This document shows, piece after piece, positions 1-64,000 of a stretch of 64,000 nucleotides of DNA. The stretch covers positions 682,001 to 746,000 of the forward strand of contig CP124680.1 of assembly GCA_029961745.1 (NCBI GenBank), given 5' to 3'. The translations under genes and the position numbers were made by a program. Source of the stretch: Nocardioides sp. L-11A. GTDB taxonomy: Bacteria; Actinomycetota; Actinomycetes; Propionibacteriales; Nocardioidaceae. The notes beneath the pieces are model-generated. The model ran no database searches. It worked only from the letters and a program-made list of their open reading frames with translations, and was not told where the DNA came from. Within the stretch, counting starts at the first letter, position 1. Each line of letters opens with the position of its first letter.

Positions 1-1
1 G

Positions 2-859
2 GACTTCCGGGCGCGGTTCGTGCGCGAGGCGCGGGCGCAGGCGTCGCTGGACTCGCCGCACGTGGTGCCGGTCTTCGCGCACGGCGAGATCGACGGCCGG
101 CTCTACCTCGTCAGCCGGCTGGTGCCCGACGGCGATCTCGGCGCCGCCCTGCGCGCCCACGGGCCGCTGCCGCCCGGCGAGGCGGCGGATCTCGTCGCGC
201 AGGTCGCCGACGGCCTCGCCGAGGCGCACCGGGTCGGCCTGGTGCACCGTGACATCAAGCCGGCCAATGTGCTGCTGCGTCGCCGCGGCACCCACACCGT
301 CGCCTATCTCGCCGACTTCGGGATCGCGGGTCGGGCCGGCGAGGCGGACCACGGTGTGGCGGGCGATCTCGAGGCGCTGGGCCGCCTGCTCGGGGCCTGC
401 CTGACCGGCCGCGCGCCGTACGACGGCGGGTCGGTGGGTCCTCTCCCTCGTCGGCTCGCCCGGGTCCTCCGCGCCGCGCTCGCCGGCGACTGTCCCTCGG
501 CCGCCGCACTGCGCGACGAGCTGCGCAGGAGCGTCCCGGGTCCGGCCGGACGCCGGAAGGCCCGGAGAGCCCGGGCGGCACGGGCGACCGCGGTGGTCGC
601 CGCCCTCGCCGCCGCCCTCGCCGGCTCGGTCACGGCGCTGGGCAGGGACGCCACCCGTGCCCCCGATCCCGACGCCGCGGCCCGGATCCTCGCCCGCGCC
701 CTGGAGCGCGACGCCGACCTCGACCCCGCGGCGGCCGGCTGCACCGCTCGCGCGCTCGCCACCGCCCACGGCCCGCGCCGCCTCGACGAGCTGCCGCGCG
801 ACGCGGTCCTGGCCGCCGCCGCCCGCTGTCTGTGGCCCGGCGCGCCGCCCGCCCGCTGA
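2..859 (+). CDS. Serine/threonine protein kinase, 5'-truncated, activation segment missing
   Basis: Kinase-domain protein cut by the window edge; the frame is open from base 2, so the N-lobe start lies outside. The visible part has the alpha-C region, the catalytic loop HRDIKPANVLL (visible residues 82-92), DFG (105-107) and an alpha-F-like segment DLEALGRLLGACLTGRAPY (122-140). Only about 14 residues separate DFG from alpha-F, so the usual activation loop with its phosphorylatable Thr and the APE motif is absent. A hydrophobic helix at about residues 198-217 would anchor it in the membrane, followed by a short Ala-rich extracytoplasmic tail. It converges with the peptidase gene 5 bases downstream. 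Kinase fold is clear; activity is doubtful. Confidence 0.85.
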   Translation, partial: DFRARFVREARAQASLDSPHVVPVFAHGEIDGRLYLVSRLVPDGDLGAALRAHGPLPPGEAADLVAQVADGLAEAHRVGLVHRDIKPANVLLRRRGTHTVAYLADFGIAGRAGEADHGVAGDLEALGRLLGACLTGRAPYDGGSVGPLPRRLARVLRAALAGDCPSAAALRDELRRSVPGPAGRRKARRARAARATAVVAALAAALAGSVTALGRDATRAPDPDAAARILARALERDADLDPAAAGCTARALATAHGPRRLDELPRDAVLAAAARCLWPGAPPAR

Positions 860-864
860 CCCGA

Positions 865-2340
865 TCAGTCGCGTGGCGGCGTGGCCCGGTCCAGCAGCCA
901 GTCGTCGAAGAAGGCGGACAGCTCCTCGCCGGTCGTGTCCTCGATCCAGTCGAGGTACTCCTCGCGGTCGGCGGTGTCGTTGGCCTGTGCGGCCGGCCAC
1001 TCCCGGAGCACCTCGAAGAACTTCTTCTCGCCGATCCGCTCGCGCAGCTCCTGCCACATCAGCGCCGGGCCGTAGTAGATGTTGCCGTCGCCGAACTGGG
1101 CCGGGTCGAACGCGCCGGGCGGGCCGGCCGCCGCCCGCAGGCCGGACTCGAAGTCGGCCCAGTCGTCCATCTTCCGGGCGATCGGGATGCCCTCCTGCTC
1201 GGCCTCCCACATGCCCTGGAGGTACATCGCCATGCCCTCGTTCATCCACACGTCCGACCAGTCGGCGGGGGTCACCGTGTCGCCGTACCAGTGGTGCGCG
1301 GCCTCGTGCACGAGGACCGCCGCCGAGAGGCTGTACGGCGAGTCGCCGAGCGTCACCATGGTCTGCGTCTCCATGCCGCTGTCGTTGTCGACGACGAGCA
1401 CGCCGAAGCTGTCGAACGGGTACGGGCCCAGGATCCGCTCGAGCCAGTCGATCGCGCCCGGTGCGAAGGAGGTGTCACCGGGCAGGGCCTCGCCGTCGGC
1501 GTCGGTCCAGACCTGGATCGGCACGCCGCTCTCCGACTCCAGCTCCGTGTGCTGGAAGTCGCCGAACGCCACCGTCACGAGGTACGCCGCCGCCGGCTCC
1601 GCGAGGTGCCAGGTGTTCACGCTCCGCCCGCCGTCGGTGGTCGAGGAGGTGAGGACGCCGTTGGCGACGCCGGCCCACGGGGCCGGGACGGTGAGCGTGA
1701 AGTCGTAGAGCGCCTTGTCGGACGGGTGGTCGTTGGCGGCGTACCAGGTGAAGGCGCCGTAGGGCTCCTGCAGGGTCCAGGTCTCGTGCTCGTCGGTGAT
1801 GCTCCAGCCCACGCCCTGTGCGAAGTCGCTGCGCGCACTCGGCGCGGGGGCACTCGCCGGGGTGCCGGCGTACTCCAGCACCAGCTCGTACTGCCGCTCG
1901 GCGGTGACCGGGTGCGCCACGGTGAGGTCGTTGCCCTCGACGGCGACCTCGGCGGGCGCACCGTCGAGCGTGGCGCCGCTGATCGCGAGCTGTTCGTTGA
2001 AGTCGAGCGGGATCCGCTCCGCGTCGGCCGTGGCCCGGAAGGTCAGCGTCTCGGTGGCGGCGAGCCGGTCCTCCTCGGGCGTCCAGGCCAGGTCGAGGTC
2101 GTAGTGCAGGGCGTCGACGAGCGGGTCGCCGATCTCGGGGTAGACCGAGTCGGCACGGGTGTCGTTGCGCGCGATCGCGAGCTCGCCGGGCGGTGCCGCG
2201 TTGCCGGGGGAGCTGGTCGGCTCCGGCGGAGCCGTCGCGCCCGGCCCGGCGGGCTGCCACGACACCCCGCCGCACGCGGCGAGCAGCAGGCAGCCGGCGG
2301 CCGCGGCCAGGAGGCCGCCGGTGCGCGCGCCGCGTCTCAT
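865..2340 (-). CDS. M1 family zinc metallopeptidase, lipoprotein
   Basis: Aminopeptidase N-like (gluzincin) protein of 491 residues. The N-terminus is basic, then hydrophobic, ending in a lipobox LAAC with Cys23 as the lipidated residue, so it should sit on the outer face of the membrane. The zinc site is HEAAH at residues 345-349 with the third ligand in NEG (367-369), the HExxH-x18-E spacing of family M1; GMETQ at about 322-326 stands where the family has its GAMEN substrate loop. It is shorter than classical aminopeptidase N (about 850 residues), lacking the C-terminal helical domain, as in many actinobacterial secreted M1 proteins. A role in peptide scavenging is inferred. Confidence 0.9.
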   Translation of the reverse strand: MRRGARTGGLLAAAAGCLLLAACGGVSWQPAGPGATAPPEPTSSPGNAAPPGELAIARNDTRADSVYPEIGDPLVDALHYDLDLAWTPEEDRLAATETLTFRATADAERIPLDFNEQLAISGATLDGAPAEVAVEGNDLTVAHPVTAERQYELVLEYAGTPASAPAPSARSDFAQGVGWSITDEHETWTLQEPYGAFTWYAANDHPSDKALYDFTLTVPAPWAGVANGVLTSSTTDGGRSVNTWHLAEPAAAYLVTVAFGDFQHTELESESGVPIQVWTDADGEALPGDTSFAPGAIDWLERILGPYPFDSFGVLVVDNDSGMETQTMVTLGDSPYSLSAAVLVHEAAHHWYGDTVTPADWSDVWMNEGMAMYLQGMWEAEQEGIPIARKMDDWADFESGLRAAAGPPGAFDPAQFGDGNIYYGPALMWQELRERIGEKKFFEVLREWPAAQANDTADREEYLDWIEDTTGEELSAFFDDWLLDRATPPRD

Positions 2341-2439
2341 GCACGCATCATGGCAGTGGTGGGTCGCAGAGTAGACGGGCCACGTCCCTGACCTCGGCCC
2401 GCACGTCGACCTGACGTCCGGAGACGTGACTACTTGTCG

Positions 2440-3135
2440 TCACGGAGCCCGAGGCGTCATGCTCAAGTCCGACACCTTCCAGGTCGAATCTTCTCGCACC
2501 AGTTCAATCTCAACGTCCGATACTCCTGTCGGCGAGTAGACCTGAAGCTGCCTGCTCCCGATGCCGACGCCCGACGACCACAGCAACACTGAGCCCGTCA
2601 ATTGGGCGGAGTTCTCGCCGAACTCGACCGTCGTCACCTTCAAATCCTTGCCCCCGCTCGCAAGGATGTAGCTGATCGCCTCATCTCCTTCAAGAAGTGA
2701 GTTGTTGATGGGGTCGGCGGCTACCTTGACAAGTTGAGGAATGATCTCCGGCAGGTATGCAACCCATTCGTCGTTCCTGGCGAGTGCTTCCGACTTGGCT
2801 CTTCCGGCGAGGAATCGCTCGACATCGTCTCGTGCAGTTGCCAAGCCGGCTTGATAGTCGGCAGGAAGGCTGAGGTACTCGCGGCGGTGGGCGTCGGCCT
2901 CGCTCATCTCGATGAGAAAGGGCTCGACCAAACCTGATCGAGGATCCACCGAGATGGCATTCTGGGCGGTATTGATGCCGAGCAGGGCCGCATCGATGAC
3001 CGCCGCGCGATCAGCGTCGGCTCCGGAGCGTGCGGTGGTGGTCCCGCCCATGATCCCGCTCATGCTCGCGACGACGGCCGCCACCGCGGCGACGAGGAGC
3101 GAAGCGACCACGACGGTCCGATGACTCTTGTTCAT
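2440..3135 (-). CDS. Secreted or membrane-anchored hypothetical protein
   Basis: I do not recognise the family. The start is set at the ATG at 3133-3135, which is preceded by a GAGCGGGG purine tract and begins MNKSHRT followed by a hydrophobic segment (about residues 8-27), a signal peptide or anchor. The mature part of about 200 residues is mixed alpha/beta in appearance, has no cysteine pairs or obvious catalytic motif, and ends with a beta-rich region that resembles NTF2/SnoaL-like folds only loosely. It lies 2 bases downstream of the lectin-amidase gene and shares its lower GC content, so the two are probably co-transcribed. It may be a partner, chaperone or immunity-like protein for that enzyme; this is inference. 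Confidence 0.7.
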   Translation of the reverse strand: MNKSHRTVVVASLLVAAVAAVVASMSGIMGGTTTARSGADADRAAVIDAALLGINTAQNAISVDPRSGLVEPFLIEMSEADAHRREYLSLPADYQAGLATARDDVERFLAGRAKSEALARNDEWVAYLPEIIPQLVKVAADPINNSLLEGDEAISYILASGGKDLKVTTVEFGENSAQLTGSVLLWSSGVGIGSRQLQVYSPTGVSDVEIELVREDSTWKVSDLSMTPRAP

Positions 3136-3137
3136 TG

Positions 3138-4224
3138 CTACGCCCCGCTCGGGATTCGGACGAGATAGTAGAAGGTGGTGGTTCTGTTGGCATTGTACGG
3201 CCACAGGTGCCAGATCGCCTTCTGGCGGTTGGTGTTGTGGCCGTTCACGCGGTCACCTGTGAATGGAGAATGGGGATCTTTTCCTGCTGCGACTCTCACA
3301 TTGACGTGGTCGATGAGCTGACCGTCCTGATTGCCCCACTCATAGAAGACCAGATCCCCCTTCGAGCCGTTCACGTAGGCGGGGGGCCTCGAGGATGATC
3401 TTGCGATGTAGGTCGAATCGGCGCCCAGCTTCTGGGTGACGAAGGAGTACAGCTTGCGCGCGATGCTCCAGCTGTGCGTCCATCCGTTGATGCTCGCCGC
3501 CCACTTGTCCGGAAGATTGTTGGAGCCCAGCAACGGCCCGCTCGGCCAGCGCATCTCGATGCCGCCCCGCCCAGAGGACCTGACTGGCAAAGTTGGCGCA
3601 ATCATTTTCGAACCCTTGAGGGAAAGCTGGGTGGCGTGTGTTCCAGTAGGTGTTCGCGTAGTCTCGGGCGGCGTCCCGATCATATGGGTACGAAGGGCGA
3701 GGGTTGGGCGTCCATGTGGTGTAAGTGGCCCAGTAGACGGCATTGTCCACGCCGTAGAGTACGAGATTTCCGTCATCTTGCATCACGGCGCGATGCACGG
3801 GCCTTCCGTTCGTGCCCGAACTCCACAAGGGAACTCCGTCGCCTCGATACACGACGAGGTTGCCGTCACCCTGGAGTACCGCAAAGGATCCAGGGTTGCC
3901 GGAGGTCCCGCTCGACCACAGTGCAACGGAGCCTGTCCCCGGACCGTTCGAGCCGTAGATCACGAGATTGCCATCGGTCTGCATGATCAGCAGAAGTAGT
4001 CCGTCGGGGGATGCGAGGTATTGGTCTCCGTACAGATATTCACCCGCGTACAGATGCGGGGTTCCGGTGCCGGCCACCGCTGGTGGGGCGCCCAGCAGCG
4101 AGACTGGCGCTCCGAGAAGGCTCGACGTCATCAGCAGCAACGCCAACCGAACAAAGAAAGCCCGCGCCCAACGCGGCTCCGCGGGCCGGGGCGGCGGCCG
4201 GTTGCGTGATATCACCGGCGGAAC
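3138..4224 (-). pseudogene. Secreted bulb-lectin plus amidase-domain protein, frameshifted
   Basis: The N-terminal frame encodes a signal sequence (ARAFFVRLALLLM region), a B-lectin domain with three copies of the mannose-site motif QxDGNLVxY (MQTDGNLVIY, LQGDGNLVVY, MQDDGNLVLY), and the start of an Amidase_6 domain with the catalytic motif DCANFASQ. Right after LWAG the frame is lost at a run of four C on the plus strand (3565-3568). Skipping one base restores GGIEMRWPSG..., and the rest of the amidase follows to 3138, including GDLVFYEW and DHVNVRV with the likely catalytic His. Either a real single-base insertion or a sequencing error. The start is uncertain: GTG at 4224 gives a clean signal peptide; an upstream start at 4341 adds 39 unlikely residues. 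Confidence 0.75.
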
Positions 4225-4561
4225 ATATCGCTGCTGCAACGAGAAATCCGAAGTTCTCCGATCTTCTTGCCGGCGGCCTCGTTGTCGGTGACGGAGTGCG
4301 AGGGCGGGATTGTGATCGCTCCGATGCGCCAAGAACCGCAAGGCCCTTGCCGCTGCCCGAGCGGCGGACTTGGATAGGACGCCCGACGCCCCCTAGGCCC
4401 GCCGCCCGGCACATGCGCTGACTACGTCCCGAGTTGCCCGGGGGACTCGTCGCCAGTGAATCTGACAGCGATTCACCTTTCTGCGTCACCCGGGCCACGC
4501 GGCGTCGTTGGACGGGGTGATCGGGGTCACTGTCGTGCGCCCGGAACGCGGAGGTGGAGTC

Positions 4562-7159
4562 GTGGTCGAAGCACAGGTCGAGCCCACGCAGGGGTGGCAG
4601 CGGGTCGGGCTCGCGGCGCTGGTCGCGCTGGCCGTGGTGGGGGTCGCGCTCGCGGTGCCGACGGTCACGGGCACGGGGCCGGGTGCCGGCGCGAACGACG
4701 GGACCAGGTCGCTCGCCGCCGCCTCCGAGCAGCGCAAGTCCGACCTCGGCGTCCCCCACGACGACGCGCTACTGGCGCCGCACGACCACAACGACCCCGC
4801 GACCAAGAACGACGTCGCGCGCGGCCTGGCGGTCGGTGACGACCTGGCCGCGACGGTCGACCCGACCTCGGCGGCGGAGCGCCGGGCCGCCGCGTCGTAC
4901 GTCGACGGCGAGCGGGCGCTGCCCGACCCGCGACTGGTGCCCACTGCCGCCTACCCGGCCCGCACGCCCGCGCCCGCCGATCGGTTCGCGATGGCCGGCG
5001 GCTGCTACGCGCTCAGTGGTGGCGGCGCCACCTTCGGCCCCTACTACTTCAAGGCCACGCGGCTCGGCGGTTACCTGCTGCACGCCGCCGAGGGCGAGCT
5101 GACCCGCAACGGCGACGGCTCGGTGGGGATCGCGGCCAAGCCCGGTCCGGCGGCGGACTGGACCGTCTCCGGTGGTCCCGGCGCCTTCGTCCTCCAGATC
5201 GACGGTGCCGGTGCCCTCGTCGTGCAGGACCGCACGCTCACGACGGGAGCGACCGGGACCCCCTTCCAGTTGCGCCTCGTCGACGGCTGCCCGGCGTACC
5301 CCGAGGCCGACATCAACGTCAGCGGTGAGCCGTTCGGCGGCGCGGCGCCGTACCAGGAGGTCCGGGGCTTCGTCGACGCGCACACCCACGGCATGGCGTT
5401 CGAGTTCCTCGGCGGCAAGGTGCACTGCGGCCGTCCCTGGCACGAGTACGGCGCGCCGTACGCGCTGGAGGACTGTGCCGACCACAAGCTCACCGGAGGC
5501 AAGGGCGCGCTGCTCGAGTCGGTGCTCTCCGGGAAGCCGGCGCACGACCCGGTCGGCTGGCCCACGTTCAAGGACTGGCCGGCACCGGAGTCGCTCACCC
5601 ACGAGGGCACCTACTACCGGTGGCTGGAGCGCGCCTGGCGCGGCGGGCAGCGGCTCTTCGTCAACCTGCTCGTCGAGAACAACAAGCTCTGCCAGCTCTA
5701 CCCGCTCAAGCGGAACTCCTGCGACGACATGACCTCGATCCGGCTGCAGGCCAAGGACATGCACGTGATGCAGGACTACATCGACGCCCAGTTCGGCGGC
5801 CCGGGCAGGGGCTTCTACCGGATCGTGAAGGATCCCTTCGAGGCCCGGCGCGTGATCAATGCCGGCAAGATGGCCGTGGTCATGGGCATCGAGACCTCGA
5901 TCCCGTTCGGCTGCACCTACAAGACGCTGCTCGGACGCGACTTCCCGGCCTGCAGCAAGGCCGAGATCGACGCGAACCTCGACGAGATGCAGGCGCTCGG
6001 CGTGCGCCAGATGGAGCTGGTCAACAAGTTCGACAATGCCCTCGCGGGCGTGGCCGGGGACGCCGGCGCGATCGGGCCACTGGTCAACGCCGCGAACTTC
6101 CTCGAGACCGGCACCTTCTGGGCGATGGAGCACTGCGAGCCCGCCGACGGCGAGTCCGCCGACAACGCCCAGATCACGCTGCCCGACATCAGCGCCGGCC
6201 AGCAGGACGCGCTGTTCGGAGCGCTCGGGAAGGTGCTCGGCATCCTCCCGGCGCTGCCGCTCTATCCGCAGCCCGCGCACTGCAACCGGCGCGGGCTGAC
6301 CGAGCTCGGCGTCCACACGATCGAGGGTCTCGCGAAGCGCAAGATGGTGTTCGACCCCGACCACCTCTCCGTCAAGGCGCGCGCCGCGTCCATGGACGTC
6401 ATCGAGGACCTGAGGTACGCCGGGGTCATCTCCAGCCACTCGTGGTCGACGCCGGACACCTACCCGCGGATCTACCGCGCCGGCGGATTCATCACGCCCT
6501 ACGCCGGCGACTCGACCGGCTTCGTCGAGAAGTGGCGCCGCCACCTGGGCTGGGCCGACTCCCGCTACTACTTCGGCTTCGGCTTCGGCGCCGACATCAA
6601 CGGCCTCGGTGCCCAGGGCAACCCGCGCGGCGCCGGCGTACCGAACCCGGTGCGCTATCCCTTCACGGGTCTCGGCGGGGTCACCGTCGACAAGCAGCGC
6701 GCCGGCCAGCGGGTGTGGGACATCAACACCGACGGCGTCGCGCAGTACGGCCTCTACCCCGACTGGGTCGAGGACCTGCGCCAGGTGGCCGAGGCCCAGC
6801 AGCGCGGCGACGGCGCGAAGATCGTCGACGACATGGCCCGCGGCGCCGAGGCCTACCTGCAGATGTGGGAGCGCGCGTACGGCGTACGCCCGGACTCCTG
6901 CCGCAACCCGGTCCTGCGGATGTCGCTGGCCAAGGCGAGGAAGCTCGGCAAGCGGATGGTCCGCAAGCGGATGACCACCGATCAGGTGATCGCGAAGGTC
7001 GGCCAGCCGTATCTCCGGCTCGACAAGAGGCTCACCTTCTGTGCCAAGGCGAAGAAGGTGAAGAAGAGCGGCAAGAAGACCAAGAAGACGGTCAAGGTGA
7101 CCGTCGTCGTGAAGCTCCGGCCCAATGGCACGGTGAAGAAGGTGAAGTTCCGGCGGTGA
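4562..7159 (+). CDS. Large secreted metal-dependent hydrolase, peptidase M19-like
   Basis: A protein of about 865 residues. The GTG at 4562 is chosen because a GGAGGTGGA Shine-Dalgarno lies at 4550-4558; earlier GTG/TTG codons lack one. An N-terminal hydrophobic helix (about residues 14-35) should export or anchor it. A metal-site motif VDAHTH appears near residue 271, and later FDPDHLS and VISSHSW resemble the conserved motifs of membrane-dipeptidase/M19 amidohydrolases, though the protein is far longer than typical M19 enzymes (about 350-400). An Arg/Lys-rich tail from about residue 800 (GKKTKK, VKVTVVVKL) is unusual for an enzyme. It is transcribed divergently from the lectin-amidase. Hydrolase family is fairly likely; substrate unknown. 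Confidence 0.75.
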   Translation: MVEAQVEPTQGWQRVGLAALVALAVVGVALAVPTVTGTGPGAGANDGTRSLAAASEQRKSDLGVPHDDALLAPHDHNDPATKNDVARGLAVGDDLAATVDPTSAAERRAAASYVDGERALPDPRLVPTAAYPARTPAPADRFAMAGGCYALSGGGATFGPYYFKATRLGGYLLHAAEGELTRNGDGSVGIAAKPGPAADWTVSGGPGAFVLQIDGAGALVVQDRTLTTGATGTPFQLRLVDGCPAYPEADINVSGEPFGGAAPYQEVRGFVDAHTHGMAFEFLGGKVHCGRPWHEYGAPYALEDCADHKLTGGKGALLESVLSGKPAHDPVGWPTFKDWPAPESLTHEGTYYRWLERAWRGGQRLFVNLLVENNKLCQLYPLKRNSCDDMTSIRLQAKDMHVMQDYIDAQFGGPGRGFYRIVKDPFEARRVINAGKMAVVMGIETSIPFGCTYKTLLGRDFPACSKAEIDANLDEMQALGVRQMELVNKFDNALAGVAGDAGAIGPLVNAANFLETGTFWAMEHCEPADGESADNAQITLPDISAGQQDALFGALGKVLGILPALPLYPQPAHCNRRGLTELGVHTIEGLAKRKMVFDPDHLSVKARAASMDVIEDLRYAGVISSHSWSTPDTYPRIYRAGGFITPYAGDSTGFVEKWRRHLGWADSRYYFGFGFGADINGLGAQGNPRGAGVPNPVRYPFTGLGGVTVDKQRAGQRVWDINTDGVAQYGLYPDWVEDLRQVAEAQQRGDGAKIVDDMARGAEAYLQMWERAYGVRPDSCRNPVLRMSLAKARKLGKRMVRKRMTTDQVIAKVGQPYLRLDKRLTFCAKAKKVKKSGKKTKKTVKVTVVVKLRPNGTVKKVKFRR

Positions 7160-7225
7160 GGCGTGGGTCACGGCAGGGGTGGCTACCTGTCGGTAGCATC
7201 CCGATGCCCCGCCGTGCCCGCGCGG

Positions 7226-7244
7226 ATGGGTAAGGCTTGCCTAT
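7226..7244. promoter_or_regulatory. Candidate IdeR/DtxR iron box
   Basis: The 19-mer ATGGGTAAGGCTTGCCTAT matches the actinobacterial iron-box consensus TTAGGTTAGGCTAACCTAA at 13 of 19 positions by eye. It lies about 95 bases upstream of the Fe-S oxidoreductase start, where iron control would make sense. The match is moderate, so this is only a candidate. Confidence 0.35.
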
Positions 7245-7338
7245 CGCGATCGGTTCCGCCCGTCGGCACTAGGCTCGTCGGGCGCACTCCTGTGCGCGCC
7301 CCTTGACTCCCCTTCCGGATGAGGAGCTGTTGGACACC

Positions 7339-10300
7339 ATGCAGATCGTTGCGATCGTCGTCTCCTTGGCCGTCTCGGTCGTCGCGGTCGCGCTGACCGC
7401 GCGGGCTGTCGTCGCGATGCTCGGCGTGATCAAGCGCGGGCAGCCGGCGCCCGGTCGCACCGGGAACCCGGTCGGTCGCACGCTGACCATGGTCAAGGAG
7501 ACCTTCGGCCACACGCGCATGCTGCAGTGGACCTGGGTCGGCATCCTGCACTGGTTCGCCTTCGCGGCCTTCATCGCGCTCTCGACGGCCGTCGCGGCGG
7601 CGTACGTCCAGCTCTTCGACCCCGAGTTCACCATCCCGGTCATCGGCAAGTGGTGGGTCTACGAGTGGCTCGCCGAGCTGCTCGGCCTGCTCGGCACGCT
7701 CGCGATCATCCCGCTGATCGTCTACCGGGTCACCCACCAGCCCGCGCAGCTCGGTCGGCGCAGCCGGTTCTTCGGCTCGACCATGTGGCAGGCGTACTTC
7801 GTCGAGGCCATGGTGCTCCTCGAGAGCTCCGCGATCCTGTTCATCCGCGGCGCGGAGTACAACCTGGCGAAGGCCCACGGCGGCGAGGCCGCCGAGCACG
7901 CCGATGCCTTCCACTTCCCGGTCTCGCAGTTCTTCGCCCATCTCTTCCCGACCGGCCAGGACTCCATCGGCTCGCTCGAGAACGCGATCTTCTTCATCGC
8001 GATGATCAAGATCGTCTCCGCGATGGTCTGGCTGATGGTGATCTCGACCCACCTCACGATGGGCGTCGCCTGGCACCGCTTCACCGCCTGGTTCAACATC
8101 TGGTTCAAGCGTGAGGACAGCGGCCGGACCGCTCTCGGTGCGGTCAAGCCGCTGACCTCGGGCGGCAAGGCGATCACCCTCGACGACGTCGACGACCTCG
8201 ACGAGGACGCCGTCCTCGGCGCCGGCTCCATCTGGGACTTCTCCTGGAAGGACATCCTCGACTTCACGACGTGCACCGAGTGCGGCCGCTGCCAGTCGCA
8301 GTGCCCGGCCTGGAACACCGAGAAGCCGCTCTCGCCGAAGCTGATGATGATGGCGATGCGCGAGGAGGCGTACGCCGTCGCCGGTGGTGCCGAGCAGCGC
8401 GCCCTCGTCGGCTCCGCCGGCCGCGAGCAGAGCGACGGTGTCGACGACTGGTTCTACATGCCCGAGGGCGGTGACTTCGTCGTCGACGAGGACGCCCTGT
8501 GGGCCTGCACCAACTGCGGTGCCTGCGTCCAGCAGTGCCCGGTCGACATCGAGCACGTCGACCACTTCATCGACATGCGCCGCTACCAGGTGCTCGTCGA
8601 GTCGAACTTCCCCTCCGAGCTCAACGGCCTGTTCAAGGGCCTGGAGAACAAGGGCAACCCGTGGAACATGTCGCCCACGGCGCGCCTCGACTGGGCCAAG
8701 GACCTGCCCTTCGACGTCAAGGTCGTCGGTGACTCGATCGAGTCGCTCGACGAGGTCGACTGGCTGTTCTGGGTCGGCTGCGCCGGCGCCTACGAGGACC
8801 GGGCCAAGAAGACCACCCGTGCCGTGGCCGAGCTGCTCGACCTCGCGGGCGTCTCGTTCGGCGTCCTCGGCAACGGCGAGACCTGCACCGGCGACTCCGC
8901 CCGTCGCGCCGGCAACGAGTTCGTGTTCCAGGGCCTCGCGCAGCAGAACATCGAGACGCTGACCGACGCGAAGGCGAAGAAGGTCGTCTCGACCTGCCCG
9001 CACTGCATGAACACGCTCAAGAACGAGTACCGCCAGCTCGGTCTCGAGCTCGAGGTCATCCACCACACCCAGCTGCTCAACCGACTCGTCCGCGAGGGCA
9101 AGCTGACGCCGGTCACCCAGGGTGCCGGCGCCCACCAGCGCAAGATCACCTACCACGACCCGTGCTTCCTCGGCCGCCACAACCAGGTCTACACGCCTCC
9201 GCGGGACCTGCTGCAGATCCTGCCGGGCGCCGAGCTCGCCGAGATGGAGCGCTCGGCGGAGCGGTCCTTCTGCTGCGGTGCCGGCGGTGCGCGGATGTGG
9301 ATGGAGGAGACCATCGGTGAGCGGATCAACCTGAACCGCACCGCCGAGGCGGTCGGCACCGGCGCCGACCAGGTCGCCGTCGGCTGCCCCTTCTGCCGCG
9401 TCATGCTCTCCGACGGCCTCACCAAGATGCAGGCCGACGGCGAGGCCCGCGAGGAGGTCGAGGTCCTCGACGTGGCGCAGATGCTGCTCGCCTCGGTCAA
9501 GGGCGAGCAGGCGACCAAGCTGCTGCCCGGTGAGGGCGCGCCACTGGCCCCCAAGGCCGCCGCTGCCGCTCCCGCCGCCGCTGCGGACCCGGTCGCCGCC
9601 AAGGCCGAGCCCGAGGCCGGCGATGTCACCATCACCGACGACACCGTCGTCGCCACCGAGGACGCCGGCCCGGCCGCCAAGGCGTCGTCGTCGGGCGGCG
9701 GCTCCTCGATGTTCGACGACCCGGGCTCCATGTTCGACACGCCTGCCCCGGCTGCCCCGGAGGCCCCTGCTGCTCCGGCTGAGGACAAGGCCGCCCCCGC
9801 CGGCGGCTCGCTCTTCGACGACCCGGGCTCGCTCTTCGACACCCCGGCCACACCTCCTGCCGCGGCCGCGCCGGCCCCGGAGAAGGCCGCGCCCGCGGGC
9901 GGCGGCTCGCTCTTCGACGAGGGCGGCTCGCTGTTCGACACCCCGGCCCCCGCCCCCGAGGCGGCCAAGGCCGAGGCTCCGCCGGCTGAGGCTCCGCCGG
10001 CCGCGGCCACCAAGGCGGAGGCCCCCACGCCGACGACCGACCTCGGCGCCGGCGGGTCGCTGTTCGACATCGCCGCCCCCGCTGAGACCCCTGCTGCTCC
10101 CGAGACGCCGGCCGCCCCCGAGGCTGCTGCTTCCCAGGCTGCTGCTTCCGAGGCCAGCCCGGCTCCGACGGTCGACCTGAACGCGGGTGGCTCGCTGTTC
10201 GACATCGCCGCCCCCGCCGAGACCCCGGCCGCCGAGGCCCCGGCCGCCGAGGCCACGGCCGCCGAGGCCACGGCCGCCGAGGCCACGGCGCCGGTCGCCG

Positions 10301-10710
10301 AGCAGGAGCCTGTCGAGGCCGAGGCGCGGGCCGAGGAGGCCGCCGTCGCCGACGAGGCGCCTGCGCCGGCCCCGGCGCCTGCCGCTCCCGCAGCCGCGCC
10401 GGCCACCGACGTCGACATCAACGCCATGGGTTCGCTGTTCGACATCGCCGCCCCGGCCGCCCCGGCCGCCCCGGCCGCCCCGGCCGCCCCGGCCGCCCCG
10501 GCCGCCCCGGCCGCCCCGGCCGCCGAGCCCGAGCCGGCCGCCGAGCCCGAGCCGGCCGCCGCCGAGGTCGAGCCGGCCGCCGCCGAGGTCGAGCCGGCCC
10601 CCGAGCCCGAGCCCACCCCGGCGCCGGCCCCCCCGTCGTCCTCCGGCGAGGCCCACCAGCCCCGCACCGACGCCGACATCAACGCCGCGGAGTCCCTGTT
10701 CGACCTCTGA
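7339..10710 (+). CDS. Membrane-bound (Fe-S) heterodisulfide-reductase-like oxidoreductase with repetitive tail
   Basis: A fusion of about 1,123 residues. The ATG at 7339 is chosen; a GAGGAG tract lies at 7321-7326. In order: NarI-like transmembrane region (residues 1 to about 260), two [4Fe-4S] ferredoxin motifs (CTECGRCQSQCP near 312 and CTNCGACVQQCP near 391), then two CCG-type cysteine domains (CAGAYEDR/CPHCMN and CFLGRHNQ...CCGAGGARMW) as in HdrD/GlpC. It probably passes electrons between a dehydrogenase, perhaps of fatty acid oxidation, and the quinone pool. From about residue 735 the protein becomes an Ala/Pro/Glu-rich tail with ten S(L/M)FD motifs, unlike any catalytic part. Family assignment is firm; partner is unknown. 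Confidence 0.9.
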   Translation: MQIVAIVVSLAVSVVAVALTARAVVAMLGVIKRGQPAPGRTGNPVGRTLTMVKETFGHTRMLQWTWVGILHWFAFAAFIALSTAVAAAYVQLFDPEFTIPVIGKWWVYEWLAELLGLLGTLAIIPLIVYRVTHQPAQLGRRSRFFGSTMWQAYFVEAMVLLESSAILFIRGAEYNLAKAHGGEAAEHADAFHFPVSQFFAHLFPTGQDSIGSLENAIFFIAMIKIVSAMVWLMVISTHLTMGVAWHRFTAWFNIWFKREDSGRTALGAVKPLTSGGKAITLDDVDDLDEDAVLGAGSIWDFSWKDILDFTTCTECGRCQSQCPAWNTEKPLSPKLMMMAMREEAYAVAGGAEQRALVGSAGREQSDGVDDWFYMPEGGDFVVDEDALWACTNCGACVQQCPVDIEHVDHFIDMRRYQVLVESNFPSELNGLFKGLENKGNPWNMSPTARLDWAKDLPFDVKVVGDSIESLDEVDWLFWVGCAGAYEDRAKKTTRAVAELLDLAGVSFGVLGNGETCTGDSARRAGNEFVFQGLAQQNIETLTDAKAKKVVSTCPHCMNTLKNEYRQLGLELEVIHHTQLLNRLVREGKLTPVTQGAGAHQRKITYHDPCFLGRHNQVYTPPRDLLQILPGAELAEMERSAERSFCCGAGGARMWMEETIGERINLNRTAEAVGTGADQVAVGCPFCRVMLSDGLTKMQADGEAREEVEVLDVAQMLLASVKGEQATKLLPGEGAPLAPKAAAAAPAAAADPVAAKAEPEAGDVTITDDTVVATEDAGPAAKASSSGGGSSMFDDPGSMFDTPAPAAPEAPAAPAEDKAAPAGGSLFDDPGSLFDTPATPPAAAAPAPEKAAPAGGGSLFDEGGSLFDTPAPAPEAAKAEAPPAEAPPAAATKAEAPTPTTDLGAGGSLFDIAAPAETPAAPETPAAPEAAASQAAASEASPAPTVDLNAGGSLFDIAAPAETPAAEAPAAEATAAEATAAEATAPVAEQEPVEAEARAEEAAVADEAPAPAPAPAAPAAAPATDVDINAMGSLFDIAAPAAPAAPAAPAAPAAPAAPAAPAAEPEPAAEPEPAAAEVEPAAAEVEPAPEPEPTPAPAPPSSSGEAHQPRTDADINAAESLFDL
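10447..10524 (+). repeat. 9-bp tandem repeat GCCGCCCCG inside the oxidoreductase tail
   Basis: About eight and a half head-to-tail copies of GCCGCCCCG encode an Ala-Ala-Pro run. It is in frame, so copy-number changes would alter tail length by three residues without breaking the protein. Confidence 0.9.
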
Positions 10711-10780
10711 GCTCCTGAAGTTGTGGAGTCTGGTGCCGCGATCGTGCGCACCAGGCTCCACACTTCTGCGTCTCGAGCCC

Positions 10781-11759
10781 TCACGCGCATCGCGGGCACG
10801 GGTCCGCGTGGCCTTCCCAGCCGCGGAGCTGGAGCAGGCGAGCCACCTTCGCGGCCGTCGAGCAGCCACGGTCGAACACCTGGCCGTAGCCGATGCGGAC
10901 CGTGTGCTCGCGATCGAGGGCTGCATCCAGGTCGCGTTCGAGGTCGCGATCCCGGTCCGTGGGGCCGTCGTGGCCGAGGCGTCCGTCGAGCTCGATGATC
11001 TGGACCCAGCGCGATCGGGCGCCGCGGTACACGACATCGCGAAGCATCGGCCGCCCGTCCGCGCTCGACGCGCCGACCTGCCGCTCCGCCCGGGGCAGTC
11101 CGTGGGGGCGCTCGACCAGAGTGAGATAGCCGTGCTCCAGGACCGAGCAGGTGCCCGCTGCGATGTCGTCGAGCACCCGAGCCAACCAGGCACGTCGATG
11201 CAGGCGCGGCAGCTGGTCGAGCCGAGCGCGAAGACGCCGCGCGGTCGTCCGGCGGGCGCCGCACCCATCGGCCAGCGCGGCGATCGCATCGAGGTCGCGC
11301 GGCGCCACATCGGCCACTCGGAGCACGGCGTCGTCGTAGCGCACCCGCGGAGGCGAGAGGTTCCACTGCACGCTCGAGTCGAAGCTCGCCGCGCGGTGCA
11401 CCACGACGCCGCTCGGCGGGCGAATCCGCCGATCCCGGGCCACGACGACCTCGATCGGGCCCGACTCCGTGCCGCGCCGGCCGGGGCCCCTCGTGCGCCC
11501 GGATCGCGGATCGGCCTTCGAGGGCGGCCGGCCAGCAGGCGAGGACCGCCGCCCAGGCTCGCTGCTGCCAGGTGAGCGATCCGGTGTGGCCGACGTACAC
11601 GCACGGGTGGACCGCGACCCACTCCCGGCGCCGGATCATCCGGTCGATGTCGTGGCGGGTCATCCCGCCGGCGCGTGCCTGGCGTCGCGATACGACCCCT
11701 GCCTGCAGGTCGAGCAACGTCGTGAGCTGGCGCGACGGGTGCGGAGCCGATGCGGTCAT
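10781..11759 (-). pseudogene. AbiEi-like/DUF559-type protein, frameshifted
   Basis: The N-terminal half begins at the ATG at 11757-11759 (MTASAPHPS) and has an AbiEi-antitoxin-like winged-helix start with RQARAGGMTRHDIDRMIRRR and VHPCVYVGHTGSLTWQQRAWAA. The C-terminal half, in another frame, continues as IEVVVARDRRIRPPSG and ends in a DUF559/Vsr-like endonuclease motif IELDGRLGHD...RDRDLERDL. The two halves join if one base is dropped near the GGGGCCCC run at 11483-11490. Such proteins are common single-gene elements in actinobacteria and need not have a toxin partner; none is visible here. The frameshift may be genuine decay or a sequencing error in a homopolymer. Confidence 0.65.
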
Positions 11760-11872
11760 GGCCGGTCGATGCCCGCTCCGAGGCGCCGCTGACACCCGCT
11801 CGCGCGGGCCTGTGGACAGCCACCCCCTTTCGAGGGGTGTGATGGCGCTCACCGGGGCGTCACCATGGGGGT

Positions 11873-13498
<1,626 letters not shown>

Positions 13499-13538
13499 CG
13501 CCCACCTGACGCACCTGACGCAGGCTGATCCACCCCCC

Positions 13539-13580
13539 GCCGACCCGGCGCGTTCAAACGCGCCGGGTCGGCGGCTTTTT
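13539..13580 (+). terminator. Rho-independent terminator after the acyl-CoA synthetase
   Basis: A 14-bp perfect stem (GCCGACCCGGCGCG and its complement) with a 6-base TTCAAA loop is followed by GGCTTTTT. This is a textbook intrinsic terminator for the plus strand. Confidence 0.9.
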
Positions 13581-13607
13581 CGCGTTCAGATGCGACGGGT
13601 CGGTGGG

Positions 13608-13649
13608 ATGACATCATCATGACTTGAAATGACGTCATCATGATGTCAT
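13608..13649. promoter_or_regulatory. Phased array of ATGAYRTCAT palindromes, likely RHH operator
   Basis: Three 10-bp palindrome-like sites, ATGACATCAT (13608), ATGACGTCAT (13629, perfect) and ATGATGTCAT (13640), plus a degenerate ATGACTTGAA (13619), are spaced 10-11 bp apart, one helical turn each. The array abuts the start of the ribbon-helix-helix gene, the expected place for autoregulation by such a protein. Confidence 0.75.
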
Positions 13650-13659
13650 TGTGGTGCAC

Positions 13660-14202
13660 ATGGACATCACGCCGTACGTCGACAGCCTCCGTCGGGATCT
13701 CCTGGCGGCGGCCGAGAGTGCCGGCCCGCAGGCGCGTGAGGTCGCCGAGCGGCTGGGATACGCGCTGGACCCGGCCGTGCGGCTCGCGGTGATGGAGGCG
13801 ATCAGCCAGGCGGCGACCGAGATCACCGCGGCGATGCCCGCGGGCGGCGTGGACGTCCGGCTCGACGGTCGCGACCTCGACTTCGTCGTCACCCCGGGCG
13901 GTCCCGAGGAGTCGGCGCCGCCGCACCAGGTCACCGGGCCGGTGCCCGCCGAGATGCCGGGCGAGGACGAGGGGCAGGCGCGGGTCAGCCTACGGCTGCC
14001 CGAGTCGGTCAAGGCGCGGGCCGATGACGCGGCCGCCCGGGCCGGGCAGTCGCTCAACACCTGGCTGGTCACGTTGATCCGGGCGGCGACCAGTGAGCGG
14101 GCGATCCGCGTCGACGTCGACCTGTCCAGCCGGCCGTTCGGCGCCGACTTCCCGTTCGGTACGCCGCCCGGCGCCGACCGGCGGATGACCGGCTGGCTCT
14201 GA
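13660..14202 (+). CDS. Ribbon-helix-helix (HicB/Arc-like) DNA-binding protein
   Basis: About 180 residues starting at ATG 13660 (MDITPYV); two GTG codons just upstream are alternatives. The N-terminal 70 residues are helical and Ala-rich. The C-terminal part has RVSLRLPESVKARADDAAA followed by GQSLNTWLVTLIRAAT (about 108-145), the strand-helix-helix pattern of Arc/MetJ/HicB repressors. No RBS is visible, and the operator array ends a few bases before the start, so the message may be leaderless. The next gene, a DUF4097 protein, starts 48 bases downstream with a clear RBS and is probably co-transcribed. No HicA toxin is adjacent, so this looks like a stand-alone regulator. Confidence 0.8.
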   Translation: MDITPYVDSLRRDLLAAAESAGPQAREVAERLGYALDPAVRLAVMEAISQAATEITAAMPAGGVDVRLDGRDLDFVVTPGGPEESAPPHQVTGPVPAEMPGEDEGQARVSLRLPESVKARADDAAARAGQSLNTWLVTLIRAATSERAIRVDVDLSSRPFGADFPFGTPPGADRRMTGWL

Positions 14203-14250
14203 CCCGCCGCCTCCACCCCCTCCCGTCCCAGCAGCCCACCAGGAGAGCCG

Positions 14251-15087
14251 ATGACCACCCACGAACCACTGCGCCAGATCCTCGACACCCCCGGCCCGGT
14301 GAAGCTCGTCGTCGAGAACGGCCGTGGCCGGATCAGTGTGCGGGCCGCGGACCAGGCGACCACCGACGTCACGCTCAGCGGCCCCCGCGCCGCCGAGGTG
14401 CGGGTGGTCCAGGACAGCCGTCGCGTCGACATCCGCGCACCCAAGCCGCGCGGGGGCATCTTCGGTGGCGGCGACGAGCTGCACATCGAGGTCGTCGTAC
14501 CGCTCGACAGCGACCTCGACGCCCGCAGCGGCAGCGCCGCCGTGACCGCCGGCGGCCGACTGATGACCGCGCGCGTCAAGAGCGGGTCGGGCGCCGTGAC
14601 CCTCGACCAGGCCACGACGGTCGTCGTCGCCACGGGCTCCGGGGACGTCACCGTCGCGGAGGTGGACGGCGACGTCCGGGTCCGTACCGGCTCCGGGACG
14701 GTCGACCTCGGCCGCATCGAGCGGTCCGCCACCGTGTCCACCGGATCCGGCGACGTGTGTCTGGGCCAGGTGCTCGGCACCGTGGTCGTCAAGACCGGCT
14801 CCGGGGACCTCGAGGTCGGGGAGAGCCGCGCCGACCTCACGAGCAGGACCGGCTCCGGTGACGTGGTCGTGCGTACGGCGCGCTGCGGCCGGATCCACGT
14901 CAAGGGGGCCTCGACCCGGGTGCACGTCGGCGTCCCGACCGGGACGCCGGTGTGGACCGATGTCACCACGGTGACCGGTCGGGTCAGCTCCACGCTGCCG
15001 CCGGTCGGTCCGCCCGAGGCCGGCGCCGATCACGTCGAGCTGCGTGCCACCACGGTCTCGGGCGACATCTCCCTCGTGCCCGCCTGA
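14251..15087 (+). CDS. DUF4097-family beta-strand repeat protein
   Basis: A 278-residue protein built from short beta-helix-like repeats with the recurring motif TGSGxV/D (for example ATGSGDVTV, RTGSGTVDL, STGSGDVCL, KTGSGDLEV, RTGSGDVVV). It begins MTTHEPLRQILDTPGPVKL with an AGGAGAG RBS at 14241-14247 and has no signal peptide or transmembrane segment. This is the DUF4097/DUF4098 head-to-tail repeat seen in adhesin-like or scaffold proteins; the biochemical role is not known. In actinobacteria these are often found beside a small DNA-binding protein, as here. Confidence 0.85.
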   Translation: MTTHEPLRQILDTPGPVKLVVENGRGRISVRAADQATTDVTLSGPRAAEVRVVQDSRRVDIRAPKPRGGIFGGGDELHIEVVVPLDSDLDARSGSAAVTAGGRLMTARVKSGSGAVTLDQATTVVVATGSGDVTVAEVDGDVRVRTGSGTVDLGRIERSATVSTGSGDVCLGQVLGTVVVKTGSGDLEVGESRADLTSRTGSGDVVVRTARCGRIHVKGASTRVHVGVPTGTPVWTDVTTVTGRVSSTLPPVGPPEAGADHVELRATTVSGDISLVPA

Positions 15088-15170
15088 CTCTCACGGTCCG
15101 CGTCCGGCGGGCGTGACCGACGCCACGGTCGTGTCGTTACCCGTGAGTAGACCACGGGAGGGACCTCCGG

Positions 15171-17252
15171 ATGAACGACCACGCCCTGCGCCGCCGTCTG
15201 GTGGCGACCCTGCTCAGCACCGGCCTCGCCGCCGGCTTCCTGCTCCCGCTCGCCGGCGACGCGGTCGGTACGCCGGCCGCCGATGCCGCGCGGCACGCGG
15301 CGTCGGCCGAGCGGGCCGGCGCGGCCGCCCCGGTCGCCCAGAAGCCGAAGAAGTGCAAGAAGGCCAAGAAGCACAAGAAGCACAAGAAGCACAAGAAGTG
15401 CGGCAAGGCGAAGAAGGGCGCGGCGGCGGCGCCGCTGCCGAGCGCCGTACCCCCGGCCGGCGGATCCGGCGGGCCGGCGCCCGCGCCGCCGTCGGTCGCG
15501 CCGTGGACCCCGCGCCCGGCGACCTACGACGCGACGGTCCTCACCCGCGACATCCCGATCGTCATGGACGACGGCGTCGTCCTCCGCGGCGACCTCCAGC
15601 GGCCGGCCGGTGCCGACGGCACGCCGGTCGCGACCCCGCTGCCCGTGATCGTCACCATCACCGCCTACAACAAGACGGTCCTCTCCGCCGGCGCGGGCGC
15701 GGTCCTCTCCGGGGCAGACCCGGCGTACCTCGTCAAGCGCGGCTACGCCCAGTTGACCGTCGACGCGCGCGGCACCGGCGGCTCCCAGGGCCAGTGGGGC
15801 GCGTTCAGCGCCCGGGAGGGCAAGGACGCCGGCGCGATCGTCGAGTGGGCGGCCGCCCAGCCGTGGAGCAACGGCAAGGTCGGCATGACCGGCGCGTCCT
15901 ACATGGGCATCTCGCAGCTCTTCGCCGCGGCCCAGCAGCCGAAGGGGCTCAAGGCGATCTTCCCGCAGGTCCCGGCGGCCGACGTCTACCGCGACGTCGT
16001 CGCGTCCGGCGGGCAGATCGACGTCGGCTTCATCCCCCTCTGGCTCGGCCTGGTCACCGCGACCGGCGTGATCCCGCCGGCGTACGGGCTCGACGAGCCG
16101 CAGGCCGGCCTGCAGATGGCGCTCGACCACCTGATGGGCGGGCTCACCTTCACCCTGCCGCTGGCCACCCAGGCGCTGCTCGGCGGCGATCCGGCGTACG
16201 ACGGACCGTTCTACCGCGAGCGCTCGCCGATCGACGTGCTCGACAAGGTCACCGTGCCGACCTTCCTCGTCGGCGGCGAGTTCGACCTCTTCCAGCGCGG
16301 CACACCGCTCGTCTTCGAGCGCCTCCAGCAGCGCGGCGTGCCGACGAAGCTGATCCTCGGGCCGTGGGACCACCTCCAGGGCTCGGCGGGCGCCGAGGTC
16401 GGCAAGGCCGGCTACGGTCCGCTCGCCGAACTGCAGCTGCGTTGGTTCGACCAGTACCTCGGCGGCATCGACGGCCAGCTCGACCAGATCGCGCCGCTCA
16501 CGTACTACGAGCAGGGCTCCGGTGCCTGGGTGCGCAGGGCGAAGTGGATCGACGACGACCTGTCCGCGCGCAGCTACCGACTCTCCGGCTCCGCCGCGGT
16601 CGGCGGGAGGGCCGGCGCTCTGACCACCGGTACGCCGGAGGCGGGCTCGGCCGTCGTACCGCCGCTGCCGGTGACGGGGCTGTGCACCCGCTCGGCCAAC
16701 CAGTGGACGGCGGGGCTGCCGAACGTGCTGCTCGCCGACCTGCCCTGCTTCCACGACAACAAGCTCAACGACCTCGGCGGCGTCACCTTCGACACCGCGC
16801 CGCTGGACGCCGACGTCCGCTTCCAGGGGCCGCTCAACGCCCGCCTGCACGTCTCGACGCCCAGCGGCGACGGGATGTTGTCGGTGGCCGTCGAGGACGT
16901 GGCGCCGGACGGCACGGTCTCCCGGATCAGCGGCGGCTGGCAGACGATCGCGCACCGTGCCCTCGACGAGGGGCGCTCGCGCTACCTCGACGGCGAGCTG
17001 CTGCAGCCCTACCACCCGTTCACGCGCGAGGCGAAGGCGAAGCTGCCCGCCGGCCAGGTGGCACCGGTCGACGTCGAGATCTTCCCGACCGGCGCGGTGA
17101 TCGCGAAGGGGCACCGGCTGCGGATCGCGGTGCAGGCCTTCGACGTCCCGCACCTGCTCTCGCCGGTCACCGACCTGCTCACCCAGCTGGTGCCGGTCAC
17201 CGTCCACACCGGGCCGCAGTACCCGTCGGTGTTGACCATGGCGGTGCGCTGA
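15171..17252 (+). CDS. Secreted CocE/NonD-type alpha/beta hydrolase (S15 family)
   Basis: A 693-residue exported hydrolase related to cocaine esterase and Xaa-Pro dipeptidyl-peptidase. A signal peptide covers about residues 1-30. It is followed by a strange Lys/His-rich stretch with KKHKKHKKHKK near residues 60-80 and a Pro/Ala linker. The hydrolase core starts near 120 (RDIPIVMDDGVVLRGDLQRP). The nucleophile is Ser243 in GASYMGIS; DARGTGGSQGQW is the conserved oxyanion region. The jelly-roll domain typical of the family fills the C-terminus. GGACC at 15160-15166 may be the RBS. Substrate (ester, amide or acylated compound) is not evident. Confidence 0.88.
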   Translation: MNDHALRRRLVATLLSTGLAAGFLLPLAGDAVGTPAADAARHAASAERAGAAAPVAQKPKKCKKAKKHKKHKKHKKCGKAKKGAAAAPLPSAVPPAGGSGGPAPAPPSVAPWTPRPATYDATVLTRDIPIVMDDGVVLRGDLQRPAGADGTPVATPLPVIVTITAYNKTVLSAGAGAVLSGADPAYLVKRGYAQLTVDARGTGGSQGQWGAFSAREGKDAGAIVEWAAAQPWSNGKVGMTGASYMGISQLFAAAQQPKGLKAIFPQVPAADVYRDVVASGGQIDVGFIPLWLGLVTATGVIPPAYGLDEPQAGLQMALDHLMGGLTFTLPLATQALLGGDPAYDGPFYRERSPIDVLDKVTVPTFLVGGEFDLFQRGTPLVFERLQQRGVPTKLILGPWDHLQGSAGAEVGKAGYGPLAELQLRWFDQYLGGIDGQLDQIAPLTYYEQGSGAWVRRAKWIDDDLSARSYRLSGSAAVGGRAGALTTGTPEAGSAVVPPLPVTGLCTRSANQWTAGLPNVLLADLPCFHDNKLNDLGGVTFDTAPLDADVRFQGPLNARLHVSTPSGDGMLSVAVEDVAPDGTVSRISGGWQTIAHRALDEGRSRYLDGELLQPYHPFTREAKAKLPAGQVAPVDVEIFPTGAVIAKGHRLRIAVQAFDVPHLLSPVTDLLTQLVPVTVHTGPQYPSVLTMAVR

Positions 17253-17291
17253 TCGGTTGACCGGCTGGGCGCGGTTCGGGCGCCGGTGGGT

Positions 17292-17401
17292 TGTAACACG
17301 TTGTCTGCCCGACTACCTGACGGCTTTCCGCGGGGAGCACGGCGTGTCGTCGGCGTGTCGCGCTGACATCCGACGACCAGTCGGGTGGACAGCGTGTTAC
17401 A
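17292..17401. repeat. 22-bp inverted repeat enclosing 66 bp
   Basis: Arms at 17292-17313 and 17380-17401 match at 19 of 22 positions; the outer part reads TGTAACACG on both arms. The element lies between convergent genes in a 190-base gap. It could be a small transposon remnant or a paired operator; each arm contains an AACacGTT-like core (one arm imperfect). Confidence 0.6.
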
Positions 17402-17442
17402 GCGCTCGACCCCGAGCCCCCGCCGGAGTGCCCTGGTGACTT

Positions 17443-18213
17443 CTACAGCCCGCCGGGGCGGCGGGCCAGGGTGCTCGCGAGCGCCGTGGCCGCCGCCCGG
17501 ACGGCGTTCTGGTGGGCCTCGGGCCGGAACCGGCCGATCGGCCCGGTCACGCTGATCGCCGCGAGGGCGGTCGCGCCGTCGGTGTGGAGCACCGGCGCGG
17601 CGACGCACAGCAGCCCCGGCGTCGACTCCTCGCGCTCGAAGGCCAGCCCGGTCTCCAGGGCCCGGTCCAGCTGCTGCTCCAGCAGTCCGGGAGCCACCAC
17701 CGTGTGCGGCGTACGCCGGGGGAGCGGGCCGGACAGCACGGCGGTGCGGATCGCGGGGTCGGCGTGCGCGAGCAGCACCTTGCCGAGGGCGGTGCAGTGC
17801 ATCGGCATCCGGCCGCCGGCCCGCGAGGGGCTGCGGGCCTGGCGGTGGCCGCCGATCTTGGCGACGTAGACCACCTCGGTGCCGTCGCGGACGCCGAGGT
17901 GGACGGTCTCGTGGGTGCGCTCGTAGAGGTCCTGCAGGAAGGGCATCGCCACCTCCAGCAGGGTCCGCTCGGTGGCCGCCCGCATGCCCAGTTCGAACAG
18001 CCCGCCGGCGAGCCGGTAGCCGTGGTCGGTCTTCTCCAGCAGGCGGTGCTGGACCAGGTCGCCGGCGACCCGGTGCACGGTGCCCTTGGGGAGCCCGGTG
18101 CGGCGGACCAGCTCGGCGAGGGGGAGCAGCCGATCGTCGGCGCCGAAGGCCCGCAGCAGCGCGACCGCCTTGCCGAGAACGGTGTCCAGGCCCTGCTCGT
18201 CCGCCACCCCCAC
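17443..18213 (-). CDS. IclR-family transcriptional regulator
   Basis: A 256-residue regulator with an N-terminal winged helix (LLPLAELVRRTGLPKGTVHRVAGDL, about residues 29-55) and a C-terminal GAF-like effector domain (GMRAATERTLLEVAMPFLQDL through the GPIGRF region). It is divergent from the meta-cleavage operon 62 bases away, with a 7-bp inverted repeat in the shared promoter. It most likely senses an aromatic-degradation intermediate and controls that operon, as PcaR/MhpR-type members do. Confidence 0.9.
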   Translation of the reverse strand: MGVADEQGLDTVLGKAVALLRAFGADDRLLPLAELVRRTGLPKGTVHRVAGDLVQHRLLEKTDHGYRLAGGLFELGMRAATERTLLEVAMPFLQDLYERTHETVHLGVRDGTEVVYVAKIGGHRQARSPSRAGGRMPMHCTALGKVLLAHADPAIRTAVLSGPLPRRTPHTVVAPGLLEQQLDRALETGLAFEREESTPGLLCVAAPVLHTDGATALAAISVTGPIGRFRPEAHQNAVRAAATALASTLARRPGGL

Positions 18214-18233
18214 AGCGTACCGGTGAGTGGAAC

Positions 18234-18253
18234 GCTCGGGTGGTCGCCCGAGC
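18234..18253. promoter_or_regulatory. Inverted repeat GCTCGGG-N6-CCCGAGC, candidate IclR operator
   Basis: Perfect 7-bp arms separated by TGGTCG sit midway between the divergent IclR gene and the hydratase gene. Position fits an operator; the palindrome length is typical for the family. No experiment supports it. Confidence 0.5.
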
Positions 18254-18275
18254 CCGCGGCCCCGAGAGTAGGCGC

Positions 18276-19115
18276 ATGACGGAATCCGCCGCTCTCGACC
18301 CCGCCACCGACGCGGACGCCACGGCCGCCGCGGTCGGCGCCGCTGCCGAGCGCCTGCACACCGCGCTGGTCGAGAACCGCCCCTGCGCCCCGATCCGCGA
18401 CCTCATCGGCGACCGGGACATCACCATCGCCTACGCCGTGCAGCAGCAGCTCAACGCGCACCGGCTCGCGGCCGGTGCCGTCGTCGTCGGCCGCAAGATC
18501 GGCGCGACGTCCGTGGCGGTCCAGCAGCAGCTGGGTGTCGACACCCCCGACCTCGGCGTGCTCTTCGACGACATGGAGTACGACGTCTCCGCGCCCGTCG
18601 ACATCAGCGGCCTGCTCCAGCCCAAGGTCGAGGGCGAGATCGCCTTCGTGCTCGGGGCCGACCTCGTCGAGGGCGACCTCGATCTCGCGCAGGTCGCCGA
18701 CGCCGTCGCGTACGCCGTCGCCGCGATCGAGGTCTGCGACAGTCGGATCGCCGACTGGGACATCAGCTTCGCCGACACCGTCGCCGACAACGCCTCCGCG
18801 GGCGGGTACGTCCTCGGCACCGAGCGGCGTACCCTCGCCGACGGCTTCGTGCCGAAGGACGCCGCCATGACGATGACCGTCACGGGTCAGGACGACGTGG
18901 TCGGCACCGGCGCCGCCTCGCTCGGGGACCCGCTGGTCGCGCTGCAGTGGCTGGCCCGGCAGGCCCGCGACCTCGGCGACCCGCTGCGGGCCGGCCAGGT
19001 GGTCCTCTCCGGCGCTCTCGGCCCGATGCGCCCCGCGGCGCCCGGCGCCGACGTCACCCTCTCGATCGACGGACTCGGCTCCGTCGCCCTCAGCTTCGGC
19101 ACGAAGGAGTCATGA
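18276..19115 (+). CDS. 2-keto-4-pentenoate hydratase (MhpD/HsaE family)
   Basis: A 279-residue cytosolic hydratase that adds water to 2-oxopent-4-enoate-type dienols to give 4-hydroxy-2-oxo acids. The start ATG at 18276 begins MTESAALDP. Family motifs include GRKIGATS (about 72-79), [12 protein letters not shown] (metal-binding Glu pair, about 114-125) and GYVLG. It is the first gene of a three-gene operon and overlaps the next by 4 bases (ATGA). In steroid degradation the same step is done by HsaE; in phenylpropionate or catechol pathways by MhpD/XylJ. The upstream ring-cleavage genes are not in this window, so the pathway is open. Confidence 0.9.
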
Positions 19116-20065
19116 CCATGAGCAAGACCAAGGTGGCGATCATCGGGTCCGGCAACATCGGGACCGACCTGATGATCAAGGTGATGCAGACCGCCCAGCA
19201 CGTCGAGATGGGGGCCCTGGTCGGGATCGACCCGGACTCCGACGGACTCGCGCGGGCCCGCGACCTCGGCGTACCGACGACCCACGAGGGTGTCGAGGGC
19301 CTGATCGCGATGCCCGGGTTCGCCGACATCGACATCGTCTTCGACGCCACCTCGGCCAAGGCGCACCTCCACAACGACGCGCTGCTGCGCCCGCTCGGCA
19401 AGCGGCTGATCGACCTGACGCCGGCCGCCGTCGGCCCGTTCGTGGTCCCGGCCGTCAACATCGACGAGCACCTCGCCGCGCCGAACCTCAACATGGTCAC
19501 CTGCGGCGGTCAGGCCACGATCCCGATCGTGGCCGCGATCTCCCGCGTCGTCCCGGTGGAGTACGCCGAGATCGTCGCCTCGATCTCCTCGAAGTCCGCC
19601 GGCCCGGGCACCCGCGCCAATATCGACGAGTTCACCGAGACCACGTCCGGCGCGATCGCTGCAGTGGGCGGGGCGAAGCGCGGCAAGGCCGTCATCATCC
19701 TCAACCCGGCCGAGCCGCCGCTGATGATGCGCGACACGGTCTTCGCCCTGGTCCACGCGCCGGACCCGACCGTGCACGACGAGATCCGCGCGAGCGTGGA
19801 GAAGATGGTCGCCGACGTGGCGGCGTACGTCCCCGGCTACCAGCTGGTCCAGAAGGTCCAGATCGCGGAGATCCCGGCCGACCAGCCGGTCGAGACCCTG
19901 CTGGTCGACGGCGCGGACCGCCCGACCCACCAGGTGTCGGTGTTCCTCCAGGTCACCGGTGCCGGCCACTACCTCCCGGCGTACGCCGGCAACCTCGACA
20001 TCATGACCTCGGCCGGCCTGCAGGTCGCCGAGCGGATCGCTGCGGCGAAGGAGAGTGCGTTGTGA
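19112..20065 (+). CDS. Acetaldehyde dehydrogenase (acetylating), HsaG/MhpF type
   Basis: A 317-residue enzyme oxidising acetaldehyde (or propanal) to its CoA thioester with NAD and CoA. The Rossmann motif [10 protein letters not shown] opens the protein and the catalytic cysteine is in [11 protein letters not shown] (about residue 131). An AAGGAG RBS at 19103-19108 precedes the ATG at 19112; a second in-frame ATG at 19118 is an alternative. It overlaps both neighbours by 4 bases. In this family the enzyme forms a channelling complex with the aldolase encoded next. Confidence 0.95.
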
Positions 20066-21093
20066 CCGAGAAGACCAAGATCTTCGTCCAGGACGTCACC
20101 CTGCGTGACGGCATGCACGCGATCCGGCACCGGATCTCGCCCGCCGACGTGAAGCGGATCGTGGTCGCCCTCGACGAGGCCGGCGTCGACGCGCTCGAGG
20201 TCGCCCACGGCGACGGCCTGGCCGGCGGCTCGGTCAACTACGGCCCGGGCTCGCACACCGACTGGGAGTGGCTCGAGGCCGCCGCGTCGGTGCTGAAGAA
20301 CGCGCGCCTGACCACGCTGCTGCTGCCCGGCGTCGGCACCGTCCACGAGCTGAAGCGCGCCTACGACCTCGGCGTCCGCTCGGTGCGGATCGCGACCCAC
20401 TGCACCGAGGCCGACGTCTCCGCGCAGCACATCGCGGCGGCCCGCGAGCTCGGCATGGACGTCTCCGGCTTCCTGATGCTCTCGCACATGGCTCCCCCGG
20501 AGGAGCTGGCCCGGCAGGCCAAGCTGATGGAGTCGTACGGCGCCCACTGCGTCTACGTCACCGACTCCGGCGGCCGGCTGACCATGGACGACGTCGCCGC
20601 CCGGATCCAGGCCTACCGCGCGGTCCTCGACGAGGGCACCGAGATCGGCATCCACGCCCACGAGAACCTCTCGCTCTCGGTCGCCAACTCGGTCGTCGCC
20701 GTCCAGAACGGCGTCTACCGCGTCGACGCCTCGCTCGCCGGCCACGGCGCCGGCGCGGGCAACTGCCCGATCGAGCCGTTCATCGCGGTCGCCGACCTGA
20801 TGGGCTTCGAGCACCGCTGCGACGTCTTCAAGCTCCAGGACGCTGCCGACGACATCGTCCGCCCGCTCCAGGATCGCCCGGTCCGGGTCGACCGGGAGAC
20901 GCTCACCCTCGGCTACGCCGGCGTCTACTCCTCGTTCCTGCGCCACGCCGAGCGCGCCGCCGAGCAGTACGACGTCGACGTCCGCGACATCCTCATGGAG
21001 TGCGGTCGCCGTCGCCTCGTCGGTGGCCAGGAGGACATGATCGTCGACATCGCGCTGACCATCGTGGCCGAACGCGAGGCTGCTCTCGTCTGA
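20062..21093 (+). CDS. dmpG: 4-hydroxy-2-oxovalerate aldolase
   Basis: A 343-residue Mn-dependent class II aldolase splitting 4-hydroxy-2-oxovalerate (or the steroid-derived hexanoate homologue) into pyruvate and an aldehyde. GTG at 20062 overlaps the dehydrogenase stop (GTGA). The motif [13 protein letters not shown] near residues 11-23 and the metal site [13 protein letters not shown] near 200 are typical of DmpG/HsaF. The C-terminal communication domain for contact with the dehydrogenase is full length. It is the last gene of the operon, followed at once by a strong inverted repeat. Confidence 0.95.
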
Positions 21094-21106
21094 GCCCGCA
21101 TCTGCG

Positions 21107-21169
21107 CGTCGTACCGGACAAAACGGTCGCGAATCCGGCGGATTCGCGACCGTTTTGTCCGGTACGACG
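21107..21169. terminator. Bidirectional terminator, perfect 30-bp inverted repeat
   Basis: Arms at 21107-21136 and 21140-21169 are exact complements around a GGC loop. ACAAAA on one arm and TTTTGT on the other place U-rich sequence on both transcripts. It lies between the convergent aldolase and aminotransferase genes. Confidence 0.85.
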
Positions 21170-21177
21170 GGTGCGGG

Positions 21178-22509
21178 TCAGGAGCGCGGGGCCACCATCG
21201 CGGCCGCGAGTTCGGCCAGGCTCTCCCGCAGGATCGTCAGCGCCTCCCGTGCCTCCTCGCGGGTGACCGACATCGGCGGGGTGATCCGCAGGACGTTGCC
21301 GTAGAGGCCGCCGCGACCGATGAGCAGGCCGCGTCGCCGGGCGATCTCCAGGCACGCCGCCGCGGCCTCCGGCGCGACGTCACGGCTGCCGGGACGCACG
21401 AGCTCGACACCGAGCATCAGCCCCATGCCGCGCACCTCGCCGACGACAGGGTTCTCGGCGGCGATCGCCTCCAACTCGCCTCGTAGGTAGCCGCCGACGA
21501 GGTCGGCATTGCGCTGCAGGTCGTGGTCCTCGATGTAGTCGAGGACCGCCAGCGCAGCGGACATCGCGACGGGGTTGCCCCCCGCGGTGGAGATCGAGTT
21601 CGCCTGAAGGCAGTTCATCGTGCGCGCATCGGTGACGACGCCGCCGACAGCCAGGCCGTTGGCCAGTCCCTTGGCGAAGGTGATCGCGTCCGGCCGGACG
21701 TCGTGGGCGTGCATCCCGAAGTAGGCCTTGCCGGTGCGCCCCCACCCCGACTGGACCTCGTCGGAGACCAGGGGGATGTCGTACTGGTCCAGCACCTCCT
21801 TCGCCAGCCGGAAGAAGCCGGGCGGCGGCGTGGCGAAGCCGCCCGCGCCCTGGACCGGCTCGGCCAGCAGGCAGGCGACGCTTCCGCTCGTCGCGGTCTC
21901 GATCATCGTCTTCAGCTCGTCGGCGCAGGCACGGTTGAACTCGTCGTCGGGAAGGTGTCCGAACGGGCTCCGGTACCGGTAGCCGCTGTGCACATACGTG
22001 ACGTTCAGCGGGCTGAGCGAGGTCGCCGACCAGGCCCGGATGCCTGTCGTCGCGACGGTGCCGAAGCTGCGCCCGTGGTAGCTGCCGCGCAGGGCGAGGA
22101 CCTGGTTGCTCCGCTGACGCGTGGTCATCAGCAGCAGCGCCGCCTCGACCGCCTCGCTGCCGGAGTTCACGAAGAACACCCGCGCGTCCGGGATGCCGCT
22201 ACGTGCGGCGATCCGCTCGGCGAGCTCGACCTGCGAGCGGATCAGGTAGAGCGTCGAGGAGTGCAGGATCCGATGGCTCTGCGCCCGGATCGCCTCGCCG
22301 ATCTCCTCGATGTCGTGGCCGACCATCGTCGCCAACAGCCCGCCGAAGAAGTCCAGGTAGGTCCGGCCGTCTCCGCCGACCACGTGCCGGCCCTTGCCGG
22401 ACACGAGCTCCAGCGGCTCCTCGTAGTACAGCGTCATCCAGTCCGGCATGACGTTCCGGTGCCGCTCCAGCAGCGCCGCGTCCGTGCCCGTCCGCTCGTC
22501 CATAGCCAT
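21178..22509 (-). CDS. Class III (aspartate superfamily) PLP aminotransferase
   Basis: A 443-residue aminotransferase related to 4-aminobutyrate and alanine-glyoxylate (AGXT2) transaminases. The PLP lysine is K280 in DAITFAKGLANG, with Asp250 in LVSDEVQSGWGRTG binding the pyridine nitrogen; the phosphate-binding GSEAVEAAL lies at about 117-125. It probably moves an amino group from an omega-amino or beta-amino acid to pyruvate, glyoxylate or 2-oxoglutarate. It is divergent from the 13-gene operon that follows, sharing a 130-base promoter region, so it likely belongs to the same catabolic route. Confidence 0.9.
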   Translation of the reverse strand: MAMDERTGTDAALLERHRNVMPDWMTLYYEEPLELVSGKGRHVVGGDGRTYLDFFGGLLATMVGHDIEEIGEAIRAQSHRILHSSTLYLIRSQVELAERIAARSGIPDARVFFVNSGSEAVEAALLLMTTRQRSNQVLALRGSYHGRSFGTVATTGIRAWSATSLSPLNVTYVHSGYRYRSPFGHLPDDEFNRACADELKTMIETATSGSVACLLAEPVQGAGGFATPPPGFFRLAKEVLDQYDIPLVSDEVQSGWGRTGKAYFGMHAHDVRPDAITFAKGLANGLAVGGVVTDARTMNCLQANSISTAGGNPVAMSAALAVLDYIEDHDLQRNADLVGGYLRGELEAIAAENPVVGEVRGMGLMLGVELVRPGSRDVAPEAAAACLEIARRRGLLIGRGGLYGNVLRITPPMSVTREEAREALTILRESLAELAAAMVAPRS

Positions 22510-22642
22510 GCACGCAACGTAGACGTCCGCTCGTGCGCTCCGGCGTGCATGGTGGGAAATTTCAGATAGTCGAAATCGCCGTTCGCTTTAGGCGCACCAG
22601 CTCGGCGATGTGGTGAGGATCATGCCCCGAGGAGGCACCTTC

Positions 22643-23869
22643 GTGATCGATCTGACAGACCGGGACGTGACCCGGATCCGCGATGCCGTCGACGTGCTGA
22701 GCGCGCCGTTGACCGAGTTGCTGGTGCGGGCCGTCCGCAGTCCCAGCGTGACCGGCGGCGAAGGCGAGGTCGCCGTCTTGCTGCACGAGTGGATGACGGC
22801 GCGCGGCTGGACGCCGACGCTGGTGAGGGTCGAGCCGACCGCGGGCCACGACCGGGCCAATGTCATCGTCCGCCGGGGCGCGGCCGAGGGCCCACTGCTC
22901 GTTCTCAACGGCCACCTCGACGTCGTGCCGCCGGGGCCTGCAGACGCCTGGACGCGCTCGCCGTACTCGGGTCAGGTGGTCGACGGGCGGATCCACGGTC
23001 GCGGCTCGGTCGACATGAAGGGCGGCATCGTGGCCGGCATCGGGGCGCTCCTGGCACTCGAGAGCGCCGGGATCGAGCTCACCCATCAGATCGAGCTCCA
23101 GCTGGTGGTGGGGGAGGAGACGACCGGGGTCGGCACCCGAGAGGCGGTGCGAGCCCTCGACCTCACGGAGGTGGCCGGCGCCATCGTGCTCGAGCCGACC
23201 TGCGGCCGGATCGTCACGGTCAACACCGGCCTCCAGTTCTTCGACGTCCGGGTGAGTGGTCGAGCCGCGCACAGCTCCGCGCCCTGGGAGGGCGTCGACG
23301 CGTTCGCCAAGCTCCTCCTGGTCCGGGAGGCGATGCAGGCCGAGGCGCAGCGACGCTCGGCCCGCTACCGACACCCGCTGCTTGCCGGCGTCCCCGACCC
23401 GATGCCGTTCGTGGTCGGAGAGGTGAGCGCCGGTACCTATCGCGCCGCCGTGCCCGCGCACGCCAGGATGACCGGTCGCTACGGGCTGCAACCGGGGGAG
23501 TCCGTGCGGGAGGCGCGCGCCGCCTTCGCCGCCGCGATCGACGAGATCGCCGACCGGGACCCGTGGCTGCGCGACCACCGGCCCGAGCTGATCTGGGACC
23601 ACATGGGTCTGCCGGGGTGGGACACGGACCAGGACAGCGACGTGGTCCGTGCGTTGGTCCGCGCGCGCGACCTCGCCACCGGAAGCGCGGAGCTGACCGG
23701 ATTTACCGCCGGCTCCGACGCGGCCGTGTACGGCGCCGCGCTGGTCCCGACGGTCGTCTTCGGCCCCGGCGACGTGGCCCTCGCGCATGCGCCCGACGAG
23801 TCGGTGGCGATGGTCGACGTGTTGGAATGCGCAACGACCCTGGCGTTGGCCCTGGCGGGGCTGGCATGA
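22643..23869 (+). CDS. M20-family deacylase (ArgE/DapE-like)
   Basis: A dizinc amidohydrolase of about 408 residues, removing an acyl group from an amine or cleaving a small amide. GTG at 22643 is chosen because GAGGAGG lies at 22628-22634; an ATG at 22622 lacks an RBS. Metal and catalytic motifs are LNGHLDVVPP, GRGSVDMKGG and VVGEETTG; the dimerisation domain follows (GRAAHSSAPWEGVDA) and the last metal His is probably in the ALAHAPDE region. It is the first gene of the operon and overlaps the IclR gene by 4 bases. ArgE/DapE labels describe the fold; with these neighbours an unrelated N-acyl substrate is likely. Confidence 0.88.
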   Translation: MIDLTDRDVTRIRDAVDVLSAPLTELLVRAVRSPSVTGGEGEVAVLLHEWMTARGWTPTLVRVEPTAGHDRANVIVRRGAAEGPLLVLNGHLDVVPPGPADAWTRSPYSGQVVDGRIHGRGSVDMKGGIVAGIGALLALESAGIELTHQIELQLVVGEETTGVGTREAVRALDLTEVAGAIVLEPTCGRIVTVNTGLQFFDVRVSGRAAHSSAPWEGVDAFAKLLLVREAMQAEAQRRSARYRHPLLAGVPDPMPFVVGEVSAGTYRAAVPAHARMTGRYGLQPGESVREARAAFAAAIDEIADRDPWLRDHRPELIWDHMGLPGWDTDQDSDVVRALVRARDLATGSAELTGFTAGSDAAVYGAALVPTVVFGPGDVALAHAPDESVAMVDVLECATTLALALAGLA

Positions 23870-24708
23870 GCGCCTCCAGCACGCTGAGCACGCTCGAGCG
23901 CGGCATCGCGATGCTCGAGTACGTCGCCGAGCACGGCCCGATCACCGCCAAGCGGGTCGCGCGCGAGATGGATCTCAAGACGAGCAGCTGCTATCACGTG
24001 CTGCGCACCCTGGTCGGCTGCGGCTTCCTGGCCCGTCTCGAGGACGGCACCTACGACGTCGGCCCGCGGTCCCACGCCTACGCGAAGGCGGTGCAGGCCA
24101 AGTACGCGATCCAGCCGGAGCTCGCGCTCGTGTTGACGCGGTTGCACAACCTGACTCGGGAGACGGCGTACATCTCCGGGTGGCGCGACGGGAACATCGT
24201 GCTGCTGCACTACATCGCGGGCCTCCATGCGCTCAACGTCGGGCGCCTCGCGGTCGGATACACCGGCGACATGCACGCTCGCGCGTCCTGCAAGGCGGTG
24301 CTCGCCCACCTGCCCGAGGAGCACGTCGCCGCCATGTTCTCGGGAGTGCGCCTGGTCGCGCTCACCGCCAACACGATCACCGACTTCGAGGAGCTCAGGG
24401 TCGAGCTCGTCCAGACCCGGCGCCAGGGCTTCGCGATCGATCGTGAGGAGTACGTCGACGGGGTCAGCTGCGTGTCTGCGCCCTACTTCGACCGCGACGG
24501 CAACCCACTCGGCGCCTTCACGGTCTCGGTGCCGACCGAGCGATTCCAGCGGAGCAAGGCCCGTCTCATCGAGAGCGCGACGCAGGCGGCGTCCATCGCG
24601 ACCCGACTGATGACGACCGGTCGGCTCTCGCTACCCGATCTGTCCGAACCGCCCGACCGAGGCGGCCCGCCACCAGACGGGTCGCACCAACCGATGGAGA
24701 GCAAGTGA
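23866..24708 (+). CDS. IclR-family transcriptional regulator
   Basis: A 280-residue regulator: N-terminal winged helix (SSTLSTLERGIAMLEYVAEH, then ITAKRVAREMDLKTSSCYHVLRTL) and the IclR effector domain with the usual ARASCKAVLAHLP and DREEYVDGVSCVSAPYFD segments. Unlike most IclR genes it is inside the operon, overlapping genes on both sides by 4 bases, so its level should rise with the pathway genes. A Pro/Gly-rich tail of about 25 residues at the C-terminus is unusual. It presumably senses the pathway substrate or an intermediate. Confidence 0.9.
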   Translation: MSASSTLSTLERGIAMLEYVAEHGPITAKRVAREMDLKTSSCYHVLRTLVGCGFLARLEDGTYDVGPRSHAYAKAVQAKYAIQPELALVLTRLHNLTRETAYISGWRDGNIVLLHYIAGLHALNVGRLAVGYTGDMHARASCKAVLAHLPEEHVAAMFSGVRLVALTANTITDFEELRVELVQTRRQGFAIDREEYVDGVSCVSAPYFDRDGNPLGAFTVSVPTERFQRSKARLIESATQAASIATRLMTTGRLSLPDLSEPPDRGGPPPDGSHQPMESK

Positions 24709-25670
24709 GCAATGAGGAACGGGTGGCCGCACTGACGGTCCACCTGGAGCAGATGGTGCGGATCCGTCAGTTCGAGGAGAAGGTCCAGGAACTGCGGGCG
24801 CGCGAGGAGATCGTCGGCTCGGTGCACCTGTGCAACGGCCAGGAGGCGATCTACGTCGGCTCCTGCGCCGCACTCGACCTGACCCGCGACGCGGTCTTCC
24901 CGACCTATCGCGGGCACGGCTGGGCGATCGCCTGCGGTGTGCCGCTGGTTCAGCTGTTCGGCGAGCTGATGGGCCGCACGGTCGGCGTCAACGGCGGACG
25001 CGGCGGCTCGGCGTACTTCACGGCCCCCGACTACGGCATGTACGGCGAGAACTCGATCGTGGGCGCCGGTGCCCCGATCGCGGCCGGCGCGGCGCTCGCC
25101 GCTACTTTCGACGGTTCCGGCCGGGTCGCGGTCGCAGCGTTCGGCGATGGCGCCATGAACCAGGGCTCGGTGCACGAGGCGATGAACTTCGCGGCTGTGC
25201 GCTCGCTGCCGGTCATCTTCGTCGTGGAGAACAACAGCTACTCCGAGCTCACCCCGATCGCGAGCATGGTGCGCATCGAGCGACTGTTCAAGCGAGCTGC
25301 CGGCTACGGCATGCCCGGGGCGCGGGTCGACGGCAACGACCCCGAGGCGGTCGCGTCCGCGATGAGCCAGGCCACCGAGCGCGCGCGCAAGGGCGCCGGT
25401 CCGGTCCTGCTCGAGATGCTCACCCAGCGTCTGGTCGGCCACTACATCGGCGACGCTCAGCAGTACCGGCCGGCCGGTGAGGTCGAGGCCTCGATGGCCG
25501 CCGAGCCGATCGGTCGCCTCACCCGTGTGCTGGCCGGGCTCGGCGCGAGCGCCGACGTACTGCGGGAGGTGGAGGCCCGGGTCTCGGCCGAGGTGGCCGC
25601 GGCCGTCGCCGAGGCCACGGCCGCCCCGCTGACCGACCCCACGAGCGTCCTGGAGCACCTCTATGCCTGA
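24705..25670 (+). CDS. Thiamine-diphosphate dehydrogenase E1 alpha subunit (AcoA-like)
   Basis: A 321-residue E1-alpha chain of the pyruvate/acetoin/branched-chain oxo-acid dehydrogenase family. The ThDP and Mg motif is GDGAMNQGSVHEAMNFA (about 147-163) continuing to ENNSYSE; the channel region CNGQEAIYVGS and YRGHGWAIACG are also present. GTG at 24705 overlaps the IclR gene by 4 bases and the stop overlaps the beta gene by 8. It should pair with the next protein to decarboxylate a 2-oxo acid. No lipoyl E2 or E3 gene is in the operon, so the acceptor is unclear. Confidence 0.93.
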   Translation: MSNEERVAALTVHLEQMVRIRQFEEKVQELRAREEIVGSVHLCNGQEAIYVGSCAALDLTRDAVFPTYRGHGWAIACGVPLVQLFGELMGRTVGVNGGRGGSAYFTAPDYGMYGENSIVGAGAPIAAGAALAATFDGSGRVAVAAFGDGAMNQGSVHEAMNFAAVRSLPVIFVVENNSYSELTPIASMVRIERLFKRAAGYGMPGARVDGNDPEAVASAMSQATERARKGAGPVLLEMLTQRLVGHYIGDAQQYRPAGEVEASMAAEPIGRLTRVLAGLGASADVLREVEARVSAEVAAAVAEATAAPLTDPTSVLEHLYA

Positions 25671-26688
25671 GCTGACCACGCCGACGGAGATCCGCACCGA
25701 GACCCTGTCGTATGCCGAGAGCGTCAACGCCGCATTGCGACGGGCGCTGACCGATTGGCCCGAGGCCCTCCTCTTCGGTGAGGACGTCGCCTTGCCCGGT
25801 GGCGTCTTCGGAGTGACCAAGGGCCTGCGCCGGCTGTTCGGCGAGCGCGTCTTCGACACGCCGATCTCCGAGTCGGCCATCCTGGGTGGGGCCGTCGGCT
25901 CGGCGATGATGGGTGCCCGTCCGATCGTGGAGATCATGTGGGCCGACTTCGCCCTCGTCGCCTTCGACCAGATCGCCAACCAGGCGGCGAACGTCCGCTA
26001 CGTGTCGCGTGGCCGGCTGTCGGCTCCGCTCACCATCCGCACCCAGCAGGGCTCCGCTCCCGGCGCGTGCGCCCAGCACTCGCAGTCGCTCGAGGCGCTG
26101 TTCGCGCAGATCCCAGGGATCAACGTCTGCATGCCGGTGACTCACCAGGATGCCTATGACCTGACGCTCGCGGCGATCGCCGACGACGACCCGACGGTGA
26201 TCATCGAGAACCGGACGCTCTATCACGGACGCAAGGAGAGCATCCTCACCGGCGGTCCCGTCGAGCCGATCGGCGGCGCGGCCATCCGTCGGCCCGGCAG
26301 CGACGTGACGTTGGTGACCTGGGGCTCGATGCTCCACCAGGCGCTCGCCGCCGCCGAGTCCGCCGCGGCGGAGGGCATCGACGTCGAGGTGGTCGACCTG
26401 CGCTGGATCCGTCCTTTCGACGCCGACACCGTGCTCGGCAGCATCGAGCGCACCCGTCGGGTCGTGATCGCTCACGAGGCCCATACCTTCGGGGGCTTCG
26501 GCAGCGAGATCTCGGCGCAGGTCGCGGAGGCCGGGATCGCTCTGCGCGTGCCGCTGGTGCGGGTCGGGACGCCGCCCACGCGGATCCCCGCCGCCGTGCA
26601 GCTGGCGGGCGCGGTCGTCCCGGACGCCTCCCGCATCCTCGACGCGCTGCGCCGTGCTGCCCACGACGTTGCGGTGACCGTCGCATGA
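25663..26688 (+). CDS. Thiamine-diphosphate dehydrogenase E1 beta subunit (AcoB-like)
   Basis: A 341-residue E1-beta chain with the expected transketolase-like pyrimidine domain (FGEDVALPGGVFGVTKGL, FDTPISESAILGGAVGSA, IMWADF) and C-terminal transketolase domain (GSMLHQAL, DLRWIRPFD). It overlaps E1-alpha by 8 bases and the next gene by 4, so the subunits are translationally coupled. Together they form an alpha2beta2 oxo-acid decarboxylase; the oxo acid could be the product of the neighbouring aminotransferase, which is inference. Confidence 0.93.
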   Translation: MPELTTPTEIRTETLSYAESVNAALRRALTDWPEALLFGEDVALPGGVFGVTKGLRRLFGERVFDTPISESAILGGAVGSAMMGARPIVEIMWADFALVAFDQIANQAANVRYVSRGRLSAPLTIRTQQGSAPGACAQHSQSLEALFAQIPGINVCMPVTHQDAYDLTLAAIADDDPTVIIENRTLYHGRKESILTGGPVEPIGGAAIRRPGSDVTLVTWGSMLHQALAAAESAAAEGIDVEVVDLRWIRPFDADTVLGSIERTRRVVIAHEAHTFGGFGSEISAQVAEAGIALRVPLVRVGTPPTRIPAAVQLAGAVVPDASRILDALRRAAHDVAVTVA

Positions 26689-27479
26689 CGCCCCTGTCGA
26701 TGCCCGCCTTCGCTCCGCTGTTCCGCGCGGGGGAGGAGACGGTCGGCGTCCGCTGGCTGACCGTCGTGTACGACGTCGACGCCGATGTCGCGCGCCGGGC
26801 GCTCCCGGCACCTCTCAGCCTGCCCGACCGGCCGCGGGCGGCGCTCTGGCTCGGTGAGTTCAGCAACGCCACCTTCGACGACGGCAAGGGCGCCGACGTA
26901 CGGCCGCCGTACTTTCAGGGCGGGGTCTCGCTCGCCTGCGCGAGAGACGGCGTGCCCGGCGCGTACGCCCTCGAGACGTTCGTGGCCGGTCTCAACCACG
27001 GCATCCTCGGCCGCGAGCTGTTCGGTCTGCCGAAGAAGCAGGTCCGTCAGGTCGAGCTGCTCGAGGCGGACGGGCGTATCTCCTTCGCGATCGTGAGCGC
27101 CTCCGATCTGCGGCTGCTGCGCGGCGCCTCTGTCGATGTCGACGAGACGGCCGGGACCGAGCTCGTGCCGTCCTGGTTCGGCGAGCACCACACCGCGAAG
27201 GTGATACCCAGCGCCGACGGGCGCGGGTACGACGTGTGCCGTCTGGTCCGGCTTCCGTGGACCTTCGCCGACGCCAGGGTCGTGCAGACAGGCCGGGCCG
27301 AGCTCCATTGGGGCCGAAGCGTCTCGGATCCTCTCTACCTTCTCGCCGAGCGTCCGAGCGGCGGGTTCGCGTACGGCGAGGCGACGCTGCGGATCGAGTA
27401 CGGCACCTATGTCGCCGAGTTGGACCTGCCCGAGCCCCTCGGGCAGGAGCAATGGGCCCGTGACGAGGTCCGGCGATGA
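26685..27479 (+). CDS. Acetoacetate decarboxylase-fold protein
   Basis: A 264-residue member of the acetoacetate decarboxylase (ADC) superfamily. The Schiff-base lysine region is recognisable as GRELFGLPKKQ (about residues 107-117), following ETFVAGLNHGILG. ADC enzymes decarboxylate beta-keto acids, but family members also do aldol-dehydration or hydration, so the reaction here is open. It is coupled to E1-beta and to the next SnoaL-like gene by 4-base overlaps. Confidence 0.85.
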   Translation: MTPLSMPAFAPLFRAGEETVGVRWLTVVYDVDADVARRALPAPLSLPDRPRAALWLGEFSNATFDDGKGADVRPPYFQGGVSLACARDGVPGAYALETFVAGLNHGILGRELFGLPKKQVRQVELLEADGRISFAIVSASDLRLLRGASVDVDETAGTELVPSWFGEHHTAKVIPSADGRGYDVCRLVRLPWTFADARVVQTGRAELHWGRSVSDPLYLLAERPSGGFAYGEATLRIEYGTYVAELDLPEPLGQEQWARDEVRR

Positions 27480-27961
27480 CCAGCACGGCCCTTCGCCGGC
27501 TCGAGCATCGGGTGGCGATCGAGGAGTTGCACGGCCGCTACGCCGAGCTGTGCGACCAGGGCTTCCCGCCCGACCGGATTGCCGACCTGTTCGTCGCGGA
27601 CGGCGTGTGGGAGAGCGCGCCGAACGGAGTGATCCGGCGCGGTCGCGACGAGATCGCCGAGCATTTCCGCGTGGCCGGGGCGGCGTATCCCTGGGCGCTG
27701 CACGTCAACGTGCCGGTGCGGATCACGCTCGCCGAGGGCGAGCGGCACGCGACCGGCGTCTGGTATCTGCTGATGCCCTGCGTCGACGAGACCGCCGGTA
27801 CGGCGCGAGCGGGCTGGCTCGCGGGCCGTTACGACAACGAGTTCGTGTGGCGTGACGGTTGCTGGCGGTACCGGCGGATCCACGTCGACTTCGGCCTGAT
27901 GGCCCACCACCTCGGCGACTGGTCACAGGACCGCTACTCGCTCGCCGCCCACGACGGCTAG
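27476..27961 (+). CDS. SnoaL-like (NTF2-fold) protein, first copy
   Basis: A 161-residue small alpha+beta barrel protein of the SnoaL_4 type. The opening RLEHRVAIEELHGRYAELCD and the FVADGVWES segment are typical. Such proteins act as dehydratases, isomerases or small-molecule-binding subunits with no fixed catalytic motif. It overlaps the ADC-like gene by 4 bases, and a paralogue of the same length lies further down the operon (31692-32177). A 70-base gap follows before the transporter genes. Confidence 0.85.
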   Translation: MTSTALRRLEHRVAIEELHGRYAELCDQGFPPDRIADLFVADGVWESAPNGVIRRGRDEIAEHFRVAGAAYPWALHVNVPVRITLAEGERHATGVWYLLMPCVDETAGTARAGWLAGRYDNEFVWRDGCWRYRRIHVDFGLMAHHLGDWSQDRYSLAAHDG

Positions 27962-28031
27962 GACAGACCTCTTGCCGGCTCGGCGGCCTCGCACGCGCCG
28001 GCACCGCCCGGGAGAACCTCAAGGAGATCGC

Positions 28032-29174
28032 ATGAACACCCACCACCTTCGGCCCGCTCGCGGTCGTCGCCCGGCCCGCGGCCTGCTCGCTGTCGGTCTG
28101 CTGGTCACGCCTCTGCTCGCGGCCTGCCAGTCCGCGGGTGCCGGTGGCGGCGGCTCGGATGCTGACGCGGCCGCCATCGTCAAGGAGTCAGACGCCCGGG
28201 TGAAGGCCGCGATGGCTGACGTCACCACCGGTGCGCCGTCGTCGAGCCCGCCGGTCCAGAAGGACAAGTTCGTCATCATGATCCCGTGCTCGGTCGCCTC
28301 CGAGGGCTGCGCCCAGCCGGCGCGGGCAGCCTTGGACGCTGCCGAGGAGATCGGCTGGCGGGCCCAGATGATCGACGGCAAGGACACCGCTGACACGCAG
28401 AACGCCGCGGTCCGGCAGGCGCTGGCTCTGAAGCCCGACGGCATCATCACCTTCGCCATCAACCCGAAGACCATTCAAGGAGCGCTGGACGAGGCTCGCC
28501 GTCAGGGAGTGAAAGTCGTCGCGTCGTCGGCGACGAAGTCGGACCTGGTCGACTTCTCCGACAACCCCTCGACCGAGGCCTGGAAGTTGAGTGGATCGCT
28601 GCTCGCCGACTACGCGATCACCCGGACGAAAGGGAGGGTGAAGGCACTGGTGCTGCACGACACCGGCTTCGACGTGCTCGTGGACCGGCACGGTGCGTTC
28701 GTCGATCGGCTGAGGGAGTGCAAGACCTGCACCATCCAGGAGGACCAGACCTTCACGTTCTCCGACCTGGCCAACTCCGTGCCGCGCCTCGTACAGCAGA
28801 TGGCCCAGCGTCACCCCGACTTCAACACCATCTACATCGACTACGACTACGCCGTGCCGGCGGTGCTCCAAGGACTCCGCTCGATCGGGACCGAGGGCAA
28901 GGTCGTCCTGGGATCCGACGGGACGTCGGCCGCGATCCAGCTGATCCGCGAGGGCGGCGGCCAGTCGGCGACGACCGCGTTCGCGCTCGGGTGGATCGGC
29001 TGGTCGGACGTGGACGCGCTCAACCGGATCTTCGCCGGAGAGAGCCCGGAACCCGCCGCCGAGGTCATCGGCGTCAAGCTGATCGATCAGAGCATTGCTC
29101 AGGACATCGACGGACTCTGGGGCGGCGACGTCGACTACGAGGCGGCGTACCGGACGCTCTGGAAGGTCGGCTGA
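28032..29174 (+). CDS. Ribose-type ABC substrate-binding lipoprotein, copy A
   Basis: A 380-residue periplasmic-binding-protein family member (RbsB-like). ATG at 28032 follows AAGGAG at 28021-28025/6. The signal peptide ends in the lipobox LLAAC, so it is membrane-tethered. Two Rossmann-like lobes are suggested by FVIMIPCSVASEGCAQPARAA and VKALVLHDTGFDVLVDRH. It overlaps the ATPase gene by one base. A clear paralogue closes the operon (34613-35743), sharing segments such as QNAAVRQALALKPDGIIT; the pair may bind related ligands or different affinities of one ligand. Confidence 0.92.
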   Translation: MNTHHLRPARGRRPARGLLAVGLLVTPLLAACQSAGAGGGGSDADAAAIVKESDARVKAAMADVTTGAPSSSPPVQKDKFVIMIPCSVASEGCAQPARAALDAAEEIGWRAQMIDGKDTADTQNAAVRQALALKPDGIITFAINPKTIQGALDEARRQGVKVVASSATKSDLVDFSDNPSTEAWKLSGSLLADYAITRTKGRVKALVLHDTGFDVLVDRHGAFVDRLRECKTCTIQEDQTFTFSDLANSVPRLVQQMAQRHPDFNTIYIDYDYAVPAVLQGLRSIGTEGKVVLGSDGTSAAIQLIREGGGQSATTAFALGWIGWSDVDALNRIFAGESPEPAAEVIGVKLIDQSIAQDIDGLWGGDVDYEAAYRTLWKVG

Positions 29175-30694
29175 TGACCACGGCGAGCGTCGAGCTCATC
29201 GGCATCACCAAGCGCTTCGGCGGTCAGACGGCGCTGGACGGAGTCTCGATCGGCTTCGGAAGGGGCGAGATCCACGGCCTGGCGGGAATGAACGGCTCGG
29301 GGAAGTCGACCCTGGTCAAGATCCTGGCGGGCGTCTACACCCCCGACGAGGGCACGCTTCGCTTCGGGACCGAGTCGCACCGCTCGCTCACCCCGGCCAA
29401 GGCGACCGAGCTCGGGCTCCGCGTGCTCCACCAGGATCCGGCGGTCTTCCCGACGATGACGGTGGCGGACAACATCTCGCTCGGCTCCTTCTACGGACGC
29501 AGCAGGGCGACGCGGGTGCGGGTCGGGCGCGAGCGTGAGCTCAGCCGCGAGGTGCTCACCCGCCTCGGCATCGAGGGCGTCGACCCGCGCGCGGTACTCG
29601 GGGAGCTCTCGCCCACCGAGCGGACCATGGTCGCCATCGCCCGTGCCGTCCAGGATCTCGACGACCGGGGACTACTGGTCCTCGACGAGCCGACCGCCTC
29701 CCTGCCCGAGCACGAGGCGTCCCTCGTCACCGACCTGGTACGGCGGGTCGCCGAGCGCGGGATACCGGTGCTCTACATCACCCACGACCTGGCCGCCCTG
29801 ATCGAGCTCTCCGACCGGGTGTCGGTGCTGCGCGACGGCCGGCTGGTGGGGAGTGAGTCGGCCAGCACGACCACGGAACGTGAACTGGCTGACCTGATGG
29901 CCGGCGGTGACACGGCCCACCGGTCCGTCGTACGTGTCGCCTCGACACGCGGCGGCGAGCCGACCCTGGTCTGCGCCGGGGTCACGGGCGGCCGGGTTCG
30001 CGACCTGGACCTGCAGGTGCAGGCGGGTGAGGTGGTCGGGATCGCCGGACTGCTCGGCTCCGGCAGAAGCACCCTGCTCCGGATGATCGCCGGCGCGCAG
30101 GGACGCGAAGGCGGCCGGGTCGTCGTCGGTGGCAGGAGCGTGCCCGGCGGCAGTCCGCGGGTCGCGCGGAGCAACGGCATCGCGTTCGTGCCGGAGGACC
30201 GGCGTGGCCAGGCGGCTTTCGCCGGCATGACGCTGTCGGAGAACCTGACGATCGCCGCACTGCCGGAGCTGTCGCGCCCGTGGTGGATCAGGGCCCGGAG
30301 CGAGCGCCGGAGGACCGCCGAGTCGATGGAGGCTCTCGACATCCGCCCACGGATGCCCGAGCGCAGATTCGCCCTGCTCAGCGGCGGCAACCAGCAGAAG
30401 GCGATCATCAGCCGCTGCGCTCAGACCCGGCCGTCGGTCCTCCTGCTCGACGAGCCGACCCAGGGCGTCGACGTGCACGCCCGCCAGCAGATCCACGCGA
30501 CCGTGCGGCAGATGGCCGCCGACGGGATGGCCGTCGTAGCCGTCTCATCGGACATCGGCGAGCTGATCACGATCAGCGACCGGATCCTCGTGATGCGGCG
30601 CGGCGCGATCAGGGCGGCCCTCCCCAACGAGGGACTCAACGAGACAGACGTGCTGCATCTCGCGGCAACCAACGAAAGGCCGGAAGACAAGTGA
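29174..30694 (+). CDS. Ribose-type ABC transporter ATP-binding protein, two nucleotide domains
   Basis: A 506-residue fused ATPase (RbsA/MglA-like). Domain one has Walker A GMNGSGKST (about 36-44), the degenerate signature ELSPTERTMVAIARA and Walker B LLVLDEPTASLPE. Domain two has a variant Walker A LLGSGRSTLL, signature LLSGGNQQKAIISR and Walker B VLLLDEPTQGVD. Domain one's weak signature is usual for the family. It energises uptake through the permease encoded next, which it overlaps by 4 bases. Confidence 0.95.
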   Translation: MTTASVELIGITKRFGGQTALDGVSIGFGRGEIHGLAGMNGSGKSTLVKILAGVYTPDEGTLRFGTESHRSLTPAKATELGLRVLHQDPAVFPTMTVADNISLGSFYGRSRATRVRVGRERELSREVLTRLGIEGVDPRAVLGELSPTERTMVAIARAVQDLDDRGLLVLDEPTASLPEHEASLVTDLVRRVAERGIPVLYITHDLAALIELSDRVSVLRDGRLVGSESASTTTERELADLMAGGDTAHRSVVRVASTRGGEPTLVCAGVTGGRVRDLDLQVQAGEVVGIAGLLGSGRSTLLRMIAGAQGREGGRVVVGGRSVPGGSPRVARSNGIAFVPEDRRGQAAFAGMTLSENLTIAALPELSRPWWIRARSERRRTAESMEALDIRPRMPERRFALLSGGNQQKAIISRCAQTRPSVLLLDEPTQGVDVHARQQIHATVRQMAADGMAVVAVSSDIGELITISDRILVMRRGAIRAALPNEGLNETDVLHLAATNERPEDK

Positions 30695-31695
30695 CCACCG
30701 AGATCAGTGAGACTCAGGTGCCCGAGGTCCACGCCGCCCAGGAGGGACCTGCCCGGCGCGGCGCCGGCGGCCTCGTCCACCCACGCTGGTTCGGGTTCTA
30801 CGGCGTGGTGGGAGTCGTCGTCCTCTTCAGCGTGCTGCTGCCGGTCACCTATCCCACGATGACCAACCTGACCGCCGTGCTCGGAAACGAGGCGGTCGGC
30901 CTGATCCTCGCCATCGCGATCCTGATTCCGGTCGTGGCCGGCTACTTCGACCTGTCGGTCGCGAGTGTGCTGACGCTGTCGATGATCGTGTCGATCGGCT
31001 GCTTCCAGTTCTTCGAGACCCCGACGCCCGTCGCCTGTCTGGCGGGCGTCCTGATCGGCTCGTTGTTCGGACTGGTCAACGGGTTCTGCGTGGCGTGGCT
31101 CGAGATCAACGCCATGGTCGCCACGCTCGCCACCGGCAGCATCGCGCTCGGCATCGCGCTGTGGTGGACCAACGGCTCGATCTTCGCCGAGAACGTGCCG
31201 CCGGGTTTCCGCAGCCTGGGCGACCGGGTCGGTCCGGTACCGCTTCCGATCGTGTACGCCGGCGTCTTGTGCCTCCTCGCATGGTGGATCCTGGAGAAGA
31301 CGCCGACCGGACGCTACCTCTACGCCATGGGCGACGGACCTGTTGCCGCCCGTCTGGTCGGACTGCCGACGACGACGCTCACCGTCGGCTCGTTCGTCGC
31401 GTCCGGCACGGTGGCCGGGGTGGCCGGTGTCGTCGAGGCGGCGATCCTCGGGTCGGGCAACCCCCAGGTGGGTGCGGGCTTCCTGCTGCCCGCCTTCGCC
31501 GCGGTGTTCCTCGGCGCCGCGATCTACACGATCGGCCGCTACAACGTGATCGGGACCGTGGTCGCGGTCCTCATCCTGGCGGCACTAGTCGCGGGCCTGC
31601 AGCAGCTCGGCCTGCCGTTCTACATCGAGTCGCTGCTCAAGGGCGGCGTCCTGCTCGTGGCCGTCGCGCTCACCAGCGGCAGGTTCAGCCGATGA
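30691..31695 (+). CDS. Ribose-type ABC transporter permease
   Basis: A 334-residue RbsC-like inner-membrane permease with about eight to ten hydrophobic helices. GTG at 30691 overlaps the ATPase stop. The family motifs GYFDLSVASVLTLSM (near 90) and the cytoplasmic loop TPTGRYLYAMGDGPVAARLVGLP are present. Only one permease gene is in the operon, so it would form a homodimer. It overlaps the following SnoaL-like gene by 4 bases. Confidence 0.95.
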   Translation: MTTEISETQVPEVHAAQEGPARRGAGGLVHPRWFGFYGVVGVVVLFSVLLPVTYPTMTNLTAVLGNEAVGLILAIAILIPVVAGYFDLSVASVLTLSMIVSIGCFQFFETPTPVACLAGVLIGSLFGLVNGFCVAWLEINAMVATLATGSIALGIALWWTNGSIFAENVPPGFRSLGDRVGPVPLPIVYAGVLCLLAWWILEKTPTGRYLYAMGDGPVAARLVGLPTTTLTVGSFVASGTVAGVAGVVEAAILGSGNPQVGAGFLLPAFAAVFLGAAIYTIGRYNVIGTVVAVLILAALVAGLQQLGLPFYIESLLKGGVLLVAVALTSGRFSR

Positions 31696-32177
31696 CGGGC
31701 GACCTCGCCGCGCAGGTCGAGCGGCTCGGCCGGCAGGTCGACCTGCTCAAGGCCGAAGCTGCTGTCCACCGGCTCAAGCGTCGCTACGCCCAGCTCTGCG
31801 ACGAGGGATACGACGGTGCTGCTCTCGCTGCGCTGTTCGCCCCCGATGGCAGCTGGAGCAGCGACCACGACGGTCCGTTCACCGGCCGCGCGGCCATCGC
31901 CGACTTCCTCGCGACGGTGGGCGCCGACCGGTTCTCCTGGGCGGCGCACTACCTCGCCAACGGCTCTGTCGACATCGACCTCGACGCCGGAACCGCTGAC
32001 GGGAGGTGGGAGCTGGTGCAGCTCGCCACCGACCGGCGAGCAGCACCGGGACCGGCAGGCTCGGTGGTCGCCACCGGCACCTACCGTGATCGCTTCGTCT
32101 GCGTGGACGGGGCGTGGCTGATCGCGTCGCTGGAGCTCCGGCTGCACCGGCTCACCGATCTCGGGGCGGGATGGTGA
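31692..32177 (+). CDS. SnoaL-like (NTF2-fold) protein, second copy
   Basis: 161 residues, the same length as the copy at 27476-27961 and similar in design (AAVHRLKRRYAQLCDEGYD, LFAPDGSWSSD, GRAAIADFLATVG). It begins at ATG 31692, overlapping the permease stop. Two divergent copies in one operon suggest either a heterodimer or consecutive steps on related intermediates. The reaction is unknown. Confidence 0.82.
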   Translation: MTGDLAAQVERLGRQVDLLKAEAAVHRLKRRYAQLCDEGYDGAALAALFAPDGSWSSDHDGPFTGRAAIADFLATVGADRFSWAAHYLANGSVDIDLDAGTADGRWELVQLATDRRAAPGPAGSVVATGTYRDRFVCVDGAWLIASLELRLHRLTDLGAGW

Positions 32178-33589
32178 GCGCCGTGGAGCCGCCGGAGGGT
32201 GTCGTCGCCGACCTCGTCGCTGCCGGTGAGCACCTCCCGGCAGTGCCTGCGCTCGCGCTGACGCCGACCGTGGAGCGGGAGGTGCGAGCCGGCGCGCGGT
32301 CTGACGACCCGTGGAACGCGGTGCGCCGGTGGATCTCGGTGCGTGGTGACCGGACCGGTGCGTTGTCCGGACTCCGGGTCTCGCTCAAGGACTCGGTCGC
32401 GATCGGTGGGGTGCCGCTGACCTGCGGCTCGGCGGCCCTGCCCGACTTCATACCGTCGGGTGACGCCTCGGTCGTGCGGGAGTTGTTGGACGCCGGTGCC
32501 GAACTGGTTGCCGTCACCACGATGGACGACCTCGCCTTCTCCGGTGGTGGCGACTCGTGCGTCGACGGCCCCGTGCTCAACCCGCACGACCCGACCCGCA
32601 GCGCGGGCGGCTCGTCCAGCGGTGCCGCGGCCTCTCTGCACCTCGACGGCGTCGATGTCGCGATCGGCACCGACCAGGGCGGTTCGTCGCGTGTCCCAGC
32701 GTCGTGGTGCGGGGTTCTCGGGCTCAAGCCGACCCGCGGTCTGGTGCCGTACACCGGGGTGGTGCCGGGAGAGCCCAGCCTCGACCACATCGGTCTGCTC
32801 GCGCGCACGACCGGCGTGCTGCGCCGAGTGCTGGGTGTGGTCGCCATCGACGACGGGACCGATCTGCGCCAGCGCGGCGTGCCCCGTCTCTCGGAGTCGA
32901 CGTCCGCCGGTCCGCTAGGCGCTCGGGCCGTCGTGCTGCGCGCTCTGGTCGACCGGTCGGCGCCCGAGGTCGCCGCGGCATTTCGTCGCGACTGCGACGC
33001 CGTCCGGGCCCTGGGGGTGAACGTGGTCGAGACCGACCTCGATCCCGATGCCTTCGGCCCGGTCGCCGCCGGGCTGTTCGTCGAGGGGCTGGCAGCCACG
33101 CTGGCCGGTACGGCGTCCGGATTCGGGCACCGGCACGTCGAGTGGCGTGAGCTCACCCGCGCGCTCGAGGACGGAGTGCGCCGGCACGAGGAGCGGCTCA
33201 GCCTCGCCGTACGCGTGACGCTGGCCGCGGCGCGCACGCTCGCTCGGACCCGTCCGGGTGAGGCCTACAGTCGGGCCGCCGCGCAGGCGGGAGCATTGAC
33301 CGCCGCGTTCACGGCGCTGCTCGCCGAGTTCGACTTCGTGCTCACCCCGACCACACCGTTCCCGCCGTTTCCGGTGATGGCCGCTGGACCGGAGGACCAG
33401 GTGCGCCGCGGCTGGGCGGTCCTGGGCAACACCGGCTTCGCCAACGTGACCGGCCAGCCGGCGCTCTCCGTCCCGCTCTCGCTCGCCGACGGGATGCCCT
33501 CCGGGCTCCAGATCGTCGGCGCGCACGGCACCGACCTGCGGCTGCTGGACCTGGCCGCCGCCCTACTCCAGGAGGCTCCACGTGATTGA
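32171..33589 (+). CDS. Amidase signature family hydrolase
   Basis: A 472-residue amidase with the Ser-cisSer-Lys triad: Lys in SLKDSVAIGG (about 75), cis-Ser in GGSSSGAAASL (about 147) and the nucleophile in GTDQGGSSRVPA (about 172). Related to GatA and to many catabolic amidases. ATG 32171 or GTG 32174 are both possible starts; the second would give the 4-base overlap usual in this operon. The stop overlaps the next gene by 8 bases. It probably hydrolyses an amide bond in the imported compound or an intermediate. Confidence 0.92.
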   Translation: MVSAVEPPEGVVADLVAAGEHLPAVPALALTPTVEREVRAGARSDDPWNAVRRWISVRGDRTGALSGLRVSLKDSVAIGGVPLTCGSAALPDFIPSGDASVVRELLDAGAELVAVTTMDDLAFSGGGDSCVDGPVLNPHDPTRSAGGSSSGAAASLHLDGVDVAIGTDQGGSSRVPASWCGVLGLKPTRGLVPYTGVVPGEPSLDHIGLLARTTGVLRRVLGVVAIDDGTDLRQRGVPRLSESTSAGPLGARAVVLRALVDRSAPEVAAAFRRDCDAVRALGVNVVETDLDPDAFGPVAAGLFVEGLAATLAGTASGFGHRHVEWRELTRALEDGVRRHEERLSLAVRVTLAAARTLARTRPGEAYSRAAAQAGALTAAFTALLAEFDFVLTPTTPFPPFPVMAAGPEDQVRRGWAVLGNTGFANVTGQPALSVPLSLADGMPSGLQIVGAHGTDLRLLDLAAALLQEAPRD

Positions 33590-34616
33590 GCAGACCCCGA
33601 TCCCGCGCCTGATGCGCGCCGCCGTGTGCGAGGGCGGCCCCGGCGGCCGGGTGGTAGTGCGCGAGGTCCCGGTGCCGGTGCCCGGCCCGGGTGAGGTACT
33701 GCTGCGCGTCGACCGCGCGGGACTCAACCGGCACGACCTCTTCGTGCTCGACCGCGCGGACGACACCGTGCGCGGACTCGTGCTCGGCTCCGACGCCGTA
33801 GGCGAGGTCGTGGCGTGCAGTCCCGGCGTCGACGACGCGATGCTCGGTCGCAGCGTCATCGTCAACCCCTGCCTGGGCTGGTCCGACCCGGCCCGGCCTC
33901 CCTTGGTCCCCGAGGTGCTGGGCGATCCGCGACCTGGCACCCTCGCCGAGTACGTCGCCCTGCCATGGGAGAACGTCGTCCCCGCGCCTGCCCACCTAAA
34001 GCCCGACGAGGCCGCCGGGCTCGGGCTCGCGGCGATGACGGCGTACCGCGCACTGTTCAGTCAGGGTGGCGTCGCCGACGGGACCCGGGTGCTGATCACC
34101 GGCGCCGGCGGTGGGGTCGCCGGCCTCGCGATCACCTTGGCGCACGCCGCGGGTGCCTGGGTGGCGACCACCTCCCGCTCGACACGGGCGCTCGAGCATG
34201 CAGCCGCGCTCGGCGCGGACGCGGGCGTGCTCGACGCCGCAGACTGGTCCGCCGAGCTCGGCGCCGTCGACGTCGTCCTCGACTCGGTCGGCGCGCCGGC
34301 CTTCCCCCGCGCGCTGCGCGCACTGCGGCCGGGAGGGCGGCTCGTCAGCTTCGGCGCGACGGTCGGGGCGTTGACGGCGCTCGACCTGCGGGATCTGTTC
34401 TTCCGGCAGGTCTCGGTGACGGGGAGCTCGATGGCGAGCGCCCCGGAGTTCGCCGCGATGCTCGCCTTCGTCGAGCGTCATCGGATTCGTCCGCCGGTCG
34501 GCGCGGTCCACGACCTGGACGACGTGGAGACCGCGTTGGCCGACCTTCGCGATGGCGCCTCTCTCGGGAAGGTCGTCGTCCGTATCACCCGCACTGCTAC
34601 TGAGGAGAAGCGTTGA
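33582..34616 (+). CDS. Medium-chain dehydrogenase/quinone oxidoreductase family
   Basis: A 344-residue NAD(P)H-dependent MDR protein. GTG at 33582 has AGGAGG at 33570-33575 and overlaps the amidase stop. The GroES-like N-terminal domain (VPVPGPGEVLLRVDRAGLNRHDL) is followed by the nucleotide-binding motif ITGAGGGVAGLAI (about 165-177). The cysteine and histidine ligands of zinc-dependent alcohol dehydrogenases are not in place, so it is more like quinone oxidoreductase or enoyl reductase types. It is coupled to the second binding lipoprotein by a 4-base overlap. Confidence 0.88.
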   Translation: MIEQTPIPRLMRAAVCEGGPGGRVVVREVPVPVPGPGEVLLRVDRAGLNRHDLFVLDRADDTVRGLVLGSDAVGEVVACSPGVDDAMLGRSVIVNPCLGWSDPARPPLVPEVLGDPRPGTLAEYVALPWENVVPAPAHLKPDEAAGLGLAAMTAYRALFSQGGVADGTRVLITGAGGGVAGLAITLAHAAGAWVATTSRSTRALEHAAALGADAGVLDAADWSAELGAVDVVLDSVGAPAFPRALRALRPGGRLVSFGATVGALTALDLRDLFFRQVSVTGSSMASAPEFAAMLAFVERHRIRPPVGAVHDLDDVETALADLRDGASLGKVVVRITRTATEEKR

Positions 34617-35743
34617 CTCGAACGAACAGGATGACGATCCGACTCACTCTGGCCGGCACAGCCCTCGTAGTTCTGAGCGCCTGCGGCGAGGGGGCCGGCG
34701 GCGGCAGCGGGGATATCGACCAGGAGAGCGTCGCCGCCGCTTCGCAACGGGTGGCGTCGGCGCGCGACGCGTTGCCTGCCGACCTGCCTGATGCGCCGAT
34801 CGAGGCGCCCACGGACCGTTTCGTGGCTGTCGTGGCGTGCAACGCCGCGCAGCCCGGCTGCGCAGACCCGGCCCGGGGTGCGGTCGAGGCGCTCGAGGCG
34901 GCCGGACTCCGCGCCAAGCTGATCGATGGACAGGGCACCAGCGACAAGCAGAACGCCGCCATCCGGCAGGCCCTGGCACTGCGCCCGGACGGGATCATCA
35001 CCTCTGCGATCGACCCCGAGACCGTGCAGCAGGCGTTGGGGGAGGCGCGGCGCCAGGGTGTCGCGGTCGTCAGTCTCGCCGCGCTGGGCGAGAGCGAGCT
35101 CGTGGATGCCAACGTCGGACCGACCGTCGCCGACTACACGGCGACCGGCACTCTCCTGGCCGACCTCGCGATCACCGAACAGAAGGGTGCGGTCAAGGCG
35201 CTGGTCCTGCATGACGAGGGTTTCGCCGTGCTCGAGCCCCGCTTCCGAGGCTTCGTCGAAGGACTGGACGCGTGCTCGTCGTGCGAGGTCTTGGAGGAGC
35301 AGACCTTCACCTCGGCGGACCTGGCCGTCGGCGTCCCGCGCCTGGTCCAGCAGCTCGTCCAGCGTCACCCCGACGTCAACACCTTCTACGTCGACTACGA
35401 CGACGCGGTGCCGCCACTGCTGCAGGGCCTGCGGTCGGTGGGCCGTGACGACGTACTCGTGCTCGGTTCGAACGGCACGGTGGACGCGACCCAGTGCATC
35501 GCCTCGGACTGCGGTCAGGCCGCGACGACCGCGTTCTCGCTCGACGGCATCGGCTGGGCCGCGGCGGACAGCATGCTGCGCGTGCTCGCCGGCAGCCCGG
35601 CGTCGGACGCCGTCTACGGTCTCGGAGTGAAGCTCATCGACGCAGAGGTGGCTCGTGCAGTCGTCGACTCGTCGGAGAACGGGATGTGGGACGGTGACGT
35701 CGACTACCGCGCGGCGTACCTCGCGCTGTGGGGCGCGGCCTGA
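34613..35743 (+). CDS. Ribose-type ABC substrate-binding lipoprotein, copy B
   Basis: A 376-residue paralogue of the binding protein at 28032-29174, with a lipobox VLSAC. The TTG at 34613 is taken as start because GAGGAG precedes it and TTGA overlaps the previous stop like other junctions here; ATG 34631 is an alternative. Shared blocks with copy A include KQNAAIRQALALRPDGIIT and VKALVLHDEGF. It differs by several extra cysteines (CASDCGQ, ACSSCE) that could form disulphides. It ends the operon, an odd place for a second receptor, and suggests gene duplication with ligand divergence. Confidence 0.9.
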   Translation: MTRTNRMTIRLTLAGTALVVLSACGEGAGGGSGDIDQESVAAASQRVASARDALPADLPDAPIEAPTDRFVAVVACNAAQPGCADPARGAVEALEAAGLRAKLIDGQGTSDKQNAAIRQALALRPDGIITSAIDPETVQQALGEARRQGVAVVSLAALGESELVDANVGPTVADYTATGTLLADLAITEQKGAVKALVLHDEGFAVLEPRFRGFVEGLDACSSCEVLEEQTFTSADLAVGVPRLVQQLVQRHPDVNTFYVDYDDAVPPLLQGLRSVGRDDVLVLGSNGTVDATQCIASDCGQAATTAFSLDGIGWAAADSMLRVLAGSPASDAVYGLGVKLIDAEVARAVVDSSENGMWDGDVDYRAAYLALWGAA

Positions 35744-35750
35744 CCGCGCT

Positions 35751-36743
35751 TCAGGAGCGCATGGAGACGCCCTCGCGCCAGTAGCCCATGAAGGCGACCT
35801 GGCGCCGGTCGAGGCCGAGGTCCTTGACCAGCTTGCGGCGCAGGCCGGTCACGACCTTGGACTCGCCGGCGATCCACGCGTAGAGGCCGGCGTACGGCGC
35901 GTCGCCGGTCGGGACGGCGGTCGCGGTGGCGACCTCCTCGCCGGAGGAGGAGTGGACCGGCGTCTCCCACAGGTCGGGGTCGATCTCGTCGTCGGTGACG
36001 ACGATGGCCTCGGTGTGCGTGGCGCCGGTGAGGTGCGCGAGGACCGCGGCGTGGAGCTCCTCGCCGCGGGCGCCGCCGTTGCGCGGCAGCCAGGTCACGC
36101 CGACGCCCGACGGTGCGACGAGCTCCTGGATGTCGGCGTCGACCGGGACCTCGAGGTACGCGGCGCCGGTCGCGTCGGCCGGCAGGTCGCGCAGCACCCC
36201 GCGGATGGCGGGGACGGCGGTCTCGTCGCCGACGAGCAGCAGGCGGCTCGCCTCGCCCGGCGACCACTCGATGCCGCCGAACTCGTGGCCCTTGCGGGGC
36301 GCCAGTGTGACCAGGCGCTGCCCGGGCGCCGCCTGGAGCGCCCAGCGGTTGCCGGCGCCGTCGAGGCCGTCGCCGTGTCCGTCGGCGTCGTCGCTCTCGT
36401 GCACCACGATGTCGACGACCAGGCGGGTGTCCGATCCCTCGCCGAGGATGTCGCGGATCGTGTAGGTCCGCATCGAGCCCCGCTCGTGCTCCGGGATCTC
36501 GATCCAGGTGGTCCACCAGGACTCGTCCGCGTGCGCGAACGACGGCAGCGTGCCTGCCGCGTTGGGGAAGATGAGCTTGATCCGCTGGTCGTGGACCGGT
36601 CCGTCCGGACCGAGCTCGGCCAGCGCCGCGCCGCCGAGCTCCACGCGCACGAACGAGGGCGAGACGCGCTCGACACGCAGCACCTCGACCTCGGTGAGGA
36701 GCATGGGCAGGGTGGCGACGTACTCGTTCTGCTCGACGGTCAT
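35751..36743 (-). CDS. Siderophore-interacting protein, ViuB-like ferric reductase
   Basis: A 330-residue FAD-dependent flavoprotein that reduces ferric siderophores in the cytoplasm to release iron. The FAD motif RTYTIRD (RxYT type, about 92-98) and the C-terminal SIP domain (WIAGESKVVTGLRRKLVKDLGLDRRQVAFMGYWREG) identify it. A strong IdeR-type iron box starts at its first codon, so it should be repressed when iron is plentiful. It converges with the end of the second binding protein gene, 7 bases away. Confidence 0.95.
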   Translation of the reverse strand: MTVEQNEYVATLPMLLTEVEVLRVERVSPSFVRVELGGAALAELGPDGPVHDQRIKLIFPNAAGTLPSFAHADESWWTTWIEIPEHERGSMRTYTIRDILGEGSDTRLVVDIVVHESDDADGHGDGLDGAGNRWALQAAPGQRLVTLAPRKGHEFGGIEWSPGEASRLLLVGDETAVPAIRGVLRDLPADATGAAYLEVPVDADIQELVAPSGVGVTWLPRNGGARGEELHAAVLAHLTGATHTEAIVVTDDEIDPDLWETPVHSSSGEEVATATAVPTGDAPYAGLYAWIAGESKVVTGLRRKLVKDLGLDRRQVAFMGYWREGVSMRS

Positions 36744-36761
36744 GAGGTCAGGCTAACCTAA
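36743..36761 (-). promoter_or_regulatory. IdeR/DtxR iron box of the siderophore-interacting gene
   Basis: TGAGGTCAGGCTAACCTAA matches the consensus TTAGGTTAGGCTAACCTAA at 17 of 19 positions. It touches the first base of the start codon, so bound repressor would block the promoter or transcription start; a leaderless message is possible. Confidence 0.85.
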
Positions 36762-36763
36762 CT

Positions 36764-36830
36764 GCAGGAATCGCCGGTCGACCGGTGATTCCTGCGCTTG
36801 TCGGGCGTTGCAACGCCCGACAAGCGCAGG
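36764..36830. terminator. Two overlapping palindromes between dcd and the siderophore gene
   Basis: 36764-36795 is a near-perfect 32-base palindrome and 36791-36830 is a perfect 40-base palindrome; they share CCTGC, so only one hairpin can form fully at a time. The second lies just past the dcd stop and most likely ends dcd transcription. No T-tract follows. Confidence 0.65.
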
Positions 36831-36844
36831 AGATGCCCGACAAG

Positions 36845-37420
36845 TCAGATCGTCGTGCGGTGGAAGTTCTGGAACGACCGTGACGGGGTGGGACCGCGCT
36901 GCCCCTGGTAGCGCGAGCCGTACTTCGCCGAGCCGTACGGGTGCTCGCTCGGCGACGACAGCCGGAAGAAGCAGAACTGTCCGATCTTCATGCCGGGATA
37001 GAGCTTGATCGGCAGGGTCGCGACGTTCGCCAGCTCGAGTGTCACGTGCCCCGAGAAGCCGGGGTCGACGAATCCGGCCGTCGCGTGGGTGAGCAGGCCC
37101 AGCCGGCCCAGCGAGGACTTGCCCTCGACGCGCGCAGCGATGTCGTCGGGCAGCGTCACGACCTCGTACGTCGAGCCGAGCACGAACTCTCCGGGGTGCA
37201 GGATGAACGGCTCGTCGCCCTCCGGCTCGACCACCCGGGTGAGGTCGGACTGGTCGGCAGCGGGGTCGATCGAGGGGTACTTGTGGTTGTCGAAGACGCG
37301 GAAGAAGCGGTCGAGGCGGAAGTCCACCGACGACGGCTGCATCAGCCCGGGGTCGTACGGTTCCAGGCCGATCCGGCCTGCGTCGATCTCGGCGGTGATG
37401 TCGCGGTCGCTGAGCAGCAC
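36845..37420 (-). CDS. dcd: dCTP deaminase, probably bifunctional dCTP deaminase/dUTPase
   Basis: A 191-residue nucleotide enzyme making dUMP precursor from dCTP. The start is the GTG at 37418-37420 ([15 protein letters not shown]), giving the usual length. Conserved blocks are [36 protein letters not shown] and HVTLELAN with the catalytic Glu. The Mycobacterium-type enzyme with this sequence style carries both deaminase and dUTPase activity; bifunctionality here is inferred from that similarity. It is divergent from the SGNH hydrolase gene. Confidence 0.96.
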
Positions 37421-37484
37421 GCCCCGCACCCTACCGGCCGGTGCCGGTTGCGCGTGGCGCCGATCACGGGCGCAGAATGCAGCA

Positions 37485-38258
37485 ATGACGTTCAGCAGGT
37501 ACGTCGCCCTGGGCGACTCGTTCACCGAAGGGGTCGGTGACCCCGACCCGGCGCGCCCCAACGGCCTGCGGGGATGGGCCGACCGGACGGCGGAGGCCCT
37601 CGCCGCGCGCGCGAGCGCGGAGGGCGTCGACTTCGGCTACGCCAACCTCGCCATCCGCGGCCGCAAGCTGCCCGCGATCATCGACGAGCAGGTCGACGCG
37701 GCCCTCGCGCTGGGCCCGGACCTGGTCAGCATCCACGGCGGCGGCAACGACGTGCTGCGTCCCAAGGTCGACATCGACGCCCTCGCGGCGTCGTACGACG
37801 AGGCGATCGGCCGGCTCACGGCCGGCGGTGCCCACGTCGTCATGTTCACCATCGCCGACACCGGCGACAGCGGGGTGATGAAGGTGATCCGCGGCCGGAC
37901 CGCGATCTTCAACGAATGGGCCCGCGAGATCGCGGAGAAGCACGGCGCCACGCTCGTCGACATGTGGCGGATGCGCGGGTGGAAGGTGGCGGAGGTGATG
38001 GACGAGGACCGGCTGCACCTCAACGCCGTCGGTCACCAGGCGATCGCGATCGCGGCCCTCGACGCGCTCGGGGTCGAGCACGACCTCCAGCCGTTCGACC
38101 CGGTGTCCGCGCCGGTCCTGTCCGCGCGCGAGCAGCGTGCCGCCGACCTCGCGTGGGCCCGCACCCACCTGGCGCCGTGGGTGCAGCGCCGGGTCACCGG
38201 CCGCTCGTCGGGCGACGGGGTGGCACCGAAGCGACCGACGTTCCAGCCCATCGGGTAG
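37485..38258 (+). CDS. SGNH/GDSL hydrolase
   Basis: A 257-residue esterase-type hydrolase beginning [16 protein letters not shown], with the nucleophile Ser in block I (GDSFTEG), block III GGGND and the His-containing block [12 protein letters not shown]. There is no signal peptide, so it is cytoplasmic. Substrates of such proteins range over lipids, acetylated sugars and thioesters; none can be read here. Confidence 0.92.
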
Positions 38259-38288
38259 CATCCTCCTCGCTCCGGTTCGCCGGGGTCT

Positions 38289-38361
<73 letters not shown>

Positions 38362-38710
38362 CCGATTGAGTTGCGTGAGCGTGTCGCCAGTCGAAGGCGG
38401 CGCACAGACCCTTCGGGCCCATGCTTGCCTCCGACGCGCTGCGCGCGGGCGACACGCTGCCACGCCGCGGTCGGGTTGGGTGCGTCCAGGCTCGGCAGGG
38501 CGGCACGACGACGTCTGCATGCAGCCATGGCGCCGGCGGCGACACGCTGCCACGCGCGCGGTCGGGTTGGGTGCGTCCAGGCTCGGCATGGCGGGGAGAC
38601 GACGCGCTGCGCGCGGGCGACACGCTGCCACGCCGCGGTCGGGTTGGGTGCGTCCAGGCTCGGCAGGGCGGCGAGACGACGCCGGTGTGCGGCCACGCTG
38701 CCACGCCGCG
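38362..38710. repeat. Gene-free stretch with three direct repeats of about 56 bp
   Basis: Copies begin near 38450, 38540 and 38618, each with the core GCGGTCGGGTTGGGTGCGTC and continuing CAGGCTCGGC. The first and third are extended upstream by a shared GACGCGCTGCGCGCGGGC block. Spacing is uneven (90 and 78). No convincing gene was found in this gap of about 350 bases downstream of the tRNA. It looks like a dispersed or decaying repeat family. Confidence 0.8.
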
Positions 38711-38941
38711 TCAGGCGGGGGAGCGGCGCCCGCGCAGGAAGTAGACGATCGGCAGGATGCCGGCGGAGTTGACCAGCGCCAGCGCGGTCGCCCACACCCG
38801 CTTCGAGCCGTTCACCTGGTCCTCGTCACGGCGCTTCAGGTCGGCGAGCGCGACCGCCTTGAGCGCGCCGTCGACCGCCCCGGTCACGATGATGATCCGC
38901 CGCGTCCGCGGGCTCAGGTCGCTCCAGCGCTTCTTCGCCAT
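38711..38941 (-). CDS. Small membrane protein, PLDc_N-like
   Basis: A 76-residue protein from the ATG at 38939-38941 with an excellent RBS (GGAGGAGAG). It has a basic N-terminus (MAKKRWSDLSPRTRR), a first hydrophobic helix (IIIVTGAVDGALKAVALADL) and a second ending in LVNSAGILPIVYFLRGRR, the pattern of phospholipase-D N-terminal-like small membrane proteins. Function unknown. Confidence 0.85.
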   Translation of the reverse strand: MAKKRWSDLSPRTRRIIIVTGAVDGALKAVALADLKRRDEDQVNGSKRVWATALALVNSAGILPIVYFLRGRRSPA

Positions 38942-39036
38942 GCTCTCTCCTCCGGTCGGGGCCGGTCGGCCCGGTAGCACCAGGGTGCCCCATTCCACCC
39001 GGGCGACGCCGGGCCGATGTCGGGTTGAATGGGGCC

Positions 39037-39813
39037 ATGGCGCACGAGGAGCCACCGCCCTTCACCTTCGAGCCCCGGACCGGCCGTCCGCTCGGGCTGC
39101 TCACCGCGCTGTGCCTGCTCCTGATCGGCGGGGTGTACGCCGGCTACGGCATCGGCTGCACGGTCATCGACGGCAACGACGATGCACCGGCGGCGTACGT
39201 CGCGGGCGACTCGATCGGCCTGGCCGCGATCGGCGGGACGCTCGCGGCCGTGGTCGGCTGGCTGACCTGGTCCCTCCTCGTCGACCGGTACCCGCGCTCG
39301 CTCGGCCAGCTGCACGCCCCCGGCGTCCTGCTCCCCGCGGCTGCGGGCGGACTGTGGCTGGCCGTGATCGAGCTGGGCGTCACCGGGTGGTACGCCGGGG
39401 CCGCCGCCATCGGCGCAGCGGCCGGTGCGCTCACGCTGCTCCTCGCGGTCGCGGCGGCCGCGCGGCGGCACCGGCGCTGGCGTCTGGAACTCGACCTGAT
39501 CGCCCATGGCACCCCCGTGGCGGCCACGGTCGTGGAGTCCGGCCTGGACCCCGACGACTTCGAGGAGGCGTCCAACGTGATCACCACGGCCGTCTTCCGG
39601 TTCACCGGCGTCGACGGCACCGTCTACCGTGTGCGCCGCGGTGTCATCATCCCCGCCAGCGCCCCGCTCGTCGAGGGGCAGCGGACCGTGATCTGGTACG
39701 ACCCTGCGCGGCCCACCGACGACCGGCTGATGGTCATCGGCATCCAGCACGCCCTGCGCTGGAACGTGCCGGTCCCGCGGGTGCGCACCGACCGGCCCGC
39801 CGTACCCTCCTGA
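39037..39813 (+). CDS. Membrane protein, DUF3592-like
   Basis: A 258-residue protein from ATG 39037 (MAHEEPPPF). Four hydrophobic helices lie in the first half, followed by a cytoplasmic beta-rich domain with HGTPVAATVVESG and VEGQRTVIWYDPARP, as in DUF3592 proteins. Function unknown. It ends two bases before the next start codon, so the two are probably co-transcribed. Confidence 0.8.
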   Translation: MAHEEPPPFTFEPRTGRPLGLLTALCLLLIGGVYAGYGIGCTVIDGNDDAPAAYVAGDSIGLAAIGGTLAAVVGWLTWSLLVDRYPRSLGQLHAPGVLLPAAAGGLWLAVIELGVTGWYAGAAAIGAAAGALTLLLAVAAAARRHRRWRLELDLIAHGTPVAATVVESGLDPDDFEEASNVITTAVFRFTGVDGTVYRVRRGVIIPASAPLVEGQRTVIWYDPARPTDDRLMVIGIQHALRWNVPVPRVRTDRPAVPS

Positions 39814-39814
39814 C

Positions 39815-40447
39815 GTGGACTTCACCGGATTCCCCGTCGCGGCACTCGACTTCTACGACGACCTCGAGGTCGACAACACCAAGTCGTTCTGGGAGGCGCA
39901 CAAGTCGGTCTACAACGAGAGCGTGAAGGCGCCGATGGTGGCGCTGACCGACGCGCTCGGCCAGGAGTTCGGCGCGGCGAAGGTGTTCCGGCCCTACCGT
40001 GACGTGCGCTTCGCGAAGGACAAGACGCCCTACAAGACCCACCAGGGTGCGTTCGTCGGCGTCGGCTCGGCGACCGGGTGGTACGTCGAGGTGGCGGCGC
40101 CCGGCGTCCGGGTGGGCGGCGGGATCTACGAGGCGTCGGGAGCCCGCCTCGCCCGGCTGCGCGAGGCGATGGCCGAGGAGAAGACAGGCAAGGTGCTGCA
40201 GCGGATCCTGCGCGACCTGGAGCGCGGCGGCTTCGAGGTGGCCGGCGAGCGGCTCAAGACCGCGCCCCGGGGCTACGAGAAGGACCACCCGCGCATCGAG
40301 CTGCTCAAGATGAGGACCGTGCTCGGTATGCGGTCCTACGGCTTCGAGCCGGTCGTGCACACCGCCGAGTTGCTCGACCGGGTCCGCGACGACTGGCGCC
40401 GGCTGCGCCCGCTCGTCACCTGGGTCGCCGAGGCGATCGCCGAGTAG
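39815..40447 (+). CDS. DUF2461 domain-containing protein
   Basis: A 210-residue protein, almost all of it the TIGR02453/DUF2461 domain. Recognisable parts are FLDFYDDLEVDNTKSFWEAHK-like opening (here ALDFYDDLEVDNTKSFW), FRPYRDVRFAKDKTPYKTHQGAF and GGGIYEASGARLARLREA. The family is conserved in bacteria without a known reaction. GTG at 39815 is the start. Confidence 0.93.
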   Translation: MDFTGFPVAALDFYDDLEVDNTKSFWEAHKSVYNESVKAPMVALTDALGQEFGAAKVFRPYRDVRFAKDKTPYKTHQGAFVGVGSATGWYVEVAAPGVRVGGGIYEASGARLARLREAMAEEKTGKVLQRILRDLERGGFEVAGERLKTAPRGYEKDHPRIELLKMRTVLGMRSYGFEPVVHTAELLDRVRDDWRRLRPLVTWVAEAIAE

Positions 40448-40522
40448 TCGGAGCAGTCCGATCTGTTGCTCGTCCTCCTGGAACGGGCTGCCCACCCGGC
40501 ACACCGCTCGACCAGGTCAGGG

Positions 40523-41692
40523 TCAGACGTTGCCTTGTGACCAGTCCGTCCAAGCAGCAGTGCTGGCCGGCACCGCGATGTCGGTGACCCGAGCAGAGCG
40601 CCCGGCAAGCGCGGCCTCGTGCACCTCGATGCCCAGGCCCGGTCCTGTCGGCACCGCGAACGCACCCCTCTCCAGGTGCTCGAGGGTGAAGGGGCTCGCG
40701 TCGAGGATCTCGTGCCACGGCTCCGCCATCGAGTAGGGGAACTCCACCAGGCGGAGCGTCGTGAGGGCACTGGAGGCGTGCAGGTTCGCCGCGAAGGCGA
40801 CCGGGCCGGCGGCCGAGTGCGGCATGACCGGTACACCGGCCAGTTCGGCGAGCTCCCCGATCCGCACCATCTCCAGCAGCCCCCCGGAGGTGGCCGGGTC
40901 CGGCTGGAGGACGTCGGCACGCCCGTCCCTGATCGCGTGGTCGTAGTCCCCCGCCATGCCGAAGTGCTCACCGTACCCAATCGCCACCGCGGACTGATCC
41001 ACCAGCCGTTGCACGCCCAGGTGCCGCTCCTGGGGGAGGGGCTCCTCGAACATCGAGACCCCCAGGTCGGCCAGGGCCCGGCTGACGCGCAGGGCCGTGT
41101 CCAGGCTGTAGTGCTCGGTGCCGTCCACGAAGATGTCGACCGTCGGCCCCAGTCGATCGCGCACCTGGGCCAGGGTGGCCAGGTCCGTACGCCAGTCCAG
41201 TCCCAGCCGGAGCTTCACCGCCCCCACCCCGCGCGCCAGCCAGGGCTCGAGGTTGTGCACGTGCCAGTCGGCATCGCCCTGGAAGAGGAAGTGGCTGGAG
41301 GCGTAGACCCCGAGCCGCTCCCGGTGGCCGCCCAGCATGCTGCGCACGCTAAGCCCGTCCCGGCGACCCACCGCGTCCCACAGGGCCATCTCGACCGCGC
41401 TCACGGCGTGGCCGACCGGGCCGGCGAGCCCGGGTCGGCGCCGCAGCTCCGACTTCAGCAGACCGGCGACCTGGGGCACCGAGACCAGGCCCGGTCGTCC
41501 CAGCAGCGGAGCCAGCACGTCCTGCACGATCGTGCGCAGCAGACCGGGATGGGCGAACCCGTATCCATCGCTCGCCTCACCGAATCCCGTCACCCCCTGG
41601 TCGAGTCGCACCCGCACCATGGCGTGCGGCAACCCATCGAACTCGAACTCGTACACCCGCAGGTCCTCGACCCTGAACGCAGGCAACGACAT
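40523..41692 (-). CDS. Enolase-superfamily enzyme (mandelate racemase/muconate lactonizing)
   Basis: A 389-residue metal-dependent enzyme from ATG 41690-41692 with RBS GGAGGAGGGGAG. Metal ligands are probably D190 (VDGTE), E216 (FEEP) and E242 (GYGEH). The second-strand motif is KLR (K160, R162) in place of the usual KxK, and H292 in MPHSA with Asp264 in QPDP could form the His-Asp dyad of the mandelate racemase subgroup. So it should abstract a proton next to a carboxylate, as a racemase or acid sugar dehydratase. It is last in a five-gene operon with an importer and a PhnZ-like HD protein; substrate unknown. Confidence 0.88.
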   Translation of the reverse strand: MSLPAFRVEDLRVYEFEFDGLPHAMVRVRLDQGVTGFGEASDGYGFAHPGLLRTIVQDVLAPLLGRPGLVSVPQVAGLLKSELRRRPGLAGPVGHAVSAVEMALWDAVGRRDGLSVRSMLGGHRERLGVYASSHFLFQGDADWHVHNLEPWLARGVGAVKLRLGLDWRTDLATLAQVRDRLGPTVDIFVDGTEHYSLDTALRVSRALADLGVSMFEEPLPQERHLGVQRLVDQSAVAIGYGEHFGMAGDYDHAIRDGRADVLQPDPATSGGLLEMVRIGELAELAGVPVMPHSAAGPVAFAANLHASSALTTLRLVEFPYSMAEPWHEILDASPFTLEHLERGAFAVPTGPGLGIEVHEAALAGRSARVTDIAVPASTAAWTDWSQGNV

Positions 41693-41798
41693 CTCCCCTC
41701 CTCCACTCCGGACCGTGACGAACGAACTCCCCAGCTCCACGCCGCCGGGGCCCAGCAGAGGGGGCGTGGCCGGACCGAGCCGGCCCCGCCCCCAGCGG

Positions 41799-42362
41799 TC
41801 AGAACGAGTTCCTGCGGGACAGGATCTCGTGCACCAACGGCTCGAAGTGCTCCAGCGGGGCACTCACGTAGTCCGGGTCGAACGCGGCCTGGTCGTACTT
41901 GAAGCAGAACTCCTCGGTGTACTCGAAGTACTCGGAGCCGCGGAACTTCTCCCGGGTGTTGCGGTCCCACCCCAGGTGGTGCCAGAAGTAGTACCCCTGG
42001 AAGACGTCATGGTTGGCGACCATCCAGTGGTTCGCCTCGGAGACGAACGGCTTCAGTACCGCCGCGGCGATGTCGGGGTGGTTGGCCGGAGCCATCACGT
42101 CCCCGATGTCGTGCAGCAACGCGCAGAGGATGTACTCCTCGTCCCGACCATCTGCCTCGGCGCGGGTGGCCGTCTGCAGGGAGTGTTCGAGCCGAGTGAT
42201 CGGGAACTCGCCCTTGGCGTCTCCCAGAGTCCGCAACATCTGCAGGGCGTGCTCGGGCACCTTGCTCTGTTCGGTCGCCCAGCCCGGCGTGATGAGGTCC
42301 CAGTCCTCCTTCGTGGACTCGATCATGCTGGTGAACCTGACTCCAGAACTCACAACGAACAC
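41799..42362 (-). CDS. HD-domain protein, putative mixed-valence diiron oxygenase (PhnZ-like)
   Basis: A 187-residue HD protein. Plausible metal ligands in order are H60 (RLEHSLQTA), H84 and D85 (LLHDIGD), H95 (ANHPDIAAAV), H118 (VANHDVFQG) and D157 (KYDQAAFD), the H-HD-H-H-D layout of PhnZ and inositol oxygenase. In PhnZ the residue three after HD is a phosphonate-contacting His (HDIGH); here it is Asp88, so a phosphonate is unlikely. It starts with GTG at 42362; ATG at 42326 is an alternative. Beside an importer and an enolase-type enzyme, it probably performs an O2-dependent cleavage of an unknown substrate. Confidence 0.75.
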   Translation of the reverse strand: MFVVSSGVRFTSMIESTKEDWDLITPGWATEQSKVPEHALQMLRTLGDAKGEFPITRLEHSLQTATRAEADGRDEEYILCALLHDIGDVMAPANHPDIAAAVLKPFVSEANHWMVANHDVFQGYYFWHHLGWDRNTREKFRGSEYFEYTEEFCFKYDQAAFDPDYVSAPLEHFEPLVHEILSRRNSF

Positions 42363-42442
42363 CTTCTTCTCTCACTCATCTGTGGACCTTCGAACGTCAC
42401 TGCCGGCCGCCCGTCCGCGCGGGCCACGGGCCGGCTCCGGCA

Positions 42443-43327
42443 CTACTTGGGGGCCCGGCCGTGGTTGTCCCACCACAGGATCCGACGGCGCAGCAGCGTC
42501 AACACAGCGACCAGGAGCAGTCCCAGCGCGCAGAACATCGAGATTCCGGCCCAGGTCACTTCGAGGTTCGCCTGGGATGCGGCGATGGAGACCATGGCGC
42601 CCAACCCGGCCGCCTCTCCGGCAGCCACGAACTCGGCGACCGCGGCCCCGATGATCGCGAAGGGGATGGCGATCCTCAGCCCGGCGAAGAAGAACGGCAT
42701 GCTCCCCGGGAACCGTAGCCTCCAGAAGATCTCCCACCTGCTCGCGTCGACCACCCGGAGCACGTCCAGCGTGCCCGGGTCCACCGCTCTGAGCCCGGCC
42801 AGGGAGTTGATCAGGATCGGGAAGATCGCCACGATGATGGTGACGATGTACTTGGGCAGCATCCCGAATCCGAAGGCCACGACCAACGCCGGAGCAATCG
42901 CGATCACCGGCGTCACCATGATGACCATCACCACCGGCATGAGAGCGCGTTCCAGAATCTTGAACTCGCACATCAGAACGGCCAACAGATAACCCAGGAC
43001 GACGGCAGCGCCGCCTCCCACCGCCACCTCTTTCAGGGTGACCAGGAGATTGTTCCCATAGGCGCTGGGGTCGTTGGTGATGCTTTCGACGATATTTCCC
43101 AGAGGTGGGATGACGAAGGGGTTCGAGTGGGCCACATATTCCCATGCGATTCCCAGCAGCGCAAAGGTGACCAGGGGCGGAACCCAGAGACCGAAACGCC
43201 AGCGCGCCCGGGCAGACCCCTTCGGAACCGCACTCTTCAGGGTCTTTCCTGCGGCTTTCTCGGCACGTGGTCGACGTGTTTGCTCCAGCTCCACCGTCAC
43301 GCTGGATGCCTCCTCAGTCCTCGGCAT
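42443..43327 (-). CDS. Taurine/nitrate-type ABC transporter permease (SsuC/TauC-like)
   Basis: A 294-residue permease with six or so helices and the EAA-type cytoplasmic loop around AGLRAVDPGTLDVLRVVDASRWEIFWRLRFPGSMPFFFAGLRIA. The N-terminal 35 residues are charged and cytoplasmic. It overlaps the ATPase gene by 14 bases and precedes the HD-protein gene by 80 bases. Confidence 0.94.
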   Translation of the reverse strand: MPRTEEASSVTVELEQTRRPRAEKAAGKTLKSAVPKGSARARWRFGLWVPPLVTFALLGIAWEYVAHSNPFVIPPLGNIVESITNDPSAYGNNLLVTLKEVAVGGGAAVVLGYLLAVLMCEFKILERALMPVVMVIMVTPVIAIAPALVVAFGFGMLPKYIVTIIVAIFPILINSLAGLRAVDPGTLDVLRVVDASRWEIFWRLRFPGSMPFFFAGLRIAIPFAIIGAAVAEFVAAGEAAGLGAMVSIAASQANLEVTWAGISMFCALGLLLVAVLTLLRRRILWWDNHGRAPK

Positions 43328-44120
43328 TCTTCATCACCCTCCTCAGGCCCTCCCGGATCCGGATCTCGTACTCACGGAACTGCGGACTCAGGAACACCGA
43401 TTCGTCCCGGGGTCGTGGCAGGTCGATCTCGGTGATCTCGGCGATTCGTCCCGGTCGAGCCGCCATCAGCACCACGCGGTCCGAAAGCAGGATCGCCTCG
43501 GGAACCGAGTGCGTGATGAACATGACCGACCGCCGGTTGGACTGCCAGAAGTCCAGGAGCCCCAGTCGTTGCTGGTCCCGCGTGATCTCGTCCAGGGCTG
43601 AGAACGGCTCGTCCATGAGCAGGACGGGCGGGTCGAACACGAAGGCGCGGGCAATCGCGACGCGCTGCTGCATGCCACCGGACAACTGGCGTGGGTACTT
43701 GCGCAGGTCCTTCCCCAGGCCGAAGGAGGTGAGCAGCTCGTCGACGTCCAACAGGTTGCGGCCCGCGTTGGCAGCGGTGTTCACCTGGGTGGGCAACAGG
43801 ACGTTGTCGCGTACCGAGCGCCAGGGCAGCAGGGCCGGGGTCTGCGGCACCAGTCCCATCGCCTTGTGGCGAATCGCCTGGGGAACTGCCTCGCCGTTGA
43901 TCGCGACCGACCCCTCGTCGGCATCCAGGAGCCCGGCGATGATGCGCAGCAGGGTGGACTTGCCGCAGCCGCTGGGACCGATCACCGAGACGAACTCGCC
44001 CGGGGCGATGCGCAGATCGACGTCATCGAGAACCGTGACCGGTTGGCCGCGGACGCCGAACCTCTTGGTGACTCCTCGTGCCGTGACCTCGGCACCTGCG
44101 GTGGTCAGCGCCGCGTTCAT
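43314..44120 (-). CDS. Taurine/nitrate-type ABC transporter ATP-binding protein (SsuB/TauB-like)
   Basis: A 268-residue ATPase from ATG 44118-44120. Walker A is GPSGCGKSTLLR, signature LSGGMQQRVAIARA, Walker B VLLMDEPFSALDE and the H-loop FITHSVPEA. It overlaps the binding-protein stop by 4 bases (ATGA), so the importer subunits are translationally coupled. Confidence 0.95.
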   Translation of the reverse strand: MNAALTTAGAEVTARGVTKRFGVRGQPVTVLDDVDLRIAPGEFVSVIGPSGCGKSTLLRIIAGLLDADEGSVAINGEAVPQAIRHKAMGLVPQTPALLPWRSVRDNVLLPTQVNTAANAGRNLLDVDELLTSFGLGKDLRKYPRQLSGGMQQRVAIARAFVFDPPVLLMDEPFSALDEITRDQQRLGLLDFWQSNRRSVMFITHSVPEAILLSDRVVLMAARPGRIAEITEIDLPRPRDESVFLSPQFREYEIRIREGLRRVMKNAED

Positions 44121-45238
44121 TCGCCGGGCCAGATCAGCACGCCGGCAGCGTCGTACAGGTCCGTGACCAGGTCGAAGTCGACCACGGTGTCGAGATCCGG
44201 GATCTCCTTCGTGTCGCTGAACTCCCGAGTCAGCGCAGCGGCTGCCTCCCACTCCTCACGGGTGTGGGCACCCAGCGGCTTGACCGTGCTGTCCCGGATC
44301 CACTGCGACTCCACGGCCCAGGTCCGCTTCTGCTGGTCCAACGGGAACGAGTCGCCCTGGTTGTCCTGGGCGGCCAGCTCGGTCACGTGTTCCACGCACT
44401 TGTCCTCGTTGTCCAGGCAGTACTGGAGCGCCTTCAACGTGGCCCGCATGAAGTCGGCGGCGGTGTCCCGGTGCTCCTCGAGGAAGGTCGAGTTCACCTC
44501 CATCACGCTGTAGGTGCTCTCGACGCCTGCGTCGGCCGGCAGGAACTCGCTGAACTCGATGCCCTGTTCCTTGAGGCTGGCGCACTGACTCGACGCGTAG
44601 GCGATCTCGGCGTCGATCGTGCCGCGGGTGACGATGGTCGGGTCGTAGTTGGTGATCTTGGTGAACTTCACCTTGTCCAGGTCGACGCCGGCCTTGGCGA
44701 GCTGTGCCCGGGCCACCGGGGCGACCTGGGTGAAGTAGCCGAGCCGCTTGCCCTCCAGGTCCTTGAGGGTCTTGATGTCCTTGTGGGCCAGGATGCAGTG
44801 CGGGTCGGTGGTGCCGTAGGTCGCCACCGCGGTGATGTTGTCGGCGTTCACCACGGTGTCCAGGACGCTGGGCGCCGACCCCACGGAGGTGAACTGGGCC
44901 TTGTTGGCGTTGACCAGTTGCTGGCCCGACGCGCCGGCGGTGTTCATCTCGACGTCGAGGCACAGGGCGTCGTAATAGCCCAGGTCTCGCGCCATGAAGA
45001 CGTCCATGATCGAGCCGCTGGCGGCGTAGCTGTAGGACGAGATGTAGGTGATCTTCCCTGCTTCCTTGTTCCGCTGACATGCCGCGTCGTCCGGGGCGTA
45101 GCCCGCGATGTCGGTCGCGCCTTCCACCGGCTGACGGTCCGACGTGTCGGCAGCGTTCGAGTCCGAGCCGCACGCGCTGACGGTCAATCCGAGAACAACG
45201 GTCAATCCGCTGAGCGCAAGCTGTGAAATGGTCTTCAT
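44117..45238 (-). CDS. ABC substrate-binding lipoprotein, NMT1/TauA-like
   Basis: A 373-residue receptor with lipobox VSAC (MKTISQLALSGLTVVLGLTVSACGSD). The mature part has the family layout YISSYSYAASGSIMDVFMARDLGYYDALCLDVEMN and the hinge LKDLEGKRLGYF. Related receptors bind taurine, alkanesulfonates, thiamine precursors, aromatic or riboflavin-like acids. It is first in the operon; 530 gene-free bases lie upstream. Confidence 0.92.
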   Translation of the reverse strand: MKTISQLALSGLTVVLGLTVSACGSDSNAADTSDRQPVEGATDIAGYAPDDAACQRNKEAGKITYISSYSYAASGSIMDVFMARDLGYYDALCLDVEMNTAGASGQQLVNANKAQFTSVGSAPSVLDTVVNADNITAVATYGTTDPHCILAHKDIKTLKDLEGKRLGYFTQVAPVARAQLAKAGVDLDKVKFTKITNYDPTIVTRGTIDAEIAYASSQCASLKEQGIEFSEFLPADAGVESTYSVMEVNSTFLEEHRDTAADFMRATLKALQYCLDNEDKCVEHVTELAAQDNQGDSFPLDQQKRTWAVESQWIRDSTVKPLGAHTREEWEAAAALTREFSDTKEIPDLDTVVDFDLVTDLYDAAGVLIWPGE

Positions 45239-45772
45239 AGTTCCTCACTTGTAGGCAGCGATTGGGTTTGTTGGGTCGCCAAGAAAGGCTCGCGCCCAAA
45301 ATCAGGGCGTCACGAATTGACGTCGCGGGAACGACGTCGAATCAGAGACGGGGTGCCGCGGTCTCAGTAACGGCCGAGAAGGCCCTGGTACTGAGTGGCG
45401 GGTGCGACCCATCGGGGACGAGTCGCAACAGAAGGTGATGTATTCGGATCGACTCCTCTCTGACGTAGCGTCCGTCACGCGCGGATGGCGTGCATTCGAA
45501 CGATCGGATACGTCAGCAGAAGGTCGGTCATCCGGGGCGCTCGGCATCACCGGGACCGTCGATCTACATCTCGACCGCTTGAAGAAGATCATTCACGTCA
45601 AGCGATACGCCATGTTGGCATGCGGGATATAGGGCTGTCAACGATTTCCCGTTGCCCTTGACGTTCGTTTCGCGAAGGGACAAGAGGCGCCAGGTCGCGT
45701 TCGTGAGGACTGGTGTCGGCTGCGCCGCTGGTCAGCTGGCTCGCCGCCGCGATCGCGGAGTGACGGCCGCGG
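45239..45772. other. Gene-free stretch upstream of the ABC operon
   Basis: About 530 bases without a convincing gene. The composition is less GC-rich than neighbours and codon-position bias is weak in every frame. It must hold the promoter of the importer operon on the minus strand, but no clear palindrome or consensus promoter could be picked out by eye. Confidence 0.5.
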
Positions 45773-46264
45773 TCAGCCCCGCACCCGGCGCAGGAAGGTC
45801 GCGAGGTTGTCGGTCAGCCGCTCGACCTGCTGCTCCGGGCCGAGCGACTCCGGCAGCCGGCCCTGGTCACTGACCTTCTTGCCGCGCACGTACAGCGAGC
45901 ACTGCAGGTCCGCGCACATGTAGGTGCCCACGGAGTCGCCGTTCTGCCCGGCCTTCCCGGCGCGCGGCGCCACCATCAGCACCACGCCGCCGGAGCCGTG
46001 CGGGGTCAGGCACAGCCCGCAGAGGTTCTTGCGCGGCATCCCGGCGCTGCCGTCGGTCGCCCGGAGCACGATGCCGTACGGCGCCCCGTCGACCTCGGCG
46101 ACGACGTAGCCCCGCACCCGCGACTGCGGGTCGCGCCAGCCGAGGAAGTCGAGCTGTTCCCACGGCTGCTCGTCGAGGGTGCGCGGGACGTTGAGCCGCT
46201 TCGCCTCGCCCTTCGAGCAGTTCACGAAGGACGCACGGATCTGTTGCTCGGTGAGGGGCTCCAC
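45773..46264 (-). CDS. FBP-domain protein (elongation factor G-binding type zinc finger)
   Basis: A 163-residue protein with a C-terminal treble-clef zinc finger: CGLC (about 82-85) and CADLQC (about 117-122). This is the FBP_C domain found in fusidic-acid-resistance protein FusB, which binds EF-G, and in many actinobacterial proteins without known role. The start is GTG at 46264. A link to ribosome rescue is inferred from the family only. Confidence 0.88.
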   Translation of the reverse strand: MEPLTEQQIRASFVNCSKGEAKRLNVPRTLDEQPWEQLDFLGWRDPQSRVRGYVVAEVDGAPYGIVLRATDGSAGMPRKNLCGLCLTPHGSGGVVLMVAPRAGKAGQNGDSVGTYMCADLQCSLYVRGKKVSDQGRLPESLGPEQQVERLTDNLATFLRRVRG

Positions 46265-46309
46265 GTCGATCCACCCTAGGCGCCCCCGCCACCGATTTTC
46301 CGGGACGGA

Positions 46310-46762
46310 TCAGGCGGAGGTGAAACTCGCCATCGTGCGGTCCGGCTCCCAGAACGCCTTCATCGACTTCACCCGGCCGTCGTCGTCGACGACGTAGACC
46401 ATGATCAGGTCGGTCGTGGTGTGCGAGCCGTCGGGGAAGGACGTCTTGATCCGGCCGATGTTGGCGCAGGTGTTCCCGCCCGGGTTGGCGAACGAGTCGT
46501 CGATCTGGAACTCGAAGGTCGCGATCGGCGCGATCGCCTTCTCCCAGAACGCCGAGATGCCGGCGTGGCCGTGGTGCCCCCTGCCCTCGGGATCGAACAT
46601 CGACGGGCCGACCGGATCCTCGAGCACCGCGTCCTCGGCGTACACCGTGAGCCACTCGGCGAGGTCGCCCTTCGCGACCGCGGAGTAGGAGCGCTGGGAT
46701 GCCGCGCGGGCCGGGTGCGGGTCGTTGGGCGCGTTCCAGACGATCGCGTCGGAGGTGATCAT
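46310..46762 (-). CDS. SnoaL-like/NTF2 family protein, possibly ketosteroid-isomerase-like
   Basis: A 150-residue NTF2-fold protein from ATG 46760-46762 (MITSDAIVWN). It shows LAEWLTVYAEDAVLEDPVG, GHHGHAGISAFWEKAI and DGRVKSMKAFWEPDRT, the cone-shaped barrel typical of ketosteroid isomerase-like proteins. A KstR-like palindrome lies 20 bases upstream of its start, which suggests a place in steroid catabolism; this rests on the motif alone. Confidence 0.85.
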   Translation of the reverse strand: MITSDAIVWNAPNDPHPARAASQRSYSAVAKGDLAEWLTVYAEDAVLEDPVGPSMFDPEGRGHHGHAGISAFWEKAIAPIATFEFQIDDSFANPGGNTCANIGRIKTSFPDGSHTTTDLIMVYVVDDDGRVKSMKAFWEPDRTMASFTSA

Positions 46763-46782
46763 GGGCCCATCGTAGGGCGAAT

Positions 46783-46798
46783 CTAGAACGTGTTCTAG
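46783..46798. promoter_or_regulatory. KstR-like operator CTAGAACGTGTTCTAG
   Basis: Seven-base arms CTAGAAC/GTTCTAG flank GT. This contains TAGAACnnGTTCTA, matching the known KstR motif (TnnAACnnGTTnnA) of mycobacteria and rhodococci. It lies between two divergent genes, nearer the SnoaL-like gene. Confidence 0.65.
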
Positions 46799-46869
46799 CC
46801 CTCCGAGTGGACCGCTCCGCGTCACCGTGGGTTCACGGGGCGCTCATCGGCGACTGTCACGGTGCGAGC

Positions 46870-47538
46870 ATGGCGAAGAAGCAGAAGGCCTGGATCCACG
46901 TGGGCATGCCCGGCGCGGGCGACGTCGTCGAGTCGGCCCTCGCCCACCATCACGCGGCGCTCGTCGAGCTCGGCGTCGCCTCCCTCGCCCGGTCGACGGC
47001 GGAGAGCTTCCGCGCCGCGGTGGAGATGACCCGCTCCCACCGGGACTGGGGCCTCAAGCGCAGCGACGTCGAGGGCCAGTGGACGCGCCTGGTCCGCAGG
47101 GCCCGCAGCAGCCGTTGCGACCTGGTCTTCAGCCAGTCGCTGCTCGCCGCGGCCGCCCCCGACCAGGTCGCGCTCCTCGTCGACGCCCTCGCGGGCCACC
47201 AGGTCCACGTCGTGCTCACCGCCGGCCACGAGGACGAGACCTCGGCGATCGCGCGCTGGCAGGGGGCCTGCCGCAAGCCCGAGCGCCTGCATGTCATCGA
47301 GACCGACGGCCTCGAGCCCGGCGAGGTCTGGACCGCCTTCGGCCGCACCGTCGGCTTCGGTACGGCGTCCCTGCGGCTCGACGCCGTACCGCGCGCGTCG
47401 GCGACCCTGCAGACCCTGCCGGAGGCGCTGCGCGAGATCGAGCGGCTGGCCCGCCGCAACGCCTCCCTCGAGGTCCGGCTCGAGGAGCTGGATCGCAGGC
47501 GCCGCAAGCTGAAGCGGAAGCTGAACAGCGCCGCCTGA
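46870..47538 (+). CDS. Hypothetical protein with degenerate sulfotransferase-like start and C-terminal coiled coil
   Basis: 222 residues from ATG 46870. The opening WIHVGMPGAGDVVESAL resembles the PAPS-binding loop of sulfotransferases (HVGLPKTGTT), but the key Lys and Thr are missing. The middle has LVFSQSLLAAAAPDQVALLVDAL and VHVVLTAGHEDE, again sulfotransferase-like. The C-terminus (about 185-218) is a charged Arg/Lys/Glu helix likely to form a coiled coil. Enzyme activity is unlikely with that loop; function unknown. Confidence 0.8.
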   Translation: MAKKQKAWIHVGMPGAGDVVESALAHHHAALVELGVASLARSTAESFRAAVEMTRSHRDWGLKRSDVEGQWTRLVRRARSSRCDLVFSQSLLAAAAPDQVALLVDALAGHQVHVVLTAGHEDETSAIARWQGACRKPERLHVIETDGLEPGEVWTAFGRTVGFGTASLRLDAVPRASATLQTLPEALREIERLARRNASLEVRLEELDRRRRKLKRKLNSAA

Positions 47539-47539
47539 A

Positions 47540-47602
47540 CGGTTCACCTACCGAATTCGTCGCCAGCGCGCGCGTTTCGCAACAGATCCGGTAGTTGAAC
47601 CG
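47540..47602. terminator. Inverted repeat between convergent genes
   Basis: Fourteen-base arms at 47540-47553 and 47589-47602 (CGGTTCACCTACCG with one mismatch) enclose 35 bases between the sulfotransferase-like and Rrf2 genes. It may help end both transcripts. There is no T-tract. Confidence 0.45.
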
Positions 47603-47617
47603 ACAACCCGAGTGGGT

Positions 47618-48076
47618 CTAGTGCGGAGCCCAGGCGTCGTCGTCCGCGGTTCGGGACGTGACGGTCTCGGGGAGCTCCCCGTCGGCGAGCTGCTGGATCG
47701 AGACGTCCTCGAACACCTCGCGCAGGGCGCGGCGGGCGGCGATCCACACGTGCTGGAGGACCTCGGCGGCGGCGTTGTAGTTGACCGCCTCGGGGCGCAG
47801 GCCGTAGACGGAGACGAGCGGGCCGTCGACGGCGCGGATCACGTCGGCGACCGAGACCGTCGCGGCCTCGCGGGCCATCCGCCAGCCGCCGGACTGGCCG
47901 CGCTGGGACATCACGATGCCCGCGCGGCGCAGGTCGGCGAGGATCGCCTGGAGGAAGCCGTGGGGGATGTCCTGGAGCCGGCCCAGCTCCTCGGCGCTCA
48001 CCGCCCGACCGTCGGACCGGCTCGCCATGGCGATCAGGGCCCGCAGTGCGTAGTCGGACTTGGCGGAGACGCGCAT
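47618..48076 (-). CDS. Rrf2-family transcriptional regulator without cysteines
   Basis: A 152-residue regulator opening MRVSAKSDYALRALIAMA with the Rrf2 winged helix (AEELGRLQDIPHGFLQAILADLRRAG) and GQSGGWRMAREAATVSVADVIRAVDGPL. Iron-sulfur Rrf2 proteins such as IscR and NsrR use three cysteines; this one has no cysteine at all, so it cannot hold a cluster that way. It resembles the CymR/RsrR-like branch in that respect. It is divergent from the FadE5-like gene. Confidence 0.92.
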   Translation of the reverse strand: MRVSAKSDYALRALIAMASRSDGRAVSAEELGRLQDIPHGFLQAILADLRRAGIVMSQRGQSGGWRMAREAATVSVADVIRAVDGPLVSVYGLRPEAVNYNAAAEVLQHVWIAARRALREVFEDVSIQQLADGELPETVTSRTADDDAWAPH

Positions 48077-48225
48077 GGGGACAGTCTGTCAGATTGCTCG
48101 ATCGACTCAGTCGACCTAGGTGGGGTTCGCGGGCCCCGTGTCCTGGACCGCTGGGCGGCGGCGGGTGTGAGCGATCGCGCGGCCCCCGTGCTTGCCCGCA
48201 GCTAGCACCCCCCGTATGATGAAGT

Positions 48226-48237
48226 TACTGGCGAGTA
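48226..48237. promoter_or_regulatory. TACT-N4-AGTA repeat upstream of acyl-CoA dehydrogenase
   Basis: TACTGGCGAGTA lies about 45 bases before the dehydrogenase start, a typical operator position for a TetR-type repressor of beta-oxidation. The arms are short, so this is a weak candidate. Confidence 0.35.
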
Positions 48238-48282
48238 GCAGCCAATGAGAACCCTCTCCGAACCCTGGAAATGGTGGGAACT

Positions 48283-50148
48283 GTGAGCCACTACAAGAGC
48301 AACCTGCGCGACATCGAGTTCAACCTCTTCGAGCTCTTCAACGTGCAGGACTACCTCGGCACCGGCATCTACGAGGAGATGGACGCCGACACCGCGCGCG
48401 AGATCCTCTCCGAGGTCGAGCGGATCGCCCGCGAGGACCTCGCGGCCTCCTTCGTCGACTCCGACCGCAACCCGCCGGTGTTCGACCCGGCGACCAACAC
48501 CGCGCCGCTCCCGGCGTCCTTCAAGAAGTCCTACGACACCTGGATGGAGTCGGGCTTCTGGGGCCTGGGCCTGCCCGAGGAGATCGGCGGCACCACCGCG
48601 CCGCCGTCGCTGGTCTGGGGCAGCGCCGAGATGGTGCTCGGCGCGCACGCGCCGATCTGGATGTACTGCACGGGCCCGTCGATGGGCTCGGTCGTCTTCA
48701 AGAACGCCAACGGCGTCGCCCGCGACGTCCGGATCGCGGAGATCATGGTCGAGCGCCTGTGGGGCGCCACCATGGTGCTCACCGAGCCCGACGCGGGCTC
48801 CGACGTCGGCGCCGGCAAGACCTATGCCACGCCCAACGAGGACGGCTCCTGGAACATCTCCGGCGTCAAGCGCTTCATCACCAGCGCCGAGTCGGACCTG
48901 CAGGAGAACATCATGCACCTCGTCCTCGCCCGCCCGAAGGGCGTCGAGGGCATCGGCGGCCCGGGCACGAAGGGGCTGAGCCTCTTCCTCGTCCCGAAGT
49001 ACCACTTCGACCACCAGACCGGTGAGCTCACCGGCGAGCGCAACGGCGTCTACGTCACCAACGTCGAGCACAAGATGGGCATCAAGGTGTCCAACACCTG
49101 CGAGCTCACCTTCGGCGACCCGCAGGTCGGCGGCGGCGAGCCCGCGCAGGGCTGGCTCCTCGGCGAGGTCCACGACGGCATCCGCCAGATGTTCGACGTC
49201 ATCGAGAACGCCCGGATGATGGTCGGCACCAAGGCCATCGCGACGCTGTCGACCGGCTACCTCAACGCGCTCGACTACGCCAAGGAGCGGGTCCAGGGCT
49301 CCGACCTCACGCAGGCCTCCGACAAGGCCGCGCCGCGGGTCACGATCACCCACCACCCCGACGTACGCCGCTCGCTGATGACCCAGAAGTCCTTCGCCGA
49401 GGCGATGCGCTCGCTGGTCCTCTACACCGCGACCTGGCAGGACACGGTCTACCGCGCCAAGGCCGCCGGCGAGCGCGACGAGCTGGCCGAGGCCGTCAAC
49501 GACCTGCTGCTCCCGATCGTCAAGGGCTACGGCTCCGAGCGCTCCTGGGTGCTGCTCGGCACCGAGTCGCTGCAGACCTTCGGCGGCTCGGGCTTCCTGC
49601 AGGAGTACCCGATCGAGCAGTACGTCCGCGATGCCAAGATCGACACGCTCTACGAGGGCACCACCGCGATCCAGGGCCAGGACTTCTTCTTCCGCAAGAT
49701 CGTCAAGGACCAGGGCAAGGCGCTGGGCCACCTCGCGGGCGAGATCAAGGCGTTCATCGAGTCGGGTGCGGGCAACGGCCGCCTCAAGAACGAGCGCGAG
49801 CTGCTCGCCACCGCACTGGCCGACGCCGAGGCGATGGTCGGGCTGATGATCAACGACCTCATGTCCGCCCAGGACGAGATCAAGAACATCTACAAGGTCG
49901 GGCTCAACACGACGCGGCTGCTGATGGCGCTCGGCGACGTCGTCTGCGCCTGGCTGCTGCTGCGCGGGGCCGAGGTCGCGCTGGAGAAGCTCGACGGCGA
50001 CGCCGGCAACGACAAGGCGTTCTACGAGGGCAAGCTCGCCGCTGCCCAGTGGTTCGCGCAGCTCAACCTGCCGCGGGTGTCCGCGGAGCTGCGGATCGCC
50101 CAGGCCACCGGCCTGGACGTGATGGAGCTCGACGAGGCTGCCTTCTGA
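48283..50148 (+). CDS. Acyl-CoA dehydrogenase, FadE5-like
   Basis: A 621-residue long-form acyl-CoA dehydrogenase of the FadE5/DmdC type, which oxidises acyl-CoA to enoyl-CoA with FAD in the cytosol. GTG 48283 is chosen as it gives (M)[16 protein letters not shown], like mycobacterial FadE5. FAD-contact segment [15 protein letters not shown] (near 162-176) and the C-terminal catalytic region [16 protein letters not shown] are present. A GTG start with weak RBS follows a possible operator. A GC-rich hairpin lies after the stop. Confidence 0.94.
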
Positions 50149-50182
50149 TCCCACCGTCGACGCCCCACGGCGTCTGACCGTG

Positions 50183-50216
50183 CGACGGCCGTTCCGGGCA
50201 ACCGGGGCGGCCGTCG
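50183..50216 (+). terminator. Hairpin after the acyl-CoA dehydrogenase
   Basis: A 15-bp stem (CGACGGCCGTTCCGG with complement, two G-T pairs) closes on a GCAA tetraloop. There is no T-tract, so it may act as a weak or factor-dependent terminator. Confidence 0.55.
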
Positions 50217-50265
50217 TCGTACGCCGGGGGGTCGGTTCGGGCCCGGCGTGGCCTATGGTCTGCGG

Positions 50266-51363
50266 GTGTCTCGACCCGCTCCCCGCCTCGCCTGCGTCCT
50301 CGCCGTCCTCGCCGCGCTGGTGCTGACCCTGTGCGGGACGCCGGCCCGGGCCGACGACCCGAGCGAGCGCTACCCCGAGCCGTTCTTCAACGGCAACGTG
50401 GGGGACCCGAGCGTCGCGATGGTCGGCAAGCGGATGGTCGTGGTGGCGACCGGGCCGCAGATCAACCGTGCCTACAAAGACCCCGGCCGGACCTGGCGCT
50501 ACGAGCAGCCGGTGCTCACCCGGCGACCGGCGTGGGCGGCGGAGCAGGGCGGCATCTGGGCGGCCGACATCGCGAAGGTCGGCAAGAGGTGGGTCCTCTA
50601 CTTCGCGGTCCCGGTCGCCGGCCTCGGTGAGTTCGGGCGCTGCATCGGCGTCGCCGTGGCCAAGAAGGCACTCGACCCGTTCAGGCCGGTCGGCAAGCGG
50701 CCGCTGGTCTGCCCGTCGCGGGCGCTGGTGCCGACCGCGCACGACCCGGTCGCGACCCCGGACCTGCCCAGCCGCGGCGTGATCGACCCGTCGCTGTACA
50801 CCGAGGGCAAGCAGCACTACCTGGTGTACAAGACCGACGGCCGGCCGTCGTCCATCCGGCTGCTGCCGTTGAGCAGGAGCGGGCGCAAGGTGCGCACCGG
50901 CCAGGACCCGGCCGATCCGAGTGTCGAGCTGGTGCGGGCCGAGGGTGTCATCGAGAACCCGGTGCTGCTGCGCAACGCCGGCGGCTACTACCTGTTCGCC
51001 TCCGAGGGGGACTTCGCCCGGTGCTCCTACCAGCAGACCTGGCGCCAGTCCCCGTCGCTCACCGACTGGTCCGCCTCGGTGCCGGCGGTGCTGCTCGACC
51101 GGACCATCACCGGCGGCCTCTGCGGACCGGCCGGTGGCGACGTGCTCAAGCACAAGGGGCGCACCACGCTCTACTTCCACGGCTGGGTGCGGCTGCACTC
51201 CTCCAAGCCGAAGGGTGCGGGCTACTGGGCCTGGAACGGCGGGGAGAAGTACGGCCGCCGGGCGATGTACGCCGCGCGGCTCACCTTCCCGGCCGGCGTG
51301 CCGACGGTGAAGAAGTACCTCACCCGCAAGGGTGTCCCGGCGCGCGTTCCCACGCCCTATTGA
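50266..51363 (+). CDS. Secreted GH43-like beta-propeller protein
   Basis: About 365 residues; a GTG at 50266 gives a clean signal peptide (SRPAPRLACVLAVLAALVLTL), while 50248 is an upstream alternative. The mature part has a five-bladed propeller look of glycoside hydrolase family 43: an Asp in GDPSVAMVG near the start, an Asp in GVIDPSLY and a Glu in GVIENPVLL correspond in order to the family base, pKa modulator and acid. It may act on arabinan or xylan side chains. Assignment is from motif order only. Confidence 0.7.
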   Translation: MSRPAPRLACVLAVLAALVLTLCGTPARADDPSERYPEPFFNGNVGDPSVAMVGKRMVVVATGPQINRAYKDPGRTWRYEQPVLTRRPAWAAEQGGIWAADIAKVGKRWVLYFAVPVAGLGEFGRCIGVAVAKKALDPFRPVGKRPLVCPSRALVPTAHDPVATPDLPSRGVIDPSLYTEGKQHYLVYKTDGRPSSIRLLPLSRSGRKVRTGQDPADPSVELVRAEGVIENPVLLRNAGGYYLFASEGDFARCSYQQTWRQSPSLTDWSASVPAVLLDRTITGGLCGPAGGDVLKHKGRTTLYFHGWVRLHSSKPKGAGYWAWNGGEKYGRRAMYAARLTFPAGVPTVKKYLTRKGVPARVPTPY

Positions 51364-51365
51364 TC

Positions 51366-51395
51366 GGCGCGAGCGTGTCGCTCGTTCCTCGCGCC
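51366..51395 (+). terminator. Hairpin after the GH43-like gene
   Basis: GGCGCGAG and CTCGCGCC arms enclose a secondary GAGC/GCTC pairing just past the stop. A 16-base piece of it, GTCGCTCGTTCCTCGC, recurs at 51489-51504, so it may be part of a dispersed repeat rather than only a terminator. Confidence 0.45.
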
Positions 51396-51569
51396 GCGCT
51401 GCCGCGCACGCGGTTGGCCCGCGTACGGCCACCGTCCGCCTGGCGGCAGCACGTCGGCACGGCGGGAACGCCGTGCTCCTCGGCTCCGGTCGCTCGTTCC
51501 TCGCTCCCTGCGCCTCCTCGTCCGGCGTTCCTGCCGCTGGCCGCGGCGGGGGTCGCTAGGCTCGGCGAC

Positions 51570-52385
51570 ATGAGCGACCGCGACCTCCTGGCCGGCTACG
51601 TCGAGAACTGGTGGAGCGCGGTCGGCGACTTCGTCGCCCTGCTGGAGGAGCTCGGCCCCGACGACTGGAGCACGCCGACGGACCTCGCCGGCTGGGACGT
51701 GAAGGCGGTCGCGTCGCACACCGCCCACCTGGAGTCGATCCTGGCGGGCGGGCCGGAGGAGAGCGCCGACATCGGTGCCCCGTCGCACGTCACGGGGCCG
51801 ATGGGGCAGTTCACCGAGATCGGCGTGGTCACCCGTCGCGACCGGGATCCGGCCGCCATCATCGAGGAGATCCGTACGGCGACCGGGGCGCGTCGCGCGG
51901 CGCTCGACGCCGCGCCGCCGGAGGATGCCGCCGCTCCTGCCGACGGCATCTTCGGCCTGATCGGCTGGAACACCCGGACCCTGCTGCGCAACCGTCCGCT
52001 CGACGTGTGGATGCACGAGCAGGACATCCGCCGCGCGGTCGGTCGTCCGGGCGGCCTGGACACGCCGGGGGCTCAGCACACGGCCGACTATCTCGTCGAG
52101 GCGTTCGGCTTCGTCGTCGGCAAGCGGATCGCCCCGCCGGCCGGTACGACGGCGCTGCTCGCCGTCGAGGGCAGCACGCCGATCGCGGTGCGGGTGGGCG
52201 ACGACGGCCGGGCACAGCGGCTCGACGTCGTACCGGACGCGCCGACGGTGTCGCTCGCCCTGGACCGGGAGAGCTTCATCGTGCTCGCCGGCGGCCGCCG
52301 CGCGGCGGCGCCCGGCGCCGTCACCATCTCGGGGGACCAGGAGCTCGGCGAGCGGATCGTCGCCGGGCTCGCCACCACGCCCTAA
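51570..52385 (+). CDS. Maleylpyruvate isomerase-family mycothiol-dependent enzyme
   Basis: A 271-residue DinB-like four-helix protein from ATG 51570. DLAGWDVKAVASHTAHLESIL carries the first metal-binding His, and DVWMHEQDIRRAVGRPGG has the later His/Glu-His site of the MDMPI family. Mycothiol is the actinobacterial thiol, so these act in thiol transfer, isomerisation or detoxification. It is followed 9 bases later by a short-chain dehydrogenase gene. Confidence 0.9.
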   Translation: MSDRDLLAGYVENWWSAVGDFVALLEELGPDDWSTPTDLAGWDVKAVASHTAHLESILAGGPEESADIGAPSHVTGPMGQFTEIGVVTRRDRDPAAIIEEIRTATGARRAALDAAPPEDAAAPADGIFGLIGWNTRTLLRNRPLDVWMHEQDIRRAVGRPGGLDTPGAQHTADYLVEAFGFVVGKRIAPPAGTTALLAVEGSTPIAVRVGDDGRAQRLDVVPDAPTVSLALDRESFIVLAGGRRAAAPGAVTISGDQELGERIVAGLATTP

Positions 52386-52394
52386 GGAAGACCG

Positions 52395-53321
52395 ATGTCC
52401 GACTGGAACGTCGCCGACCTGCCCGACCAGTCCGGCCGCACCGTGGTGGTGACCGGGCCGACGCTCGGGGGTCTCGGCCACCACACCGCGCTCGAGCTGG
52501 CCCGCCGCGGCGCCCGGGTGATCCTCGCCGGCCGCAACCCGGCGAAGGTCGAGGAGACCGTCGCCGCGATCCGCGCCGACGTCGCCGGCGCCCAGCTCGA
52601 GGCGCTGCACCTCGACCTCGCCAGCCTCAGCTCGGTCCGCACGGCGGCCGCGGCGGTCGCACAGGTCGGCCCGATCGACGTCCTGGTCAACAACGCCGGT
52701 GTGATGGGCACGAAGTACTCCCGCACCGCCGACGGGCTCGAGCTGCAGATGGCGACCAACCACTTCGGGCCCTTCCTGTTGACCGGCCTGCTGCTGCCCC
52801 AACTCGTGCAGAGTGCCGATGGTCGCGTGGTCACCGTGTCCTCGCTGTTCCACACCTTCGCCGGCAAGGCCCCGCTCGGCGACCCGCGCGAGCAGACCGG
52901 GCGCTACCACACCTGGCGGGTCTACGGGCAGACGAAGCTCGCCAATCTCTACCTCACCGCCGAGCTCGACCGCCGCCTGCGCGCGGCCGACCTCCCGGTC
53001 CGCGCGCTGGCCGCCCACCCCGGCTTCGCGGGCACCCATCTGGCCGCCAACGGCCAGTACGGCCGTTCCTCCGGCGGCATCGCCACCATCCTCGACGCCG
53101 GCGTGAAGGCGGTCTCCCAGTCCGCCGAGGCCGGCGCCTGGCCGTCGCTGATGGCCGCGACCGCCGATCTGCCCGGGAACACGTTCGTGGGTCCGGGCGG
53201 GTACCGGCAGCTCTCCGGCCGGCCCCGCGAGGTCGGCCGGAGCAAGCTGGCGCGCAACGCCGAGAACGCGCGCCGGCTGTGGGAGATCAGCGAGGAGACC
53301 GTGGACCTGAGGTACCCCTGA
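52395..53321 (+). CDS. Short-chain dehydrogenase/reductase
   Basis: A 308-residue SDR with the cofactor motif TGPTLGGLGHHTAL (a variant of TGxxxGxG), VNNAGVM and the active-site YGQTKLAN (YxxxK). The long variant resembles protochlorophyllide reductase/retinol dehydrogenase-like SDRs that use NADP(H), supported by the Arg-rich AGRNPAKV. Substrate unknown. It is probably co-transcribed with the mycothiol-dependent protein before it. Confidence 0.93.
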   Translation: MSDWNVADLPDQSGRTVVVTGPTLGGLGHHTALELARRGARVILAGRNPAKVEETVAAIRADVAGAQLEALHLDLASLSSVRTAAAAVAQVGPIDVLVNNAGVMGTKYSRTADGLELQMATNHFGPFLLTGLLLPQLVQSADGRVVTVSSLFHTFAGKAPLGDPREQTGRYHTWRVYGQTKLANLYLTAELDRRLRAADLPVRALAAHPGFAGTHLAANGQYGRSSGGIATILDAGVKAVSQSAEAGAWPSLMAATADLPGNTFVGPGGYRQLSGRPREVGRSKLARNAENARRLWEISEETVDLRYP

Positions 53322-53332
53322 GGGTGGACGGG

Positions 53333-53602
53333 ATGAATCGGTACTACCCGAACCGCGGTTCCGGTGGCCTGCAGGCGCTGATCCGCGAGGCGCGGTTCCG
53401 GCCGGTGCGGATCGCTCACGGCTACGACATGGGCCAGGTCGACGAGCTCCTCGACCGCCTGGTCGAGGAGCTCGACGCGGGGCGTCCGGTGCGGCCACTC
53501 GTGAAGGACGCGACCTTCGGCACCACCCGCTGGCGCGAGGGCTATCACCAGACGGACGTCGACACGCTGCTGACCGAGGTGACCCGCCGCGCGGAGGCCT
53601 GA
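53333..53602 (+). CDS. Small DivIVA-domain protein
   Basis: 89 residues from ATG 53333 (GTG 53324 is an alternative). Two similar motifs, FRPVRIAHGYDMGQVDELLDRL and FGTTRWREGYHQTDVDTLLTEV, each match the F-x-GY-x2-VD-x2-L pattern of DivIVA N-termini; most members have one. There is no long coiled coil as in true DivIVA. It may bind the membrane or a polar partner; role unknown. Confidence 0.82.
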   Translation: MNRYYPNRGSGGLQALIREARFRPVRIAHGYDMGQVDELLDRLVEELDAGRPVRPLVKDATFGTTRWREGYHQTDVDTLLTEVTRRAEA

Positions 53603-53681
53603 GCGCTGCTCCGGGCCGCGCGGGGAAGGCGCTCAGACGGCACGCCGGTCAGCCGCTTCGTTCCCGAACCCTCAGCAGGGA

Positions 53682-55241
53682 TCACCGGGTGTCCTGTCGT
53701 TCGTACGTCGGCACGTCGGCGAACACGTCGGCGAAGGCCGACTTGCTCACCTTGCCGGTGGGCGTCTTCGGCAGCGCGTCGACGAACGCGACGTAGCGGG
53801 GCACCTGGAAGCGGGCCATCGTCGCCTCGCTGTGCTTCCAGATCGACGCCGCGTCGACGCCGCTGCCCGGCCGCGGCACCACGAACACCTTGACCTCCTC
53901 CTCGGTGAGCTCGCTGGGCACGCCCACCGCGGCGCACTCGAGGACGTCGGGATGTGCCTCGATGCCCTCCTCCACCTCCAGCGCGCTGATGTTCTCCCCG
54001 CGCCGCCGGATCGAGTCCTTGCCGCGGCCCACGAAGAAGACGTTGCCGTCGCCGTCGCGCCGGGCCAGGTCGCCACTGTGGAACCACAGGCCGCGGAAGG
54101 CGCCCGCCGTCGCCTCGGGGTTCGCGAAGTAGGCGTCGAGGACGGTGCCCGCGATGCGGGGGCGGATGAGCAGCTCGCCCACCTCCCCGTCCGGTACGTC
54201 GTCGCCCCCCTCGTCGGCGAGCCGGATCTCGAACTCGGGGGTGACCCGGCCACAGGAGCCGAGCACCTTCGGCTGATCCCACGGCTGGGTGATCGGGATG
54301 TTCGCCTCGACGCTGCCGTAGAGCTCGACGACCCGCAGCCCGAAGCGCCGCTCGAACTCGGGTGCCCAGTCCGGGACCGGCACGCCCCACGCGAGGCGGA
54401 CCCGATGGTCGCGATCGTCGGCCCGCGGGTCGGCCTTGTAGAGGATCGAGAGGGTCGCGCCCATGAAGTCGAAGACCGTGGCGCCGGTCGCGCGGACCTC
54501 GTCCCAGAACCGCGACGCGGAGAACCGTCGCGAGAGTGCGGCGGTCGCGCCGACGAGCAGCGCGGGCACGGTGGTGAGGGCGGTGGCGTCGGCGTGGAAG
54601 AGGGGGAACGGGCAGTACAGGACGTCGTCCTCACCCAGCCCGAAGTCGCGCACCGCGATCGCCGCCTGGGAGACGAAGTAGCGATGGGACAGCACGCACG
54701 CCTTCGACCGGCCGGTGGTGCCCGAGGTGTAGAGCATCCCGGCCGTGTCCGTCGACCGCTGCTCGGCCGGAGCCAGGCCGGCGCCGCCCATCCACGCGGC
54801 GAGCGAGGCGACCCCGTCCGGCATCGCGGCCGACAGCAGCGGGGCCCGGAGGTCGTCGCCCAGTGCGTCGCGGAGCGCGTCGGCGAGGTCGCCGTCCGCG
54901 ACGACGACGGCGGGGTCGGCGAGCGCGATCGCGTTGTGGAGCGTCTGGCCGCGCCATTCGGTGTTGACGGGGACCCAGGACGCGCCCAGCCAGGTGGCGG
55001 CGAACCAGGTCTGCACGCAGGCGAGCGAGTTGCGCATGAAGACGTTCAGCCGGGTGCCCGGGCCGAGGCCCTGTCGGGCCAGTCCGCTCGCGAGTCGGGT
55101 GACCTGGTCGCGGAACTCGGCGAAGGTCGTGTCGACGCCGTCGATGCGCAGGAAGACCCGGTCCGGCCATCGGTGGGCGGCCCGGTCCAGCAGCTCGGGG
55201 AGGGTGCGGTCGATGTCGAGCGAGCCGACGAGCAGGCTCAT
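53682..55241 (-). CDS. AMP-dependent CoA ligase (CaiC-like)
   Basis: A 519-residue adenylate-forming enzyme. Core motifs: P-loop YTSGTTGRSKACVLSH (about 171-186), ELYGSVEANIPIT and the hinge GRGKDSIRRRGENISALEVEE, with the catalytic Lys in TGKVSK near the end. Closest style is crotonobetaine/carnitine-CoA ligase. It is last in an operon with an enoyl-CoA hydratase and a branched-chain-type importer, so it likely activates the imported acid. It overlaps the hydratase stop by 4 bases. Confidence 0.92.
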   Translation of the reverse strand: MSLLVGSLDIDRTLPELLDRAAHRWPDRVFLRIDGVDTTFAEFRDQVTRLASGLARQGLGPGTRLNVFMRNSLACVQTWFAATWLGASWVPVNTEWRGQTLHNAIALADPAVVVADGDLADALRDALGDDLRAPLLSAAMPDGVASLAAWMGGAGLAPAEQRSTDTAGMLYTSGTTGRSKACVLSHRYFVSQAAIAVRDFGLGEDDVLYCPFPLFHADATALTTVPALLVGATAALSRRFSASRFWDEVRATGATVFDFMGATLSILYKADPRADDRDHRVRLAWGVPVPDWAPEFERRFGLRVVELYGSVEANIPITQPWDQPKVLGSCGRVTPEFEIRLADEGGDDVPDGEVGELLIRPRIAGTVLDAYFANPEATAGAFRGLWFHSGDLARRDGDGNVFFVGRGKDSIRRRGENISALEVEEGIEAHPDVLECAAVGVPSELTEEEVKVFVVPRPGSGVDAASIWKHSEATMARFQVPRYVAFVDALPKTPTGKVSKSAFADVFADVPTYERQDTR

Positions 55242-56020
55242 CGAGCGCCTGCCACGGTGCCGCTGGTCGTGAACTGCTCGAAGGTGGCCTCGGCCTCGGC
55301 CGACGCGAAGCAGTAGAGCGCCGCCTCGACCTCCAGGCGCAGGGTCGGCTCCAGCTGGGTCGAGCAGGCCGCCTCGACGGCGCGCTTGGTCGCGGCGAGC
55401 GAACGGGCCGGCTGGCCGCCGAGCGTCGCGGCCAGGTCGAGGGCGACGCGGGACGCGTCGTCGGCCACCGTGGTGACCAGCCCGATGCGTGACGCTTCCT
55501 CGGCCTCGATCCAGCGGCCGGTGAGGAGCAGCTCCTTGGCCCGCATCAGCCCGACCAGCTGCGGCAGCCGGGCACTGATGCCGCCGGTGTGCGCATGCCC
55601 GATCGGCACCTCGGGGAACCGGATCCGGGTACCCCGCTCGAGCACGACGAGGTCGGCCGCGAGCGCGATCTCGGCACCGCCGCCGACGGCGTACCCCTGG
55701 ACGGCGGCGACGATCGGCGCGGGATTGCCGACCATCAGCCGGGTGACGTCCTGGAGCAGCTCGAACGCGGTCCGCAGCTCCTCGGCCGTGCCGGTCCGCG
55801 GCGCGAGGGTCTCCTTGAGGTCCTCGCCCACGCAGAACGCGCGCCCGGCGCCGCGGACGACGACCGGGCCGCCGCCCTGGACCTCGCGCAGGGCGTCGGT
55901 GAGGCCGACCAGCAGGTCGACGTTGAGCGCGTTCAGCGCCTGTGGGCGGTTCAGCGTGATCACGGCGACGTCGCCGGGTCCGGACTCGACGACGACGGGC
56001 TCGGGACTGGGGGTGGTCAT
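55238..56020 (-). CDS. Enoyl-CoA hydratase/isomerase family protein
   Basis: A 260-residue crotonase. The oxyanion-hole motif is GAGRAFCVGEDLK and YAVGGGAEIALAADLVV; one catalytic Glu region has VPIGHAHTGG, where the canonical second Glu is not obvious. So it could be a hydratase, isomerase or hydrolase of the superfamily. It follows the importer ATPase by 35 bases. Confidence 0.92.
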   Translation of the reverse strand: MTTPSPEPVVVESGPGDVAVITLNRPQALNALNVDLLVGLTDALREVQGGGPVVVRGAGRAFCVGEDLKETLAPRTGTAEELRTAFELLQDVTRLMVGNPAPIVAAVQGYAVGGGAEIALAADLVVLERGTRIRFPEVPIGHAHTGGISARLPQLVGLMRAKELLLTGRWIEAEEASRIGLVTTVADDASRVALDLAATLGGQPARSLAATKRAVEAACSTQLEPTLRLEVEAALYCFASAEAEATFEQFTTSGTVAGAR

Positions 56021-56054
56021 GGGTACTCCTCTGGTCGGTGGGGGATGGCCCGGG

Positions 56055-56783
56055 TCAGGCCGCGGGCTCGGGGGAGGGAGCGGCGCCGAGGTAGATCTCG
56101 CGCACCATCGGGTCTGTCGCCAGCTCCTGGCTGGCCCCCTCCTTGACGATCTCGCCGCTGCGCATCACGTAGCCGCGACTGGTGACCGCGAGCGCCTGAC
56201 CGGCGTTCTGCTCGACGAGCAGGAGCGCCGTACCGGACGCGTGGATCGCGGCGACGGCCTCGAACACGGTGGTCACCATGAGGGGGGAGAGGCCGAGACT
56301 CGGCTCGTCGAGCAGGAGCAGCGACGGTCGTGACATCAGGGCGCGCGAGATCGCCACCATCTGCTGCTCGCCGCCCGAGAGCGTCCCGGCCTCCTGGTCG
56401 AGCCGCTCGCGCAGCCGTGGGAAGAGGTCGAGCTGGGCGTCGAGATCCTGCTGGACCTGCCGGTCCTTGCGGTGGAAGGCGCCGAGGCGGAGGTTCTCGC
56501 GCACGCTCATCCGCGGGAACAGGCGACGCCCCTCGGGGACGTGCGCGATCCCGCGCCGGGCGATTACGTGCGTGGGTGCCCCGGCGATGTCCGTGCCGTC
56601 GTGCCGCACCGCGCCCGACCGCGGCGTGAGCATGCCGCTCAGCGTCTTCAGGGTGGTGCTCTTGCCCGCCCCGTTGCTGCCGATCAGGGCCACCGCCTCG
56701 CCGTCCGCGATCCGCAGGCTGACGCCCTTGAGGGCGCGGACCGCGCCGTAGCCGACCTCCAGGTCCGTCGCGTCGAGTGTCAT
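56055..56783 (-). CDS. Branched-chain-type ABC transporter ATP-binding protein (LivF-like)
   Basis: A 242-residue ATPase: Walker A GSNGAGKSTT, signature LSGGEQQMVAISRA, Walker B LLLLDEPSLGLSP. Start ATG 56781-56783 overlaps the LivG-like stop by 4 bases. With the genes upstream it completes a five-subunit HAAT-type importer. Confidence 0.95.
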   Translation of the reverse strand: MTLDATDLEVGYGAVRALKGVSLRIADGEAVALIGSNGAGKSTTLKTLSGMLTPRSGAVRHDGTDIAGAPTHVIARRGIAHVPEGRRLFPRMSVRENLRLGAFHRKDRQVQQDLDAQLDLFPRLRERLDQEAGTLSGGEQQMVAISRALMSRPSLLLLDEPSLGLSPLMVTTVFEAVAAIHASGTALLLVEQNAGQALAVTSRGYVMRSGEIVKEGASQELATDPMVREIYLGAAPSPEPAA

Positions 56784-57559
56784 CGGGCCACCGCCGTTCC
56801 GAGATAGGCGTCGATGACGCGCTGGTCGCTGAGCACCTCGGCGGGCCGGCCGGCGCAGAGCGGCCGGCCGTACTCGATCACCGAGACCGTCGCGCAGGTG
56901 TGGGTCACCAGGTCCATGTCGTGCTCCACCAGGACCACGGACAGGCCGTAGCGCTCCGGCAGGGTGCGGATCAGCTCGGCCGCTGCCCGCTTCTCCGCGC
57001 TGTTGAGTCCGGCGGCCGGCTCGTCCAGCAGCAGGATCCGCGGCGACGACGCGAGGGCACGGGCGATCTCCACGCGGCGCTGCTCGCCGTACGAGAGGCT
57101 GCCGGCGAGGTGGTCGACCCTCGTGCCGAGGTCGAGCGCGTCCAGCACCGCGAGGGCGGTGTCGAACGCGTCCTGCTCGGCCCGGGCGACCCGGGGGCCA
57201 CCGACGATGCCGCCGGCGATCCAGCCGCGGGTCTGTGCGTGCATGCCGACGACGACGTTCTCGAGGACGCTCATCCCCCCGAAGAGCCGGATGTTCTGGA
57301 AGGTACGACGCAGCCCGAGTGCCGCCCGCTGTGCGGCGTTGCGGCGGGTGATGTCCGCGCCGTCGAGCAGGATCGTGCCCTCGTCGGCGCGCAGCGCGCC
57401 GCTGAGCAGGTTGAGCAGCGTGGTCTTGCCGGCGCCGTTGGGCCCGATGATGCCGACGATCTGTCCCGCCGGCACGGCGAGGTCGACGCCGTCGACCGCG
57501 ACCAGCCCCCCGAAGCGCTTGGCGAGCCCGTGGGCCGCGAGCAGCTGCTCGGTGGTCAT
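56780..57559 (-). CDS. Branched-chain-type ABC transporter ATP-binding protein (LivG-like)
   Basis: A 259-residue ATPase with Walker A GPNGAGKTTLLN, signature LSYGEQRRVEIARA, Walker B ILLLDEPAAGLN and the insert typical of LivG. It overlaps both its neighbours by 4 bases. Confidence 0.96.
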   Translation of the reverse strand: MTTEQLLAAHGLAKRFGGLVAVDGVDLAVPAGQIVGIIGPNGAGKTTLLNLLSGALRADEGTILLDGADITRRNAAQRAALGLRRTFQNIRLFGGMSVLENVVVGMHAQTRGWIAGGIVGGPRVARAEQDAFDTALAVLDALDLGTRVDHLAGSLSYGEQRRVEIARALASSPRILLLDEPAAGLNSAEKRAAAELIRTLPERYGLSVVLVEHDMDLVTHTCATVSVIEYGRPLCAGRPAEVLSDQRVIDAYLGTAVAR

Positions 57560-58692
57560 GACCTACCTCCTCGGTCGGTGGGACGGCGCAGCCGCCGTCG
57601 GATCCGGTCCCCGAGCGTGCCGGTGGCACGGATGCCGGGGCCGCGGACTCCGGGGCCGCGGGACCCGAACAGGCCCTGTGGCCGCAGGCGCATCACGAGC
57701 ACCAGGACCAGGCCGAAGATCAGCAGGCGGTACTGGTCGAACTCCCGCAGCAGCTCGGGCATGAGGACCAGCACCAGCGCGCCGGCGAGAGCACCCCAGA
57801 CGCTGCCGATGCCGCCGAGCACCACCATCGCCAGCACCTTGATGGACTCGGAGAACAGGAAGCTGTCGGGGAACACCGAGCCGTACCAGGCGGCGGTCAG
57901 CACGCCGGCGCCGCCGGCCACGCTGGCGCCGAACACGAAGGCCGACATCTTCGCCCGCACGATGCTGACGCCGCACGAGCTGGTCGCGGCCTCGCTCTCG
58001 CGCATCGCCCGCCAGGCCCGGCCGAGCCGCGCGTCGCGGAGGCGGAGCGCGCAGTACATCACCGCGGCGACGTACAGGGTGGCGAGGACGAAGAACTGCA
58101 TCGTCGGCGTCAGGCCGAACGCGCCGAGGAAGACGCCCTCGCCGCCGAGCTCCCAGCCGCCGATCGACGGCAGGTCGATCCCGAGCACGCCCTGGGGGCC
58201 GTTGGTGATGTTGACCGGCCGGTCCAGGTTCACGAGCAGGATGAAGACGATCTCGCCGAAGCCCAGCGTGACGATCGCCAGGTAGTCGCCGTGCGTGCGC
58301 AACGCCGGCAGGCCGACCAGGACGCCGAGCATCGCCGCGACCAGCATCCCGACCGGCAGCAGGACCCAGAAGTTGAGGTGGATGTCGTGCAGATCGCTGG
58401 CCAGCAGCGCGTAGGTGTACGCGCCGACGCCGAAGAACGCGATGAAGCCGAGGTCGAGCAGGCCGGCGAGGCCGACCACGACGTTGAGGCCCATCGCCAG
58501 GGCGGCGTAGACGAGCACCAGCGTCGCGATGCGGACCGTGTAGTCGCTGGGCGCGGCGAGGATGACGAGCAGGCAGACGGCCACGAGGGCGCCGACCTGC
58601 TTGGCGGCGGTACGCCGCGACGCGGCGTCCGGCGAGGAGGTTCGGCGGGCGGGCTCGGCCTCGACCGGCGGGGACGGGGCGAGGGTCGTCAT
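57556..58692 (-). CDS. Branched-chain-type ABC transporter permease (LivM-like)
   Basis: A 378-residue permease from ATG 58690-58692. The cytoplasmic N-terminus of about 30 residues is polar; then eight or more helices with GLAGLLDLGFIAFFGVGAYTYALL and RTHGDYLAIVTLGFGEI, both characteristic of LivM. The Arg/Gly-rich tail after the last helix is cytoplasmic. Confidence 0.95.
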   Translation of the reverse strand: MTTLAPSPPVEAEPARRTSSPDAASRRTAAKQVGALVAVCLLVILAAPSDYTVRIATLVLVYAALAMGLNVVVGLAGLLDLGFIAFFGVGAYTYALLASDLHDIHLNFWVLLPVGMLVAAMLGVLVGLPALRTHGDYLAIVTLGFGEIVFILLVNLDRPVNITNGPQGVLGIDLPSIGGWELGGEGVFLGAFGLTPTMQFFVLATLYVAAVMYCALRLRDARLGRAWRAMRESEAATSSCGVSIVRAKMSAFVFGASVAGGAGVLTAAWYGSVFPDSFLFSESIKVLAMVVLGGIGSVWGALAGALVLVLMPELLREFDQYRLLIFGLVLVLVMRLRPQGLFGSRGPGVRGPGIRATGTLGDRIRRRLRRPTDRGGRS

Positions 58693-59630
58693 CACACCCG
58701 CTCCAGGGTCTTGCGGCCGAGCAGGCCCGCGGGCCGGATGGCGAGCACCAGGACGAGCAGCGCGAACGCGATGAGGTCCTTGTACGCCGCCGACATGAAG
58801 GTGGCCGCGAAGGCCTCGGTCACGCCGAGCACGAGACCGCCGGCCATCGCGCCCCGGATGCTGCCGATGCCACCCAGCACCGCGGCGGCGAACGCCTTGA
58901 TCCCGGCGCTGAAGCCCATCGTGTAGTCGATCTGCGTGTAGTAGAGCGCCACGAGGCACCCCGCGGCGCCGGCCAGCCCGGAGCCGATGAGGAACGTCCG
59001 GGTGATCACCCCCGAGACGTTGATGCCCATCAGGCCCGCGACCTCCGGGTCCTGGGCGGTGGCCCGCATGGAGCGGCCGAGCGCGCTGCGCGTGACCAGT
59101 GCACCGAGGGCGAGCATCAGCACGATGCTCACGCCGAACACCAGGCCCGCCGTGTGGCTGATCCGCACGCCCAGGACCTCCCAGCTGCCGGCCGGGACGA
59201 CGTCGCCGGCCGGCACGAACTGGGGCCGGGAGTCGCCCTGGAAGTGCACCTGCAGGAGCATCACGATGTTCTGCAGGATGAGGCTCACGCCGATCGCGCT
59301 GATCAGCGGGGCGAGCCGACTGCTGCGGCGCAGCGGCCGGTAGGCCAGGCGCTCGACCGCCACCCCGAGCGCGCCGCTGGCCGCCATCGCCGCCAACAGC
59401 ATGAGCAGGAGCAGTACCGGTCCCCAGGCCACGACTCCGCCGATGCCGGTCAGGGCGGTCAGGGTGAGCAGGGAAGCGAACGCGCCGACCATGAACACCT
59501 CGCCGTGCGAGAAGTTGATGAACTCGAGCACGCCGTAGACCATCGAGTAGCCGAGCGCGATCATCGCGTAGACGGAGCCGAGGGCCAGCCCGTAGACCAG
59601 CTGCTGCGGCAGTGAGTTGAGGACGTCCAT
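58692..59630 (-). CDS. Branched-chain-type ABC transporter permease (LivH-like)
   Basis: A 312-residue permease starting MDVLNSLPQQLVYGLALGSVYAMIALGYSMVYGVLEFINFSHGE, the hallmark LivH opening, with RPLRRSSRLAPLISAIGVS and MRATAQDPEVAGLMGINV further on. It shares a base with each neighbour. Confidence 0.96.
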   Translation of the reverse strand: MDVLNSLPQQLVYGLALGSVYAMIALGYSMVYGVLEFINFSHGEVFMVGAFASLLTLTALTGIGGVVAWGPVLLLLMLLAAMAASGALGVAVERLAYRPLRRSSRLAPLISAIGVSLILQNIVMLLQVHFQGDSRPQFVPAGDVVPAGSWEVLGVRISHTAGLVFGVSIVLMLALGALVTRSALGRSMRATAQDPEVAGLMGINVSGVITRTFLIGSGLAGAAGCLVALYYTQIDYTMGFSAGIKAFAAAVLGGIGSIRGAMAGGLVLGVTEAFAATFMSAAYKDLIAFALLVLVLAIRPAGLLGRKTLERV

Positions 59631-60841
59631 CAGCGGAACTCGTCCGGGTTGAGGACGGCGACCTCGTCGAACGCGCCGTCGGCCACCGTGAAGATGTGGA
59701 CCTGGGCGTTGGCGTTGTCGCCCTGGTCGTCGAACTCGATCGGGGCGCCGCCCTCGACCGGTGCGTAGGTGATGGCGGAGATCGCGTCGACGACGGCGTC
59801 GCGGCTCAGGTCGTCGACGTCGGCCAGTGCCTGGAGCACCAGCCGGGCGGCGTTGTACTCCAGCAGGCCGTAGCCGGACGGCTGGCCGTAGTCGGCGCGG
59901 TAGGCGTCGAGGAACGCCTGGGCGTCATCGGTCGGGTTGCCGGCACTCGCGGTGAGGAGCGTGCCCTCGACCGCGTCGCCTCCCTTGAGCAGGTCGGGGT
60001 CGTAGAGCCCGTCGCCGCCGGCGAGCAGGACGTCGAGGCCGACCTCGCGCGCCTGCTGGGCCAGGAGCGCGGCGTCGGCGGGGTAGCCGCCGAAGTAGAT
60101 CACCTGGGTCTCGTCGGGGAAGGAGCCGAGCACGGCGCGGAAGTCCTTGTCGCCGGCCTTGATGGCTGCCGACTTGATGATGTCGAGCCCGGCCTGCTCG
60201 GCCTTGGCGGTGAACTGGTCGACCAGCCCGACGCCGTAGCTGGACTGGTCGTCGATGGTGCCGATCTTCGTGAGGTCGGTCTTCGTCGCGAGGTACGTCG
60301 CGAGCGCCGGGCCCATGTAGTCGTCGCGCGCGCCGACCCGGAAGATGTTCTCCAGGCCGCGGCTGGTGACCTCGGGGTTGGAGCTCAGCGGCGAGACCTG
60401 GGCCAGCCCGCAGCGGCGGTATACGTCGGAGGCCGGGATGGTGACGCCGCTGTTGTAGTGGCCGATCACCGCGACCACCGCGTCGTCGTCGCAGAACTTC
60501 TGGGCGACGGACTGACCGGTCTGCGGCTCGCCCTGGTCGTCGCCCTCGAGCACCTTGACCTTGCGCCCGTCGATCCCGCCGGCCTCGTTGATCTCGGCGA
60601 CCGCGATCTTGACGGCGTTGACCGTCTCCCGGCCGGCGCGGGCGTAGGGGCCTGACAGCGGGACGCCGACGCCGATCGCGAGGTCGCCGTCGGTGACTCC
60701 GGTGGCGGTGTCGCGGCTCGCGCAGGCCGTGCCCGCGAGGGCGACGGCGGCCACGGCGAGCGTGACGCCGGCCAGCCGCCGGCGGTGGCGGTGGCGGGGA
60801 TGAGTGGTGGCCCGAGATCCCGTGCCGGTGTTCGCGACCAT
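59630..60841 (-). CDS. Branched-chain-type ABC substrate-binding lipoprotein (LivK-like)
   Basis: A 403-residue Leu/Ile/Val-binding family receptor. Its Arg/His-rich N-terminus leads into a signal peptide ending AGTAC, and GVPLSGPYARAGRETVNAVKIAV opens the first lobe. It is the first gene of a seven-gene operon. Receptors of this type also bind amides, short acids and aromatic acids; the CoA ligase and hydratase downstream point to a carboxylic acid rather than an amino acid. Confidence 0.94.
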   Translation of the reverse strand: MVANTGTGSRATTHPRHRHRRRLAGVTLAVAAVALAGTACASRDTATGVTDGDLAIGVGVPLSGPYARAGRETVNAVKIAVAEINEAGGIDGRKVKVLEGDDQGEPQTGQSVAQKFCDDDAVVAVIGHYNSGVTIPASDVYRRCGLAQVSPLSSNPEVTSRGLENIFRVGARDDYMGPALATYLATKTDLTKIGTIDDQSSYGVGLVDQFTAKAEQAGLDIIKSAAIKAGDKDFRAVLGSFPDETQVIYFGGYPADAALLAQQAREVGLDVLLAGGDGLYDPDLLKGGDAVEGTLLTASAGNPTDDAQAFLDAYRADYGQPSGYGLLEYNAARLVLQALADVDDLSRDAVVDAISAITYAPVEGGAPIEFDDQGDNANAQVHIFTVADGAFDEVAVLNPDEFR

Positions 60842-60866
60842 GCTGCGCCTCCTGACGTCGTGCTTA

Positions 60867-60896
60867 CTAGGTGTACTGGTAGGACCAGTGTGCTAG
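60867..60896. promoter_or_regulatory. GntR/FadR-type operator in the divergent promoter
   Basis: ACTGGTAGGACCAGT (60875-60889) has perfect 6-bp arms around AGG and contains TGGT-N3-ACCA, the FadR-subfamily core. CTAG flanks both sides (60867-60870 and 60893-60896). It sits between the importer operon and the thioesterase-HAD-GntR operon. Confidence 0.8.
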
Positions 60897-60972
60897 AGTG
60901 AAGAGCAGAAAAGTGATCCATGTCAAGCCGTCCGGGGAAAATGCCCGGACGACGACCTGCGAGAGGACCGCG

Positions 60973-61371
60973 ATGAACGACCCCACCCCCGCCGCGCGGA
61001 CGGCGACCCTCGCCCGTGAGGTGAGCGCCGCCGACACCGCGCGCGCTTTCGGCGCGGACTTCCCCGAGGCCGCTGCCACGCCCTTCGTCCTCGGGCTCGC
61101 CGAGGTCGCCTGCCACGAGGCGGTCGCGGCTGAGCTGGCCGACGGGCAGATCACCGTCGGCGTGGCCGCGACGGTGAGCCATCGGGCGCCGACGCCGGTC
61201 GGGGAGACGCTGACGGCCGTCGCGAGCGCGGTCGGCCGGGAGGGGCGGCGCCTGCGGTTCCGCGTGGTCGTCAGCGACGCGCTGGGCGAGTGTGCGGTGG
61301 TCGAGCACGAGCGGGCGATCGTCGACGCGCGACAGATCGCCGACCGGCTCCAGGATCGGACGCGGCGATGA
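60973..61371 (+). CDS. Hotdog thioesterase, fluoroacetyl-CoA thioesterase (FlK)-like
   Basis: A 132-residue hotdog protein from ATG 60973 with GAGAGGA RBS. FlK-type catalytic positions are suggested by Thr in ATPFVLGLAEVACHEA, the Glu in the same helix and His in HRAPTPVGETL. These proteins hydrolyse small acyl-CoA esters. It overlaps the next gene by 4 bases and is divergent from the importer operon. It may remove a toxic or dead-end CoA ester. Confidence 0.85.
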   Translation: MNDPTPAARTATLAREVSAADTARAFGADFPEAAATPFVLGLAEVACHEAVAAELADGQITVGVAATVSHRAPTPVGETLTAVASAVGREGRRLRFRVVVSDALGECAVVEHERAIVDARQIADRLQDRTRR

Positions 61372-62054
61372 CGACGGAGCGCGGGTGGTTGACGTTCGAC
61401 TGCTACGGCACCCTGGTCGACTGGCGCACCGGCATGGAGGACGCCCTGGCCCGGGTCGCCCCGGCCCGGGTCGCCGATCTGCTCGCGGGCTACCACCGCG
61501 CGGAGCCGGCGCTGCAGCAGCGGCGTCCGCTGCTGAGCTATCGCGAGGTGCTGCGCGACGGATTGCTGGCGTCCGCGCGGGAGCTCGGCATCGACGTACC
61601 GGACGCGTTGAGCACGGTGCTCGCCGACACGATGCCGACCTGGCAGCCGTTCGCCGAGACGGCCGGCGTGCTGCGGGAGCTGCGGTCCGCCGGCTGGCGC
61701 CTCGCCATCCTCTCGAACGTCGACGACGACGTCATCGCGCAGACGCTCGACCTGCTGGGCGCGCCGATCGACGTCGTCGTCACGGCCGAGGAGGTCGGCT
61801 CCTACAAGCCCGACCTCGGCCACTTCAAGGAGTTCCGCCGCCGGGCGCGTCCGGTCGAGGGGCGCTGGGTCCACGTGGCCTGCAGCTGGTTCCACGACGT
61901 CCTCCCGGCGGCCCGGGCCGGCGTGCCCTCGGTGTTCGTCGATCGGGAGCGCGAGGGCCGGGACCCGGCGCAGGTCGTCGGGGTCCTCCCGGATCTCACC
62001 GGGTTGCCGGATACGCTCGCCTCGCTCGACCTTCCGAACCAGCCGCGATCTTGA
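61368..62054 (+). CDS. HAD hydrolase, haloacid dehalogenase type II-like
   Basis: A 228-residue HAD protein. Motif I is FDCYGTLVDWRTG with the nucleophile Asp10, motif II is in LSNVDDDV, motif III Lys is in SYKPDLGHF and motif IV in HVACSWFHDVLPA. This order and the spacing fit L-2-haloacid dehalogenase-like proteins, but the two-Asp motif I (DxD) of phosphatases is absent (DCY), favouring dehalogenase-type chemistry. Substrate is not known. Confidence 0.88.
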   Translation: MTTERGWLTFDCYGTLVDWRTGMEDALARVAPARVADLLAGYHRAEPALQQRRPLLSYREVLRDGLLASARELGIDVPDALSTVLADTMPTWQPFAETAGVLRELRSAGWRLAILSNVDDDVIAQTLDLLGAPIDVVVTAEEVGSYKPDLGHFKEFRRRARPVEGRWVHVACSWFHDVLPAARAGVPSVFVDREREGRDPAQVVGVLPDLTGLPDTLASLDLPNQPRS

Positions 62055-62066
62055 GGAGTCCAGGCG

Positions 62067-62843
62067 GTGACCAGCTCCCGCGATGAGGCCCGTCCTCAGT
62101 TCACCAGCGTCACCCCGGTGCGCGCCTACGAGAGCGTCGTCGCCCAGATCGAGGACGCGGTGTTCGCCGGCCAGCTCGTCCCCGGTGACCGGCTGCCGTC
62201 CGAGCGCGATCTGATGGCGCAGTTCGGCGTCTCCCGCGGCACCGTCCGCGAGGCGCTGCGGGTGCTGGAGAGCGGCGGCCTGATCCGGTCGCGCCCCGGT
62301 GACCCGGGCGGCGCGACGGTCCAGGCGAACTCCTCGGCGCGGCTGGCGAAGGCGCTGACGACCTTCGTCAAGCTCGGACAGATCGGTGTCGGTGAGCTGA
62401 TCGAGTTCCGGATGGTGGTCGAGGGCAGTGCCGTGCGCCTGGCCGCCGAGCTGCACGACGAGGCTGCGCTGGGGTCGATGGAGGAGGCGTTCGCCCGGAT
62501 GGAGGAGGCCGCCGGCATCTCCTACGAGGCGTTCTCCGCGGCCGACGTCGCCTTCCACCTGGCTGTCGCGTCCTGCTCGAGCAACTCGCTGTTCAGCGCC
62601 TGCAGCGAGTTCGCGCGCGACACGGTGCTCGCGCTGACCACCGAGAACCTCAAGGAGTCCGGCGACCCGTCGGAGCGGATCCAGGAGACGCTGCGCCGTC
62701 ACGGCGCGTACCTGCAGGCGATCCGCGACCGTGACGGCCGGGCCGCCGAGGCGCTGGCCCGGCAGGACCTCGTCGACTACTACGGGCCGCACCTGAGTCC
62801 GGACGAGCGGGCTCGGATCCAGCTGCTCCTGCTGCCGGTGTAG
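62067..62843 (+). CDS. GntR/FadR-family transcriptional regulator
   Basis: A 258-residue regulator with an N-terminal winged helix (VVAQIEDAVFAGQLVPGDRLPSERDLMAQFGVSRGTVREALRVLES) and an FCD ligand-binding domain (LIEFRMVVEGSAVRLAAELHD, VAFHLAVASCS). GTG at 62067 is the start. It is third in the divergent operon; a FadR-type palindrome at 60875-60889 is its probable operator, so it should repress both operons until the acid or its CoA ester is present. Confidence 0.95.
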   Translation: MTSSRDEARPQFTSVTPVRAYESVVAQIEDAVFAGQLVPGDRLPSERDLMAQFGVSRGTVREALRVLESGGLIRSRPGDPGGATVQANSSARLAKALTTFVKLGQIGVGELIEFRMVVEGSAVRLAAELHDEAALGSMEEAFARMEEAAGISYEAFSAADVAFHLAVASCSSNSLFSACSEFARDTVLALTTENLKESGDPSERIQETLRRHGAYLQAIRDRDGRAAEALARQDLVDYYGPHLSPDERARIQLLLLPV

Positions 62844-62949
62844 ACCACAGGGCACGGGCGTCCGGCCGGCGATCCTCGACCAAAGTCGGGAAGGACCAGC
62901 CTGCCGGAGGATGTGGTCGGTCGATCCGGCCGCCTACCGTGGACGCATC

Positions 62950-63666
62950 ATGAGCGAGAAGCCCCCGGTGCAGGTATGGGAGGGAGTCGTCGACGGCCGC
63001 CACCACCGCGTCGAGATGAGCGGCGGGCTGCTTCCCCTCCTCTCCTGGAGCATCGACGACCGGCCGGTCGCGACCAAGAAGATCACCGACGCGAAGGTCA
63101 CCCTGGCCGAGCCGCACGAGCGCGAGGGCGCGGCGGTGCGCCTCGTCGTACGCACCACCCGGCTCTCGACCAGGCCCCGGCGGGCGACCGTGCTGGGTCC
63201 GGAGGAGCTGGTCGGCGGGACCGACCTCACCCCGGCGCCGGGCTCCCCGGCCGCCGTCCACCACGACAAGGTGCTCGCCCACCCACGCCGCTACACCGCG
63301 ATCACCACGCTCGGCGCCGCGGCCGGCGTCATCGTGCCGATCGTGGTCATCGCCCTGCTGGCCCGCCTGGCGACGACGATCCCCTGGCCGGACATCCCGT
63401 GGCCCGACATCGACCTGCCCAGCATCCCCTGGCCGAGCATCGACCTGCCGAGCATCCCGTGGCCGAGCGTCGACCTGCCGGACGTCACGGTGCCGGGCTG
63501 GGTCGAGTTCGTCCTCGACAACGCCCAGTACGTCGTACCCGTGGTCGTGGCCTTCGTCCTCGCCCGCGCCGAGATCCGTCGGCGGCGCCAGCAGTCCTCG
63601 TCCGCGGCTGGTCCGGATGGTGCCGATGGTGTCCGTGCCCGGGCGGAGGAGCCCGACGGGCGCTGA
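62950..63666 (+). CDS. Membrane protein with a Pro-Trp/Ile-Asp repeat
   Basis: A 238-residue protein from ATG 62950, family unknown. The N-terminal 110 residues are a soluble beta-rich domain, then a helix (ITTLGAAAGVIVPIVVIALLARL), then a repeat in which PWPDIPWPDIDLPSIPWPS recurs in variants about every 10 residues, and a second helix (YVVPVVVAFVLA) followed by a basic tail. The repeat would be an extracytoplasmic loop. Base-level repetition is also seen at 63380-63480. Confidence 0.75.
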   Translation: MSEKPPVQVWEGVVDGRHHRVEMSGGLLPLLSWSIDDRPVATKKITDAKVTLAEPHEREGAAVRLVVRTTRLSTRPRRATVLGPEELVGGTDLTPAPGSPAAVHHDKVLAHPRRYTAITTLGAAAGVIVPIVVIALLARLATTIPWPDIPWPDIDLPSIPWPSIDLPSIPWPSVDLPDVTVPGWVEFVLDNAQYVVPVVVAFVLARAEIRRRRQQSSSAAGPDGADGVRARAEEPDGR

Positions 63667-63694
63667 GCGCGGGCGGCTCAGCCTGGATCCACGC

Positions 63695-63850
63695 TCAGGC
63701 GGCCAGGGCGACGGTGCCCGGCAGCACGGTGGGCGCGCAGTCGCAGCTGTCGCTGCAGGCGAGGTAGGTGTGCACGGCGTGCCCGCACGCGGGGCACGGC
63801 AGGTCGTGGCTGAGGTGCTGGTGCTGGGTGCTCGGGGTGGTGGTCCACAT
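63695..63850 (-). CDS. Small Cys/His-rich protein, putative zinc finger
   Basis: A 51-residue gene. The ATG at 63848-63850 has a strong AAGGAG RBS about 7 bases upstream. The sequence contains CPACGHAVHTYLACSDSCDC with five cysteines and several histidines in the preceding STQHQHLSHDLP, so metal binding is likely. It has no identified relatives known to me. It is too short for usual gene callers, so it may be missing from annotation. Confidence 0.75.
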   Translation of the reverse strand: MWTTTPSTQHQHLSHDLPCPACGHAVHTYLACSDSCDCAPTVLPGTVALAA

Positions 63851-63958
63851 GGCCGCTTCTCCTTCGTGGTCGGTGCCTGCTTCTATGAGGACGACGAAGC
63901 CGGGGCGACGGATACGACACGACGGGGCCGGGAACCGTGCAGAGAGATCCCCGGCGGC

Positions 63959-64000
63959 TCAGCCGGTCAGGCCGTGGAGCTCGAACGGCGCGGCCAGCAG
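63959..64000 (-). CDS. C-terminal end of a gene cut by the window edge
   Basis: An open frame enters from the right edge and ends after LLAAPFELHGLTG with a TGA. Only 13 residues are visible, so the product cannot be named and even coding status is uncertain. Confidence 0.3.
   Translation of the reverse strand: MLAAPFELHGLTG

What the first reader, a model, noticed from the sequence alone, without database searches (positions are those of the whole stretch)
22643..35743. Thirteen-gene, tightly coupled catabolic operon with an unassigned substrate
Nearly every junction is a 1-8 base overlap from M20 deacylase through IclR, stand-alone E1 alpha/beta, ADC-fold protein, two SnoaL-like proteins, a ribose-type importer with two receptors, amidase and MDR reductase. 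A class III aminotransferase is divergent. The combination reads as import, amide/acyl hydrolysis, deamination, oxidative decarboxylation, but I know of no described pathway with this exact gene set.
Basis: partly seen in the sequence, partly recalled or inferred. Interest (0 to 1): 0.75.

Follow-up and report, generated by a model that had tools for sequence, protein, structure and literature searches.

The report
Acquired amine-breakdown operon, substrate unknown
A soil bacterium carries a compact, switchable set of fourteen genes that came in as one block and appears to import and break down a nitrogen-containing compound; its seven-gene core occurs in several distant actinobacteria, but what it eats is still unknown.

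Summary
In detail: thirteen plus-strand genes at 22643-35743, 11 of 12 junctions overlapping by 1-8 bases. The divergent class III aminotransferase (21178-22509) belongs to the unit.

New findings. (1) Insertion: a relative has the empty site; homology stops at window 21099 and resumes at 35751. (2) A core of aminotransferase, M20, IclR, E1 alpha, E1 beta, ADC-fold and MDR was present in 6 of 6 ADC-bearing loci examined. Importer, SnoaL pair and amidase are an exchangeable front end; three loci carry a symporter, RidA and a class V PLP protein instead. (3) One operator-like motif tops a leave-one-out scan in 6 of 6 loci and is unique in this genome. (4) Aminotransferase kin, 55-62% identical, lie within 3.5 kb of dihydropyrimidinase- or beta-ureidopropionase-cluster genes in 6 of 12 loci, hinting at beta-amino-acid chemistry. 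(5) The ADC-fold protein keeps the Schiff-base lysine but has Gln for Glu76; the MDR lacks zinc ligands; E1 has no E2 in the operon.

Substrate unassigned; no matching pathway found in the papers searched. A new variant of a known kind.

The parts
21178..22509 (-). class III aminotransferase (AT3), divergent, core gene
   Evidence: PF00202 283 bits; 70-72% identical in 5 of 5 other loci
22558..22577 (+). putative IclR operator AATTTCAGATAGTCGAAATC in the divergent gap
   Evidence: only match to the 18-base pattern with up to 3 mismatches in 5.68 Mb, reversed control 0; best leave-one-out site in 6 of 6 loci lies in this region
22643..23869 (+). M20 metallo-hydrolase, ArgE/DapE family, core gene
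   Evidence: PF01546; TIGR01910 230.9 bits over cut-off 217.6; both scanned from GTG 22610
23866..24708 (+). IclR-type regulator, core gene
   Evidence: PF01614, PF09339 (longer ORF)
24705..25670 (+). E1 alpha, thiamine-diphosphate enzyme, core gene
   Evidence: PF00676 263.5 bits; GDG..N motif kept
25663..26688 (+). E1 beta, core gene
   Evidence: PF02779, PF02780
26685..27479 (+). acetoacetate-decarboxylase-fold protein, core gene; Lys117-Lys118 kept, Glu76 replaced by Gln78
27476..27961 (+). SnoaL_4 protein 1 (front end)
   Evidence: PF13577; Tyr22, Asp27, His76 invariant in 3 of 3 aligned
28032..29174 (+). lipoprotein receptor 1 of ribose-type importer (front end)
   Evidence: PF13407; lipobox read by eye
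29174..30694 (+). importer ATPase (front end)
   Evidence: PF00005, 2 stretches (longer ORF)
30691..31695 (+). importer permease (front end)
   Evidence: PF02653 (longer ORF)
31692..32177 (+). SnoaL_4 protein 2 (front end)
   Evidence: PF13577 (longer ORF)
32171..33589 (+). amidase-signature hydrolase (front end)
   Evidence: PF01425 257 bits; nearest solved sequence 3a1k, 'Amidase'
33582..34616 (+). MDR reductase without the usual zinc ligands, core gene
   Evidence: PF00107, PF08240; A[GS]LNRH and G[SA]D at the usual ligand places in 5 of 5 aligned (zinc motif recalled)
34613..35743 (+). lipoprotein receptor 2 (front end), 50% identical to receptor 1
   Evidence: PF13407
21100..35750 (.). 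inserted block of 14,651 bases: AT3 plus the 13-gene operon
   Evidence: empty site in L127; lower GC3 than flanks

Best explanation
It is a horizontally acquired, IclR-switched catabolic cassette. Shown: gene set, operon structure, insertion, recurring core, shared operator-like motif. Inferred: a ribose-type importer with two receptors brings in an amide- or acyl-bearing amine; amidase and the M20 hydrolase cut the amide bonds; the divergent aminotransferase, kin of enzymes found near dihydropyrimidinase and beta-ureidopropionase genes, removes the amine of a beta-amino-acid-like product; the ADC-fold protein (Schiff-base lysine) and the stand-alone E1 (thiamine diphosphate) cleave carbon-carbon bonds of the resulting oxo compound; SnoaL proteins and the zinc-less MDR handle dehydration and enone reduction. 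The 7-gene core does the common chemistry; the front end adapts it to different starting compounds. IclR binds the motif in the divergent gap and controls both directions.
For: Overlapping genes. Core of 7 in 6 of 6 ADC-bearing loci examined: window, Microbacterium plasmid, Streptomyces plasmid, R. jostii RHA1 pRHL1, Rhodococcus JS3073 plasmid (syntenic with RHA1), unnamed G472. Same front end as the window in Microbacterium; MFS symporter, RidA and class V PLP protein in RHA1, Streptomyces and G472. By equal contig length, 14 of 43 ADC homologues share a contig with one of the 120 listed of 2930 AT3 homologues, 7 of 43 with one of 28 receptor homologues. Operator. Insertion (composition 91, 122). 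AT3 kinship. No E2 in the operon; 3 of the genome's 5 E3-binding-domain loci have an E1 beta beside them, only 35-44% identical to this one. ADC residues and fold; MDR.
Against: No substrate, ligand or activity was tested. AT3 identity to the pyrimidine-context group is only 55-62%, the core AT3s group apart from it, and 6 of the 12 fetched kin loci show no such neighbour, so specificity may have moved. The dehydratase role of SnoaL rests on a weak match (BaiE 19.7 bits, E 0.0061) and recalled residues. E1 could borrow an E2 from one of five loci, and a more distant E1 relative (Shinella HZN7, 47%) does have one. The loci were chosen by having the ADC gene, and the operator sites were first picked by eye; when both Rhodococcus records are left out, their second site ranks below off-target sites in RHA1. 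Different hydrolases and PLP proteins between loci may mean different substrates, not one core chemistry. Other stretches of the window also have low GC3.
Confidence: 0.5

Rival explanations
1. Front end opens a nitrogen ring: SnoaL and amidase act on a lactam or ring-cleavage amide, and the core degrades the opened chain.
For: An Actinomadura locus has SnoaL, then amidase (42%), then E1 alpha/beta, with two luciferase-type monooxygenases and a cytosine/purine-type permease. A Paracoccus plasmid has an FAD hydroxylase, fused E1, IclR, RidA, a class III aminotransferase of another clade (30%), an amidase (27%) and an importer.
Against: No oxygenase in the window operon, nor among the assigned genes of the RHA1, Streptomyces and G472 clusters; the importer is of ribose type.
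Confidence: 0.22
2. Classical route: AT3 makes an oxo acid, ADC is a true beta-oxo-acid decarboxylase, and E1 works in an ordinary oxo-acid dehydrogenase complex with E2/E3 from elsewhere.
For: E1 alpha and beta match pyruvate/branched-chain E1 models and structures; 5 loci with an E3-binding domain in the genome; Schiff-base lysine kept.
Against: No E2 in the window operon nor between AT3 and the last core gene in RHA1 and G472, where every gene was assigned; ADC has Gln for Glu76 in 36 of 36 aligned homologues; E1 alpha and beta stay below the curated cut-offs of their best models.
Confidence: 0.2
3. Degradation of pantothenate or another N-(hydroxyacyl)-beta-alanine: hydrolase frees beta-alanine for AT3; the acid part goes through ADC and E1.
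For: AT3 kinship; a hydrolase, an aldolase-type fold and an oxo-acid E1 would fit; the protein behind pantothenase activity is said to be unknown (PMC10393543, passages seen).
Against: No alcohol dehydrogenase in the operon that would oxidise pantoate; the MDR is zinc-less. RidA/class V PLP and SnoaL are unexplained. Nothing links the cluster to pantothenate directly.
Confidence: 0.1
4. Two separate functions happen to be joined: a core for one compound and an importer-amidase set for another.
For: Front end and core are separable between loci.
Against: Interleaved order in the window and one operator-like site for all 14 genes; Microbacterium has the same combination in another order.
Confidence: 0.08

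Closest known systems
Reductive pyrimidine catabolism (dihydropyrimidinase, beta-ureidopropionase, beta-alanine aminotransferase)
   Same: Aminotransferase of a related clade; amide hydrolysis before deamination
   Different: No dihydropyrimidinase or CN_hydrolase gene in this operon; adds E1, ADC-fold and MDR
Acetoin dehydrogenase / 2-oxo-acid dehydrogenase E1 (AcoAB, PDH, BCKDH)
   Same: Two-chain E1 with intact thiamine-diphosphate motif
   Different: No E2 or E3 in the operon; four of the next nearest plasmid loci looked at have fused E1 chains with SDR, IclR or small accessory proteins
ADC superfamily: acetoacetate decarboxylase, MppR, Streptomyces bingchenggensis aldolase-dehydratase
   Different: Glu76 replaced by Gln; 14-21% identity in the structural alignments
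R. jostii RHA1 pRHL1 cluster and Microbacterium NIBRBAC000506063 plasmid cluster
   Same: Same 7-gene core and operator-like motif
   Different: RHA1 uses a symporter, RidA and class V PLP protein; no paper on either cluster came up in my searches

Membership tests
Acetoacetate decarboxylase | Schiff-base lysine (Lys115) and its neighbour | tested here: met
   Lys117-Lys118 align to Lys115-Lys116 of 3bh2 and are invariant in 36 of 36
Acetoacetate decarboxylase | Glu76 (role recalled) | tested here: not met
   Gln78 at this place, invariant in 36 of 36
ADC superfamily | fold | tested here: met
2-oxo-acid dehydrogenase complex | E2 with lipoyl/E3-binding domain encoded with E1 | tested here: not met
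   All 13 operon genes assigned, none is E2; E3-binding-domain loci lie elsewhere
2-oxo-acid dehydrogenase complex | activity with CoA and lipoyl E2 | not testable with these tools
   needs enzyme assay
Reductive pyrimidine catabolism | dihydropyrimidinase and beta-ureidopropionase genes with the aminotransferase | tested here: not met
   absent from the window operon; members of these clusters lie within 3.5 kb of AT3 kin in 6 of 12 fetched loci
Zinc-dependent MDR alcohol dehydrogenase | catalytic zinc ligands Cys and His (recalled motif) | tested here: not met
   A[GS]LNRH and G[SA]D at these places in 5 of 5 aligned
Ribose-type ABC importer | receptor, double ATPase and BPD_transp_2 permease together | tested here: met
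   PF13407, PF00005 in 2 stretches, PF02653
Ribose-type ABC importer | sugar as ligand | not testable with these tools
   needs binding assay
IclR-controlled catabolic operon | regulator gene plus conserved motif in the control region | tested here: met
   6 of 6 loci; binding itself not tested
Pantothenate degradation | pantothenate hydrolysis | not testable with these tools
   protein behind the activity said to be unknown (PMC10393543, passages)

The most novel reading that the evidence does not exclude
A not yet described, transferable catabolic pathway in which a beta-amino-acid-type transaminase feeds a paired Schiff-base (ADC-fold) and stand-alone thiamine-diphosphate (E1) carbon-carbon cleavage system, with interchangeable front ends that let distant actinobacteria apply one core to different amide compounds, possibly including N-acyl-beta-alanines such as pantothenate.
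Probability: 0.3. Interest if true: 0.72.

Novelty: new variant of a known kind. Interest (0 to 1): 0.5.

Why it matters
A tightly bounded 14-gene cassette with a single operator-like site and an empty-site relative makes an unassigned catabolic pathway directly testable: induce, delete, or move it. The same core sits on a plasmid of the well-known strain R. jostii RHA1, so an assignment would carry over to several genera, and it would show whether two-chain E1 and ADC-fold enzymes act as a stand-alone cleavage pair.

Tried and rejected
Substrate by literature: ten full-text searches gave no matching pathway. I saw listings and abstract starts where there were any, and passages of one paper, PMC10393543; no other paper was opened.

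Pantothenate was at first attractive and was lowered after the MDR proved zinc-less. A tetracycline-type reading of the Paracoccus cluster was considered because two MFS proteins match Tet efflux models, but at 137 and 169 bits against a cut-off of 475, so it was dropped. The hydratase-aldehyde dehydrogenase-aldolase genes upstream (18240-21093) were considered as part of the pathway; they occur in the relative without the 14-gene block and are treated as separate.

Searches that found little: ADC in 198 family genomes, 1 hit, the window's own; 394 class genomes, 2 hits, one the window's own; 15 genomes of G472's genus, 1 hit, itself; 118 genomes of another genus with the RHA1 protein, 0 hits and no positive control inside. 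Amidase in genome contigs gave 9 loci; Actinomadura and 7 others were compared with the window's genes and only Actinomadura had E1 nearby; the short L015 was not compared. Amidase in 396 phylum genomes hit 23, the window's own included, at 35-40% identity for the others; their neighbourhoods were not looked at. Two aminotransferase relatives on plasmids (Streptomyces BHT-5-2 57%, Nonomuraea 51%) showed no other core gene within about 8 kb, apart from a second, 32% identical aminotransferase in Nonomuraea. A class V PLP relative of the RHA1 one was not found in this genome beyond 26-34% partial matches. Sigma-70-type promoter scan: none found, 0.5 expected.

Composition: my first comparison used 25 flanking genes that I picked by hand (0.955, p 4e-7), leaving out low-GC3 ORFs at 2440-4341, 40523-45238 and others. 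With all 43 flanking ORFs of the rule the mean is 0.921, median 0.946, p 0.0015. It is support only.

Rows to distrust: the Streptomyces class V PLP row was out of frame and was ignored; the Nonomuraea row of the tree held a stop sign and has a long branch; Microbacterium and Streptomyces copies hold frame breaks, left as they are. MFS, RidA and class V genes were not looked for in JS3073.
Full report
Observation. The window comes from a Nocardioides: its aminotransferase is 98% identical to one of Nocardioides sp. BYT-33-1. The thirteen genes are present in the stated order with no internal stops, and 11 of 12 junctions overlap by 1-8 bases; the exception is 70 bases between the first SnoaL protein and receptor 1. 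Pfam assigns every gene. Ten of the fourteen proteins were scanned with NCBIfam. Only the M20 hydrolase passed a curated cut-off (ArgE/DapE deacylase) among the families shown, so precise functions do not follow for the others.

It came in as a block. In a close relative (G1308, locus L127) the upstream genes, peptidase S15, IclR, hydratase, aldehyde dehydrogenase and aldolase, are followed directly by the SIP gene. DNA similarity stops at window 21099 and resumes at 35751, so 14,651 bases are extra here. They hold exactly the divergent aminotransferase and the thirteen genes. Third-position G+C averages 0.896 in these 14 genes; 43 flanking ORFs of the window have mean 0.921 and median 0.946 (Mann-Whitney p 0.0015), and 25 hand-picked flanking genes 0.955. 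Some other stretches of the window are also low, so this is support only. Of the six relatives fetched, three (L129, L130, L132) have the S15 peptidase next to SIP without the hydratase block either; L128 ends at the contig edge and L131 showed neither. The spot has thus probably taken up genes at least twice.

The core. The records are Streptomyces sp. NBC_00046, R. jostii RHA1 pRHL1, Rhodococcus sp. JS3073 (syntenic with RHA1, so not independent), and Microbacterium sp. NIBRBAC000506063. The aminotransferase is 70-72% identical in all five, the highest of the core genes in each. Of these five only the Microbacterium plasmid also has the ribose-type importer, receptors, SnoaL pair and amidase. 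RHA1, Streptomyces and G472 have instead an MFS symporter nearest to the metabolite/H+ (ProP) group but below its cut-off, a RidA protein and a class V PLP protein; JS3073 was not checked for these. By equal contig length, 14 of 43 ADC homologues share a contig with one of the 120 listed of 2930 aminotransferase homologues, and 7 of 43 with one of 28 receptor homologues; one of each is the near-identical strain. The cassette is rare: the ADC protein was found in 1 of 198 genomes of the family and 2 of 394 of the class, the window's own included in both.

The switch. The gap between the aminotransferase and M20 holds AATTTCAGATAGTCGAAATC. In the 5.68-Mb genome this is the only match to the 18-base pattern with up to three mismatches, and the reversed pattern gives none. 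Similar sites were first seen by eye in the corresponding gaps. In a leave-one-out scan the best site of each of 6 whole loci lay in that region. For G472 the region includes iclR, and its best site lies within the last 30 bases of iclR, just upstream of M20; its second is in the gap beside the aminotransferase. The second RHA1 site ranks only fifth in this test. No other site over the threshold lies in the window. Binding by IclR is inferred.

What the aminotransferase is. Kin are widespread (48 of 391 order genomes and 24 of 396 phylum genomes at E 1e-150, the window included in both). I fetched 12 kin loci (55-62% identical). In 6 of them a member of the dihydropyrimidinase cluster (5 loci) and/or of the CN_hydrolase cluster (3 loci) lies within 3.5 kb. 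One member of each cluster was identified: closest to D-hydantoinase/dihydropyrimidinase structures (1yny, 537 bits), and to N-carbamoylputrescine amidohydrolase and beta-ureidopropionase structures. This suggests beta-alanine-type substrates. The core enzymes group apart from these kin, so the substrate may differ.

Mechanism. Import, amide hydrolysis and transamination are the best supported steps, all by family and context. Carbon-carbon cleavage by ADC-fold and E1 is inference. The substrate is not assigned. The ring-opening, classical dehydrogenase, pantothenate and two-function rivals are listed with their tests.

Verdict. A real, bounded, recurring and probably co-regulated cassette made of known enzyme kinds in a combination for which no published pathway was found here. 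The library lacks most subscription journals, so 'unpublished' is not shown.

Noticed in passing
window 17443-21093: IclR, FAH-type hydratase, acetylating aldehyde dehydrogenase and DmpG-type aldolase look like a second acquired block at the same site, absent between S15 peptidase and SIP in three of six relatives fetched.
   Followed up: partly
window 21100-21178: Hairpin with 29 unbroken pairs between the convergent aldolase and aminotransferase ends, -67 kcal/mol, z -10.9; perhaps a two-way terminator.
   Followed up: partly
L127 11860-11980: The empty site holds three direct copies and part of a fourth of a 32-base unit where the block is missing (read by eye).
   Followed up: no
L063 (Paracoccus denitrificans plasmid): Two MFS proteins weakly Tet-like, FAD hydroxylase, fused E1, IclR, RidA, a different class III aminotransferase, amidase and branched-chain-type importer stand together.
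   Followed up: partly
L059, L060, L061: Fused alpha-beta E1 chains, two of them beside muconolactone-isomerase-family proteins, with SDR and, variously, IclR, inosose dehydrogenase or Rieske genes.
   Followed up: no
window 28032-29174 and 34631-35743: The receptors share four cysteines (Cys86, Cys93, Cys230, Cys233 of receptor 1), invariant in 3 of 3 aligned.
   Followed up: no
L046: Many genes of the Microbacterium plasmid cluster are split by frame breaks, by assembly error or decay.
   Followed up: no
L008 (Actinomadura chibensis): SnoaL, amidase and E1 alpha/beta with two luciferase-type monooxygenases and a cytosine/purine-type permease.
   Followed up: partly
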